Assembly (NCBI GenBank): GCA_022508445.1
Contig: JAFLVG010000005.1
Span: 1-64,000 of the forward strand
Direction of reading: 5' to 3'
DNA length: 64,000 nt
Origin: Clostridiales bacterium
GTDB taxonomy: Bacteria > Bacillota > Clostridia > Christensenellales > Pumilibacteraceae
Below the pieces are notes generated by a model. The model saw only the letters and a list, made by a program, of their open reading frames with translations. It was not told the DNA's origin and made no database searches. Both the position numbers and the translations under genes were made by a program. Positions 1-64,000 of this stretch are shown here, piece after piece (within the stretch, counting starts at the first letter, position 1; each line of letters begins with the position of its first letter).

Positions 1-92
1 ACCTGTTCACATTCCGAACACAGAAGTTAAGCCCTATGGAGCCGATGGTACCTGTCTGGTGACGGACCGGGAGAGTAGGTAGCTGCCGCATT
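1..92 (+). rRNA. rrf: 5S ribosomal RNA, 3' portion (5' end outside window)
   Basis: Conserved 5S text 'acctgttcacattccgaacacagaagttaagccc...gccgatggtac...gggagagtaggtagctgccgca'. Confidence 0.95.
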
Positions 93-96
93 TCAC

Positions 97-134
97 TAAA
101 AGACATCTCAAACGAGATGTCTTTTTCTTTTACA
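97..134 (+). terminator. Rho-independent terminator after 5S rRNA
   Basis: aaaagacatctc-aaac-gagatgtctttttctttt hairpin plus T-run. Confidence 0.85.
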
Positions 135-323
135 ATTTTGCGGTGGTTTGCCTAAAAGAAGATGAGATTCCTTCACTGCGTTCGGAATAGCCTTCGGCTG
201 TTGCGTAGGACAAAAAAGTAAATTGTCTTGTCTTTCCGAGCATTTTTGCCCGCCGAAAAATCTCAACCGTTAGGCGCTTTGCGCCCACATCTTGAATCTT
301 CGCTATTACTTCTTAACTAAATT

Positions 324-482
324 TTACCAGTCTTCTTTAATATACCTTGACGGCTGTTTAACGTCGTCGTAGAAATCGTCGTATATTTCCTTGGCGGACT
401 TGCGCGAAGTGGGGAAATCCTCTTGTTCGAAGGCGTCCTCGTCGGCATTTTCGGATATTCGCATAAGTTCGAGATTTGTCAT
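324..482 (-). CDS. small acidic protein, 52 aa (MTNLELMRISENADEDAFEQEDFPTSRKSAKEIYDDFYDDVKQPSRYIKEDW)
   Basis: Intact ATG-to-TAA frame, below the ORF-track length cutoff. A TATAAT (minus strand, plus 492-497) with TTGCTA 17 nt upstream lies just before the ATG. Composition is protein-like. Confidence 0.45.
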   Translation of the reverse strand: MTNLELMRISENADEDAFEQEDFPTSRKSAKEIYDDFYDDVKQPSRYIKEDW

Positions 483-575
483 AACGAGAGTATTATAGCA
501 CGAAGTAAGCGGTGTAGCAAGCGATTGTACAGGTTAAAAAACTCGCAAATCCGGCAATAAATTTAATAATGTGTA

Positions 576-604
576 TTGACACGGCATAAAATAGATGATA
601 TACT
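576..604 (+). promoter_or_regulatory. sigma-A promoter TTGACA-N17-TATACT for the SipW-like peptidase
   Basis: -35 TTGACA 576-581, 17-nt spacer, -10 TATACT 599-604. Confidence 0.8.
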
Positions 605-613
605 AAACACGAT

Positions 614-2206
614 ATGGCGGAAACGGTTGCACAAAAGGACGCGGAAACTGTCGCGCCGAAAAAGAAAAAAAGCAAAGTGGGGAAAGCGTTTAGAATAGGT
701 GGCGTAATTTTTTTGATCGTCATTCTTTTGGTTTTGATTCTGAACGCGCTCTTGACCATGTTCAAGGACGATTATTATACGACCTTCGGTAATTATCGTC
801 TTTTCTCTATTGTGTCAGATTCAATGGAGGATACAATCCCCAAGGGCAGTATGATTGTGGACAAAAAGCCCAAGAGCGAAGCGGACATCAAGGTCGGCAC
901 CATCATAACGTTCAAGACCAAGAACGGTAAAGAAACCGTGTTGCTCACGCACCGCGTCGTCGCGATAGGCACCGATAGCGACGGTAAAACGGTGTATACG
1001 ACAAAAGGCGACAATGCGAACGGCAACGACTCGTTCAAGCCCCATTTCTCGGATGTCGTGGGCGTATATATCGGCAAGAAATGCGGCTTTTTCGGCTCGT
1101 TCTTCGGCTTTATACAATCATCAATCGGCGTAAGCGTGCTAATCTTGGCGCTGTTCATAATCGTTGTCGCTTGGTTGTTCGTATGGTATGTGGATTACAG
1201 CGACCGTAAAAAGAAACTGCAAACGGCGGCGCTCAAAAAGAGCGCGGAAGCGCTGTCGGAAGTCAATCTGCGCTACGACAACGTGTGCGCTATAACCGCG
1301 GTCATGGACGTTCTCGACATGGTAACCGACGAGAGCGAAAAACGCGCGGACGAGAAAGCAAAGGAAGAACGGCTCAACGAGTTTCTCAAAGCCGAAAGTT
1401 TCGAACTCCCCAAAACTCCCGAAACAGCGGCAATGCTCGATTCAATGCCGGCACCCGATACGCCGGGCGCGCTTGCCGCGGCGCTTTCGACCGGCGCAAG
1501 CCTTCGCCAGGCCGAGGACGGGCAAACGCTTGTTCTGACCACTCTGTCCGGCGACAAAAACATATTGCTTACACCGGTACAGACCGCAGACGGCATCATA
1601 CTTTGCAGACAAGGCGTAAGACTGCGCAGCGATCTCGCGCCCAATATAGAAGACGTCGGCGTCACGAGCATGCCTGCGTCGCCCGAGTTCTTCGAGGGCA
1701 AACCGCTCGAAAAGAACGTCGAGTATCCAGAACTGCCTCAACCGGCAAAAGCGCTCGGACCGGAAGCCTTGCTCGGCGCAGGTGCGCAAGCGCCCGATAA
1801 GGACAGACAGTTGCTTGCGAGCGGTGACAACTCGCATAGCGCGTATGCGAAGTACAGAGAATATTCGGCACAGCTCGAACTTCGTCAGGCCGAACAGTTA
1901 AGCGATTTGCTTGCCGGCACCGCTCCGTTGACGCCCGAAGAGCAAGTCAAAGTCGCGGAGTATAAAGCCGCGCACAAAAAACAGCCCAAGCCCAAAAAAC
2001 CGAGAACGGAAGAGCAGAAGGCAAAGGCAAAGGCGGCGGCGGAACGCAAATTGGCGGAGCAAGAAGAATTGCTCAATTCGCTCAGTCCGAGCGACAGAGA
2101 ACTGTATCTGACCGAACAGAAGCTCGCCAAATCCCGCTCCGCGGCAATCCGCAAGCTGAAACGCATAGAATCGGACAGAAAGATTTTGGAAAGAATAGAA
2201 GAGTAA
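614..2206 (+). CDS. SipW/ER-type signal peptidase I (S26B-like) with long cytoplasmic C-terminal extension
   Basis: TM segment, SDSMEDTIPKGSM catalytic Ser box (S70), 'LTHRVV' with His113 where bacterial Lys-type enzymes have Lys, GDNANGNDSF box, second TM near residues 165-192, then a ~330-aa charged tail. Confidence 0.85.
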   Translation: MAETVAQKDAETVAPKKKKSKVGKAFRIGGVIFLIVILLVLILNALLTMFKDDYYTTFGNYRLFSIVSDSMEDTIPKGSMIVDKKPKSEADIKVGTIITFKTKNGKETVLLTHRVVAIGTDSDGKTVYTTKGDNANGNDSFKPHFSDVVGVYIGKKCGFFGSFFGFIQSSIGVSVLILALFIIVVAWLFVWYVDYSDRKKKLQTAALKKSAEALSEVNLRYDNVCAITAVMDVLDMVTDESEKRADEKAKEERLNEFLKAESFELPKTPETAAMLDSMPAPDTPGALAAALSTGASLRQAEDGQTLVLTTLSGDKNILLTPVQTADGIILCRQGVRLRSDLAPNIEDVGVTSMPASPEFFEGKPLEKNVEYPELPQPAKALGPEALLGAGAQAPDKDRQLLASGDNSHSAYAKYREYSAQLELRQAEQLSDLLAGTAPLTPEEQVKVAEYKAAHKKQPKPKKPRTEEQKAKAKAAAERKLAEQEELLNSLSPSDRELYLTEQKLAKSRSAAIRKLKRIESDRKILERIEE

Positions 2207-2217
2207 TAAAACGAATC

Positions 2218-2248
2218 AAAAAAGCACGGCACGTCGTGCTTTTTTTGC
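2218..2248 (+). terminator. Rho-independent terminator
   Basis: aaagcacg-gcacgt-cgtgcttttttt following the peptidase stop. Confidence 0.75.
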
Positions 2249-2367
2249 ATTGACGTGCGAGTTTCAACCACCACTAATCATTCTGTCCGGAGCGCGTCAG
2301 TGCGTTTTTTGCCCGTCGGAGAAATCAAGGCGTAGCCGTACACTTTATCACGCGGTGCAAGCGTCCG

Positions 2368-2394
2368 GATCCCTCGACTGCGATCGGGATGACA
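2368..2394 (+). repeat. dispersed intergenic repeat GATCCCTCGACTGCGATCGGGATGACA
   Basis: Same core (gatccctcgactgc-ctcgggatga) occurs in either orientation near 5957, 7657 and 12394. Confidence 0.65.
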
Positions 2395-2448
2395 GGATAA
2401 CGTTGCCTTTTTGCGGCTAATTTTCCGCAAACTTTTTTAAAATAGGTA

Positions 2449-2477
2449 TTGACAAGTGAGCATACTTGCTATATAAT
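2449..2477 (+). promoter_or_regulatory. sigma-A promoter TTGACA-N17-TATAAT
   Basis: Perfect consensus -35 (2449-2454) and -10 (2472-2477). Confidence 0.85.
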
Positions 2478-2518
2478 GAATATACATGTAAACAGGCTAA
2501 TGGGAATGATGGGGGAAG

Positions 2519-5302
2519 ATGGAACGCACGTGTCGTCTTAAAACTGTTATATTAGCGACAATTGTTTGCGTGGTAATGCTTATTGCCGCGGCTTTTTCCG
2601 TGTCATACGCCAAGTGGAATGCAACAGAAAGTGCCGAAATCGAAGTCAATGATAGCGTTGTCGGGCAGTTTTATGTTGATTATCCCGCACCGACTTACGA
2701 CTATCATATAACAGTTGTATTTAGTGATAAGAAAACATACGAAGCCTACATCACTTGCAAGGAAACCTATGTTAATATATGGCTTTACAATACAGCTAAC
2801 GGCGATAAGAATTACACTGGCGGTACTTGGCCGGGGTTAAAACTCGAAAAAGAAAACATTATAAGGGTAAGCGACGTTAGCTCTACTAACCGTAGCGGGT
2901 TTAAATTGAACTTTTCATTCAATTCATCAGCTTCTACGCAAACGACGGATTTACTTTTCAATAATGTATTTAAAGACGCATTTTCAACTGTTACCTTGAC
3001 AAAAACGGGTACCGGGAAAAATGATGTGACATTTACATCCACGGCTCAAACATCATCTCCGGTAGAACAGACGGTGCGCACAGTAACCGCTACAGGAACA
3101 AATGCTTATCACAATTATGTAAGTGTTTCGCGCATAGGCGGAAAGGGCGCGACTATAGCGTATATCAACTTTGGCGTAACTTCGACGAACGACCTTGATA
3201 AATCGATCGAAAGTTTTTCTGTTACTCGCACACTCACAGACGCAAACGGCAATCCCCAAGCCGGCTCGACAGAGGCAGTCAAAGTATATAACGATCCCAC
3301 AGGAAAATCATTAGACGAAATTAATTATATTGATGGATCAAAAGATACAGACCCCGGCGTAAAAGACAACAATAATGTCATGCCTAACTATGTACTTAAC
3401 GGTACATATATTATGCTGTATTTCAACACAGGCGCAAACCAATACTATGCGCTTGATGTGGTTATAGAAACACAGTCATTAGTGACCTTCACGCTGACCG
3501 CTACCGTTACCGATGTTGACAAGCGTAACAGGTTCCAGGATGGATACGGATATCCTTACGGCTATTATTTGGGCGGCGAATTCAGCGGCGTAAATATGTG
3601 GGAACCTCGAAGAGCCGCGCGACTCACAGCGGCCCATACCGTTGAAAACGACTTTAAGAATTTATCGTATGTGGATGACGGCGTAACGGTTTATCAAGAC
3701 GTGCCAAAGTATATAGACGTGTCCATAGATATAGAGCTTGCTGCCGCAAACGACACGCTCAAACTGTATCGTGTTGGCTCGGACGGCAAGTACTCAGGAG
3801 GTGAAAAACCCTCACTGTGGTTTATTCCGAGAAATATATACAAGAACTATTCCGGCGGTGCAGGTGCTGACGGTACCGACCTCTTTAATAAGGATATGAA
3901 TATTATTATTCGCACTCCCGGTATTTACAGGCTTAGGTTTGTCGGCAATATTCAATACAGGGATAGAGACGTTAACGGCAACACAAGCAAGAGCAACGGC
4001 GTATTTGCCTATGACCGTGAAGATAATGTGTTCATGTCGGAAGACCAATATAATGCGCTCTCTACAAGCCAAAAAAATTCGACAATAAAAGACGAGAGCC
4101 GCGGAGTTTCCGAATTGCGCTATGTCACACTCGGCAACTGGAACGGCGTTGTTGAATATCTTTACGTTACAAGATTAAATGACAGCTCTACATTCTCCGA
4201 AGTTAACGTAACATTCGATCCGGACGGAGGCACTATTTCCGGCGTAACAGACTGGACGGAAAAAGTCACATGGGGTAGTACATTAAATAGCACGGGTATT
4301 ATAAGCAAAACGCCTACGCGCACAGACGGCAAGACTTTTGACGGATGGTATGATTCTAATAACGTTAAATACACCAAGGACACGGTTATAGCTCCGTCTA
4401 CAAGCACGCTTACATTAACCGCGAAGTACAAAGACGCATCAAAAATATATACAATCACGTTTAACGCAAACGGAGGTTCGGTGAGCCCGACATCGAGTCA
4501 AACAGGTGCCGACGGTAAGCTTACGTCTTTGCCTACTCCCACACGAGATTATTATACATTTGACGGTTGGTATCCTTCGACAACTGGTGGCACTAAAATT
4601 ACGACTGATAAGATTTATGATGGTGATACAGAGATATACGCACGTTGGACGGCAAGATACGTTATGGTAAACGGCAACACCGTAACTGATCTATCAGGTA
4701 GCGGTTCTACTTACAGTGCATCTCAGAAATATTTCTCGACGAATACAACTATTTATTTCTATTACGGCGATAGTAAGTTTACTTTGACAAGACAAACGCA
4801 GGCCTCTACAATTACAGTTTACACTAATTACGTAACGACTGTTTCGGCCGGATGGTACAAATTCACGTTATCAAGCGTTAACACTAGCACCATGAAGGCT
4901 ACGGTCAAGTCTGAATTTACGGTTGGCACATCGTCTTCTGTTGGCACGGGTAAAGTTACGGTAGAAGTAAACGGCAACTGGGGCGGCGGAGGCGGCGGTA
5001 CTTGGTCCGGACGTGCCGTGGCTAGTGGCATATCGAGTGGCACATATACACTGTCTTTCTATATTCCTAAATCAACCCAGTTTAAGATACACTCTTATGG
5101 TGGCAATACAGAAGGTTGGTATGGATATAATTCAGGAAAGCATAGCGGACTTAATCTATGGGAGTACGGCAGTGGAGGTAACTGGTGGAACGGCGATAAT
5201 GGTGGTATTTATACTTTTAAAGTAACGATAGACAGCACAGGTAATACAAGCGATTTGGAATTCATCGGGTTTGTTGCAACCACTAGTGTTTCGGATAGTT
5301 AA
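2519..5302 (+). CDS. secreted InlB (Listeria-Bacteroides) repeat protein with SipW-type signal peptide and C-terminal CBM-like region
   Basis: N-term ...AAAFSVSYAKWNATESAEIEV; repeats 'VTFDPDGGTISG...TFDGWYDSNNVKY' and 'ITFNANGGSVSP...TFDGWYPSTTGGTKI...IYARW'; starch-binding-like C-terminus 'TIYFYYGDSKF...AGWYKFTL'. Confidence 0.8.
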   Translation: MERTCRLKTVILATIVCVVMLIAAAFSVSYAKWNATESAEIEVNDSVVGQFYVDYPAPTYDYHITVVFSDKKTYEAYITCKETYVNIWLYNTANGDKNYTGGTWPGLKLEKENIIRVSDVSSTNRSGFKLNFSFNSSASTQTTDLLFNNVFKDAFSTVTLTKTGTGKNDVTFTSTAQTSSPVEQTVRTVTATGTNAYHNYVSVSRIGGKGATIAYINFGVTSTNDLDKSIESFSVTRTLTDANGNPQAGSTEAVKVYNDPTGKSLDEINYIDGSKDTDPGVKDNNNVMPNYVLNGTYIMLYFNTGANQYYALDVVIETQSLVTFTLTATVTDVDKRNRFQDGYGYPYGYYLGGEFSGVNMWEPRRAARLTAAHTVENDFKNLSYVDDGVTVYQDVPKYIDVSIDIELAAANDTLKLYRVGSDGKYSGGEKPSLWFIPRNIYKNYSGGAGADGTDLFNKDMNIIIRTPGIYRLRFVGNIQYRDRDVNGNTSKSNGVFAYDREDNVFMSEDQYNALSTSQKNSTIKDESRGVSELRYVTLGNWNGVVEYLYVTRLNDSSTFSEVNVTFDPDGGTISGVTDWTEKVTWGSTLNSTGIISKTPTRTDGKTFDGWYDSNNVKYTKDTVIAPSTSTLTLTAKYKDASKIYTITFNANGGSVSPTSSQTGADGKLTSLPTPTRDYYTFDGWYPSTTGGTKITTDKIYDGDTEIYARWTARYVMVNGNTVTDLSGSGSTYSASQKYFSTNTTIYFYYGDSKFTLTRQTQASTITVYTNYVTTVSAGWYKFTLSSVNTSTMKATVKSEFTVGTSSSVGTGKVTVEVNGNWGGGGGGTWSGRAVASGISSGTYTLSFYIPKSTQFKIHSYGGNTEGWYGYNSGKHSGLNLWEYGSGGNWWNGDNGGIYTFKVTIDSTGNTSDLEFIGFVATTSVSDS

Positions 5303-5411
5303 CCCAATCGCAAAGCTGTAAAAAACGTGGTTTCCATCTCGTAAATCCAGTGCACATTAAATAATAGCAAACCAACAAACAACACTTCTCCCAAAGGAGT
5401 ATGACGAAATC

Positions 5412-5939
5412 TTGAAACGTTCAGCCAAAATCTTAATAGTCGCGCTGGCAATAGCCATTGTATTCGGAATTGGTACAGTGTCTTTTGCCAAGTGGACGGT
5501 CGCGAGTTCTTCCACTGCTACGGCTGAGGGTCCTACGGGCAAGGTAAACACCGTCGGCAATGTTGTTGTTACGGTTACGAGTGGCGGCTCGGGTTCGTCA
5601 ACAAACAAAAATATAAAAATGAACAAACTGCTCCCATACGACAATAACGACATACAAGGTACCAAATATTGGCAGTTTTCTGTTTCTGTTACCGGCAATG
5701 CCGGAGATGTAAATGTCACCTTAACGGGTGCGATAGATTGCGACACTTCGGTTGCTAAGCTTTACTTCTCACAAACCGCACCGGGCGCTACTGCTTCAAC
5801 CAACGAGCTTCCTAACGGCACGGATAAGTCGATTACTTTATCCAATAATCAAGCCACTGTGTACGTCTATATGATAGCTTACAGCGTAGCCGCAATGAAT
5901 ACCGATATATCGCTTACATTCACCGCAACTGCCGCATAA
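5412..5939 (+). CDS. small secreted SipW-substrate-like (TasA/camelysin-like) protein 1
   Basis: N-term KRSAKILIVALAIAIVFGIGTVSFAKWTVASSS, same design as the next two genes; start codon is TTG, preceded by GGAG. Confidence 0.7.
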   Translation: MKRSAKILIVALAIAIVFGIGTVSFAKWTVASSSTATAEGPTGKVNTVGNVVVTVTSGGSGSSTNKNIKMNKLLPYDNNDIQGTKYWQFSVSVTGNAGDVNVTLTGAIDCDTSVAKLYFSQTAPGATASTNELPNGTDKSITLSNNQATVYVYMIAYSVAAMNTDISLTFTATAA

Positions 5940-5956
5940 AGCACCACCGTTTTTTA

Positions 5957-5984
5957 TCATCCCGAGTGCAGTCGAGGGATCTCC
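5957..5984 (-). repeat. dispersed intergenic repeat (TCATCCCGAGTGCAGTCGAGGGATCTCC)
   Basis: Reverse complement of the element at 2368. Confidence 0.6.
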
Positions 5985-6085
5985 ACCTTAACGGCGAAAG
6001 CCAACACAACGGTTTTAATGGGTTCATGACCCAATAAAATAAAAATTAAAAAATAAAAAAATTTCTTAAAAGGAGAAAACAAATC

Positions 6086-6643
6086 ATGAAAAAGTCAATC
6101 AAAGCTCTTATCGTCGCGGCATCGGTCGCCGCAGTCGCAGGCATCGGCGCAGTCTCGTTCGCAAAGTGGGAAGCAGGCAACGCCGCCACTAAAACAGCTA
6201 CGGGTAATACTGGCTCTATCAACACAATCGGAACCTTGACGGTCACACCTACAAGCGCTTCCGGCAGTGTTGCTGACACGATAACGATGAATGCCTTGTA
6301 CCCCGTAGACCAAGGCGGCACTTATCTTACATACTGGGAGTTTGACATTGAAGTAACGGGTGAGGGCGAGCAAACCTTAACAGTTCAAGCTACTTATTCG
6401 GCAGGCACAAGTGGCAAAGCACAAGGCACAGGCGTTATATACTATGCCAAATCTGCTCCTCAGGGCGCTACTGTCGCCGGCGCACAGGATATTTCATCGG
6501 CGCAGACAGTTGATTTGCAAAAGGGTGATAATAAATATACGGCGAAAGTATACATCTACTTTACAAATACCGCAGAAACTTTGGATATGATGGGTGGAAG
6601 CATTACGGTGACATTCACTGCGTCCGCTAAAACTACTGCCTAA
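6086..6643 (+). CDS. small secreted SipW-substrate-like (TasA/camelysin-like) protein 2
   Basis: MKKSIKALIVAASVAAVAGIGAVSFAKWEAGN; AAGGAG ribosome-binding site. Confidence 0.8.
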   Translation: MKKSIKALIVAASVAAVAGIGAVSFAKWEAGNAATKTATGNTGSINTIGTLTVTPTSASGSVADTITMNALYPVDQGGTYLTYWEFDIEVTGEGEQTLTVQATYSAGTSGKAQGTGVIYYAKSAPQGATVAGAQDISSAQTVDLQKGDNKYTAKVYIYFTNTAETLDMMGGSITVTFTASAKTTA

Positions 6644-6788
6644 ATCTCACACACTCACTCACACGAAAGAAAAATTAAGTAATAGTGTTTCGATTTCATA
6701 TCGTTACATAAGTTTTTAATGCCACGCGGCAGGGCGCGTCGGCTTAAAATAAAAATTTAAATTTTCTTATAAGGAGAAAGTAAAAATC

Positions 6789-7349
6789 ATGAAAAAGAAA
6801 GTAAAAGCCCTCGTTGTTGCGGCTTCCGTTGCCGCAATTGCAGGCATCGGCGCAGTTTCGTTCGCAAAATGGGATGCAGGCTCGAAAAACGTACAGTCAA
6901 CAACGGGTAACGAACTCGGTACCGTATCCGTTTTAAAATTCGGCGAAACAACTATTCAAAACATAACCGGATTAAAGCCTCTGGATCAGGATGCGTCAAT
7001 AACGGCAAGTAATTATGTGAAAGTAGAATTCGACATTGTGGCGTCGGAAGGCTATGGATTTACAGATTTCAAACTTACCGTCGGTGTCAGTGCGATAAGT
7101 ATGACATCTTCTAAATTGACCGGCGACAATAATACGAAAGATAGCGGTATATTTGTCAGCAAAACTGCCCCTAATGCTTTGGCTGACACTAAACAAGATT
7201 CGTATGAGCTTACATATACGATTGGTACCGACGCGTCTTCCGGAAAATATGCGCTTTATGTGTGGTTGCAGTCTGATGATATAGGGGATATGGGGAAGAC
7301 ATTCACCCTTACATACACTCTCTCTGACGGCTCTTCTGCCAAAGTCTAA
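6789..7349 (+). CDS. small secreted SipW-substrate-like (TasA/camelysin-like) protein 3
   Basis: MKKKVKALVVAASVAAIAGIGAVSFAKWDAGS, near-identical signal region and 5' UTR to the previous gene. Confidence 0.8.
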   Translation: MKKKVKALVVAASVAAIAGIGAVSFAKWDAGSKNVQSTTGNELGTVSVLKFGETTIQNITGLKPLDQDASITASNYVKVEFDIVASEGYGFTDFKLTVGVSAISMTSSKLTGDNNTKDSGIFVSKTAPNALADTKQDSYELTYTIGTDASSGKYALYVWLQSDDIGDMGKTFTLTYTLSDGSSAKV

Positions 7350-7496
7350 TTCCATCCATACAAAAGCCGATTTCATCTTTTAATACTCCAATCTGTGATA
7401 CCGATACATAAAGGTATAAATAATTGAATACATGCTTGTTTGCGCCTGTGGGCGTAACAGCGAAATATGCGCTTGCCCTGCGCGCAAAACAATCAT

Positions 7497-7535
7497 CGAG
7501 CCGACCGCGAAAGCGGTCGGCTCGATTTATTATCC
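7497..7535 (+). terminator. terminator-like perfect hairpin
   Basis: cgagccgaccgc-gaaa-gcggtcggctcg followed by atttattat. Confidence 0.55.
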
Positions 7536-7572
7536 CAATAATTTCGACCGAAGCGAGCAATCCCGACCACCA

Positions 7573-7705
7573 CCCATCATTTCGACCGAAGCGAGCTTGC
7601 GAGCGTAGCGGAGAAATCAAGCGAAGCGCAATAAATTATTATGCGGCGCATAGCGCCTAGATCCCTCGCCGCTACTCGGGATGATGGGGCGCGAAGCCGC
7701 ACACA
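7573..7705 (+). repeat. composite dispersed intergenic repeat
   Basis: 'catcatttcgaccgaagcgagcttgcgagcgtagcggagaaatcaagcgaagcg' followed by 'gatccctcgccgctactcgggatgatggggcgcgaagccgcac'; same modules near 9511, 12394 and 48741. Confidence 0.65.
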
Positions 7706-7804
7706 ATCCATTACACTTGATTTCTTCTGAGTTATATGTTAGAATAACTCAAAACATGTTTTTATCTTTTCGCATATATAAAACGGGCGAGAATTGCGTA
7801 AAAC

Positions 7805-9352
7805 ATGTGTTACCGCGGTATGTTCAGAAAGCTGATAAAACTCCTATCGCAAAAGGCGGCGTTGACCGTATTTTCGCTGTTACTCCAAATCACGTTAATC
7901 GTGATTGGGGTGCTTTATGCCGCACGGAATTTTTGGTGGATTTATCTTTTGTTCGAGTTTGCCAGTTTTTTGATATGCCTGCACATCGTGTCGCGCGACA
8001 TGAACCCGAGCTATAAACTGACCTGGTGCGTTTTGATACTTCTTGCGCCTGCGTTCGGCGGCATGGTGTATTTGTTCATAGGAAGACAGCACACGCAAAG
8101 GCGCGTTCGCAAAAGACTAAACCGCGCGGCGGACTTTTCGCAAGTGCTGCTCAATCTGACTAACGCACAGCTACTCACCGAGCGCAAACAGCTCAATCCC
8201 ACTGGCACGACCTGCGCCGATCTTGTGCTCAATGCCGGCTCGTATCCCGTTTACGGCAACACAGCGACCAAGTATTATTCGCTCGGCGATAAGTTTTTTC
8301 CCGATCTGGTGCGCGACATTCGCGCCGCGAAGAAGTTTATATTCATGGAGTATTTCATTATCGACCGCGGCGAGATCTGGGACGGCATAGAAGCGGCGCT
8401 CATCGAGCGTGCGGCCGCGGGCGTTGACGTTAAGCTCATCTACGACGACGTGGGGAGTATGTTCACGCTTCCTAAAAAGGGAATAAAGCGGCTTGTCAGC
8501 GGCGGTGTTCAGGTTTTGCCGTTTAATAAGATAACCTTGTCGTTCGACATGCGGTTGAACAACCGCTCGCACCGAAAGATAACGGTTATTGACGGCGAGA
8601 TTGCGTATACGGGCGGCAACAACATAGCCGACGAATACGCCAACAAGACAGTGCGGTTCGGGCATTGGAAGGACACGCATATGCGGTTCACGGGCGCGGC
8701 GGTGTGGAGCTTTTCCGCGATGTTCCTTTCGTTTTGGAGCATTCTCTCCGAGGAGCAAATACAGTACGCGAACTATCTTACTCACAAGATTGAAGAAAGC
8801 GCGGTGGGTTTTGTTCAGCCGTTGTCGTCCGGTCCCGGGCGCGACGATCATTTGATAGAGAGCGCGTTTATCAATCTTATATCGACCGCCAAGCGGTATG
8901 TGTATATCACCACGCCGTACCTTATTCTCGACAATGAGATTACGACTGCGCTCGTCAATGCCGCACTCGCCGGCGTCGATGTTCGCATTATTATACCGGG
9001 TGTGCCCGACAAGAAATTGGTGTACTTCACGACCAAGTCGTTCGTGCCGGTGCTGATAAAAGCCGGTGTTAAGGTCTATAAATATTCGCCCGGGTTTATT
9101 CACGCGAAAATGGTCATCGTGGATGACGAGCGCGCGTTTATCGGTACGTGCAACATGGATTACCGTTCGTTCTACCTGCATTACGAGGACGGGGCGTTGC
9201 TGTACAACGTCGATTCCGTCAGCGACATGAAGGCGGACTTTGTCGCAACGCAAGAGGTGAGCAAAGAAATGACGCACGAGGAGGTCAACGACGTCACCCT
9301 GCTCACTCGGCTTATGCGCAGTATATTGCGACTTCTCGCGCCCATGATGTGA
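7805..9352 (+). CDS. cls: cardiolipin synthase (phospholipase D family)
   Basis: Two HKD-type motifs (SHRKITVIDGEIAYTGGNNIADEY; HAKMVIVDDERAFIGTCNMDYRSF) after N-terminal TM hairpin. Confidence 0.93.
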   Translation: MCYRGMFRKLIKLLSQKAALTVFSLLLQITLIVIGVLYAARNFWWIYLLFEFASFLICLHIVSRDMNPSYKLTWCVLILLAPAFGGMVYLFIGRQHTQRRVRKRLNRAADFSQVLLNLTNAQLLTERKQLNPTGTTCADLVLNAGSYPVYGNTATKYYSLGDKFFPDLVRDIRAAKKFIFMEYFIIDRGEIWDGIEAALIERAAAGVDVKLIYDDVGSMFTLPKKGIKRLVSGGVQVLPFNKITLSFDMRLNNRSHRKITVIDGEIAYTGGNNIADEYANKTVRFGHWKDTHMRFTGAAVWSFSAMFLSFWSILSEEQIQYANYLTHKIEESAVGFVQPLSSGPGRDDHLIESAFINLISTAKRYVYITTPYLILDNEITTALVNAALAGVDVRIIIPGVPDKKLVYFTTKSFVPVLIKAGVKVYKYSPGFIHAKMVIVDDERAFIGTCNMDYRSFYLHYEDGALLYNVDSVSDMKADFVATQEVSKEMTHEEVNDVTLLTRLMRSILRLLAPMM

Positions 9353-9510
9353 CTTACTTCTTTTGGAAAAGAAGTAAGCAAAAAACTTAGCAGTCGTGTG
9401 TTTGCTACGGTGGGTGGATTGAGATTTCACCCGAGCTATGTATTTTATGTAATAATTGCTTGGACGCAGTTCTTTCCGTATATTAAGACTGTATAGCGTG
9501 TATGCGCGCC

Positions 9511-9555
9511 CCGTCATCCCGAGCGTAGCGGAGAAATCAAGGCGAAGCCGCACTA
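9511..9555 (+). repeat. dispersed intergenic repeat
   Basis: 'ccgtcatcccgagcgtagcggagaaatcaaggcgaagccgcac' shares modules with 7573-7705. Confidence 0.6.
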
Positions 9556-9642
9556 CGCTTAAATTTTGACCTATTCTATTGGGCGCAACGCGCCGCTCCA
9601 ATTCGCTTGCCTTTTGCAAAGATTTGTAGTATAATCTAGTAT

Positions 9643-10434
9643 ATGAAAATCGGGATTTCAACATCGACATTTTTCAATACCGTTTCTGCGGAGAACATGT
9701 TCGAGCTTATGCGCAAGATGCGCATAGACACGACAGAAATGTGTCTTTACACTTTTTCCGATTACGAAAAGGATTACATAGACAGTCTTGCGCAGCTTCG
9801 CGGTAATATCGACGTTGTCGCAGTAGCTCCGCTTGCTACGCAGTTCGAGCCGCAGTTGTTTTCACCCAACGTGCGCGTGCGCAACGACGCGGAGCTTCTT
9901 TTCAGAAAGGTCTGTTACGCATGCTTTGCGTTCGGCGCGAAGTACTACACTTTTTGCGGTCCTATCAATCTGACCGGTGTTAAGCAGTTCGATTACAGAC
10001 GGCTTGCGCAACGGTTTATGCAGCTTTCGGAAATTGCCGCGAGCTACGGCGTTAAGCTGTCGCTCAAAAATTTGCGTTGGTCGTTTGCATCCACACCCGA
10101 GTTTTTCAAGAATATTCTCGAAGCATGCCCCGGGCTTTTTGCAACGCTCAGCGTTTACCACGCGGAAAGCGCGGGTTACGATATACGCGAGTTTTTGGAC
10201 GTGTGTCCGCCCGAGCGCGTTAGCCTTATCAAGGTTCAGGATTTTGTCAAGAACGAGTGGTGCTTGCCCGGCAAGGGCAAGTTCAGGTTCGACAGGCTGT
10301 TCGCCGAGCTCGACCACCGTCAAATTACCGCGCCCGTGGTTTTCTCGGCGCAAAGCGACAGCTATACCGATTTCGTGCAGGTGCGAGAAGGCTTCGAGTA
10401 TCTTGTTTCGGAGTATCGCGCCACCAAGGAATAG
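9643..10434 (+). CDS. sugar phosphate isomerase/epimerase-like TIM-barrel protein
   Basis: MKIGISTSTFFN... ; xylose isomerase-like TIM barrel pattern (GVKLSLKNLRW, VSLIKVQDF, GKGKFRFDRLF). Confidence 0.7.
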   Translation: MKIGISTSTFFNTVSAENMFELMRKMRIDTTEMCLYTFSDYEKDYIDSLAQLRGNIDVVAVAPLATQFEPQLFSPNVRVRNDAELLFRKVCYACFAFGAKYYTFCGPINLTGVKQFDYRRLAQRFMQLSEIAASYGVKLSLKNLRWSFASTPEFFKNILEACPGLFATLSVYHAESAGYDIREFLDVCPPERVSLIKVQDFVKNEWCLPGKGKFRFDRLFAELDHRQITAPVVFSAQSDSYTDFVQVREGFEYLVSEYRATKE

Positions 10435-10495
10435 TTTGTTACACCGCGCGATTTTGCGCACACTACAAGTAGTTTAATCCACAAGGAGATTTACA

Positions 10496-11800
10496 ATGAA
10501 TAAAAAGACAGTTCGTGATGTTGACGTAAAGGGCAAGCGCGTGCTTGTGCGTTGCGACTTCAACGTTCCCATGAAAGACGGTGTCATCACCGACGAGAAC
10601 AGAATTCTCGGCGCGCTCCCCACGATCAAGTACTTGCTCGATGCAGGCGCAAAGGTCACGCTTTGCTCGCACATGGGCAAGCCGCACTCCATTTTCTCCG
10701 CCGAAGTCAAGCTTAACAAAAAGGACAAGAAGAAGGTCGAAGCCGGCGAAACAACTGCCGAGGCTATAATCGAAAAAGCCAAAAAGGACGAGCCCAAAAA
10801 GCTCACGCTTGCGCCCGTTGCAAAGCGCTTGAACGAGCTGCTCGGCGGTAAGGTCGCGTTTGCAACCGACGTTATCGGCGAGGACGCGAATACAAAGCGC
10901 AAAAACCTCAAAGCCGGCGAGGCGGTCTTGCTCGAAAACCTTCGCTTCCATTGGGAAGAGGAAGGCAAGGACGAGGCGTTCTGCAAAGCGCTCGCTTATG
11001 ATGCCGAAGTGTACGTAAACGACGCTTTCGGCACGGCGCACCGCTCGCACGCTTCCACTGCGGCTATCGTCGAGTACGGAATCATTAAGACCGCGGTTTG
11101 CGGATTCCTTATCGAGAAAGAGCTGTCCGTCATGGGTGCAACGCTCGACAATCCGCCGCACCCGTTCGTCGCCATTCTCGGCGGCGCGAAGGTCGCGGAT
11201 AAGCTCAACGTCATTTCCAACCTCCTCGAAAAATGCGACACGCTCATCATCGGCGGCGGTATGGCGTACACCTTCCTCAAAGCCAAGGGCTACGAGGTCG
11301 GCACGTCACTCCTCGACGAGGAAAAGATCGGCTACTGCAAGGACATGATCGAGAAAGCGGCTAAAATGGGCAAGGAGCTTGTTCTTCCCATCGACACCGT
11401 CATCACGTCGCATTTCCCCGAGCCGATTGACGAGGCTATCGAGGTCAAGACCGTTCCGTCCAACGCTATCCCTGCGGACATGATGGGCATGGATATCGGC
11501 GAGAATACGAGAAAGCTCTATGCCGAAAAGGTCGCCGGTGCGAAGGCGGTCGTTTGGAACGGACCTATGGGCGTGTTCGAAAACCCCACGCTTGCAAAAG
11601 GCACAATCGCGGTTGCGCAGGCGCTTGCGGACGTTTACGGCAAGTGCACAACCATCATCGGCGGCGGCGACAGCGCGGCGGCGGTTACACAGCTCGGCTT
11701 TGCAGATAAAATGACGCACATAAGCACGGGCGGCGGCGCTTCGCTCGAATACATGGAAGGCAAGGTCTTGCCCGGCATTGCGTGCTTGAACGACAAATAA
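10496..11800 (+). CDS. pgk: phosphoglycerate kinase
   Basis: [62 protein letters not shown]; a ~35-aa insertion follows SHMGKP. Confidence 0.97.
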
Positions 11801-11862
11801 ACAGTTTGGGACAGACATTCATGACGGCGGTTGCGGTTTCGTAGCCGCCGTTTGAGGATAAT

Positions 11863-12246
11863 GTGATGAAGGACAAACAGGCTCGGGCGCTTGCCATAGT
11901 TGCGCTCGTATTTATGGGAATATTCATCGCGGCGCTCACGGCGACGCTTGTGGACTACACGCTGCTTAACGGTTCGATCGGGTATATCGCGCTCGGCACG
12001 GGCGTGTTCGTATTTATGATATTTATCGCGCTCAAAGCCGACGGCAGAGGGTATTCGATAACGGAGATGAATAACGAAATCGAAATGAAGAAAATCGAAG
12101 AAGCGCTCGAAGAACAGCAGCGGCGCGAGGCACAGGAAAAAGCCGACGGAAAGAGCGACGGCGAAAAAGACGAGAGTGAAAGCTCCGACGACGAGCATGA
12201 TGGAGAAAGTCCCGACGGCAAAGAAGACGAGCCGATAGAAAACTAA
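11863..12246 (+). CDS. small membrane protein with charged C-terminus, unknown function
   Basis: Two predicted TM segments, then E/D/K-rich tail; ends before a terminator. Confidence 0.6.
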
Positions 12247-12264
12247 CTATATATAATCGAACAA

Positions 12265-12303
12265 ATAAAAACTCCGTACGGCGGTCGCTATACGGAGTTT
12301 TTA
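12265..12303 (+). terminator. Rho-independent terminator
   Basis: aaaaactccgta-cggcggtcgc-tatacggagttttt. Confidence 0.8.
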
Positions 12304-12389
12304 ATCGTCGTGTGTTTACTTTGGTGGGTTGTGGCCATGCGCCCGAATAATTGCCGCGCATTATCAATTGACCGTTCTGCGGCGGTTTG

Positions 12390-12440
12390 CCTAGATCCCT
12401 CGACGTTGCTCGGGATGATGGGGCGCGCGAGCCGCACGCT
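12390..12440 (+). repeat. dispersed intergenic repeat
   Basis: 'cctagatccctcgacgttgctcgggatgatggggcgcgcgagccgcac'. Confidence 0.6.
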
Positions 12441-13200
12441 ATTCCTTGCGCTTTGCTTTGACGGCTTTACCGATGTTTACTATTATCGCCGCCGTGAAAA
12501 GCGTCGCGCACACGCACGCGCACAAGAACGTGATTATCGAATGTCCGTTTATCAAAGTTATGGCGAACATGGCGGCGGCAAGCACTGCATAGCGAACTAT
12601 CTTGTCCTTGCCGAGCGCGCCCGTAAACGAATCTTTGAGCGTTCTTTGCCGCTTTGCGTATTTGCTTATCGGAAGAGCGCCGAGCGACGCGAAGAGCGCG
12701 TATACGTCGTTTCCGCTCACAAATTTGATTTTGAAGTTTTCGATGTCGAGCGTTCTCTGCGGCGGAATTTTGCAAAGCACGGTTATTTTTGCGGCGCCGT
12801 AGTGCTTGGCTTTGGCAATCAGCCGCGCGCTCGTTTTCTCGTCGGGCGGAGCGGAGAACGCGCAGAACAGGGCATTGTTTCCGCTGTATATGCCGCCGCC
12901 GTGCATGACCGCATTCGGGAGCTTGCTTTTAAGCGCGGCGAAAAGGTGCTTTACGGGCGCGCGCTCTTCCATGAACATGAAGTCGAAGAACATGTTTTCT
13001 GCGGCGTCAGACAGCTTCTTTTGCGCTTCCTGCTTTCGCCCGGTCGCTTTTAGAATAATGATTGCACAGGCTGTAATCGCCGTTGCCGAGAACACGGCGA
13101 GACGGAGAGGCGTGAAATACCGCATGACGGCGGTCGCGGCGAAAAATATCAGGCATGCGCCGAGAGTCCCGTCGATAAATTTCGCGAATTTGCTTTTCAT
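12439..13200 (-). CDS. membrane protein of unknown function
   Basis: Hydrophobic segments at both ends; divergent from tsaC; longest clean frame in region. Confidence 0.6.
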   Translation of the reverse strand: MKSKFAKFIDGTLGACLIFFAATAVMRYFTPLRLAVFSATAITACAIIILKATGRKQEAQKKLSDAAENMFFDFMFMEERAPVKHLFAALKSKLPNAVMHGGGIYSGNNALFCAFSAPPDEKTSARLIAKAKHYGAAKITVLCKIPPQRTLDIENFKIKFVSGNDVYALFASLGALPISKYAKRQRTLKDSFTGALGKDKIVRYAVLAAAMFAITLINGHSIITFLCACVCATLFTAAIIVNIGKAVKAKRKE

Positions 13201-13255
13201 GCTTGAAATTCTTGCCGCAATGTGATAAAATTATACGAATAGGAAGTACAAGCGC

Positions 13256-14242
13256 TTGAAAACCAAAACTTTGATTTTACAGCCCACAAAAGAAAACATT
13301 GCGCTGTGCGCAGAAGAACTGCGTAACGGCGGTCTTGTTGCGTTCCCGACCGAAACTGTGTATGCGCTGGGTGCGGTGGCAACAAATGCCGTAGCGGTGG
13401 AAAAAGTTTTCGAGGTCAAGGGCAGGCCGTCAGATAAACCGCTTATCGTTGCCGTGGCTCGCAAATCGGATATTGATAATGTAGTTAAGGCAGTACCGCA
13501 AAAAGCGCGCGTTCTTATCGACAAGTTCATGCCGGGCGCGCTCACACTCGTTATGAAAAAAGCCGAGTGCATACCGAGCGTAGTGACGGCATGCGGCGAT
13601 TCGGTCGCCGTGCGCATACCTAACAACGAAATCGCGCTCAAACTTATCGAGCTGTCCGATTCGCCCGTAGTCGTGCCGAGCGCGAACACTTCCGAAAAAG
13701 CGAGCCCCACGCTCGCCGAGCACGTCAAGGACGACCTCGAAGGGAAAATCCGTTACATACTCGACGGCGGCGCGTCGGAGATAGGTATAGAATCGACGAT
13801 TGTAGACGTCAGATGCGATCCGCCCGTCATTCTACGTGTGGGCGGTGTGACTGTCGAGCAAATAGAGAGCGCGATAGGGCATGTGGAAACAAAGCGCGAG
13901 GACGTCAAATTGAGCGGATACATGCCGAGCGCCGAGCTGATGTTTGCCGCTTATTGCGACGGCATGGAGCGCAATATCACCGCAAAGTACGACGAGATTA
14001 CCGCGCGCGGCAAGAGCGCCGTTATCTGCTGTCTTGACAATAACGTCGGGCTTTACAACGGCCGCACGGTCATGACGGTTGGAAAAGACTATACCGAGTA
14101 CGCGCACAATCTTTTCGCGCTTTTGCGAAAAGCCGACGCCGAGCATTTCGACGCGGTTATCGCGGAGGGCGTCAACCCGAGCGGAATAGGAAGCTCGCTC
14201 ATAGCGAGGCTTATCAAATTGAGCGGCGGTTATATTATTTGA
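13256..14242 (+). CDS. tsaC: L-threonylcarbamoyladenylate synthase (Sua5/YwlC type)
   Basis: GGLVAFPTETVYALGAVATN, KGRPSDKPLIV, PSANTSEKASPT plus C-terminal Sua5 domain; TTG start with AGGAAG upstream. Confidence 0.93.
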   Translation: MKTKTLILQPTKENIALCAEELRNGGLVAFPTETVYALGAVATNAVAVEKVFEVKGRPSDKPLIVAVARKSDIDNVVKAVPQKARVLIDKFMPGALTLVMKKAECIPSVVTACGDSVAVRIPNNEIALKLIELSDSPVVVPSANTSEKASPTLAEHVKDDLEGKIRYILDGGASEIGIESTIVDVRCDPPVILRVGGVTVEQIESAIGHVETKREDVKLSGYMPSAELMFAAYCDGMERNITAKYDEITARGKSAVICCLDNNVGLYNGRTVMTVGKDYTEYAHNLFALLRKADAEHFDAVIAEGVNPSGIGSSLIARLIKLSGGYII

Positions 14243-14276
14243 CCACGGAACAAGTGACGTTTAAAGGAGTTTTACG

Positions 14277-14765
14277 ATGCCTGCAAACGACAAAAAAATC
14301 AAGCTGAACGTGATATTCGTATGCACCGGAAATACTTGTCGGTCGCCGATGGCGGAGTTCTTGTTCAAGGACTATCTCAAACAAAAGAACCGCACCGGTG
14401 ATTTTTCCGTATCAAGCGCGGGGCTCGAAGCGGCAAAGGGCGACGTGATGACCGCGCAGGCCGACGAGGCGCTGAACGTTCTCGGAATCAAGCACAATCA
14501 TGAGCGCAAGGCTCGCGTATTTACGGTGCAAATGTCGCTCGACAGCGATCTCATTATAGGCATGACGCGCGAGCATGCAATTCGTTGTTACAGCGATAAC
14601 GCGATTTCGTTTGCCGACATAACGGGAAGGCCGGTTGCCGATCCTTACGGCATGAGCGTACAAGTGTATCTCGAATGTGCCGCGCAAATCCGCTCGGCGT
14701 TTGATGAGATACTAAAAATAGCCGACGAAAGACTTATGAAAAAACGCGTTCTAAATCGTGTATAA
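14277..14765 (+). CDS. ywlE: low molecular weight protein-tyrosine/arginine phosphatase (YwlE-like)
   Basis: FVCTGNTCRSPMAE active-site loop and 'RPVADPYG' motif. Confidence 0.88.
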   Translation: MPANDKKIKLNVIFVCTGNTCRSPMAEFLFKDYLKQKNRTGDFSVSSAGLEAAKGDVMTAQADEALNVLGIKHNHERKARVFTVQMSLDSDLIIGMTREHAIRCYSDNAISFADITGRPVADPYGMSVQVYLECAAQIRSAFDEILKIADERLMKKRVLNRV

Positions 14766-14855
14766 GAAAAGTAAATAAATTATCGGGCAAACGCGTGACA
14801 AAACTTCGGTATTGTGGTAAAATAACCGAAGATAAATATTGTATTCGGAGATGTT

Positions 14856-15290
14856 ATGGTATTCATTGCATGCGACCACGGCGGACTTGAACTCAAACGC
14901 GCAATAATCGATAAGCTTACAAAAAGCAATATCGAGGTCGTCGACCTCGGCACGGACGGCGAGCAGTCGGTCGATTATCCCGATTTCGGCTTTGCCGTAG
15001 CGGAGCGCGTAGCAAAAGAGCAAGGCGCGCGCGGCATCGTCATTTGCAAAACGGGCGTGGGCATGAGCATTTGCGCGAACAAGGTCAAGGGCGTGCGTTG
15101 CGGCTTGTGCTTCAATGCGGACATGGGAAGGCTTTGCCGCGAGCATAACGACGCCAACGTTCTGGCGCTCGGAGCGGCCAATACAGACATCCCCACGGCG
15201 CTCGGCATCGTGGACGCATTTTTGTCTACGGAGTTCGCAGGAGGGCGGCACGCAAGTCGAGTGAACAAGATCATCTGTTACGAGGCGTAA
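14856..15290 (+). CDS. rpiB: ribose 5-phosphate isomerase B
   Basis: IACDHGGLELK, DYPDFGFAVAE, GIVICKTGVGMSICANKVKGVR, HNDANVLALGA. Confidence 0.95.
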   Translation: MVFIACDHGGLELKRAIIDKLTKSNIEVVDLGTDGEQSVDYPDFGFAVAERVAKEQGARGIVICKTGVGMSICANKVKGVRCGLCFNADMGRLCREHNDANVLALGAANTDIPTALGIVDAFLSTEFAGGRHASRVNKIICYEA

Positions 15291-15292
15291 GC

Positions 15293-15661
15293 ATGGATAA
15301 GAATAATGAAGAAATGATTTACGAAGACCGCGAAGCGCTTGACGGCGAGCTCAACAATGCGATTGCCGAAATACTGTCAGCCGAAGAGCAGGCCAAGCAC
15401 ACGATAGCCAAGGCCGAAGAGACGGTCAAAGCCGTCCAGCTCGACGGCGCAACGCGTGAGCGCGATATGAAAGAGAACAGCAACAAGATAATGGCCAAAG
15501 CGCATGACGAGGCTATTTCCGCCGCGGAAGCGCGCGCTGTTAATGAATGCAACAGGCGCATTGCGGCGGCGGAGAAAAAGGGCGAAGAGCTTATCAAATC
15601 AAAGCAAAAGCAAATAACCGAGCGTGTAAACGAGCTTTACGCCATGCTCGAAGGAAAATAA
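15293..15661 (+). CDS. V-type ATPase peripheral stalk subunit G/H-like
   Basis: Coiled-coil, Lys/Glu/Ala-rich, first gene of the V-ATPase cluster, 3 nt after rpiB. Confidence 0.7.
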   Translation: MDKNNEEMIYEDREALDGELNNAIAEILSAEEQAKHTIAKAEETVKAVQLDGATRERDMKENSNKIMAKAHDEAISAAEARAVNECNRRIAAAEKKGEELIKSKQKQITERVNELYAMLEGK

Positions 15662-15664
15662 TAT

Positions 15665-18222
<2,558 letters not shown>

Positions 18223-18228
18223 AGACTT

Positions 18229-18810
18229 ATGCAGGGTACGCAAAAAATAATCGACGATATACTGTCGTCGGCTAAAAACACCGCGACGGCGATGATTGAA
18301 GAGGCCACGGCGGAGCAGGAAGAGAGCCTTGCGGCGCTCCGCGCTTCGCTCGACAATGCGCAAGCCGAATCTATCAAAAAGTCGGAAGAGCAGGCGGACG
18401 CCGCGTATGCCGGCAGGGTGAAGCTCGGCGATCTCGAAGCGAGTAAGGTAATGCTGCGCGCAAAACAACAATGCGTCGCGGCGGTTTACGACGGAGTGCG
18501 CGAAAAGATAATGAAAGCCTCCGACGCGAAATACCTTGCACTGCTTGCGCGCTTAATAACGGAAGCGTGCGAGGACGGCGACGAAGTCATAGCCGCAAAG
18601 TCCGACGAAAAGCGAGTCACTGCGGCATGGCTCAAAAAGGTGAGTACCGCGGCGAAAAAGAAGCTCACACTGTCTAAGGAGCGCGGCGAATTCGAAGGCG
18701 GAGTCATCTTGCGAGGGGCTCGGCACGACCGCGATTTGAGCATTGACGAGATAGTTGCAGATCTCAAAGAGCGCACTATCGGCGAAACCGTCAAAAAATT
18801 GGGGCTGTAA
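18229..18810 (+). CDS. ntpE: V-type ATP synthase subunit E
   Basis: Position and coiled-coil subunit E pattern (MQGTQKIIDDILSSAKNTATAMIEEA..., FEGGVILRG). Confidence 0.85.
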   Translation: MQGTQKIIDDILSSAKNTATAMIEEATAEQEESLAALRASLDNAQAESIKKSEEQADAAYAGRVKLGDLEASKVMLRAKQQCVAAVYDGVREKIMKASDAKYLALLARLITEACEDGDEVIAAKSDEKRVTAAWLKKVSTAAKKKLTLSKERGEFEGGVILRGARHDRDLSIDEIVADLKERTIGETVKKLGL

Positions 18811-19730
18811 TGAGCGTATCGACAAAGGTATATGCCAATTTGTTGGCAATATGTAGCTCGAAGCGGCTGGACGCGGAGCGCCTCCGCCGCATAGTCGAGG
18901 CAAAAACCGTCGAGGAAGCGTTCAAAATGCTCGGCGATTACGGATATGCCTATACCGCCGGAAGCTCGGTGGATGGGTTTATCGTTGCCGAAACCAACAA
19001 GCTTATCGAGTTCATCGAGAGCGCAAGCCCGTCGGACAAGTTAAAAAACGCACTTCTCGCTCGGTTCAAATACAATAACGCAAAGCTTGCGTATAAGTCG
19101 CGGTTTACGGAAGTGCCGTCGGACGGATATTACGAAGTCGATATCGACTCGCACAAGATAGCGGAAGGCGACTATTCGGATGTCGACAAGTTCATGTCCG
19201 CCGCGCTTGAAGAATTGGACGAGCAAAAAGAAAACCGTCCGCAAGCAATCGACCTCGCGCTTACGCGTGCGATGTACGCGCTCATTCTGTCATGCGGCAT
19301 AATGCCCGTCAAAAAGTATTTCCGCACCGAGATCGACTTGAAGAACATTCTGTCGGCGGCGCGAATGAAGCGGCTCGGAATTTCGGGCGACGAGTTTTTG
19401 AACGGCGGCAGGCTGCCTCGCGACGTACTTTCCGAGGCGGTAAGTTCGGAAAGCTTTGCAGAGAGCTTCGAGGGCACGCGGTACGAAGAGTACGCCGAAA
19501 ACATAGAGCAAAGCGAGTTCAAGGAGCTGTGGCGAAGCGAGCTTGACGCAGACGACTATCTGTTTTTCATGACGGACAAAGAGGTTAAAAACTTCTCGTC
19601 GTACGATCCGTTTTTGAACTACTACACAGAGGCGCTCGTCGAGCTTAAAACAGTCAAGACCGCACTTGTGTGCATAAAGACGGACACGCGCGGCAGTTTT
19701 TACGAACGAATACCCAAGCTGTATAAATAA
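18810..19730 (+). CDS. ntpC: V-type ATP synthase subunit C
   Basis: Helical subunit C pattern, position in operon. Confidence 0.85.
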   Translation: MSVSTKVYANLLAICSSKRLDAERLRRIVEAKTVEEAFKMLGDYGYAYTAGSSVDGFIVAETNKLIEFIESASPSDKLKNALLARFKYNNAKLAYKSRFTEVPSDGYYEVDIDSHKIAEGDYSDVDKFMSAALEELDEQKENRPQAIDLALTRAMYALILSCGIMPVKKYFRTEIDLKNILSAARMKRLGISGDEFLNGGRLPRDVLSEAVSSESFAESFEGTRYEEYAENIEQSEFKELWRSELDADDYLFFMTDKEVKNFSSYDPFLNYYTEALVELKTVKTALVCIKTDTRGSFYERIPKLYK

Positions 19731-19780
19731 TGTAGTCGGCTAAATCAAAGTAATATAGGTAAAGTAATTAAGGGTAAAAA

Positions 19781-20107
19781 ATGGAAAAAATCGGCAAGAT
19801 TGCGGTGATAGGCGACAGCGAGAGCGCAACGGCGTTTCTCGCGATAGGCGCGGCGGTGTACAAGGTGGACGACGAGTACAAGGCGGCGGACGTTTTGCGT
19901 GAGATATCGAAGACGGACGAGTACGCAGTAATTCTCGTCACCGAAAACTACGCCGCGAAAATGGAGCCGCTCATGCAAAAATTGAAGGCGCGCCCCTATC
20001 CCGCGGTGCTTTCCATACCGGGATCTACCGGCTCAAACGGATTCGGCATGGCAGGCGTAAAGAAGGACGTCGAAAAGGCCGTCGGAGTTGACATATTGTT
20101 CAATTAG
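19781..20107 (+). CDS. ntpF: V-type ATP synthase subunit F
   Basis: KIAVIGDSESATAFLAIGA...YAVILVTENYA...PAVLSIPGSTGSNGFG. Confidence 0.9.
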   Translation: MEKIGKIAVIGDSESATAFLAIGAAVYKVDDEYKAADVLREISKTDEYAVILVTENYAAKMEPLMQKLKARPYPAVLSIPGSTGSNGFGMAGVKKDVEKAVGVDILFN

Positions 20108-20133
20108 AAATCACAATCGTTTAAGGAGCGATT

Positions 20134-21891
20134 ATGGGCAAGATAATTAAAATAAGCGGACCGCTGATAGTTGCGGACGGCATGCAGGACGTCAAGATGT
20201 ACGACGTTGTGCGCGTGTCCGATAAAGGACTTATCGGCGAGGTAATAGAGTTGCGCGGCGACCGCGCGTCGGTACAGGTATACGAGGAAACGAGCATGCT
20301 CGGCACGGGCGAGCCGGTCACGACGACCGAGCAACCTCTTTCGGTTGAGCTCGGCCCCGGACTTATCGGCAGTATTTACGACGGTATACAGCGTCCGCTC
20401 GAAAGCCTTATGGCGCTGTCGGGTGATAGAATCGACCGCGGCGTAAGCTCGCCTGCGCTCGATCACAAAAAGAAATGGACGTTTACGCCCACGCTCAAAA
20501 AGGGCGACGAGGTCACTGCCGGCGACGTTATCGGCACTGTGCAGGAAAACGAGGTCATCACCCATAGGATAATGATCCCTTACGGCGTCAGCGGAAAGAT
20601 CGAAAAAATTTCGAGCGGAAGTTTCACGGTGGACGACACGGTTGCGGTAGTAGCGAACGGAAAGACAAAGCACAATGTGTGTATGCTCCAACGCTGGCCG
20701 GTAAGACGCGGCAGACCGTATGCCGAAAAACTTCCGCCGAACGAGCCGCTCATCACAGGTCAGCGCGTAGTGGACACGTTGTTCCCGATAGCGCGCGGCG
20801 GCGTGGCGGCGGTACCCGGACCGTTCGGATCGGGTAAAACCGTTTTGCAGCACGCCTTGGCGAAATGGTCGGACGCCGACATAATCGTATACGTCGGTTG
20901 CGGTGAGCGCGGAAACGAGATGACAGACGTTCTCAACGAGTTCCCCGAGCTTATCGATCCCAAGACAGGCCAGCCGCTAATGAAGCGCACGGTGCTTATC
21001 GCAAACACTTCGGACATGCCGGTCGCGGCACGTGAAGCGAGTATATACACCGGCATAACGATTGCCGAATACTACCGCGACATGGGGTATTCTGTCGCTA
21101 TAATGGCGGACTCGACGTCGCGCTGGGCGGAGGCTCTTCGCGAAATGAGCGGCAGACTTCAAGAAATGCCCGGCGAAGAAGGATACCCTGCGTATCTGTC
21201 GAGCAGGCTTGCGGAGTTCTACGAGCGCGCAGGCATGGTCAAGCTACTCGGCTCGACCGAGCGTACAGGCTCGGTAACGGCGATCGGCGCGGTTTCGCCT
21301 CCCGGAGGAGATATGTCCGAGCCGGTCAGCCAAGCGACCTTGCGCATAGTCAAGGTGTATTGGGGGCTTTCGAGCGCACTCGCGTACAAGCGGCATTTCC
21401 CCGCGATAGATTGGCTTGTCAGCTATTCATTGTACAGCGACAGGCTCGCCGATTGGTTCACGCGCAACGTGGACGCACAGTTCAATGCGTACCGCACGGA
21501 AATAAGCAAAATCTTGCAGGAGGAGGCGCGGCTAGACGAAATCGTTAGGCTTGTCGGTATGGACGCGCTTTCGCCGCGCGACAGGCTAACTATGGAAGCG
21601 GCAAAATCTGTGCGCGAGGACTATCTGCACCAAAACTCCTTCCACGAGGTTGACACGTACACGTCGCTCAAAAAGCAGTTCCGGATGTTGAAGCTCATTG
21701 TCGATTATTACTATCAGTCAATGCGTGCGCTCGACCGCGGAGTGAGTATCGACTCGGTACTCGAATTGCCGATAAGAGAGCAGATAGGCAGAGCGAAGTA
21801 CGTCAAAGAGGAAGATATATCCAAGCTTGACGAAATTCACGACAATATGACCAAACAGATTGCGGAGCTCAAACACGACAGTGATTTTTAA
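20134..21891 (+). CDS. ntpA: V-type ATP synthase subunit A (catalytic)
   Basis: [19 protein letters not shown]-loop, [52 protein letters not shown]. Confidence 0.98.
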
Positions 21892-21937
21892 TCACCGACA
21901 TAGAGCAAACAGCCCAATACGGAGGTTGCGGTAAATA

Positions 21938-23317
21938 ATGCGTAAAGAATATAAAACCATAAAAGAGGTAGTAGGTCCGCTCATGCTCGTCGAGCAGGTG
22001 GAAGGCGTAAAGTACAACGAGCTTGTGCGCATAACGCAAAGCGGCGACGGCGAAGCTCGGCTCGGAAGAGTGTTGGAAGTGGACGGAGATAAAGCGCTCG
22101 TTCAGCTTTTTGCACCCAGCCGCGGTCTTAAAATATCGGACGCGAAAGCGTCGTTTACGGGCAGGGCAATCGAGGTCAAGGTTTCGCACGATATGCTCGG
22201 CAGAGTGTTCGACGGCATGGGCAATCCCATAGACGGCGGCGCGGAGATTTTGCCCGAAAAAAGCCTCGACGTCAATGGCAGTCCGCTCAATCCTGTCGCG
22301 CGCGACTATCCCAACGAGTTCATTCAAACGGGCGTAAGCGCAATCGACGGACTCAACACGCTCGTTCGCGGACAGAAGCTTCCCGTGTTTTCGGCGTCAG
22401 GACTTCCGCATGCCGACCTTGCGGCGCAGATAGCGCGCCAAGCGCAGGTTAAAAACACCGACGACAAGTTCGCAGTCGTTTTCGCGGCAATGGGTATAAC
22501 CTATGAGGAGAGCGAGTTCTTTATCAATGATTTCAGAAGAACGGGTGCAATCGACAGAACGGTCATGTTCCTCAACCTTGCAAACGACCCGGCTGTCGAA
22601 CGTATCAACACCCCGAGAATGGCAATGACTGCTGCGGAATATCTTGCGTTCGATTGCGGCATGCACGTTCTCGTCATCATGACGGATATAACAAACTATG
22701 CCGAGGCGCTTCGCGAGATTTCGGCGGCTCGGCGCGAGGTGCCGGGACGTCGCGGATATCCCGGTTACTTGTACACCGACCTTGCGACTATTTACGAGCG
22801 CGCAGGCAGAATAAGGGGCAAGGCAGGCTCTATAACGCTAATTCCCATTCTCACCATGCCGGAGGACGACAAGACGCACCCCATACCCGACCTTACGGGT
22901 TACATCACCGAGGGACAGATCATACTCTCGCGCGAGCTGTACAAAAAGGGCATGAATCCGCCCATCGACGTTTTGCCGTCGCTTTCACGTCTTAAAGACA
23001 AGGGCATAGGCAAGGGAAAGACGAGAAAGGACCACGCCGACACGATGAACCAGCTTTTCTCGGCTTATGCAAGGGGCAAGGACGCAAAGGAGCTCGGCGC
23101 GATACTCGGCGACGCCGCTCTTTCCGAAATCGACAAGCTGTACGCAAAGTTTGCCGAGGAATTTGAAAAGAAGTATATCAATCAGGGCTTCAACGCCAAT
23201 CGCAGCATAGAAGAGACGCTCGATATCGGTTGGGAGCTGCTCAAAATTTTGCCGCGCTCCGAGCTTAAACGCATACGCGACGAATATATCGACGAATTTC
23301 TCAAAGTCGACGAGTAA
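21938..23317 (+). CDS. ntpB: V-type ATP synthase subunit B
   Basis: [66 protein letters not shown]. Confidence 0.98.
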
Positions 23318-23319
23318 TC

Positions 23320-23934
23320 ATGGCAAGACTTAACGTAAATCCTACGCGCATGGAGCTTCGCAGGCTCAAAGACAGACTTAAAACCGCCGAGCGCGGTCAT
23401 AAGCTGCTCAAAGACAAGTCGGACGAAATGGTTCGACAGTTTTTGGTGCTCATAAAAGAGAACAAGCGCCTGCGCGAGGAGATTGAAGGCGAGATTGCGG
23501 AAGCGTTAAAAGCGTTTGCGCTGTCCAGCGGCGCGCCGCTCGACGTAGTCCAAGCGATTTCGCTTCCCACGCTCACTGCGTCGGTCACGGTCGGAACAAA
23601 GAACGTCATGGGCGTGGACGTGCCGTACATGCAAACAAAGCGCGTCGGGGAAGTGCGACTGCCTTACGCGCTGTGCTCGGCGCCTGCGGAGCTCGACGAC
23701 GCAGTGCTCAAATTGACCGCGCTTGCAGACAAGCTGTTGCACCTTGCCGAGGTCGAAAAAACGTGCAACATGCTCGCCGACGAGATAGAAAAGAACCGCC
23801 GCAGAGTCAACGCGCTCGAATACGTCATGATTCCTCAATTGCAGGAAACGATAAAGTACATCATGATGAAACTCGACGAGAACGAGCGCGCTTCCATCGT
23901 AAGACTGATGAAAATCAAAGAGCTTGAACAATAA
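23320..23934 (+). CDS. ntpD: V-type ATP synthase subunit D
   Basis: NPTRMELRRLKDRLKTAERGHKLLKDKSDEMVRQF and C-term 'RRVNALEYVMIPQLQETIKYI'. Confidence 0.96.
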   Translation: MARLNVNPTRMELRRLKDRLKTAERGHKLLKDKSDEMVRQFLVLIKENKRLREEIEGEIAEALKAFALSSGAPLDVVQAISLPTLTASVTVGTKNVMGVDVPYMQTKRVGEVRLPYALCSAPAELDDAVLKLTALADKLLHLAEVEKTCNMLADEIEKNRRRVNALEYVMIPQLQETIKYIMMKLDENERASIVRLMKIKELEQ

Positions 23935-23972
23935 CATTCGACCGATAACAAGAAGATCGATAAACCGATACC

Positions 23973-24007
23973 AAAAAAACCGCAATCATATTTTGCGGTT
24001 TTTTTTC
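23973..24007 (+). terminator. Rho-independent terminator of V-ATPase operon
   Basis: aaaaaaaccgcaa-tcata-ttttgcggtttttttt. Confidence 0.8.
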
Positions 24008-24019
24008 ATAATATACCGT

Positions 24020-24661
24020 ATGAAAAAATTATGCGCGGTATTTGCGGCAATCATGACTGCCGCAACGGTATGGCTGTTATTCGCGTGCGGCACGGACAGC
24101 ATGCAGAATGTGAGCGAGAGAAGGAGCGGATATTTTACCTCGTCCGACGGAGTACTCACCGTGACGGCGGTATCGGGCGTGCGCGAACATCCTTACAATA
24201 TCGACGGCAAGGTAGGCGATCTCAAACCTTATACACTTATAACGGTCGTGCCCGAAAAGTTCGATATCGACGCGGTGTACACGTATTCGGCAACCGTAGG
24301 CAAGTCGGTATACGGCGGCTCGCTTACAGTTCATCCGTTTGCCGCGAGCTTTTCCGCCGAGTTCGAATGCGAAGCGACGAGCGAGTTCACGGTCACAATA
24401 TCGTGCGGTGATTTCAAAGCCGACTATCAATTGAAATCGCTTGTCACGAGCGAAATGTTCGGATACGACCGCGCTATCGAGGCGGCAAAAAACGAGTTCA
24501 AAAAAATTAGCGGCAAGTACGAGATAAGAGTACGCATAATAAAAAATCCGTTGGGCGACGACGGCGTGTGCTGGCATGTCGCGTTCTATACGGGAAGTTC
24601 GGAGTACGGAGTGCTGCTCGATCCGGTGTCCGCAAAGGTGCTTGCCAAAAAGAGCGTTTGA
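24020..24661 (+). CDS. putative lipoprotein of unknown function
   Basis: MKKLCAVFAAIMTAATVWLLFACGTDS signal with lipobox-like LFAC; the track ORF start (23924) precedes the terminator, so ATG 24020 is preferred. Confidence 0.65.
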   Translation: MKKLCAVFAAIMTAATVWLLFACGTDSMQNVSERRSGYFTSSDGVLTVTAVSGVREHPYNIDGKVGDLKPYTLITVVPEKFDIDAVYTYSATVGKSVYGGSLTVHPFAASFSAEFECEATSEFTVTISCGDFKADYQLKSLVTSEMFGYDRAIEAAKNEFKKISGKYEIRVRIIKNPLGDDGVCWHVAFYTGSSEYGVLLDPVSAKVLAKKSV

Positions 24662-24881
24662 TCAGCGGCGGCGCACTCGCTTTATATTTCCGTGCGCCCA
24701 ACAAAAAATCTGCGGAAACCGAAAAGAAATCTGCGAGTATCACGATATAGCTTGCTTTGGGCTCGTTCACATTGCGCTCCCAATAATCGATAGCCTTTTG
24801 ACTTACGCCTATGTGTTTAGCAAGCGCTTGCTGTGAAAGCCCGCGCTCCATTCTCAATTCCTTTATTCTGAATCCGATCAT
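24507..24881 (-). CDS. XRE-family HTH transcriptional regulator; C-terminus runs antisense into the lipoprotein gene
   Basis: MIGFRIKELRMERGLSQQALAKHIGVSQKAIDYWERNVNEPKASYIVILADFFSVSADFLLG is a canonical HTH_3 domain. Confidence 0.75.
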   Translation of the reverse strand: MIGFRIKELRMERGLSQQALAKHIGVSQKAIDYWERNVNEPKASYIVILADFFSVSADFLLGARKYKASAPPLIKRSFWQAPLRTPDRAALRTPNFPYRTRHASTRRRRPTDFLLCVLLSRTCR

Positions 24882-24900
24882 AGTATTATTTTAGAAAAAA

Positions 24901-24940
24901 ACTTCTTGTAATATTATATAAGAAGTTTACTTCTTGTAAA
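24901..24940 (-). promoter_or_regulatory. promoter with inverted repeat AAGAAGT-tt-ACTTCTT between -35 and -10 of the XRE gene, plus a third half-site
   Basis: Minus-strand TTTACA-N16-TATAAT; palindrome at 24920-24935; extra ACTTCTT at 24901-24907. Confidence 0.65.
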
Positions 24941-25217
24941 GCGGCCGCGATCGATATGGACGCGTTCGCAATACGGAAGCGAACTTTTCGGCGCGAGGGA
25001 ACTCGGGCTTATCATTTCCTCATTACAGAGAGAAGTCGCATGAAAAATTGCGGCTTCTCTCATTCCGGGAGTGAACTTGCCTGTTTGAAACGGAAAGTTT
25101 TTTACGATGGCAAATTAGACATAATACCACAAGCTTTGCCTTGGATTGCAATACCGAATTTATTTTATCCGTAAAAACGCTTGTGTGTAAATAAATTTTG
25201 TGCTATAATACTCGTTA

Positions 25218-28131
<2,914 letters not shown>

Positions 28132-28320
28132 AACATATGCACAACTTCGTGCGCTAATCTTGCTATAAATTTTCGCGTTGCGTGCATCTGTATGCCGCGG
28201 ACGTGGCTCTTACAATCACAACACGCATCCTTCGTACCACAAAAATTTCTTACGCAATCTTGGCGGTCACTTATGCGATGTACCGATAACGGTAATTCCG
28301 TTGTTTAAAGGAGAAAAAAC

Positions 28321-29331
28321 GTGTCCCTCAACTATTCTATTCCAATGGACTACACCCGTCAAAAAATCAAGGTCACAGTCGTCGGTTGCGGCAGGTGGGG
28401 GTCGTTTTTGGCGTGGTATGCCAATCAACTCGGGCATAAAGTCACAGTGTACGGCAAGTCGGGCGAAATCAGCTACGAGCAGCTCGTGATGACGCATAAA
28501 AACGAGTATGTCACATTACCCAAATCCGTCGATATAACAAATGATCTTGTCCGTTCAATCAAAAGCGCCGACGTAGTGCTTGTCAGCGTACCTTCGCAGG
28601 TTTTTCGCGATGTCATGGGCGATATTCGCGGAAGTTGCGACATGACGGGTAAGTATCTCGTAACATGCATGAAAGGCATTGAGATAAGTACCGGAAAAAG
28701 GTTGAGCGAGGTTGCTATCGAATTCGGGCTTGAAAAATGGCAAATAGCTGTATGGGCAGGCCCCGGGCATGTGCAAGAATTTACCGTCGGCAATCCCAAC
28801 TGCATGCTTATCGACGGTTACGAACGCTCGACAATCGATCGAATTGTGGAGTTTTTCAAAAGTCCGCTCATAAGATTTTATTACGGCAGCGACGTAATAG
28901 GCACGGAGATAGGCGCGGCGGCGAAGAACGTGATGGGCATTGTCGCAGGCGTGCTCGACGGCATGAACCTCACCACGCTCAAAGGCGCGCTCATGGCACG
29001 TGGAAGCCGAGAGGTGGCGCGACTTATAGAGAAGCTCGGCGGCAATCCGCTTTCGGCATACGGACTTTGCCACATCGGTGACTACGAAACAACGCTGTTT
29101 TCACAGCACAGCCACAACAGAATGTGGGGAGAGAATTACGCAAGAGGTAAAAAGTACGACAAACTCGCCGAAGGTGTGCATACGGCTCGGGCGATGTCAT
29201 TGCTTGCGGATAAGCACAATGTCGATATGCCGATAACGTCTGCGGTAAATACGATGATACTCGACAAGATTCCGCCGAGAACGGTCATGGAGCAGTTGTT
29301 CGACCGCGCTCTTAAAGAAGACTTGGTGTAA
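28321..29331 (+). CDS. gpsA: NAD(P)-dependent glycerol-3-phosphate dehydrogenase
   Basis: VTVVGCGRWGSFLA, WAGPGHVQEF, GTEIGAAAKNVMGIVAGVLDGM, GLCHIGDYETT; GTG start after AAAGGAG. Confidence 0.93.
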   Translation: MSLNYSIPMDYTRQKIKVTVVGCGRWGSFLAWYANQLGHKVTVYGKSGEISYEQLVMTHKNEYVTLPKSVDITNDLVRSIKSADVVLVSVPSQVFRDVMGDIRGSCDMTGKYLVTCMKGIEISTGKRLSEVAIEFGLEKWQIAVWAGPGHVQEFTVGNPNCMLIDGYERSTIDRIVEFFKSPLIRFYYGSDVIGTEIGAAAKNVMGIVAGVLDGMNLTTLKGALMARGSREVARLIEKLGGNPLSAYGLCHIGDYETTLFSQHSHNRMWGENYARGKKYDKLAEGVHTARAMSLLADKHNVDMPITSAVNTMILDKIPPRTVMEQLFDRALKEDLV

Positions 29332-29357
29332 TAGGTTAAGATTGAGTAAATGCAATA

Positions 29358-29386
29358 GCCGTCGGCAAACAGCCGGCGGTTTTTTG
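29358..29386 (+). terminator. Rho-independent terminator
   Basis: gccgtcggc-aaac-agccggcggttttttg. Confidence 0.75.
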
Positions 29387-29429
29387 TGTTTTTATTGCAA
29401 TAAACATCGAATTTTTTCATATATAACTA

Positions 29430-29458
29430 TTGACAGCAAAATCGGTTAGTGCTATAAT
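29430..29458 (+). promoter_or_regulatory. sigma-A promoter TTGACA-N17-TATAAT
   Basis: Perfect consensus hexamers and spacing. Confidence 0.85.
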
Positions 29459-29515
29459 TACTGTATACATCCGGGGTTATGCTCTGCTGATTAAAAATTA
29501 AAGAGAGGGAAGTGT

Positions 29516-32425
29516 ATGAAGAAGGCAAAATTAGTAGTTGCTACTTTGGCTGCTACCGTATTTACCGCGTCTGCCGGTGCGCTTGTCGCATGCGGCGAAC
29601 TCGATGAATTCGCCGAAAAAGCAGGCGTTTATGAAATCACGTTCAACGCCAACGGAGGCATGTATGAGAGTGGGACGACGATAAAAGTTCCCACCGTTGA
29701 CGGCAGAGTGTTGGTCGAACCCGACAGACCGACGAATGAGGATCAGAAATTCAACGGGTATACCGTAAATCAAGACGGATCGGGAACCAAAATCACATTC
29801 GGTGAGAATGGGTATAAGTTTACCAAGAGCATAACGGTGTATGCTCAATGGACGACGGAACCCCAAGGCGACCAATCGGGCGTTTATGAAATCACATACG
29901 ACGCTAACGGCGGTATATTGATAGGCAACAATACGATGCAGACGGCAAACGGTCAGCTCGCTTGGTTGCTTACCAAAAACAATGTTTATTACGCAGGACA
30001 TACCTTTGTCGGTTGGTACACGGCAAGAGAGGGCGGAGACGAAGTCACCACCGATTACGTGTTCGAGAGGGACACGACTATTTTCGCGCACTGGACGGTC
30101 GACGGAAGCGGTAATACCGATCCCGATCCCGAAAATCCCGACCCCAACAATCCGAATAATCCAGATCCCGATAATCCCGACGACAACAAGGATCCCAATC
30201 CCACGACGACCGAAGCGGCGATGACTGTCGGCGGTGTTGAAAAAACGGCGACCTGGCGCAAAAAACCTGCGGCGGATTTGGATACCGCAAACGGACAGAC
30301 CGGCGAATATTATGCGGCCGAAGTAACGCTCTCGGCAGGTGACGAAATCGCATTCAAGGTAAACGGCACGCCCGTTAAACTTTGGAGAAAGTACGACGCC
30401 GACGCAACACAGGACGCGAGAAATAAAATCGAATACGTAGAAGACACGAGCAAAGCGAGCGAATCGCTTGTGATTTCCGCAAGCGGCACGTACACCGTTT
30501 CCATAACGAACTGGGATAATGCCGCTGAATGGGTTGTTTGGGTAGGCGAGCCCAACTACACCGGGCCGGAAATTCCCGACGTTCCCGGAACGGGCGCCGT
30601 CATGAAAGTGGACGGTGTTGTATCCAATGTCAAGTTTACCAAAAAGCCCGAAAGCGAATTGCAAACGCAGTACGGTCAAAAAGCCGAGTATTACGCGGTC
30701 GACGTAGAACTGTATCTCGGCGATACACTGTCGTTCACGGTAGACGGCGAGGCGATTAAGCTTTGGGCGGACACAACCGACGAGAATAACAAGGTGAATA
30801 CGGTTACGGAGTCTGCCGATTCGCTTACAGTAAAAGCAGCCGGCACGTACACCGTTTCCATTAAATATTACAACGACGATCCGCACTGGGTTGTTTGGGT
30901 AGGCGAACCCAACTACACCGAACCCGATCCCGACATTCCTTCCGGAACTGCGGAATTCTATCTGTACGCCACGGTAGGCAACGACTATAAGTGGTCGGTG
31001 GAAACGGGATACGCGTTCAAACAAATCGAACCCGACGATAATGAAAAAGCATACGACAACCCCGTCGTAAAGAAATATATCGTGGAAAACGTAGCGTTCT
31101 CAGCCGGCGACGAGGCCAAGATTTTCTATACGAAGGGAAGCGACGACGCTCAAAAATGGAGCTACAACCACTATGAGTACGAATGCTTGGGTACAAATTG
31201 CGAATTTGACGGAAATAATTTGAACATACTCAAAACCGGCAAATTCACATTCTACCTCAAAATATACGCTAACGGTACCGACAGCGTCTGGGTACATTAC
31301 TCGGCAGGTTCGCCCGATGTCGATCCGCCCACGCCCGGCTCGAAAGCGATGATGACGGCCAACGGCGAAGGCACAGAAATGACCGACAACAGCTCGTATA
31401 TCGATCCGGAAGAGAATCCGACGTTGACAATCGAGTACATGCTCACAGGTCAGAAGTTTGAGGCTCAAACCACATTGCAGTTCAAGGTCAGCGACAGCGC
31501 AGTAGAGATGTGGGTAGAGTGCAAGGACGGACTTGTAATTGACGTTGAAGGTCAGAAAGTGACCGGAACGGGAAGCAAGGGCGCGCGCGGCATGAGCATC
31601 ACGGTAGCCGCCGGCACTTACGATTTCTATCTCCAATACTACACCGACGGCGGCGCAGACAATCAAGGCGGTTGGCGCTTGTGGGTAGCCGGCGAATCGT
31701 CGGGCACTCCCGAAACCCCCGACGTTCCAGATACCGAAGTCAAAACAGGTATTGTGGTGGCTGGCAAGACGACCGAGCTCGTTGTAAATGCAGATGCGTC
31801 AGGAGAAAAACTTAAAGTCGAATATTGGCTTGGCGCAAACAAAACGATTCATCTTAACAAAGGCGCTGAGGCTACTTTCAAGGTTGACGGAAAAACCGTT
31901 TCTTTGGCGAATGTCGAGGGATACGGCATTAAATCAAACGGCAGCGGCGGCATTGAAGTTACAGAAGCCGGCGACTTCGTGTTCTATCTTAAAAATTGGT
32001 CGGATACCGGCAACTGGACGGTGTACGGTACTAACGGCAACGAACCGGAGTCGCAAGAAGGATCAATCGTTGTTAAATTCAATGACGCAACCGTAACATT
32101 TAAATTCGAAGTTCCTTCGTGGGCGACATCCGATGCGTATTTATATTTGTGGAACGGCACAAGTAATGCGCTTAATAAGTGGGAGGCAAAAGACGAGTAT
32201 TCTTTCACAGGTAAGACGTTAACAATCAATGCAAGTGTGTCCGGAGTTAAATTCATCGTATGGTTTAAAGAGGGTTCTACAACGAAGCAAACTTTCGATA
32301 TAACCAATCAGACGCTTAGAGACGGTTACACTTATACTATTACTATGGGCAACTGGGGCACTAATGAAGAGGGCACCGGAAATAAATTTGAAGGCAAAGT
32401 TACAGAAACAAAAACGACAGCATAA
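29516..32425 (+). CDS. surface lipoprotein with InlB repeats, DPN-rich linker and tandem CBM/starch-binding-like repeats
   Basis: Lipobox GALVACG; 'ITFNANGGMYESG', 'ITYDANGGILIG...FVGWYTAREGGDEVTTDYVF...IFAHW'; repeated modules ending 'WVVWVGEPNYT'. Confidence 0.82.
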   Translation: MKKAKLVVATLAATVFTASAGALVACGELDEFAEKAGVYEITFNANGGMYESGTTIKVPTVDGRVLVEPDRPTNEDQKFNGYTVNQDGSGTKITFGENGYKFTKSITVYAQWTTEPQGDQSGVYEITYDANGGILIGNNTMQTANGQLAWLLTKNNVYYAGHTFVGWYTAREGGDEVTTDYVFERDTTIFAHWTVDGSGNTDPDPENPDPNNPNNPDPDNPDDNKDPNPTTTEAAMTVGGVEKTATWRKKPAADLDTANGQTGEYYAAEVTLSAGDEIAFKVNGTPVKLWRKYDADATQDARNKIEYVEDTSKASESLVISASGTYTVSITNWDNAAEWVVWVGEPNYTGPEIPDVPGTGAVMKVDGVVSNVKFTKKPESELQTQYGQKAEYYAVDVELYLGDTLSFTVDGEAIKLWADTTDENNKVNTVTESADSLTVKAAGTYTVSIKYYNDDPHWVVWVGEPNYTEPDPDIPSGTAEFYLYATVGNDYKWSVETGYAFKQIEPDDNEKAYDNPVVKKYIVENVAFSAGDEAKIFYTKGSDDAQKWSYNHYEYECLGTNCEFDGNNLNILKTGKFTFYLKIYANGTDSVWVHYSAGSPDVDPPTPGSKAMMTANGEGTEMTDNSSYIDPEENPTLTIEYMLTGQKFEAQTTLQFKVSDSAVEMWVECKDGLVIDVEGQKVTGTGSKGARGMSITVAAGTYDFYLQYYTDGGADNQGGWRLWVAGESSGTPETPDVPDTEVKTGIVVAGKTTELVVNADASGEKLKVEYWLGANKTIHLNKGAEATFKVDGKTVSLANVEGYGIKSNGSGGIEVTEAGDFVFYLKNWSDTGNWTVYGTNGNEPESQEGSIVVKFNDATVTFKFEVPSWATSDAYLYLWNGTSNALNKWEAKDEYSFTGKTLTINASVSGVKFIVWFKEGSTTKQTFDITNQTLRDGYTYTITMGNWGTNEEGTGNKFEGKVTETKTTA

Positions 32426-32441
32426 ATAATCAATCAACTGC

Positions 32442-32477
32442 CAAAAAGCCTTATCTTACGAGATAGGGCTTTTTTGT
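32442..32477 (+). terminator. Rho-independent terminator
   Basis: aaaaagccttatct-tacg-agatagggcttttttg. Confidence 0.85.
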
Positions 32478-32531
32478 TGCCGTAAATCAATCGTTAATAA
32501 AAAATATGCGCGAAAAAAATCGCCGACGATA

Positions 32532-32559
32532 TTGACATTTCATATAATAGTGATATACT
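32532..32559 (+). promoter_or_regulatory. sigma-A promoter TTGACA-N16-TATACT
   Basis: -35 32532-32537, -10 32554-32559. Confidence 0.7.
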
Positions 32560-32643
32560 AAATGAAATAGGGTAACTGCAAAGGGGCGAGGTTGAGGCAT
32601 TTTTTGATATGCTGTTATCTAATATTATAGCATAGAGGGAAAA

Positions 32644-33660
32644 ATGAAAAAGTCGAAGTTGTTTATTTCTGTTCTTGCGGCAGCGCTGTTTATGTTGTTT
32701 TCGCTTGGGCTTGCCGCTTGCTCCAAAGAACCCGCAGGGTATGTGGACGACGTAGGCCCCGGTGGTCCCGGAGGCGGTGGCGGCGGATCGTACACCATCA
32801 CGTTCGATCCCAACGGCGGCACGATAACCGGCGATAATACGAGAATGACCATGTCTGACGGCAAGCTCGCGTCGCTTCCCGGACGTAGCGTCGTAAAGTA
32901 TACAAACCACACCTTTGACGGTTGGTACACGGCAAAAACAGGCGGAACCGAAGTTACTACATCCACTGTGTTTACCAAGAACGACACAGTTTATGCGCAT
33001 TGGACGGAGAATATTCAATCGTCAAGCGGATATACTATAACGTTCCATGCCAATAACGGAACATCCCAATCCTCGCAATTAACGACTAACGCGAGCGGCG
33101 TATTGACCGAGACCGCACCCACGTTCAGTTACGATGGATACGATTTCGACGGCTGGTTCACTGACGCGACGGGCGGAAGCCTTGTGTCGGCAACCAACAA
33201 CATCACAAAGACGTTTACCGCAGATTCGGACCTGTACGCGCAATGGACGAGAAAAAGCACGGGCGGTTTGAACAGCGTTGTCACGTTCGTATTCTCGACC
33301 GGTTGGAATGACAGTATAAACGACGTGCGTATCCATATGTGGAATGATGAAAACGGTGCATATACCGAGTTCAAATACGCAGATTTTTCTGAATACGGCG
33401 GCGATCTGATGACCGATGAAACAGGCGGCGGCAAAACGTTTAAATATGAGCTTACGCTGGACGAAAGAGGTCCGGTGACGGGATTTAATATCACGTTTAG
33501 ACAAAACGGCTCGTCGTGGAAGGTTGCACAATGCAACGATTACGCCGGAACGTTTACAGGCGGTAATACTTACAGCTTTACGTTCGGCACTTGGATTACC
33601 GACGCTCCGAATTTCAATTGGAGTCAAGACGTTGTTCCTTTCACGCTATTGCAAGCATAA
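32644..33660 (+). CDS. surface lipoprotein with three InlB-type repeats and C-terminal CBM-like domain
   Basis: Lipobox GLAACS; 'ITFDPNGGTITG...TFDGWYTAKTGGTEVTTSTVF...VYAHW', 'ITFHANNGTSQSS...DFDGWFTDATGGSLV...LYAQW'. Confidence 0.82.
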   Translation: MKKSKLFISVLAAALFMLFSLGLAACSKEPAGYVDDVGPGGPGGGGGGSYTITFDPNGGTITGDNTRMTMSDGKLASLPGRSVVKYTNHTFDGWYTAKTGGTEVTTSTVFTKNDTVYAHWTENIQSSSGYTITFHANNGTSQSSQLTTNASGVLTETAPTFSYDGYDFDGWFTDATGGSLVSATNNITKTFTADSDLYAQWTRKSTGGLNSVVTFVFSTGWNDSINDVRIHMWNDENGAYTEFKYADFSEYGGDLMTDETGGGKTFKYELTLDERGPVTGFNITFRQNGSSWKVAQCNDYAGTFTGGNTYSFTFGTWITDAPNFNWSQDVVPFTLLQA

Positions 33661-33683
33661 TACTCAACAAATAACAGCTAAAT

Positions 33684-33724
33684 AAAAACGCCTCAAAGCT
33701 CATACAGGCTTTGGGGCGTTTTTA
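33684..33724. terminator. bidirectional terminator between convergent genes
   Basis: aaaaacgcctcaaagc-tcataca-ggctttggggcgttttt. Confidence 0.8.
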
Positions 33725-33756
33725 ATGACTTAATATTATTTACGCAATGCGTGGGA

Positions 33757-35139
33757 TTACAGCTTGCAGTTTTCTATGATGTAATCGGCGACCTTTGTTT
33801 CGTCCATGCGGATTTGGCTCATGGAGTCGCGGTCGCGTACTGTTACCGTGCCGGTCGGCTCGGTGTCGAAATCGACGGTTACGCAGAACGGCGTTCCGAT
33901 TTCGTCCTGACGGCGGTAGCGTTTTCCGATTGAGCCGGGCAAATCGTAGGTGCAGGTTATGCCGCGCTTGCGCAAGCCGCGGTAGAGGTTGTCGGCGCGA
34001 TCGGACAGCGCTTTTTGCAAGGGGAGAACTGCCGCTTTGTAGGGCGCGATTGCGGGCGCGAAGTGCATGACCGTGCGCGTTTCCTTTTCAAGCTGTTCCT
34101 CGTCGTAAGCGTCGCAAAGCACGGCAAGAAGCGCACGCCCCGTGCCGAGCGACGGCTCGATGACGTACGGAACATACGTTTCGTTTGTGACGGGATCGGT
34201 GTAGTCCAGCTTTTCGCCCGAGTACTCGGAGTGCTTTTTGAGATCGTAATCGGTGCGGTCGGCAATGCCCCAAAGCTCGCCCCAGCCGAACGGGAACAGA
34301 TACTCGAAGTCGCTCGTCGCTTTGGAATAGAACGAAAGCTCGGCCTTGTCGTGATCGCGTATACGCATGTTCTCCTTTTTGATTCCGAGAAGCTGTAAGA
34401 ACTCGAAGCAATAGTTTTTCCAATATTCAAACCATTCGAGGTCGGTGCCAGGCTTGCAGAAAAACTCCATTTCCATTTGCTCGAATTCGCGCAGGCGGAA
34501 AATGAAGTTGCCGGGCGTGATCTCGTTGCGGAAGCTCTTGCCGATTTGGCAAATTCCAAACGGCACGCGCGCACGCGCCGAGCGCGTCACGTTTTTGAAG
34601 TTTACGAAAATGCCCTGCGCCGTTTCGGGACGGAGATAGCAGGTGGAAACCGTATCCTCGGTAACACCTTGGAAAGTCTTGAACATCAGATTGAATTTCT
34701 TGACCGCCGTGAAGTCGGACTTTCCGCATACGGGGCAGGGTATCTTATGCTCTTGAACGAATGCGGACAACGCGTCGTTGTCCATTGCGGCTACGGGAAC
34801 GTTTAGATTGTGCTTGACCGAATACGCCTCGACAAGATCGTCCGCTCGACAGCGGCTCTTGCACGCCTTGCAGTCCATGAGCGGATCCGAAAAACCGGCA
34901 AGATGACCGGACGCTTCCCAAACTCTCGGATTCATGAGAATGGTGCTGTCAAGCCCGAAGTTGTTTTCGCTCTCGGTGACGAACTTTTGCCACCAGGCCT
35001 TTTTGATGTTGTTGTAAAGCTCCACGCCAACAGGACCGTAATCCCAAGTGTTGGCGAATCCGCCGTATATCTCGCTGCCTGCGAAAATGAATCCGCGTGA
35101 CTTACAGAGTGCGACAAGCTTATCCATTGTTACTTTCAT
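33757..35139 (-). CDS. glyS: glycyl-tRNA synthetase (alpha2 type)
   Basis: [83 protein letters not shown]. Confidence 0.96.
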
Positions 35140-35170
35140 GGTTTCGACCTCGATTGTATTATCGTATAAG

Positions 35171-35199
35171 ATTATACTTTATCGAAATAGCGTTGTCAA
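35171..35199 (-). promoter_or_regulatory. glyS sigma-A promoter TTGACA-N17-TATAAT
   Basis: Minus-strand TTGACA (35194-35199) and TATAAT (35171-35176). Confidence 0.8.
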
Positions 35200-35374
35200 G
35201 TTAAGCGGCGACTTTTTCAAATTAAATGCGCTCGCTCCGTTGGAAGCAAACGCATTTTCGATATATATTCTTCGCGCGCGGCGCGTAAACGGCAGCAGCT
35301 CGCTCGCGCTTTGCGCGTAGATGTATGACTGTCCGCCGATTGAGGCGTCGTTTCTGGTGTTGTATGTACTTAAA

Positions 35375-35548
35375 TTAGCAGCAGCATTTATCTTTGCCGC
35401 CGCAGCAGCACATGAGAATGTATAACAAGAGAATGTCGTTGCAGTCGCAGCCTTTCTTGCAGCCGCAGTCGCAACCGTTATGCCCGCCGCAGCAGCTGCA
35501 AAGCAACAACAGCATGAGGATATCGCAGCATCCGCCACCGTTAAACAT
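35375..35548 (-). CDS. 57-aa high-cysteine micro-protein with internal tandem duplication
   Basis: MFNGGGCCDILMLLLLCSCCGGHNGCDCGCKKGCDCNDILLLYILMCCCGGKDKCCC; strong SD AAGGAGG then ACAAACT before ATG; 16 of 57 residues are Cys. Confidence 0.75.
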   Translation of the reverse strand: MFNGGGCCDILMLLLLCSCCGGHNGCDCGCKKGCDCNDILLLYILMCCCGGKDKCCC

Positions 35549-35727
35549 AGTTTGTTCCTCCTTACGATAATTTGATTTGATCGCCGTCGCCGAGGCTCGC
35601 GTCCGCGGATACGCGTACCACGGCAAGGTTTTTCTTGTGTACGACAAGCGCTTATCTAATTTCAGTTTATGGTATTTTCGGCGTTGTGTGCAAAAAACTT
35701 ATAAAGTTTTTCGAGGAGCGAATTTGT

Positions 35728-35882
35728 TTGCGTATTTTTGCCGTATGTGTTAAACTATTAAAGCGCTAGTTGACGCTTGCGCATGCGGAACACCGAAAAA
35801 TCGGGTTTCAGCAAAGAGTCACCCAATCGGCTGTGGGCTATCGCCTGTGCAAAAGCGAAGTCCAACAGAAGGAGCAAACTTC
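35728..35882 (+). promoter_or_regulatory. promoter (TTGCGT-N17-TAAACT) and ~120-nt possibly structured 5' leader of the ECF gene
   Basis: -35 35728-35733, -10 35751-35756; leader has hairpins such as ccga-aaaa-tcgg. Confidence 0.4.
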
Positions 35883-36464
35883 ATGAATATAAGCACGCGT
35901 TCAATCACGCTCGCGGCGACGCTCTCTGCGCTTTGCGCGGTGACGGGATTATTGCCGTATGTGTTCTTTTTGCCGGTAATGGTAGCGGCGACTACGCTGT
36001 CCGTCGGCATAACGGCATTTGTTGGTGCCGCGTTCGGCGCGATAAGCATAGCGTACAGCTTTTTAAGACCGACAGGCATTGTCGCGGCGGCGTTTATAAA
36101 TGCGCCGTACATCGCAATACTTCCGCGCGTCGCGGCGGCGCTTTGCGCGTTCGGTGCGTTCAAACTGATAGAGCGCACAATGAAGCCGCAGCAAAAACAC
36201 GCAAAATTTGCGGCGGTATCGGTATCTGCGGCGATAGGCAGTCTTATGAACACCGCGCTTGTTGTCGGCTTGTTCGTTCTGATAATGCCGAACTTTGAGA
36301 TAGGCGGCGTGACGTTGTTGATAGCCGTTCCAGAAATGCTTATAAGCGGAACGATCGAGTGCGTGTGCATGGCGGCGCTTATTCCGCCGATAAGTTTGAC
36401 TCTGGGCCGCGTTGTACTTCGCGGTCGTGCAAACGACAAACGAAGAGTGGACGGTAATAGGTGA
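35883..36464 (+). CDS. ECF transporter S component, probably for pantothenate
   Basis: Six-TM S-component pattern (TAFVGAAFGAISIAYSFLRP...); start at ATG 35883 after AAGGAG; 3 nt from coaX. Confidence 0.7.
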   Translation: MNISTRSITLAATLSALCAVTGLLPYVFFLPVMVAATTLSVGITAFVGAAFGAISIAYSFLRPTGIVAAAFINAPYIAILPRVAAALCAFGAFKLIERTMKPQQKHAKFAAVSVSAAIGSLMNTALVVGLFVLIMPNFEIGGVTLLIAVPEMLISGTIECVCMAALIPPISLTLGRVVLRGRANDKRRVDGNR

Positions 36465-36467
36465 ACC

Positions 36468-37238
36468 ATGGTCATAGTTTTCGATATAGGCAACACCAAT
36501 ATAAAGATGGGCGTGTTTAGCGGCGACGAGCTGATTGACACTCTTCGCATGGCGTCCACAAACAAGACGGGTGACGAGTATTGGCTTTTGATAAAAGACA
36601 TGCTCGCAGTCAAGAACATATCGCCGCGCGACGTCGAGGGCGTTGTGATTTGCTCTGTCAATCCCAACCTTAATTACACGTTCGAGCATATGGTCGAAAC
36701 GTATTTCGGAATAAGGCCGATGACTGTCGGAGCAGGCATTAAAACGGGGCTTAACGTCAAGTACGACAATCCCAAAGAGCTTGGTGCGGATAGAGTGGCA
36801 GGGTGCGTTGCGGCAAACAAGCTGTACGGCGGACCGTGCATAGTGATTGACTGCGGCACGGCGACGACGTTCAACGTGCTGTCGGAGAGCGGAGAGCTTC
36901 TCGGCGGCGCAATTTCGTTCGGGCTTAAAGCGGCGGCGGAATCACTGTCGGCAGTCGCGGCAAAGTTGCCCAAGGTCGAGCTTGCGATACCGAAATGTGC
37001 TATCGGCAAAACCACTATAACAAACATGCAGTCGGGAGTCATTTTCGGGTATTCGGGCATGATAGAATCGATGGTGGCAAGACTCAAAGCCGAGTCGGGG
37101 CTAAATGACGCAAAAGTCATCGCGACGGGCGGAATTTCCGATATTGTCAACCGCTGTGTGCATGTCATCGACATTGTGGATAGAACGCTGACGCTTCGCG
37201 GATTGAATATTTTGTACAGACTTAACGAAAGGGCGTGA
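36468..37238 (+). CDS. coaX: type III pantothenate kinase
   Basis: VFDIGNTNIKMGVF, GADRVAGCVAA, VIDCGTATTFNVL, GGAISFGL. Confidence 0.95.
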   Translation: MVIVFDIGNTNIKMGVFSGDELIDTLRMASTNKTGDEYWLLIKDMLAVKNISPRDVEGVVICSVNPNLNYTFEHMVETYFGIRPMTVGAGIKTGLNVKYDNPKELGADRVAGCVAANKLYGGPCIVIDCGTATTFNVLSESGELLGGAISFGLKAAAESLSAVAAKLPKVELAIPKCAIGKTTITNMQSGVIFGYSGMIESMVARLKAESGLNDAKVIATGGISDIVNRCVHVIDIVDRTLTLRGLNILYRLNERA

Positions 37239-37295
37239 GACGGCGCTACAAAAAGAACACTTTAATCTACGCGATACGAAATACGAGGATATAAT

Positions 37296-38570
37296 ATGAA
37301 AAGCAAAAAGATAGCTATTATGGGACTTGGAACCGTCGGCGGCGGCGCATACGACATTCTCGCCGCAAACCGCGAATACATCAAATCGACACAGGGCGTC
37401 GATATAACGGTAGCGGCGATACTCGACAGAGATAAAGCTCCGCTTGAAAAGCGCGGAATAGACAGCTCGCTGTTCTGTGACAGTGTCGATAAGCTCGCGG
37501 CCGATCCCGACATCGAGCTCGTTATCGAAACGATGGGCGGCGTCGAGCCTGCCAAGACATTTATCACAAAACTGCTCAAAGCGGGCAAGTCGGTAGTGAC
37601 GGCGAACAAGGAGCTTTTGGCTAAGCATTGGAGCGAGCTCGAACCGATTGCAAAGCAAAACGGTTGCGGTCTGTATTTCGAGGCGAGCTGTGTGGGCGGC
37701 GTACCCATTGTGCGCGCGCTCGGCGAGAGCTTTCAGGGCGACAAGGTCAAGAGCGTTTATGGCATTATCAACGGAACAACTAACTATATATTAAGCAAAA
37801 TGAGCAGCGAAAAGCTGGATTACGGGCAGGCGCTTTCCGAGGCACAGGCGCTCGGCTTTGCCGAAGCCGATCCCACGTCCGACGTCGAAGGATACGACGC
37901 AGCGTACAAGCTGTCAATACTCGCTTCGCTCGCTTTTCATACTTGCATTCCGTATACTGATATCTACCGCGAGGGGATTACCAAAATAACCTCGCAAGAC
38001 ATATACAACGCTCACGCACTCGGATACGAGATTAAGCTTCTCGCAATCGGCAAGCGCGACGGCAACGACGTGGAGGCTCGCGTCCATCCCGTGTTTGTGC
38101 CGAGCGATCACGCACTTGCCTCCGTTTCGGGCGCGTACAACGCCGTGTATCTCAACGGCGATCACGTGGGCGATCTCATGTTTTACGGCGCAGGTGCGGG
38201 CGCGCACCCGACAGGAAGCGCGATTATTTCGGACGTCATCAAAGCCCTCGAAGGCAAGCCTACGTATTGCGACTTTGAAAACAGCGGCAAGTTCGGCAAG
38301 GACATCAACTTCATAAACGATTTCGAGAGCGGATATTATATCTGCTTTACCGTAGACGACAAGACCGGTGTTTTAAGCAAGATATCCACCGTTTTAAGCG
38401 ACAACGGAGTGAGCATAAAGTCGGCGATACAGCGCACGGGGAAGGCAGATACCGCGACTCTGCTGTTTTTGACGCACAAGGCGAGAGAGCATGCTGTGAT
38501 GCACGCGCTCGACACGATAAGAAAGTTCGATACGGTGCGCAGCATCGATTCGATTATCCGCGTTCTTTGA
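37296..38570 (+). CDS. hom: homoserine dehydrogenase with C-terminal ACT domain
   Basis: IMGLGTVGGGAYDIL, SVVTANKELLAKHW, FEASCVGGVPIVRAL, GIINGTTNYILSKM, AEADPTSDVEGYDAAYK. Confidence 0.97.
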   Translation: MKSKKIAIMGLGTVGGGAYDILAANREYIKSTQGVDITVAAILDRDKAPLEKRGIDSSLFCDSVDKLAADPDIELVIETMGGVEPAKTFITKLLKAGKSVVTANKELLAKHWSELEPIAKQNGCGLYFEASCVGGVPIVRALGESFQGDKVKSVYGIINGTTNYILSKMSSEKLDYGQALSEAQALGFAEADPTSDVEGYDAAYKLSILASLAFHTCIPYTDIYREGITKITSQDIYNAHALGYEIKLLAIGKRDGNDVEARVHPVFVPSDHALASVSGAYNAVYLNGDHVGDLMFYGAGAGAHPTGSAIISDVIKALEGKPTYCDFENSGKFGKDINFINDFESGYYICFTVDDKTGVLSKISTVLSDNGVSIKSAIQRTGKADTATLLFLTHKAREHAVMHALDTIRKFDTVRSIDSIIRVL

Positions 38571-38765
38571 TATAAGCCAGTTGTGGTCTAACCAATAAGG
38601 TTTTACGTAGTAGGACTACTGCCGACCTAAGATAATGCAATCGTAATTTGCTCTCCTCTACATAAATCCATGTGCCTTTTCTCATAATAGTAAAGCACAG
38701 TCGGCGGTTGCGCGGACGTGCGGCAAAATTCAAGACTATTTTCTTCGATAATGGCATAAAAATGT

Positions 38766-38794
38766 TTGACAAATTTTTCGCATAATAGTATAAT
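38766..38794 (+). promoter_or_regulatory. sigma-A promoter TTGACA-N17-TATAAT
   Basis: Perfect consensus upstream of the 1147-aa surface protein. Confidence 0.85.
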
Positions 38795-38841
38795 TTTACA
38801 GTATATGTACAAAAGCCTCTAATTAGGAGATTCTTGACTAA

Positions 38842-41800
38842 ATGAAAAAACTCGGTCTATTCAGAAAAATCGGGCTGTCGGCAATCATAGCATTGCTTTG
38901 CCTCGCCATCATGATAACGTACTTTACGTTTGTGGTACCGCCCATCGGTTCGCCTCTTGCGGAAGAGGCTCATTCTGTTCAAGTAACAAAGACAGACGTG
39001 CTTACCGGTGCCGAAACGAACATCGATTCGACGTGCAAGTACGGCAAGGAATTCAACGTTCCCGACGGTGCGACTGTTATTGCGCCCAACGGCGAGGAAG
39101 TCACGCCGGAAGAAAACAAGGTAACGGCGTTGCAGCTCGGCAACTATAAAGTAACCTTCGGCGATGACGTAACATATGATTTTTACGTACGCGTTACGCT
39201 TGAAGAGGAGTACTTCTTGAAGGTCGATTATAACGGCGCGGATATCCCGTCTTATATCGAATACAACAAGAGCATCGTGCTTCCTCAGGCTCGCGTGGTA
39301 TACTATGACGAAAACAAAATCCTTCAAGACTATCCCGGTGACTACACCGTCGAAGTCAGAAGCTCGTTGAAGAAAGAACCTATCAATGTAAAGAAAGCGG
39401 ACAACCGCACGGCCGAACAGAGAACTTACGAAGTCGGCCCCACTACCGGAAGACAATTCCTTACCTACACCGCACAAATAGGCGGTGAGGACGGCAAAAA
39501 GACTTTCACTCAGACGTTTACTGTAAACGTTCAATCCAACGTTCCCAACATGGGCAATCCCACGCTTTCTGTTTCGGGCGTACAAAGGGACGTTTCTGTC
39601 AATCGCGCAGTAACGCTTCCCAAAGCGACCGCGACCGACAGCTATGACGACAACGTCAAGATCGAGATTTCGGTCACCCTCGAAGGCGAGCCCGTAACCA
39701 ACGTCGACATCGACGAAAACGGATATGCTTACAAGGTAAAAGATAAAGTGTACGCGCCGGTCGATTTCGATAACGACCAAGCGATGACCTTCTATCCGAC
39801 CGAGAAAGGCTCTTATAAGATCACTTACACCGCTTATAACGACGCTTACGACGGCGGCACTGTCGGCAAGTCCAGTACGCGTGAATACTATATGACCGTT
39901 TCCGACCTCGTTGCGCCTGTGTTCAAAGACGTCAACGAATCCGCCATCCCCGAAACTTGGGGCAAGGTAGTTTATAAGTCTGACGGAAAAGGCGGCGAAG
40001 AAGTCGCAGAAGGCCTCGGCGGCAAGATTACATTCACCGTTCCCGAAGTTGTAGACAACAACGACCACATGTACAAAGAAGACGAGGACGACAAGAATTT
40101 GATCTCGTTGTACTTCCGTATTAACGACGCCGAGAATTCCAAAGTAATAGTCGAGTTCAGCAATATTCTTGCGGACGATGACGACGAAGCTTGCCAATAC
40201 AAGACGTCGGACAGCAAGCTGTACAGCGAAGACGCGATTTTCAATAAGAACAATCCTTTCGTGTTCGACTTCGAAAAATATGTAAAGAAAGACGCAGACG
40301 GCGAAGAGGTTACTTCCAAAGCCGGAACATACACCGTTTTGTTCCGCGCACGCGATAAGGCAAACAACACCTCTTCCAAAACGTACACCATCAAATATCA
40401 AGACACATTCAAGGACACTGCCGCTCCCACTACTGCGGAAGTGACAGTTCCCGACTATATCTCGGCAACCGAAGAAACGTTGACCATCCCGTATCCCGCT
40501 TATGCCGATTCGGATACCCGTCCGCTCGTCGATTACAGAGTGTACACCGACGCGGAGCTCGGCGAGGGTGACGTCCGCTTTATCGATGTAAAAGGCGGCG
40601 AGATTGCGGATATCGAAACCAGAGAAGGCAAAAAATATCTTGTTCTCAACAGTGGCAAGAATGACAGAAACGGTAACTCTCTCGAAAAGACGCTTCTTCT
40701 CGGCGACAACCTTTACTTCTATGTCGGCGTTACCGATAAAGTCGGCAACTTCAAGAGCAACGCGATAGACAACGAGAATTTGACGCAAGAGCAAGAAGGC
40801 GAGGACGAGCGCTATAAGTCAGTTGAAGCAGTTATCAAAGTTATCGCCACCGAAACCGATAAGTTCACCTTCCACGGCGACAACATGACATTCACAAAAG
40901 TCAACGCTGTTACAGACGAGAAATACAAGGACAAGTTCGTTGCAGGCGACTACATTGTTGCCAGCGGATTCAACATCGAGACCGCAAGCCTTGCAATGCG
41001 AGGCTACACCGGCTTCGAAGTTACCGTTCTTGCTCCCAACGACAACGTAATCAGCAGCACGCTTGAAACCGTATCCATTCCCGATGACGGTCAAGATAAA
41101 GCGACGATCTATGTTCAGAACATCAAGTTCCTCGCCGCTGTTCCTACCGAAGAGGATGAGTACTACAAAGTTATCGTTCGCGTGTTCGACGTCAACGGTT
41201 ACAACGAAGTTTACGGATATAAGCTCAACGGCGTAGAGAAAGCAACGCTCAACGACGGCACGACTTCGGCAACTAACACTGTCGGCACGACCGGCAACGT
41301 TCATGTGGCGTATAAACTTCACAACGAGGTCATCAAACAACTTCCGAGTGACGGCACATACTATGTCGTTCGCAAGATTTCGGGTAAGACGTACAGCCTT
41401 ATGGGCAGCGAATTCGTCGCCAAAAAGCAAGGCTCTTACGATTTCCAAGACGGCTATATCAGCGCAGACGATGTAAGCAGCGGTTTGTTCGATTACGAAA
41501 ACGTCAAGCATGTCGGAATGAGAAACGGCGAATACGGACTTAACGTCACCGACGAAAGCAAACCCATCATCGAAGTCCAAGGCGTGATGCCCACTTACGG
41601 CGCGCTTTACGACGAAGAAGATGCGGATAACACCACTGTCGTTCTTCCCGACGTTGTTGCTTATACCGAACACGGCATGGCGGAAATCGAAGTCGAAATC
41701 ACCGACAAGAACGGAGATAAAGTCGATTACGACAAAGAAACCAATTCGTTCAAGGGCAAGACGAACGGCGCGCACACAGTCAAGTATCTTGCGACCTACG

Positions 41801-42285
41801 GCAAAACGTCCAGCCAAGCAACGTATATCATCAATATCGGCGACGTCGAAGGCCCCGAATTCAAGGTAGTAGGCGGCACGGCTTCGAAGTCGGTAACGAT
41901 GAAAGTCGGCGACACGTTCACGTTCGGCACGATGGAGCTTTTGCAAGAAGAGACAGGCGTTACGATTACAAAACGTCTTATCGATCCTTCGCACGAGGAA
42001 GTCACCGACGCAACTGTCACAGGTTCTATCGGTCTCAAAGGCGACAAGGCGAACAACGGCACGACAATCACCTTCAAGATGGCAGGCACCTACGAAGTCG
42101 TATACGAGGCAAAGGATTCGGTAGGCAATCCCACAACACAGCGCTATACGATCACGGTTGTCAGCAGCGGTTCGAGTACTCCCACTACCTGGACGACGCT
42201 GTCCACAGTGCTTATCATAGTGGCGGTCGTATTGCTTGCCGGCGTCATCGTCTACGTGGTGCGCTTCCGCAAAGTAAAGAAATAA
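38842..42285 (+). CDS. large secreted Ig-like-repeat surface protein with C-terminal TM anchor
   Basis: N-term hydrophobic signal, repeated beta-rich modules (e.g. 'GSYKITYTAYNDAYD', 'GTYEVVYEAKDSVGN'), C-term 'WTTLSTVLIIVAVVLLAGVIVYVVRFRKVKK'. Confidence 0.8.
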   Translation: MKKLGLFRKIGLSAIIALLCLAIMITYFTFVVPPIGSPLAEEAHSVQVTKTDVLTGAETNIDSTCKYGKEFNVPDGATVIAPNGEEVTPEENKVTALQLGNYKVTFGDDVTYDFYVRVTLEEEYFLKVDYNGADIPSYIEYNKSIVLPQARVVYYDENKILQDYPGDYTVEVRSSLKKEPINVKKADNRTAEQRTYEVGPTTGRQFLTYTAQIGGEDGKKTFTQTFTVNVQSNVPNMGNPTLSVSGVQRDVSVNRAVTLPKATATDSYDDNVKIEISVTLEGEPVTNVDIDENGYAYKVKDKVYAPVDFDNDQAMTFYPTEKGSYKITYTAYNDAYDGGTVGKSSTREYYMTVSDLVAPVFKDVNESAIPETWGKVVYKSDGKGGEEVAEGLGGKITFTVPEVVDNNDHMYKEDEDDKNLISLYFRINDAENSKVIVEFSNILADDDDEACQYKTSDSKLYSEDAIFNKNNPFVFDFEKYVKKDADGEEVTSKAGTYTVLFRARDKANNTSSKTYTIKYQDTFKDTAAPTTAEVTVPDYISATEETLTIPYPAYADSDTRPLVDYRVYTDAELGEGDVRFIDVKGGEIADIETREGKKYLVLNSGKNDRNGNSLEKTLLLGDNLYFYVGVTDKVGNFKSNAIDNENLTQEQEGEDERYKSVEAVIKVIATETDKFTFHGDNMTFTKVNAVTDEKYKDKFVAGDYIVASGFNIETASLAMRGYTGFEVTVLAPNDNVISSTLETVSIPDDGQDKATIYVQNIKFLAAVPTEEDEYYKVIVRVFDVNGYNEVYGYKLNGVEKATLNDGTTSATNTVGTTGNVHVAYKLHNEVIKQLPSDGTYYVVRKISGKTYSLMGSEFVAKKQGSYDFQDGYISADDVSSGLFDYENVKHVGMRNGEYGLNVTDESKPIIEVQGVMPTYGALYDEEDADNTTVVLPDVVAYTEHGMAEIEVEITDKNGDKVDYDKETNSFKGKTNGAHTVKYLATYGKTSSQATYIINIGDVEGPEFKVVGGTASKSVTMKVGDTFTFGTMELLQEETGVTITKRLIDPSHEEVTDATVTGSIGLKGDKANNGTTITFKMAGTYEVVYEAKDSVGNPTTQRYTITVVSSGSSTPTTWTTLSTVLIIVAVVLLAGVIVYVVRFRKVKK

Positions 42286-42292
42286 AAAATCC

Positions 42293-42333
42293 GTTATAAG
42301 CGGCCGAGCCTTTACGGCCGCTTATAATTTTTT
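42293..42333 (+). terminator. Rho-independent terminator
   Basis: ttataagcggccg-agccttta-cggccgcttataatttttt. Confidence 0.85.
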
Positions 42334-42579
42334 GCGCGGCGGTCGAGTATAATATTAAAAAGTTTGGCCGTCCAATCAAATTGATCTTCGCGCAAAAATA
42401 TTCTAAGACATTATTGCCGTTATTAAGCAAATTTGCCGTAATGTTAATTTGCTTTTACACGGAGAGAAGTGTGGCGTCGACGTCGCACACGAATGGCGTA
42501 TAATGTCATTGGCTATTTAATAAACACAAATATTACAGGCAGATAATATAATTCGGATTGGAAATGCTACGGAGCAGTA

Positions 42580-44580
42580 ATGGATAACGTAAGGTATAAT
42601 ATTTCGCCGTGCGAACGAAACGAGGTGGCGGCGTTTATCGATAAGATAGACGTGGGTGTGTTTGTGCCTAACGGCGCAGTCAAAGCAACAGAGCGTTCGC
42701 ATTACGACAGATATTCATTCTTGGCAAGCGATAACAGAATAGCTATCGTTTACGACACTTCCGCGAGTATAGTTTCAATTACAGGTCGATCTGACTATGC
42801 TAGGCAGCTGCTCGATTTATTCAATCCGAAAAACAAAACCGTCAAGCGCTCGACTGTTCCGGCGCAAGGCAGCACTCCGGTAAAGCCGATAGCAAAACAG
42901 CCGTTCGTGCCGACGGAGATAATAAGAAAACACGTAGGTGAGGAGTCAAGTACTCGGGCAAAACTTTTTGTCGAGCCCGATCAATTGATGCGACGCAGTC
43001 AGTATAAGCCGGTAGCCACCGTTTTCGCATCATCGAAGGGTGCGTTGATTTCCACCGACGAAATATATCCGCCGCAAACGGTACAAAACAAGCAACAAAG
43101 ACAACAGCATAATCCTCCACCCGTAGAGGACGAGTACAGCGGAGATATCATTTATCCGCCGCAAACAGTAAAGAAACGCACACTTCCGTCTTACGGCGAA
43201 ACGAGCGGCGGCTTCCAAAGCATGTTTTTAAATCAATCTGCGCCGCGCGTGTCAAGGCAGAGCACCGAACATAGTGCCGACAACGACAAGCAATTCGGAA
43301 TAGCAATATCGGCAGGCGGAAAATCGCCCGGCGGTAACGACAAGCCCAGGCGCGCGGTCATATCGTTCGGCTCGGAAGAAGACGAGGATGACGACGGAAA
43401 ACTCAAAATCAATACTCGCGGTCAAAGCATTTTCAAGCAATCCCGGCTCGACGAGAGGACATACCAAAGTGTCGCACAAAGCGACAACGTTCAGCCGACA
43501 AAACGTAAGCGCGGCAGACCGCCAAAGGTGCAGAAAGCGCAAAACAACTATGTGGGCGGAAATGCTGAACAATCGGCGCAATCACTATATAATAATATTC
43601 CGTCGATGCCTAATGAGCAGAGCTCGCACTCACAAGATGTCTTTGACAATCAGCCTGTAAAACGCAAGCGCGGCAGACCGTCCAAGACCGATTATCGGAA
43701 TGCGCGCAACGAAAATGCCGAGCAAATCGAAAAGCAGTCGCAGTTCGAATATAAAAACGGATATTCGGTCAAGAACTATCCGCCCGAGGCATTGAGCGGA
43801 GCAATCAAGCGGCTTCGTGAATACGGAAAAACCGTAATCGCCGACGGAACGGAATTTGCCGGCACGCCGCAAGAAGTCAAGTCGTACAGCGTAACGGACG
43901 CCGCAGGACAAAAAGTGCTACTTAGGTATGCTACAAAGCGCATGACATTACAGCTACAAGGCAAGCGTTCGGACTTATTCGGAGAGGTCATGTCTCAGGT
44001 CAGCCACGACAGCGACTACTCGTCGGCGCTTGAAAACTATGTCGAGAACACGGGTGCTAATGCGGTCAAAAAGGTTTCGGACGTACAGAACGAGCTAAAA
44101 AAGAGATTGCCTAACGCATTCGAGTTTTTGTCCGAGCAATCGCGCATAGATTTTTCATACGGTATACACGACTTCGGCCAGACGAATTTGCATCTTTTGG
44201 ATTATTCGGTGTTGCTTGTTCCCGCATTCAGAGGCTTGGAGCGGTTTGTATTCGACCTGCAACGCGCCGAGGACATCAAGGTCAAGATGATAGGTCAAGC
44301 GTTTGACAAGGACGACAGCGGCAAATATGTGCTTAAAAGCGGATATTGTCAGAGAATAGGCAGCGTAATATACGCCGAGGTGCTTGTAGCACTCTATACC
44401 GAATACTTCTCGCAAAGAAACTTTTTCGCACACTCGGACAATACCGATAACAACATCTCACGGTCGTTACCCGAACGTGCAACGGCGCTACACATTTTCA
44501 ATCATCTGCTCGACGTAGTGGAATACAATGCAAAAAAGCTCAAAGAAATTGGCTTTACCTTAACTGATAATAACAACTGA
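42580..44580 (+). CDS. RnlA/RNase LS-like HEPN ribonuclease toxin-type protein with AT-hook-bearing linker
   Basis: C-terminal 'HLLDYSVLLVPAFRGLERFVFDL...FDKDDSGKYVLKSGY...YTEYFSQRNFFAHSD' resembles RnlA (DYCMLLYPELRTIEGVL...YFDK..QYILKPQF...FFNVERHSLFHM, as recalled); HEPN Rx4H = R613..H618; AT-hook-like KRKRGRPPK and KRKRGRPSK in linker. Confidence 0.65.
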   Translation: MDNVRYNISPCERNEVAAFIDKIDVGVFVPNGAVKATERSHYDRYSFLASDNRIAIVYDTSASIVSITGRSDYARQLLDLFNPKNKTVKRSTVPAQGSTPVKPIAKQPFVPTEIIRKHVGEESSTRAKLFVEPDQLMRRSQYKPVATVFASSKGALISTDEIYPPQTVQNKQQRQQHNPPPVEDEYSGDIIYPPQTVKKRTLPSYGETSGGFQSMFLNQSAPRVSRQSTEHSADNDKQFGIAISAGGKSPGGNDKPRRAVISFGSEEDEDDDGKLKINTRGQSIFKQSRLDERTYQSVAQSDNVQPTKRKRGRPPKVQKAQNNYVGGNAEQSAQSLYNNIPSMPNEQSSHSQDVFDNQPVKRKRGRPSKTDYRNARNENAEQIEKQSQFEYKNGYSVKNYPPEALSGAIKRLREYGKTVIADGTEFAGTPQEVKSYSVTDAAGQKVLLRYATKRMTLQLQGKRSDLFGEVMSQVSHDSDYSSALENYVENTGANAVKKVSDVQNELKKRLPNAFEFLSEQSRIDFSYGIHDFGQTNLHLLDYSVLLVPAFRGLERFVFDLQRAEDIKVKMIGQAFDKDDSGKYVLKSGYCQRIGSVIYAEVLVALYTEYFSQRNFFAHSDNTDNNISRSLPERATALHIFNHLLDVVEYNAKKLKEIGFTLTDNNN

Positions 44581-44627
44581 TTTACAAACAGATTAAAGGA
44601 GGACAAGCGTTTCGCTTTACTGAATTT

Positions 44628-46193
44628 ATGTCAAAATACATTTTTGTTACCGGCGGTGTGGTGTCGGGACTCGGCAAAGGAATAACAGCCGCAAGCATGG
44701 CAATGCTCATCAAGGCGCAAGGGTACACGGTCGACATGATAAAGTTCGATCCGTATTTCAACGTTGACTCGCTTTATTTGAGTCCGTATCAGCACGGTGA
44801 GGTTTTCGTGACCGACGACGGCGGCGAGGGTGATCTCGTTCTCGGGCATTACGAGCGGTTTTTGGACCAGAACCTGTCCGAAAACAGCAACATCACGAGC
44901 GGCAAGATTTATTCCGCTGTGATAAAAAGAGAGCGCGACGGTGCCTATGACGGCGAGTCCGTTCAAGTCGTGCCGCACATCACCGACGAGATAAAGCGCA
45001 CGCTGTACACGCTCAACCGTCCCGAAACGGACGTCGTCGTGTGCGAGATCGGCGGCGTTGTGGGTGATATCGAAAATCACCCGTACTTGGAGGCCATTCG
45101 CCAATGCCGCGGCGAGCTGGGCAAGGGCAATGCAGTCTACATACACATAACCTACGTACCCGTCATCGAGATGAGCGGCGAGCATAAAACCAAGCCGACC
45201 CAAAATTCGGTCAAGGAGTTGCAGAATATCGGCATTCAGCCCGACATCATCGTCTGCCGCTCCGACTACGCGCTCGACGAGTCCGCGAAGAAAAAGCTTT
45301 CGCTATTCTGCAACGTTGCGCGCGAGTGCATCATCGAAAGCGTTACGACCGATAATCTCTATCAAGTTCCGCTTCGGCTTCACGAGCAGAACATAGAAAG
45401 CGTCGCTCTCGGCAAGCTCAAAATGGAGCAGCGAGAACCCGAGCTCGAAGCTTGGCGCGATATGTGCGCGCGTGCGGAGAGTGCGCACGAATCGGAAAAT
45501 AAACTGCGCGTAGCGGTTGTAGGTAAGTATGTCGAAAAAGTAACAGCTTATCAGTCGCTTACCGATGCACTCACAACGGCAGGTCTACTCAAAAACGAAG
45601 CGCTCGATATTTCGCTCATTTCGAGTGCAAAGGTGCAAGAAAACCCCGAAATTCTCAAAGATTACGACGGAATAGTTATAGCGCCGGGGTTCGGCGTGCG
45701 TGGCTTCGACGGCAAGATTGCGGCGGCAAAGTACGCGCGCGAAAACGACATTCCTTGTCTTTTGATAGGACTAGGCGCGCAGGCGGGGCTTATCGAGTTC
45801 GCACGTGACGTGTGCAATATGACGGGTGCTAATTCGCAAGAGTTCGACGCCGACGGTCCGTATAGCGTCGTTTGCAACATCGATCCGCCCATGCTCAAAA
45901 AAGGCGCGTTCCCGACCGTTATTACGCCCGGAACATATCTTAGTCGTATCTACGGCGAGCAATCCGTGAGCGAACGCCACCGTCACCGTTTCGACTTTTC
46001 GGCAACATACGAACAGTTGTTCTTGCGCAACGGGCTTGTGTTCTCGGCACATTCGCCGACGGGCGTACCCGAAGCGTTCGAGATTCCGACCAACAAATTT
46101 TTTATCGGCACTGTGTACAACCCCGAATACCGTTCGCGGCTTTTGAGTACGCACCCCATTTTTGCGGAATTTATCAGGGTTATCAAGGGCTAA
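44628..46193 (+). CDS. pyrG: CTP synthase
   Basis: KYIFVTGGVVSGLGKGITAAS, KFDPYFNVD, GGEGDLVLGHYERF, glutamine amidotransferase-like C-term. Confidence 0.97.
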   Translation: MSKYIFVTGGVVSGLGKGITAASMAMLIKAQGYTVDMIKFDPYFNVDSLYLSPYQHGEVFVTDDGGEGDLVLGHYERFLDQNLSENSNITSGKIYSAVIKRERDGAYDGESVQVVPHITDEIKRTLYTLNRPETDVVVCEIGGVVGDIENHPYLEAIRQCRGELGKGNAVYIHITYVPVIEMSGEHKTKPTQNSVKELQNIGIQPDIIVCRSDYALDESAKKKLSLFCNVARECIIESVTTDNLYQVPLRLHEQNIESVALGKLKMEQREPELEAWRDMCARAESAHESENKLRVAVVGKYVEKVTAYQSLTDALTTAGLLKNEALDISLISSAKVQENPEILKDYDGIVIAPGFGVRGFDGKIAAAKYARENDIPCLLIGLGAQAGLIEFARDVCNMTGANSQEFDADGPYSVVCNIDPPMLKKGAFPTVITPGTYLSRIYGEQSVSERHRHRFDFSATYEQLFLRNGLVFSAHSPTGVPEAFEIPTNKFFIGTVYNPEYRSRLLSTHPIFAEFIRVIKG

Positions 46194-46206
46194 AACATTT
46201 CAAAGT

Positions 46207-46242
46207 AAAACGCTTCCGAAAAATATTCGGGAGCGTTTTTGA
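46207..46242 (+). terminator. Rho-independent terminator
   Basis: aaaacgcttccgaa-aaata-ttcgggagcgttttt. Confidence 0.85.
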
Positions 46243-46261
46243 TTAAATAATGAACGCCGCT

Positions 46262-46816
46262 CTACGCCGAAAAGCAGTACACAAGGTCTTTCAGCGCGAG
46301 CGCAATGAGAATCAGTCCGCCCAATACTTTAAAGCGTTCGGGGCGGTTAAAGCGTTTGCCGATAAATGTCGCAAGCGTTATACCGACAAGGCATACACAA
46401 GCGGTTATTAAGCCAATCGTAAGACCGTCCACCCACAGCGGAAATGGCATTACGGCAAGGGTAAGGCCGCACGCGAGTGCGTCTATGCTGGTCGCGAACG
46501 CTTGGAATAAAACGGTTTTTACACCGAGCATGCCGTGCGGACGATCGGGCTTTTCAAAACCTTCGAGAAGCATTATTACGCCGACAATGAGAAGGGCGGC
46601 GAATGAGACGTACCTTTTAAATTCGAGTATACCTATCATCCTGTCGCCGATGAGCGCACCGATAACGGGCATAAGTCCTTGTGCAATGCCGAAAGTGCTT
46701 GCAATCAAAATTCGCTTCATCGGCTTGGGGCGGTAAGCCATTCCGTCGCAAACCGAGGCTACAAACGCGTCTGCCGCAAGGGAAAACGATAGGCATATAA
46801 GCGTTAACACATTCAT
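46262..46816 (-). CDS. mntP: MntP-family manganese efflux pump
   Basis: SLAADAFVASVCDGM, FQAFATSIDALACGLTLA; six-TM pattern. Confidence 0.9.
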   Translation of the reverse strand: MNVLTLICLSFSLAADAFVASVCDGMAYRPKPMKRILIASTFGIAQGLMPVIGALIGDRMIGILEFKRYVSFAALLIVGVIMLLEGFEKPDRPHGMLGVKTVLFQAFATSIDALACGLTLAVMPFPLWVDGLTIGLITACVCLVGITLATFIGKRFNRPERFKVLGGLILIALALKDLVYCFSA

Positions 46817-46868
46817 CAAAGTATGTGTATGCTTATGCTCGTCCGTTTAGTAGTACAAAGAATATAAT

Positions 46869-46910
46869 ATAACGCCCTCGCAAATTCACTTTCGAGGGCG
46901 TTGATATTTT
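46869..46910. terminator. terminator-like hairpin between mntP and ABC gene
   Basis: ataacgccctcg-caaattcacttt-cgagggcgttgatatttt. Confidence 0.65.
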
Positions 46911-46925
46911 AGGCATAGTTATATA

Positions 46926-48680
46926 TCACAGATTTTTGAACTGATACTCGTATAACGTTTTATATATTCCGCCGAGCGCCATGAGCTTTTCGTGCGTGCC
47001 GCGCTCCTCCACGCCGTTTTGCGTGATTACGATTATCTCGTCTGCGTTCTTCACAGTGGAGAGCCGGTGCGCTACGACAAGCGTAGTTCTGCCCTCGGAT
47101 AGCTTAAAGAGCGCGTCCTGAATGAGCATCTCGGTCATGTTGTCGAGCGCCGACGTCGCCTCGTCAAGAATGAGAATGGGCGGATTCTTCAAGAATGCTC
47201 GCGCAATCGACACGCGTTGCTTTTGTCCGCCCGACAGCTTGACGCCGCGTTCGCCGACATTGGTTTCGTAGCCGTCTGGAAGAGAAGTGATGTAGTCGTG
47301 TATGTTCGCGCGCTTTGCCGCTTGTATGATATCCTCGTCGCTTGCAGTAAAGTCGCCGTAAGCAATGTTCTCCTTGATCGTCCCGTTGAACAAGAACACG
47401 TCTTGCTGAACAATGCCGATATTCTTACGCAGAACGAATCTGCTCAAATCGCCGAGGTTGTAGCCGTCGACAGTTATCTTGCCGCTTTCTATCTCGTAAA
47501 ACCGCGGTATGAGGTGACACAGCGTGGACTTGCCGCCGCCCGACGGTCCGACGAGCGCGACCGTTTTGCCTGCGGGGATAGTCAGTGAAAAATCGCGGAT
47601 TACCTTTGCTTCGTCGTCTGCGCTTTTATAGCCGAACGTCACGTTGTCGAAAACGATGTTGCCGGTAAGCGTATCGGGGGAGAGCGCGTTCGGGCTTTCG
47701 GCTTCGGGCTGTTCGTCCATTATGTCGCAAAACCGCTTAAAGCCGGTTGCGCCCTCTTGTATCTGGTCGTATATTGTGACAAGTGTGCGAATTGGCGTTA
47801 TTAGCGTGCTTATGTAAAGCACAAACGCGGTGAAGTCGCCCACGTTTATCTTGCCGTAATAAAAGAACAGTCCGCCGACGAGTAGTACCGAAAAGTACAG
47901 AAAATCTGTGAAAAACGTCATCGACGAGTGGAACTCGCCCAAAACTTTAAACTGCTTTGTGCGGCACTTGACAAACTCGCCGTTGCCGTGGTCGAACTTT
48001 TCGCATTCGTGCGCTTCGGCGTTGTACGCGCGCGATACGCGCATTCCAGAGATCGCGCTTTCTATATCGGCATTTATTTCGGCTTGCGCTATGCGTGACT
48101 GCTTGTATACGCGGTTCATGCGCTTGCGCATGAGTATGGCGTACAGGACGATGAACGGTATGAACGCAAACACGATAAGCGCAAGATAAATATTCATTGT
48201 GGCGAGCACTACGAATGCCCCCACAAGAGTTATGAGCGACAGGAATACGTCCTCCGGTCCGTGGTGGGCAAGCTCCGAAACTTGGAAAAGATCGTTGGTC
48301 ATGCGGCTCATAATGACGCCCGTCTTGTTGTCGTCAAAATAGGCGAACGGGAGTTTTTGCAAGTGCGAAAACAGCTCTTTTCGCATGTCCGCTTGCATGC
48401 GCACACCCACGATGTGTCCCCAAGAATGCATAAAGTAATTGAGTCCTGCTTTGAGCAGATAAAACCCCAATAAAAACCCCGCCGCAGATAACAGCATGGT
48501 CATCATGCGGTTGGGGACATAGTTGTTTATTATCTCTTTGGTCACGTAAGGGTAAACGAGGTTGAGCGCCGATATGGTAAAAGCGCACAGCATATCGATA
48601 ATAAATAACTTTTTATGCGGCTTGTAGTATTTTACAAACCGTTTGAGCAAATGCTGTTTTTGCGTTTTTTCTGTTTTCAT
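46926..48680 (-). CDS. ABC transporter, fused permease/ATP-binding protein (multidrug/lipid exporter type)
   Basis: GPSGGGKSTL Walker A, LSGGQKQRVSIARAFLKNPPILILDEATSALD; start set at MKTEKTQKQHLLKRF. Confidence 0.95.
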   Translation of the reverse strand: MKTEKTQKQHLLKRFVKYYKPHKKLFIIDMLCAFTISALNLVYPYVTKEIINNYVPNRMMTMLLSAAGFLLGFYLLKAGLNYFMHSWGHIVGVRMQADMRKELFSHLQKLPFAYFDDNKTGVIMSRMTNDLFQVSELAHHGPEDVFLSLITLVGAFVVLATMNIYLALIVFAFIPFIVLYAILMRKRMNRVYKQSRIAQAEINADIESAISGMRVSRAYNAEAHECEKFDHGNGEFVKCRTKQFKVLGEFHSSMTFFTDFLYFSVLLVGGLFFYYGKINVGDFTAFVLYISTLITPIRTLVTIYDQIQEGATGFKRFCDIMDEQPEAESPNALSPDTLTGNIVFDNVTFGYKSADDEAKVIRDFSLTIPAGKTVALVGPSGGGKSTLCHLIPRFYEIESGKITVDGYNLGDLSRFVLRKNIGIVQQDVFLFNGTIKENIAYGDFTASDEDIIQAAKRANIHDYITSLPDGYETNVGERGVKLSGGQKQRVSIARAFLKNPPILILDEATSALDNMTEMLIQDALFKLSEGRTTLVVAHRLSTVKNADEIIVITQNGVEERGTHEKLMALGGIYKTLYEYQFKNL

Positions 48681-48737
48681 TGAATGTGGGCGGAGTATGG
48701 AATAATAGTGAAAAGTAAGGAGATATGCGCTACGCAC

Positions 48738-48800
48738 GCCCATCATTTCGACCGAAGCGAGCGATAGCGAGCTGAACGGAGAAATCAAGCGAAGCGTAAA
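48738..48800 (+). repeat. dispersed intergenic repeat
   Basis: 'gcccatcatttcgaccgaagcgagcgatagcgagctgaacggagaaatcaagcgaagcg' matches module at 7573. Confidence 0.6.
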
Positions 48801-48933
48801 TCGCTTTCCCATTTTGTGGCGATTCGCTTCTTTCTGCCCGTATCTATCAATTGCCCCCGGTATGACGGTATATGGGCATTGTCATCCTAACACAAGCAAT
48901 CGTTGACGGCGCGAAGCACCTGCTTGTTCACTC

Positions 48934-50208
<1,275 letters not shown>

Positions 50209-50303
50209 TTACCCTCCGATAGAGTAGAAGTTGTTGCGCGGTATTTGAACATGTTCGAAAGTGCCGCAATCACGGCAGAGAACAAAACCGCGTTAATTTA
50301 CGC

Positions 50304-53300
50304 TTATTTCTTTTCAGAATTGGCGAGGTTTTCATGCGCAACCGACATCATGAGCTTGATACGGTTGACCTGATTGACCTCGCTCGCGCCGGGATCGTAA
50401 TCGACCGCGACGATGTTTGCCTGCGGATACAGCCGTTTCAGTTCTTTCATAACGCCCTTACCGGTGACGTGATTTGGCAGACAGGCAAACGGTTGCATAC
50501 AGATGATGTTGGGCGCACCCTCTGCGATAAGCTCCAACATTTCGGCTGTCAAGAACCAGCCTTCGCCGACCATAGTGCCGAGCGACGTAACTTTCTCGGC
50601 GCTTGCAGCGAGCTTTTTGATGTGTGTGGGCCTGCCGAACTTGGTGCCTTTGAGCGCTTCGACCATGGGCTTGCGCAAATGTTCGAGGAAAGCTATCGAG
50701 ATATCCGAAACAATCTTGCCCGAGTGCTTGCCGTCCAACAGCCTGTACTTGACTGTGGAATCGTACGCAGAGTACATAAAGAAATCGAGAAGATCGGGAA
50801 CGACCGCTTCGCCGCCCTCGCGCTCCACAAGCTCGACTGCGTAATTATTTGCAAGCGGGTGGAACTTGACGAGAATCTCTCCGACAATGCCGACGCGCGG
50901 TTTTTTAATGTCGAGAGTGGGAATGGCGTCGAACTCGGCTACTATACTCTTGCTGTATTTTTTGGTGGGAACATTGCCGACGGCAAATTCCTTTTGCAAA
51001 AGCTCGTCCCACTTTTTGTATACCGTCCACGCTTCGCCATTGTTCTTCTCATACGGCCGCACTCTGTACAAGCACCGCATGAGTAGGTCGCCGTATGTAA
51101 GCGCGTTAACGAGCGCAATAAGCTCTTTAAGCCCGACATCGAACCCGGGATTCTTTTCAAGCCCCTGCGCTGAAAGCGAAATGACGGGGATTTGCGGCAT
51201 GTTCGCACTCTTCAAAGCCCGTCTTATGAGCGCTATGTAGTTTGTCGCTCGGCATCCGCCGCCCGTCTGCGTCATAATGACGGCAGTGCGGTTAAGATCG
51301 TACTTGCCAGAAAGCAACGCGTTCATTATCTGCCCGACGACGATAATAGTGGGGTAGCATGCGTCGTTGTTGACGTATTTTAGCCCTGCCGCAACGGCGT
51401 CGTGACTGTCGGGCAATACCTCGATGTTGTACCCGAACCTTTTGAGCGCGGGCTGAACGAGATTTAAGTGATATGGTGAGATTTGCGGCGACAGTATCGT
51501 ATATGATTGGCGCATCTCTTCGGTGAAAAGAACGCGATTAACTTGCGGATCGGGCTCGACTGCATGAATGTGCTTGACCGTGCGGTCTTTGATGACAGCC
51601 ATGAGCGAGCGTATTCTGATGCGCGCCGCGCCGAGGTTTGATACCTCGTCGATTTTGAGCAGTGTGTAAACCTTGTTCGCGGCCTCCAACAGCTCTTGAA
51701 CTTGGTCGGTGGTGACGGCGTCAAGTCCGCACCCGAACGAATTGAGCTGAACGAGGTCGAGGTTGTCGTGCATGCGCACGAAGTTTGCCGCGCTGTAAAG
51801 CCGTGAATGGTACGTCCACTGATCGACAACGCGGAGCGGCCTCGGCGCTTTGTGAAGATGCGCGACCGAATCCTCCGTAAGCACGGCAAACCCGTAAGAG
51901 TTTATCATTTGCGGCACGCCGTGGTTGATTTCGGGATCGAGGTGGTACGGTCTGCCGGCAAGAACGATGCCGTGTCCGCCGTTCTCGTCGAGCTGTTTGA
52001 CAATTTCTTCGCCGCGGCGGCGCGACCAAGCATTGAATTCGGCCTGTTCTTTGTACGCCGCCTTGACCGCGCGTGAAATTTTGAGTTTGGGGATGTCCGG
52101 AAATTCTTGTGCGAGCCTTTTAATCATGCGCGAGGGCGTGGCAAACGGCAAAAACGGCGCGGCGAACTTAACGTTGTTACCAACAAACTCGTCGCGCATG
52201 TTCAACCTGATGACCTCGGGGTATGAACCTACGACCGGACAGTTGTAATGATTGTCAGCCCGTTCGTCCTCCTTGCGCTCATACGGCAAGCAGGGGTAGA
52301 ATATGAATTTAACGCCGTCGTCTATGAGCGATTGAATATGCCCGTGCGCAATCTTGGCAGGGTAGCACACAGATTCCGACGGCATGGTTTCGATGCCGCG
52401 CGAATACACCTCGCGCGACGAACGCGGCGACAGCTTGACCGAATAGCCGAGCTCTGTAAAGAGCGTAAACCAGAACGGGTAGTTTTCGTAAAGATTGAGA
52501 ACGCGCGGAATACCCACAACGCCGCGCGGCGCCTTGTCCTCGGGCAGGGGGCGATAGTATGCGAACAGCCGCTTGTACTTCTCGTCGAAAAGATTGGGCA
52601 GTTTTTCAACCTTCTTTTCGGGCGCATTTCCGCCGCGCTCGCAGCGGTTGTTGGAAATAAACGTTCTGCCGTCGTCGAACTCGGAAATGGTCAGCAAGCA
52701 GTGATTGCCGCATTTTTCGCAACGCCGCGACGACTTGACAACGCGGAAGGCTTCGAGCTCCGCCTTGGTCTTAATCGTGCTTTTACCGCCGGTGTAGTTG
52801 TTTCGGCTGATGAGCGCCGCGCCGTATGCGCCCATGAGTCCGGCCTGATTGGGACGAATGACCTCGCGTCCGGAAACCTTTTCGAAAGCGCGAAGCACCG
52901 ACTCGTTGAGAAAAGTTCCGCCCTGAACGATGATTTTTTCGCCCATTTCTTTGGCGTCGCGAAGTTTAATAACCTTAAACAGCGCGTTCTTGACGACAGA
53001 GTAGGCAAGTCCTGCGGAGATATCGGCAACCGACGCACCCTCTTTTTGCGCTTGCTTGACGCGCGAATTCATGAAAACGGTGCAGCGCGAGCCGAGATCG
53101 ACGGGCGCGGCCGATTCCAAACCGACCTTTGCAAACTGCTCGGCGTTCATTCCTATTGCGCGAGCGAACGTTTCGATAAAGCTTCCGCAGCCCGACGAGC
53201 AAGCCTCGTTGAGCAAAATGTCCGTAATTACGCCGTTCTTTATGCGCAAGCACTTCATGTCCTGTCCGCCGATGTCGAGCAGGAACTCGACTCCGGGCAG

Positions 53301-54506
53301 AATGGTGTCGGACGCGGTGAGGTGCGCCATAGTTTCGATCTCGCCGTTGTCGAGATTGAGTGCGGTCTTGATAAGGCTCTCGCCGTATCCCGTGATCGTG
53401 CCGTAGCCGATATACGCTTCGGGCGGAAGAATGTTGTAAATGTTTAGAATGATATCGATGACCGACGACAGCGGATCGCCCGAATTGGAGCCGTACCACG
53501 AATACAAAAGTCCGCCTTCGCTGTCTATGAGTGCCACTTTCGTCGTTGTCGAACCTGCGTCGATACCGAGAAACGTCGCGCCTTTATGTTTTTTGACGTC
53601 GGCAAACGGAATGGCAACCTTGCTGTGGCGCAGTCTGAACTGCGTAAGCTCGTCCTTATTCGCAAACAGCGGATCGAGCCGCGTCACTTCGTGTTCGCCG
53701 ACGTTTTTAACCGCTTCGAGCTTGTCGAGAAGCTCTTTCGAAGTGTATTGCTTGTCGGACTTGTATGCCGCGCCGATTGCGTTAAAGACCTGCGAGTTTT
53801 CGGGGAAGATAGCTTTTTTGGGATTGAGCGTGACCACAAACCTGTGACCGAGCTCACTCAAAAAGTGCAGCGGGCCGCCGAGGAATGCGACGTTGCCGCG
53901 TATGGGCTTGCCGCATGCAAGCCCCGATATCGTCTGATTGACAACGGACTGAAATACGGACGCCGCAATATCCGATTTTTGCGCGCCGTCGTTTATGAGC
54001 GGTTGCACGTCCGACTTGGCAAAAACGCCGCACCGCGAGGCAATGGGGTAGATGATAGTAGCGTTTTTGGCGAGTTCGTTAAGCCCCGAAGCGTCTGTGT
54101 TGAGAAGCACCGCCATCTGGTCGATGAATGCGCCCGTACCGCCGGCGCACGTTCCGTTCATGCGCTGATCGACGCCGTCTTTGAGATATGTAATTTTTGC
54201 GTCCTCTCCTCCAAGCTCGATAGCGACGTCTGTTTCGGGAATGAGGCGTTTTATGGCCTCGACGCCGGCAATGACCTCTTGAACGAACGGTATATCTAGC
54301 CACTCGGACACGGAAATACCGCCGGAGCCGGTTACCGTAATGGTAAAAACGTCGTAGTCTTTGAGCAAATTTTTGAGTACGTTATATAATGTGGCGCGCA
54401 CGTCCGAGTTGTGCCGCTCATAGCTTGAATGAACGAGTGTGTTGTTTTCGTCGAGAACAGCCGTTTTTATAGTGGTTGAGCCTATATCTAATCCTATGCG
54501 ATACAT
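50304..54506 (-). CDS. double BadF/HgdC-type acyl-CoA dehydratase activase with DUF2229-like C-terminal half
   Basis: Two ASKHA domains ([50 protein letters not shown]) and '[27 protein letters not shown]'; start set at MYRIGLDIG. Confidence 0.92.
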
Positions 54507-54534
54507 AATCGAATCCTTTGGTAAATTGCAACGT

Positions 54535-54567
54535 CTATTATTATAAAGTATATAGAAACCAATGTCA
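54535..54567 (-). promoter_or_regulatory. sigma-A promoter TTGACA-N17-TATAAT of the activase gene
   Basis: Minus-strand 'cttgacattggtttctatatactttataataatag'. Confidence 0.8.
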
Positions 54568-54646
54568 AGTAAAAGACCTTTGCAAGCCGGGATAAGACGC
54601 ATTTGTTATTTGCTTTACAGCAAAAAACAACCCACCGAATATTCTA

Positions 54647-54675
54647 TTGACTTAAAATACAGGCTATGATATAAT
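54647..54675 (+). promoter_or_regulatory. sigma-A promoter TTGACT-N17-TATAAT
   Basis: -35 54647-54652, -10 54670-54675. Confidence 0.8.
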
Positions 54676-54705
54676 GACTCAAACAGACTTTATAAGGAGA
54701 GCTTT

Positions 54706-55350
54706 ATGCAACAAATAACAACGAAAATCTCTTACGGCGTTTATGTCGTTACGACCTGGACGGAAGGTAAGCCGACGGGCTGTATCGCCAACAGTATAAT
54801 GCAGGTAACGTCAAAGCCTGCGACATTTGCCGTGAGTATAAACCACGACAACTTTACCAACGAGTGTATCAAAAAGACGGGCAAGTTCGCAATAAGCGTG
54901 CTTGCCGAGGATTCCGATCCCGCAATTATCGGCACATTCGGATTTAAATCGGGCAGGGATACCGATAAATTCGCGAATGTAGGGTATGCGGTCGAGTCGC
55001 GGTTGCCCGTCTTGGACGACAGTTGCGGTTATATCGTGTGCGACGTAATCGACACAATGGAAACGTCCACGCACACAGTGTTCTTGGGCGAGGTTAAAGC
55101 GTCAGAGCAGTACGGCGACAGAAAGCAGATGACTTACGACTATTACCACAAGGTCATCAAGGGCAAAAGCCCCAAAACCGCTCCCACTTACGTCGAAGCG
55201 CAGGAATCGGCGCAAGGCGCATCGGAAGCGAAACCCAAGCGCAAATACGTGTGTGAAATCTGCGGATATGTGTACGAGGGCGACGAACTGCCCGACGATA
55301 TAACTTGCCCGATCTGCGGCGTCGGCAAAGACCAATTCAAAGAAATATAA
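54706..55350 (+). CDS. hrb: flavin reductase-rubredoxin fusion (high molecular weight rubredoxin)
   Basis: Flavin reductase-like N-term ([39 protein letters not shown]) and C-term rubredoxin '[31 protein letters not shown]'. Confidence 0.92.
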
Positions 55351-55384
55351 AATCGAATTCTGTTATAAGTGAATTTTGATGAAG

Positions 55385-55424
55385 CAAAAATCGGCATCTG
55401 CTTGCGCATTTGCCGATTTTTTTC
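55385..55424 (+). terminator. Rho-independent terminator
   Basis: aaaaatcggcatctgc-ttgc-gcatttgccgattttttt. Confidence 0.75.
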
Positions 55425-55609
55425 GCGGTGCGATGCAGGATTTTCGCGTTTTGTTTTGCGGCAACCCGTTCGAGTTGCATCCCAACGATAGAGAAGGGTT
55501 GTTGATTGTGCACTTTTAAGTGTGAGCGCGAGGGAGAGGAGAACTCCCTACATGACCGAACGCGATACACGCAAAAAGGGCGCAATATGCGCCCTTATAT
55601 GCCGTTTGG

Positions 55610-55694
55610 TGGTGCGGAGGACGAGACTTGAACTCGTACGGTGTTACCCACAGGCTTCTGAGACCTGCGCGTCTGCCAATTTCGCCACCCCCGC
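55610..55694 (-). tRNA. tRNA-Leu (anticodon CAG), CCA encoded
   Basis: Minus strand GCGGGGGUGGCGAAAUUGGCAGACGCGCAGGUCUCAGAAGCCUGUGGGUAACACCGUACGAGUUCAAGUCUCGUCCUCCGCA-CCA; 7-bp acceptor stem, loop CUCAGAA. Confidence 0.95.
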
Positions 55695-55886
55695 AGACAA
55701 AGACAATTATACATGGTTTACTCTGCCTTGTCAAGCAATGCGCGGGTGATTTTTGTCGGCACCTGTCCTCATTTCATATATAATATCGGTGGATATTCAA
55801 AGCAGTCAAAGACAGCCCGAGTATAGAGCATGGCAAAATTGTGTTTACGTTACTGTCTATCGGCGCATAAATTATTCAAAAAAGTG

Positions 55887-55955
55887 TTGACAAATTATGA
55901 ACAATGTGTTAACATGTACCTGTATAAACATACAATTATGAACAAATTGTTAACA
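55887..55955 (+). promoter_or_regulatory. promoter TTGACA-N17-TAACAT overlapped and followed by a 22-nt direct repeat
   Basis: AATTATGAACAATGTGTTAACA (55893-55914) and AATTATGAACAAATTGTTAACA (55934-55955), 20/22 identical. Confidence 0.65.
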
Positions 55956-55984
55956 AATCGGCGTTTAGCCGGAGAGGTAATGGT

Positions 55985-58900
55985 ATGACAAAACATACGG
56001 ATAAAACTAACGTCATAAGACTTGGCAAGGGGCGTCGCGCATTCATACTGATTGCGTCGATTTTCACTGCTATTGCGGTAGCCGTCGCTTGCGCATTGTG
56101 CTTTGACACATCGAAGCCCGTTTCGGTAGGGGATGTTGAATCAAGTGTTTCCACATCTGCAACGACCTACTCCAATCTGACGGGCGATAAGACTGCCGCA
56201 GGTGCTCTAAACAACGGCGATATTATCAATTATACATATAACGGCGGTGTGTATTCGATTAAATTGCCCAAAGGCACATTCAAGTTCGAAGTTTGGGGTG
56301 CGCAAGGCGGGTATTACGATACCGGTTGCTTGGGCGGCAAGGGTGGTTACACCTATATATCCTCTTACGAAGTAACGGCCACGGCTGGTCAATATATATA
56401 TATAGTTGTCGGAAGCCAAGGCGGCAACGGATCAAGCGGAGCAAAGGCCGGCGGTTATAACGGCGGCGGAAGCACGAACATAGGCAACAGCGGCGGTGGC
56501 GGCGGCGGTGCAACGCACATGGCGCTTGCGTCCGGCTTGCTTAAAAACGTTTCCAGCTCTAACGTATTGCTCGTCGGCGGCGGTGGCGGCGGATCCACTA
56601 CCAGTGCGCACAGCGGCACATACGGTCAAGGCGGCTACGGCGGCGGCGGAAATGCTTCCGGCGGCGCGTCGAGCGGCGGCTGGATTGACGGTGCCGGCTA
56701 CCAAGCGAAGGGTGGCACAACTTCTGCCGGCGGCGCGGGTGGCAAAGGCGCTACGACGACATCATGCACATACGTCATCGGCGGCAACGGCTCTTACGGT
56801 CAGGGCGGCGTCAGCAATGCGAGCTACGAAGCAGGCGGCGGCGGTGGCGGCGGCTACTACGGCGGCGGCGGTGGCGGCGGCGACAACAACAGTGCCGGCG
56901 CAGACGGAAGAACGGGCGGCGGCGGCGGCTCCGGTTATATCAAATCCGGATATTCGGGCAGCGGCACAAGCAACAGTCAATCCGGCAACGGCACGGCGAG
57001 AATTACCGTTCTCTCCGTCAACCAAGCTCCTGCGGCAAAGACCACAGCGTCGAGCACGCTAAAAAGCAACACCACGTATTACCGTGGCGCGCAAACTATT
57101 TCGTTCACTCCCGACGATATAGCGACCGACCCCGACGCTACAAAGACAACGCTGTATTTCACAAACGGAACTGCGTCCAACCTCGACACTTTCCAGAATG
57201 CGAATACGAAAAACCAGAATCTTTGGATTAACTCGGCTTGTACGACTCTTGCGACCAAGTATGTACAATGGACGTGTGTATCCAACCGTCAGATAAACAT
57301 CACAAATATACTCTTGTATCCGCGCAAGGGCGCTGACGGCTGCGCCACAGACGGTATTTTGATTTTGTACACAAAGGTGCGCGACAACTTCGGATCTTCG
57401 ACGGCTCGCGGTTGGTCGATTATACCGATTTATATAAGGGTGGGCGACAGAGCCTTGACGGCAAAAACAGATAAGCTTTTGACCAAAACGTATACGCGTT
57501 CCGACAATGTTCAATACACTTACAGATACGGAGATCCCACGCACACCGGAACTTCCGATGCAAGTAAGAATTACGACTATATCAACAACCCTAACTCCAT
57601 ATACAATCCCAACGGCTCGGGCAAAACCGTATTCTTGCCCAAGTCGATAGCGCCTACCGATTCGGCAGGATACACGATATACGCGAGCGACCTCTATACC
57701 GACGCCGATACGTCGCACGATAAGGTCGCATTCAAAACGGTCGCGTCCACGTCGTATACTACATATTACACCATAACGTATAATTCGAATTCCGATTATG
57801 CGTCCGGCTTGGTGCCGTCGATTACAATCAAACCGACGGGCGTCCGTCCGAGCGGCGCCATTTATGTGGCGGCGACTATAACGGCACAGACGAGCGAAAC
57901 AGGCAGCAAGGTAGGAATCGGCGCGGCCAATACGGCGGTCACGCTTGTTTTCCGCATGTCCAACACGCGCCCGTATTTCGCGTCGACGCAGGCATTGCCG
58001 AGCACAGTCAATCTGACAGAGCCGCTTGTAACCCTCGCTCCCGGCGGCGTAGCCACCGTAAACCTCAAATCCATGGTTTACGATATGGACGACTCTACTC
58101 TTTCGAAGCATACGTTCGCACAGACGGTCAACGACGTTGTAATACCGACAGGCGAATACATCCAAGTCGACATGTCCAATGTGCGCATTCCGCTCAAAAC
58201 CAATGTAGGGAGCAACTACGCGGCGTACGACAACGACTCAAACAAGGCAAGTACGTCATACAAGACAGGGCAAGGAACTGTTCAGACAACGTTTAAACAA
58301 GGACTGATTGCGCCTGTCGGCAGTGCGAATGCCTCGACGGCAAACGTGCTGTACAGCTTTGACAACAGTCAGACAATACGCTTTACCGCGCGTGCGGCAA
58401 CGCAGTATCAGTATTCGGATAAGGCAAACTCCACACATTCGCGCAAGGGCGACTTCTACATACTCGTGCGCGTAATAGATCCGTCGGACACTGCCGATAC
58501 GGGTATTTGGTTCCCCATTGCGATAAAGGTCAATTCATCGGCTCCGACTACAATCACGCCCTCGGCCGCTAACTTCACGCTTGAATTTACGCAGTATACC
58601 GACGGCGTTGAGGATCAACTCAATCCAAGCGACGCGAAAAAGGGCAGAGACGCTATACAAAATCCCGAAAGCGGTATCGTTATAACGCCTATAAGCTACA
58701 CGGACGCCAACGGCGTGCTTCGCGGCATAGGAACTACAAACTCATCGTTCGGCACAAACGGCAATCACGCAAGTCCGTTTGCGGTCGATCCCGACGGGTT
58801 TATGTACCCGAGTGGCACCACAACCGCTTCGCCTATACTTCCGTTAAACGATTTGGCGTTGCTTTACGGAACGAGCGACTTCAATAACATCAATATAGCT

Positions 58901-61900
58901 AACATCGTAAACCGCTACGATACCACGAGCTTCTTCGACATCTCCGTAGTAAGCCTTTACGCAGACCGTCAAGTGTTCAGTCAGCTCAATCTTTCTGATG
59001 CACAGCTCGCTGCTTTGGGCGTCAAGACATACAGCGACGGAAATGCAGGATATGAGTTCAAGGGTTTGCGTATAATTCCCAAACGTTCTACAAACGATGA
59101 GTTCTTCCAGATTGAGGTTAAGACTGTCGACACACGTGGCACGCAGGGGCTTGTTACCGTCTGCATTAAAGTGCTTAACCGCAGGATAGAGGCGCGTCGC
59201 GGAAGCTACGAGGGCAATAACGGAAACGAATCGACGGCGTACAGGATCAATCCGATTACGAACGTCGGCACATACACCAGAAATACAAACATCGGCGCGC
59301 TTGCCGTCAACTACACAATCGAATGCAACGACATTGTCAGACTTACGCCGTATGATTTCGCATACGATTTCGACGTAGATCCCGACAATAGCCAGCTCAA
59401 CCCCAGAGGCGGTGCGCTCAATACTAACCCCGCTGACAGCGGATTCCAAGAAGCCGCAAATTATATAAGAAAGCCTTACAATATCAAGCATACTTCGTCA
59501 CCGAGTGCGCTTGCTCAAAACACGAGCATAGTTTACGGACAACAGCTCACGTTTATCAACACAGGCAATATCATTGCCAATGCCGGGCAGTACAGCAACT
59601 ATATAAGTGTTGCAATGGGCAAATGCAAGGTAGGCAATACCGAGTATGAAATACCTTGCATCGAGATTGAAGGTCTTTCGCGTACCACATCTGCGATAGT
59701 CCAGCTTCGTTTTACGATAAGCGACGGCAGCACGACCATTAACTGTGTTATAACCGTAACGGTCAAAAACTCCGCTCCCACTCGTGTAAACAACAATGTT
59801 TATCAGCTTACCGCAGGTGTTAAGGACGGCTACACTAACTCGTTGGAATTGGCGGTAGACGAAATAGCCGTAGATAAGGACGGCGATATTCCGACGTTCG
59901 TCACCGATCCGGTCCATATCTATGCAAAGGTCGACAACGCTTACTACGAAGCACTCGACGCCGACATGAACGGCGTTGATATCGATTCGCCGCAAGCCGT
60001 CTACAAAATGTCCGACTATATTTATGTCTCGATTGCTAAAAACAGTTTGGGCTTGGACGTAGTGTATGTACGCGCGCTCTCTTCGACTGAGTTTTTCACC
60101 AGGCAGATTTATCTCGCAGTCAGGGTTAAGGACGGATTCCGCGCTCAACCCGAAGAGGTTACGCTTTATATACTCATAAACGTCATCAACTCAGAGCCTA
60201 CAATGGCGACGGACACGCTCGTCGTCGACAGCAATGGCAACTATTCTTGGATGATAGAGTGCGAGGATACCGAAAAGACGCTGTCGCGCTACATCGTCAA
60301 CAGCCGCGAGCTTTGCGAATCGCCGGCCATACCTGCGATAACCGCCAATAAGATTTGGTTGTTCGATGACGCCGACGGACAGCAAGAGGTCATACTCAAT
60401 CCGCTCTCGTGGATTAAGGATACCAACTATTCCGGTGCGCTTATCAGGAAAACAACGGCAAGCGTAATTACTTCCGAAATGTTCACATCGTCCACAGAGC
60501 CCACACTTAACGCCGGCGTAATTTACACTAAAACTTACACGTCCGGTGAAGATCAGTACTTAAATATCGAGCCCATATTCTTTGAGAAATCGTATAGCAA
60601 CGGCAGGGCTGTATTTACTCCATTGCCGCTCGACAGCGAGAAAGTCAAGACGAGCCAATATTGGGCGCTCAGAATTATAGACAAGGGAACCGGTACGAGC
60701 GACGCACTGCGTACTCAGATTGCTATCGCCGTCAAGGACGATCAACACAGTGCTACGCTGTATACAGCCGATAAATCGAAAGAAATCGAAGAGCATTCTT
60801 CGTCGCTTACGGTTCTCAATTTCTTCTACGGATACAAAATGCCGGGCGTTCTTGCGCTTCATAACTACTATCGTACCGACGGCAATGCAGAGGCTGCGAC
60901 TTCGGTTGTCGGTGGCAACGAGGAAGGAAAATTTGTTGTTGACAAGGACGGCGTAAGAGCGTATCAGTTCAAAAACAAAGCTATTCCGGGCACCGCAGAA
61001 GAGTTGCGCAACGCCACGTTTATCGATAATTTTAAATATCAATATTATGTCGATAAGCTCACTCGCGGAACGACGTCCGAAGCCACATACAAGCATTATC
61101 CTGTCAATGAAGGCAGTGCGTTCTATTACAGCCCGATTGAGGTCGGTGGCGTGTACGGCGGTGAAAAAGCGATTGTGCCTATCAGCTACATCGCGTTGCC
61201 TTCGTCTGCGAAAACAGGTATAACCGAGGACAGGGCGCATGTTACTTTCGCAAACGCTACGGCGAACACGAGTATGCTGAATAAAAACGGCAATAAGCTC
61301 AACGATAACGAATATTACAGCTGGTCGCAGGATAACGCGAACGACCGCAATGCCATATTCGAAAACCTCACGCTGTCTGATGGCATTCAGGTATGGACAG
61401 GGTGGAATCAAATAAGCCAAAACCCGTATATAGATATCAAATATGTGTCGAATACCAAGTTCCTCGGACCGCAAACCGGAGTTAACCGCTACCGCAACAG
61501 CAGCAGATTCGAGGTATCGGTTCAAACGGACAGCAACTCGCATTCGATAACATTTATCGACGCGAACGATAACAGCGGCAACAGCAACTGCCGCGAGGAT
61601 AAGTTCGGATTCGAGTTCGGCAAGAAGGATGGGGGCGAACGTCCGACCGGTTATCTTAAACTGACCGTCGCGCTCAAAACGACGACCAGTGCGGCGTCCG
61701 GCGACGATACGGATAGCGCTGTCGAGTACGTTGAGGTCGATATTAACCTCAAAAATACGTTCGCGAAGATCGTAGATGCGAGCGGTAGCGAGAAAGACAA
61801 GGGTTATGTGGATGATGAGTCGGTCAAAATGACGACGCGCGACTCTGTCGGCAAGACCGTTATCTTGAACGATTACAAAAACGGAGTCGATAACGCCAAG

Positions 61901-64000
61901 GGCGACGTCAAGCTGTTCTTCTCGGATCCTGACGTCACGGATACGGTGAAATTCTATATCCCGTCGGCAACAGGAACGATGAATCGCGACGAAATCGATC
62001 ATGTTGCAAACAACTTCAACTTCCGTCAGAGTGAAAACGGTGTTATACAGTATTTTAACGGCACGCAGGATGCCGATAAGTACACATACAAACCCAACCC
62101 CGACTTTGACAAGTTCTTCACCGTTTCACCCGCAACAGGCTCTGCGTCCATACTGCAATTCATACCGGTTGCAAAAACGCAGGTGAACATTCCTTCGGGA
62201 GCTACTCGCACACAATATCTCACCGATCACAATTTGAAAGAGGATGCCGGCGGCGTATACTATCCGTTCCGCATACTTGTGTACGACGACATTTCCGGCT
62301 CGTCATTCCTCGACGGTTCGTGGTACACGTACATCATCAAGGTTTATATCGCAAACGACGATATCACGGTTGTCGATTCTATAACCGATAAGTACACGTC
62401 GACCAATCCAACCTACAACAATAAGCCTAACTACAAGTTCAAGCTCTCCAAGAATGTCGACTTCTTCGTAGACGTTTCTTCGCTTCTCGTAGACAACGAC
62501 ATCGTAACAAGCGGCATGTCCTTTGCTGTCAAGACCGACACCGCATGGACGTCGTTGGAAAAAGAGCAACAGTACATTCATGACTACTTCGTGATGCCCG
62601 CGGCATCGGCAGGCGTAGTTCTTAAAAATCCCAACTCTTCCGGAGCGTCTCCCGTGACGGTCAGCGCGCCCGATGCAGGTTCTGAAATGCCCAAAACGGC
62701 GCTCGTGTTCCGCGCAAGCAGTGCGTTTGTCGGTAGCTACGATATTGCGTATACGTTTGAAGACAGCGTTCGCGAAATGGGTGGCGGAACGGGTTCGTCG
62801 GTTATGATCGTGTTCACGGTCGAGTACAACAACGAGAGTCCGACCGCGCATTCCGATACGTTTGACGGCGGCTCCGCTCTCAGTGTCGTCATGAAGCACG
62901 GCGATTACTTCACCGTCTATGCGGCAGACTCAACGTTGTTTGCAGGCGACGCTATCGGTGGATTTACTTCCGTTAAAACCCTCCGTGATGTTAAGTTCCC
63001 GACAGGCGCGGCAGTGGCGCAGACAGCGAAAGAGATGCGCAACAGCTTCCAATTCAAAGACGAAATGACTTACGGCTCGCAAGCTGCCGTCGGCAATCTC
63101 GGCTCGCTTATAGTCGGTAACGACGATGCGCCCAGCACGCTTCGCTTTGCGAAATACACTTTGACCAACAGCAATACAAGCTTGTTGGATATCACAGAAG
63201 GCACTCGCTATGCAAAAGAGGGTAGCACCGCACAGCTTCCCATGAGCTACACAATCAAGGCAAACGCCGTAGGATCTACTACAATGGCGTTGGAGATTGA
63301 AGACGGCTCGGGAGCAAAGACAACCGTAAATATCAACATTATTGTTGTATCCACGCCGCCCGCAAGCAAGGAATCGGCTATTTCCGGATTGACGCGCGTA
63401 GATGCCGAACAGTCCATATACTCTATGTCGATTGCTTACGGCGAATCCAAATCGCTTTCGTTCGTCGGATTCATGAACGATATCGATGACGGCGATAACG
63501 AGGGCTTGGACGTCAACGTAAATGCAGACGGCACTGACTATACGATTACCAATCCCGAAGGCGTTTCGGCGATTACGGCAAGAACGGAATCGACTCAGTT
63601 TGGCGGTAAGAGCGTTGTAATCACGGCTATCGACTTCATCCCGATGGCAAACGAATACGCAACCGTATCGTTCCGCGTCAAAGACGCACACAATGCTGTC
63701 TCCAACCTTGTCACGATAAGGGTTTACGTCACTCCGAGCGAAGTGCAATCCGTTGCGACGCAAAACAATGTTTACAACGTAACGCTCAAAAGCTACGATC
63801 AGTACGAATCTGACGGCACTCCCGTTACCGTAAACATTGTAGACCTTCCTGCGACGGCGCACGTATTCTCTGATATCGCGGTTGCGGCCCCTTCGGCGCA
63901 ATACGACGTAAAACTGTACGCACTCCTTGCAAAGAATGAGGACGGCACGTTCTCCAACGTAAGGGAAAACAACGCCGCATTCAATCCGAGTGAAGCATTG
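55985..64000 (+). CDS. giant secreted adhesin-like protein, Gly-rich N-terminal domain followed by many Ig/cadherin-like modules; truncated at window end
   Basis: ATG 55985 after GGAGAGG; hydrophobic signal 'AFILIASIFTAIAVAVACALCF'; 'FKFEVWGAQGG' Gly-rich domain; frame runs to base 64000 (2672 codons). No same-frame ORF is listed in the track there, which fits a frame with no stop. Confidence 0.85.
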   Translation, partial: MTKHTDKTNVIRLGKGRRAFILIASIFTAIAVAVACALCFDTSKPVSVGDVESSVSTSATTYSNLTGDKTAAGALNNGDIINYTYNGGVYSIKLPKGTFKFEVWGAQGGYYDTGCLGGKGGYTYISSYEVTATAGQYIYIVVGSQGGNGSSGAKAGGYNGGGSTNIGNSGGGGGGATHMALASGLLKNVSSSNVLLVGGGGGGSTTSAHSGTYGQGGYGGGGNASGGASSGGWIDGAGYQAKGGTTSAGGAGGKGATTTSCTYVIGGNGSYGQGGVSNASYEAGGGGGGGYYGGGGGGGDNNSAGADGRTGGGGGSGYIKSGYSGSGTSNSQSGNGTARITVLSVNQAPAAKTTASSTLKSNTTYYRGAQTISFTPDDIATDPDATKTTLYFTNGTASNLDTFQNANTKNQNLWINSACTTLATKYVQWTCVSNRQINITNILLYPRKGADGCATDGILILYTKVRDNFGSSTARGWSIIPIYIRVGDRALTAKTDKLLTKTYTRSDNVQYTYRYGDPTHTGTSDASKNYDYINNPNSIYNPNGSGKTVFLPKSIAPTDSAGYTIYASDLYTDADTSHDKVAFKTVASTSYTTYYTITYNSNSDYASGLVPSITIKPTGVRPSGAIYVAATITAQTSETGSKVGIGAANTAVTLVFRMSNTRPYFASTQALPSTVNLTEPLVTLAPGGVATVNLKSMVYDMDDSTLSKHTFAQTVNDVVIPTGEYIQVDMSNVRIPLKTNVGSNYAAYDNDSNKASTSYKTGQGTVQTTFKQGLIAPVGSANASTANVLYSFDNSQTIRFTARAATQYQYSDKANSTHSRKGDFYILVRVIDPSDTADTGIWFPIAIKVNSSAPTTITPSAANFTLEFTQYTDGVEDQLNPSDAKKGRDAIQNPESGIVITPISYTDANGVLRGIGTTNSSFGTNGNHASPFAVDPDGFMYPSGTTTASPILPLNDLALLYGTSDFNNINIANIVNRYDTTSFFDISVVSLYADRQVFSQLNLSDAQLAALGVKTYSDGNAGYEFKGLRIIPKRSTNDEFFQIEVKTVDTRGTQGLVTVCIKVLNRRIEARRGSYEGNNGNESTAYRINPITNVGTYTRNTNIGALAVNYTIECNDIVRLTPYDFAYDFDVDPDNSQLNPRGGALNTNPADSGFQEAANYIRKPYNIKHTSSPSALAQNTSIVYGQQLTFINTGNIIANAGQYSNYISVAMGKCKVGNTEYEIPCIEIEGLSRTTSAIVQLRFTISDGSTTINCVITVTVKNSAPTRVNNNVYQLTAGVKDGYTNSLELAVDEIAVDKDGDIPTFVTDPVHIYAKVDNAYYEALDADMNGVDIDSPQAVYKMSDYIYVSIAKNSLGLDVVYVRALSSTEFFTRQIYLAVRVKDGFRAQPEEVTLYILINVINSEPTMATDTLVVDSNGNYSWMIECEDTEKTLSRYIVNSRELCESPAIPAITANKIWLFDDADGQQEVILNPLSWIKDTNYSGALIRKTTASVITSEMFTSSTEPTLNAGVIYTKTYTSGEDQYLNIEPIFFEKSYSNGRAVFTPLPLDSEKVKTSQYWALRIIDKGTGTSDALRTQIAIAVKDDQHSATLYTADKSKEIEEHSSSLTVLNFFYGYKMPGVLALHNYYRTDGNAEAATSVVGGNEEGKFVVDKDGVRAYQFKNKAIPGTAEELRNATFIDNFKYQYYVDKLTRGTTSEATYKHYPVNEGSAFYYSPIEVGGVYGGEKAIVPISYIALPSSAKTGITEDRAHVTFANATANTSMLNKNGNKLNDNEYYSWSQDNANDRNAIFENLTLSDGIQVWTGWNQISQNPYIDIKYVSNTKFLGPQTGVNRYRNSSRFEVSVQTDSNSHSITFIDANDNSGNSNCREDKFGFEFGKKDGGERPTGYLKLTVALKTTTSAASGDDTDSAVEYVEVDINLKNTFAKIVDASGSEKDKGYVDDESVKMTTRDSVGKTVILNDYKNGVDNAKGDVKLFFSDPDVTDTVKFYIPSATGTMNRDEIDHVANNFNFRQSENGVIQYFNGTQDADKYTYKPNPDFDKFFTVSPATGSASILQFIPVAKTQVNIPSGATRTQYLTDHNLKEDAGGVYYPFRILVYDDISGSSFLDGSWYTYIIKVYIANDDITVVDSITDKYTSTNPTYNNKPNYKFKLSKNVDFFVDVSSLLVDNDIVTSGMSFAVKTDTAWTSLEKEQQYIHDYFVMPAASAGVVLKNPNSSGASPVTVSAPDAGSEMPKTALVFRASSAFVGSYDIAYTFEDSVREMGGGTGSSVMIVFTVEYNNESPTAHSDTFDGGSALSVVMKHGDYFTVYAADSTLFAGDAIGGFTSVKTLRDVKFPTGAAVAQTAKEMRNSFQFKDEMTYGSQAAVGNLGSLIVGNDDAPSTLRFAKYTLTNSNTSLLDITEGTRYAKEGSTAQLPMSYTIKANAVGSTTMALEIEDGSGAKTTVNINIIVVSTPPASKESAISGLTRVDAEQSIYSMSIAYGESKSLSFVGFMNDIDDGDNEGLDVNVNADGTDYTITNPEGVSAITARTESTQFGGKSVVITAIDFIPMANEYATVSFRVKDAHNAVSNLVTIRVYVTPSEVQSVATQNNVYNVTLKSYDQYESDGTPVTVNIVDLPATAHVFSDIAVAAPSAQYDVKLYALLAKNEDGTFSNVRENNAAFNPSEAL

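What the first reader, a model, noticed from the sequence alone, without database searches (positions are those of the whole stretch)
614..7349. SipW-type signal peptidase linked to four '(Y/F)AKW' substrates: candidate TasA-like fibre or matrix locus
The peptidase has Ser70 and His113 (THRVV) instead of a Ser/Lys dyad, as in B. subtilis SipW and ER signal peptidases. Downstream are one 927-aa InlB-repeat protein and three ~180-aa paralogues, all with a hydrophobic stretch ending in VS(Y/F)AKW followed by a small beta-rich secreted domain. Established: SipW processes TasA and TapA, which form biofilm fibres. Inference: the three small paralogues could be fibre subunits and the 927-aa protein an adhesive accessory. 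The combination with an InlB/CBM-like member appears unusual.
Basis: partly seen in the sequence, partly recalled or inferred. Interest (0 to 1): 0.65.

Follow-up and report, generated by a model that had tools for sequence, protein, structure and literature searches.

The report
SipW-type signal peptidase and fibre-like substrates
Mouse-gut Anaerocaecibacter bacteria carry a dedicated human-like signal peptidase next to proteins marked with a cleavage tag found nowhere else in the genome, which probably build an adhesive surface fibre; unusually, the peptidase also carries a strongly conserved internal domain that seems to have a job of its own.

Summary
Window 614-7349 encodes an ER-type (SEC11/SipW) signal peptidase (Ser70, His113, Asp139) followed by one 927-aa and three 175-186-aa proteins, all ending their signal in VS(F/Y)A|KW. 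That motif occurs exactly four times in the 1.78-Mb genome, all here. The host belongs to Anaerocaecibacter (mouse gut). Of 20 genus genomes, 14 have peptidase and small substrates on one contig, 13 of them within about 6 kb. Substrate signals are 69% identical, mature parts 27%. Trp at P2' is invariant, a position where ordinary SPase I tolerates aromatics poorly. The genome has no sortase and no PF12389 protein. The small proteins are modelled as beta-sandwiches whose best PDB matches are donor-strand pilins (FimG, PapE, CfaB) at low TM-score. So the TasA-like reading holds for peptidase logic and signal type; camelysin membership is not met and fibre formation is inference. Two additions: the peptidase's ~330-aa cytoplasmic extension has a core (263-376) that is its best conserved part, is found only in this genus, and stays constrained in one species that lost catalytic His/Asp, promoter and substrates; and sipW appears leaderless genus-wide. 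New variant of a known kind.

The parts
576..604 (+). sipW promoter TTGACA-17-TATACT; ATG lies 9 nt after the -10 box with no Shine-Dalgarno, implying a leaderless mRNA
   Evidence: same layout (7-10 nt) in 15 of 16 genus loci with a readable start, not in G009; only gene of the 64-kb window with a near-consensus promoter this close to an ATG
614..2206 (+). SipW/SEC11-type signal peptidase, 530 aa: TM1 ~25-50, ectodomain 52-170, TM2 ~171-195, cytoplasmic extension 200-530
   Evidence: TIGR02228 78 bits; SEC11A/C by sequence and fold
821..823 (+). Ser70 nucleophile codon
   Evidence: invariant in alignments A3 and A5
950..952 (+). His113 codon (replaces the Lys of bacterial SPase I)
   Evidence: aligned with the SEC11 His; Cys in G009 only
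1010..1030 (+). GD133...D139 box (catalytic Asp candidates)
   Evidence: aligned with the SEC11 GDN..D box; D139 lost in G009
1400..1741 (+). cyto2, residues 263-376: conserved cytoplasmic core of unknown function
   Evidence: 80% mean pairwise identity against 62% for the ectodomain; pN/pS 0.23; found only in this genus among 396 genomes of the order, always inside a SipW-length frame
1844..2203 (+). C-terminal Lys-rich helical region, residues 411-530
   Evidence: conserved in genus; predicted helical, pLDDT about 81-90
2218..2245 (.). hairpin terminator between sipW and the 927-aa gene
2449..2477 (+). consensus promoter TTGACA-17-TATAAT of the 927-aa gene
   Evidence: 12/12
2519..5302 (+). 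927-aa secreted InlB/List_Bact-repeat protein; signal ends VSYA|KW (predicted cleavage after A31, base 2611)
4313..4642 (+). two List_Bact (InlB B) repeats, residues 599-708
   Evidence: PF09479 and TIGR02543; InlB structures
5412..5939 (+). small substrate 1, 175 aa (TTG start), VSFA|KW
6086..6643 (+). small substrate 2, 185 aa, VSFA|KW; beta-sandwich model
   Evidence: (mean pLDDT 75, core mostly 85-94)
6789..7349 (+). small substrate 3, 186 aa, VSFA|KW
7495..7526 (.). strong 14-pair hairpin after the cluster (terminator-like on both strands)

Best explanation
This is a dedicated ER-type (SipW) signal-peptidase module for a sortase-independent surface fibre. The three small proteins and the 927-aa protein are exported by Sec with a shared signal that ends S-(F/Y)-A|x-W; the aromatic residues around the site, above all Trp at P2', reserve it for SipW over the ordinary Ser/Lys SPase I. 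[quoted passage not shown] The peptidase carries a ~330-aa cytoplasmic extension proposed to link export to a cytoplasmic partner or regulator. Shown: genes, motif uniqueness, linkage, residue conservation, ER-type catalytic residues, absence of sortase, selection on the extension. Inferred: cleavage by this enzyme, polymerisation, adhesion, role of the extension.
For: Four genome-wide motif matches, all here. In the genus 41 small and 12 large substrates all have Ala at P1 and Trp at P2' (Ala at P1 and an aromatic at P2' are built into that search, but A26 and W28 are also invariant in the small-family alignments). P2 is F/Y in all small ones. LepB cleaves poorly with an aromatic P2' or Trp at P2 (PMC10269814). 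Signal identity 69% against 27% for mature parts; signal more conserved in 99% of pairs. Peptidase and small genes share a contig in 14 of 20 genus genomes, 13 within ~6 kb; second copies in G002, G003, G016 are again adjacent to a small gene. SEC11 similarity by sequence and fold; third fold hit is S. pyogenes SipA, described as essential for pilus polymerisation. No sortase in the genome. AF2 beta-sandwich with a low-confidence N-terminus up to residue ~41; the first eight PDB matches are all chaperone-usher pilins (FimG, PapE, CfaB; prob 0.97-1.00), several solved with donor-strand peptides. Experimental parallels: TasA donor-strand fibres (PMC9674648), C. perfringens sipW-bsaA filaments (PMC7395162), archaeal threads with type-1-pilin-like fold (PMC9715654).
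Against: Foldseek TM-scores of the pilin matches are 0.31-0.47 and no match passes E 0.001, so pilin similarity is a hint, not a fold assignment. The putative donor segment has low pLDDT and no multimer could be modelled. The P3-P1 pattern S-x-A also fits ordinary SPase I. No fibre or biofilm phenotype is reported for this genus in the searchable library. The adhesin role of the 927-aa protein rests on repeats alone.
Confidence: 0.58

Rival explanations
1. Dedicated SipW export without a fibre: the small proteins are monomeric surface or secreted binding proteins and the large protein an independent adhesin; the shared signal only guarantees processing by SipW.
For: No assembly factor or TapA-like protein was identified; pilin TM-scores are low; mature domains diverge quickly (27% identity), as expected also for exposed binding proteins.
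Against: The experimentally studied SipW substrate sets met here (TasA/TapA, CalY, BsaA) form or assist filaments (PMC9674648, PMC13082335, PMC7395162); 1-3 small paralogues plus one large partner recur across the genus.
Confidence: 0.25
2. The peptidase works mainly as a membrane chaperone or assembly factor, as proposed for streptococcal SipA, and the substrates stay anchored by an uncleaved signal helix.
For: S. pyogenes SipA is the third-best fold match.
Against: Ser, His and Asp are kept in all genus peptidases with a readable ectodomain except G009, which also lacks substrates; the cleavage-site residues are the most conserved part of the substrates.
Confidence: 0.07
3. The primary conserved role of the 614-2206 protein is cytoplasmic (regulator or scaffold); the peptidase activity is a lineage-variable second function.
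For: cyto2 is the most conserved part (80% against 62%) and stays at pN/pS 0.22 in G009, where ectodomain pN/pS rises from 0.35 to 0.63. B. subtilis SipW is bifunctional, with a second role in surface-adhered biofilms (cited in PMC4238804).
Against: Single genome (G009); the extension was not found without SipW in the order sample; no domain assignment.
Confidence: 0.25

Closest known systems
C. perfringens sipW-bsaABCRSD (BsaA pellicle filaments; PMC7395162)
   Same: Clostridial SipW next to several secreted substrates (BsaA about 23 kDa); sortase-independent polymer; accessory secreted proteins.
   Different: No two-component system seen in this cluster; TIGR04090 (SipW-exported family IV, which from memory is the clostridial one) has no match in this genome; a large InlB-repeat substrate is added; the peptidase has a ~330-aa cytoplasmic extension.
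B. subtilis tapA-sipW-tasA and B. cereus sipW-tasA/calY
   Same: ER-type Ser/His peptidase dedicated to a few matrix proteins; aromatic P2' residue; short N-terminal segment then an L-x-P-x-D motif at similar spacing.
   Different: No PF12389 match; best fold matches are type-1 pilins; three divergent small subunits here; no TapA or SinR-type arrangement seen.
Archaeal thread filament (Saci_0406, PMC9715654)
   Same: Type-1-pilin-like beta-rich subunit, Sec signal cleaved by an SPase I, donor-strand assembly without chaperone-usher.
   Different: No sequence relation tested; archaeal; glycosylated.
S. pyogenes SipA
   Same: Signal-peptidase fold serving a surface pilus (fold hit).
   Different: SipA belongs to a sortase pilus (own knowledge); this genome has no sortase.

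Membership tests
SipW/ER-type signal peptidase (TIGR02228) | Family model above curated cut-off | tested here: met
   78.2 bits against cut-off 51.85
SipW/ER-type signal peptidase (TIGR02228) | Ser-His(-Asp) instead of Ser-Lys | tested here: met
   S70, H113, D133/D139 aligned with SEC11A/C; conserved in genus except G009
SipW/ER-type signal peptidase (TIGR02228) | Cleaves the adjacent substrates | not testable with these tools
   needs cleavage mapping
Bacillus SipW equivalog (NF046067) | 190-bit cut-off, ~190-aa protein | tested here: not met
   74.7 bits; protein is 530 aa
Camelysin/TasA (PF12389) | PF12389 match in the small substrates | tested here: not met
   not among the families matched by the 27 small proteins as listed; none in the genome
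Camelysin/TasA (PF12389) | TasA/CalY fold | tested here: inconclusive
   beta-sandwich model; top PDB matches are pilins, TapA 6hqc at rank 41, TasA not among the 50 listed
Camelysin/TasA (PF12389) | Homologous N-terminal mature segment | tested here: inconclusive
   mature-only profile score reached by 1 of 150 column shuffles in both local and global mode, hhalign probability about 1%
SipW-exported substrate families (TIGR04089 / TIGR04090) | Match above the curated 60-bit cut-off | tested here: not met
   TIGR04089 hits 3 of 27, best E 4.8e-5 at 23.5 bits; TIGR04090 none in the genome
SipW-dependent substrates by signal logic | Aromatic residue at P2', shared signal, linkage to SipW | tested here: met
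   W28 invariant in alignments, 53 of 53 substrates; linkage
Donor-strand-assembled pili | Incomplete Ig-like subunit plus N-terminal donor strand | tested here: inconclusive
   matches to FimG/PapE/CfaB, low TM; no multimer modelled
Sortase-assembled pili | Sortase and LPXTG substrates | tested here: not met
   no PF04203 in the genome; no LPXTG in the window's 927-aa protein

The most novel reading that the evidence does not exclude
The genus-specific cytoplasmic domain of this SipW is an independently selected module, possibly a regulator or adaptor that reports on substrate processing, so the signal peptidase is a two-function transmembrane protein; in one species (G009) the protease half has degenerated while the cytoplasmic half persists.
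Probability: 0.4. Interest if true: 0.72.

Novelty: new variant of a known kind. Interest (0 to 1): 0.5.

Why it matters
If true, a mouse-gut genus builds sortase-free fibres by a dedicated human-like signal peptidase, extending the TasA/BsaA principle to a new lineage with a cultured representative (A. muris CLA-AA-M11). The conserved cytoplasmic domain would make the open question of a second, non-proteolytic role of SipW testable, with a natural pseudo-enzyme (G009) as comparison.

Tried and rejected
PF12389 and TIGR04089/TIGR04090 as families for the small proteins: not met. Sequence search of PDB with the small-protein profile: only a chance hit to a signal peptide. Canonical SPase I as the sole peptidase: a Ser/Lys enzyme exists elsewhere (C23), so SipW need not be the general enzyme. 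Fold search of the peptidase model: besides signal peptidases only small chromo/tudor-like barrel hits, and model pTM is 0.31, so no domain was assigned to the extension. Single-operon reading: rejected because of the hairpin after sipW and the consensus promoter before the 927-aa gene. Absence of sipW in G013: not accepted as real, since its large gene runs towards the contig start. One motif match in G009 (C19:266) lies in an ORF without an N-terminal hydrophobic stretch and was treated as chance.
Full report
What is there. The window lies at the start of contig C41 (114 kb) of a 1.78-Mb, 96% complete genome and opens inside a 5S rRNA gene (1-91). The five ORFs of the finding are confirmed at the stated coordinates. 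By a conserved-peptide scan the genus is Anaerocaecibacter (Pumilibacteraceae; named by the A. muris CLA-AA-M11 record, L088, which is G016 in the anonymous set).

Peptidase. 614-2206 matches TIGR02228 and, as a profile, human SEC11C and SEC11A. The AF2 model has SEC11A and SEC11C as first and second PDB matches and S. pyogenes SipA third. S70, H113 and D139 align with the ER-type catalytic residues. A second S26 peptidase in the genome (C23:174063) has the bacterial Ser/Lys pair, so this enzyme need not be the general signal peptidase.

Substrates. The VS(F/Y)AKW DNA pattern has four matches in the genome, all here; the small-protein profile finds only the three paralogues at significant E. 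Across the genus 41 small and 12 large proteins carry the site. That count used a pattern demanding Ala at P1 and an aromatic at P2', so the independent evidence for invariance is the alignments (A26 and W28 invariant) and the fact that P2' was Trp in all 53 although F and Y were allowed. Signals are 69% identical on average, mature parts 27%, the reverse of what is usual for secreted proteins (own knowledge). P2' aromatics and Trp at P2 hinder the Ser/Lys enzyme LepB (PMC10269814; none of 143 verified E. coli substrates had an aromatic P2'), and TasA, with Phe at P2', is cleaved by SipW.

Linkage. In 20 genus genomes the small family is present in 17 and the peptidase, at least in part, in 18. 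In 14 genomes both lie on one contig, 13 within about 6 kb and one (G006) about 20 kb apart; G007, G011 and G017 have them on different contigs, so linkage cannot be judged there. Gene order varies (peptidase first or last), and second copies in G002, G003 and G016 are again adjacent to a small gene. Outside these, three loci (L090-L092) show the same grouping with diverged members, and only two further genomes among 396 of the order carry weak small-family matches.

Fold of the small proteins. The model (27 sequences, mean pLDDT 75, core mostly 85-94) is a beta-sandwich; residues 8-28 and 35-41 are below 50. The first eight PDB matches are FimG, PapE and CfaB entries, several solved with donor-strand peptides, at prob 0.97-1.00 but E about 1e-3 to 1e-2 and TM 0.31-0.47. 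Columns 36 and 38 are mostly small hydrophobic, then Gly40, Gly43 and Ile/Val45; this is compatible with a donor strand but not proof. Camelysin/TasA homologues from other Bacillota align with the same layout (signal, aromatic P2', G-x-(L/I), L-x-P-x-D), at 93.7% hhalign probability with signals and only about 1% without; 1 of 150 column shuffles reaches the mature-only score.

Large protein. Two InlB B-repeats, no LPXTG, no sortase in the genome. Its relatives are 887-2040 aa in the genus (589 aa in L091) and most share the N-terminus and a stretch homologous to window residues ~180-720.

The cytoplasmic extension. Residues 200-530 follow TM2 and, by the Lys-rich N-terminus before TM1, face the cytoplasm (inference). 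Region 263-376 is the best conserved part (80% mean identity; ectodomain 62%). In the order sample it occurs only in this genus and always inside the SipW frame. In G009 (96% complete) the peptidase has H113 to Cys, GD to AD and no D139, the promoter is not found, and no small substrate is found. Ectodomain pN/pS rises from 0.35 to 0.63, TM1 from 0.46 to 0.73 and TM2 from 0.48 to 0.76, while 263-376 stays at 0.22. This points to a function independent of proteolysis. It is one genome, and Ser70 is kept. L090-L092 carry a different C-terminal domain, and L090 ends in an L15-like segment.

Promoters. sipW starts 9 nt after its -10 box without a Shine-Dalgarno; the layout (7-10 nt) recurs in 15 of 16 genus loci with a readable start, the exception being G009. 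L090 and L091, outside this group, show Shine-Dalgarno-like sequences, and none of L090-L092 has this promoter. No other gene in the window has a near-consensus promoter this close to an ATG. A leaderless mRNA is inferred, not shown.

Judgement. Dedicated processing by this SipW is very likely (about 0.85-0.9); assembly into a fibre is likely (about 0.6) on parallels with TasA, CalY and BsaA plus the pilin hint; the adhesin role of the 927-aa protein is plausible. The system is a new variant of SipW-dependent matrix modules, and the most novel element is the conserved cytoplasmic domain.

Noticed in passing
window 576-614; L073-L088: sipW seems to be transcribed from a near-perfect sigma-A promoter with the ATG 7-10 nt after the -10 box and no ribosome-binding site (leaderless), conserved across the genus and not found in G009.
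   Followed up: partly
L067:18078-19862 (G009), same gene in L087: SipW pseudo-enzyme: catalytic His and Asp lost, substrates absent, ectodomain and membrane parts relaxed, cytoplasmic domain still constrained.
   Followed up: yes
L090:9791-12286, L091:9893-11665, L092:2951-4672: SipW relatives with a different C-terminal cytoplasmic domain (motif around AKLIQ...ELLSYKKV...VRGKTLC); the L090 protein ends in a ribosomal protein L15-like segment (PF00828 1.8e-13; TIGR01071 5.7e-10, below cut-off).
   Followed up: partly
G002:C44 (L038), G003:C17 (L036), G016:C2:44140-45605 (L037/L122): Second, diverged SipW copy with its own adjacent small substrates in three genus members.
   Followed up: partly
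window 29516-32425, 32644-33660: Two further List_Bact-repeat proteins in the window (PF09479), whose signals lack the SipW motif.
   Followed up: no
window 55985-64000: ORF of at least 2672 aa running off the window, with an N-terminal hydrophobic stretch and a Gly-rich beginning: very large putative surface protein.
   Followed up: no
window 42580-44580: 666-aa protein with an RnlA-toxin DNA-binding-domain match (PF19034, 2.1e-7).
   Followed up: no
L080:1247-6820: Large SipW-type substrate with a sub-cut-off neuraminidase-model match (NF052328, 64.9 bits against 900), possibly through shared repeats or a carbohydrate-binding module.
   Followed up: no
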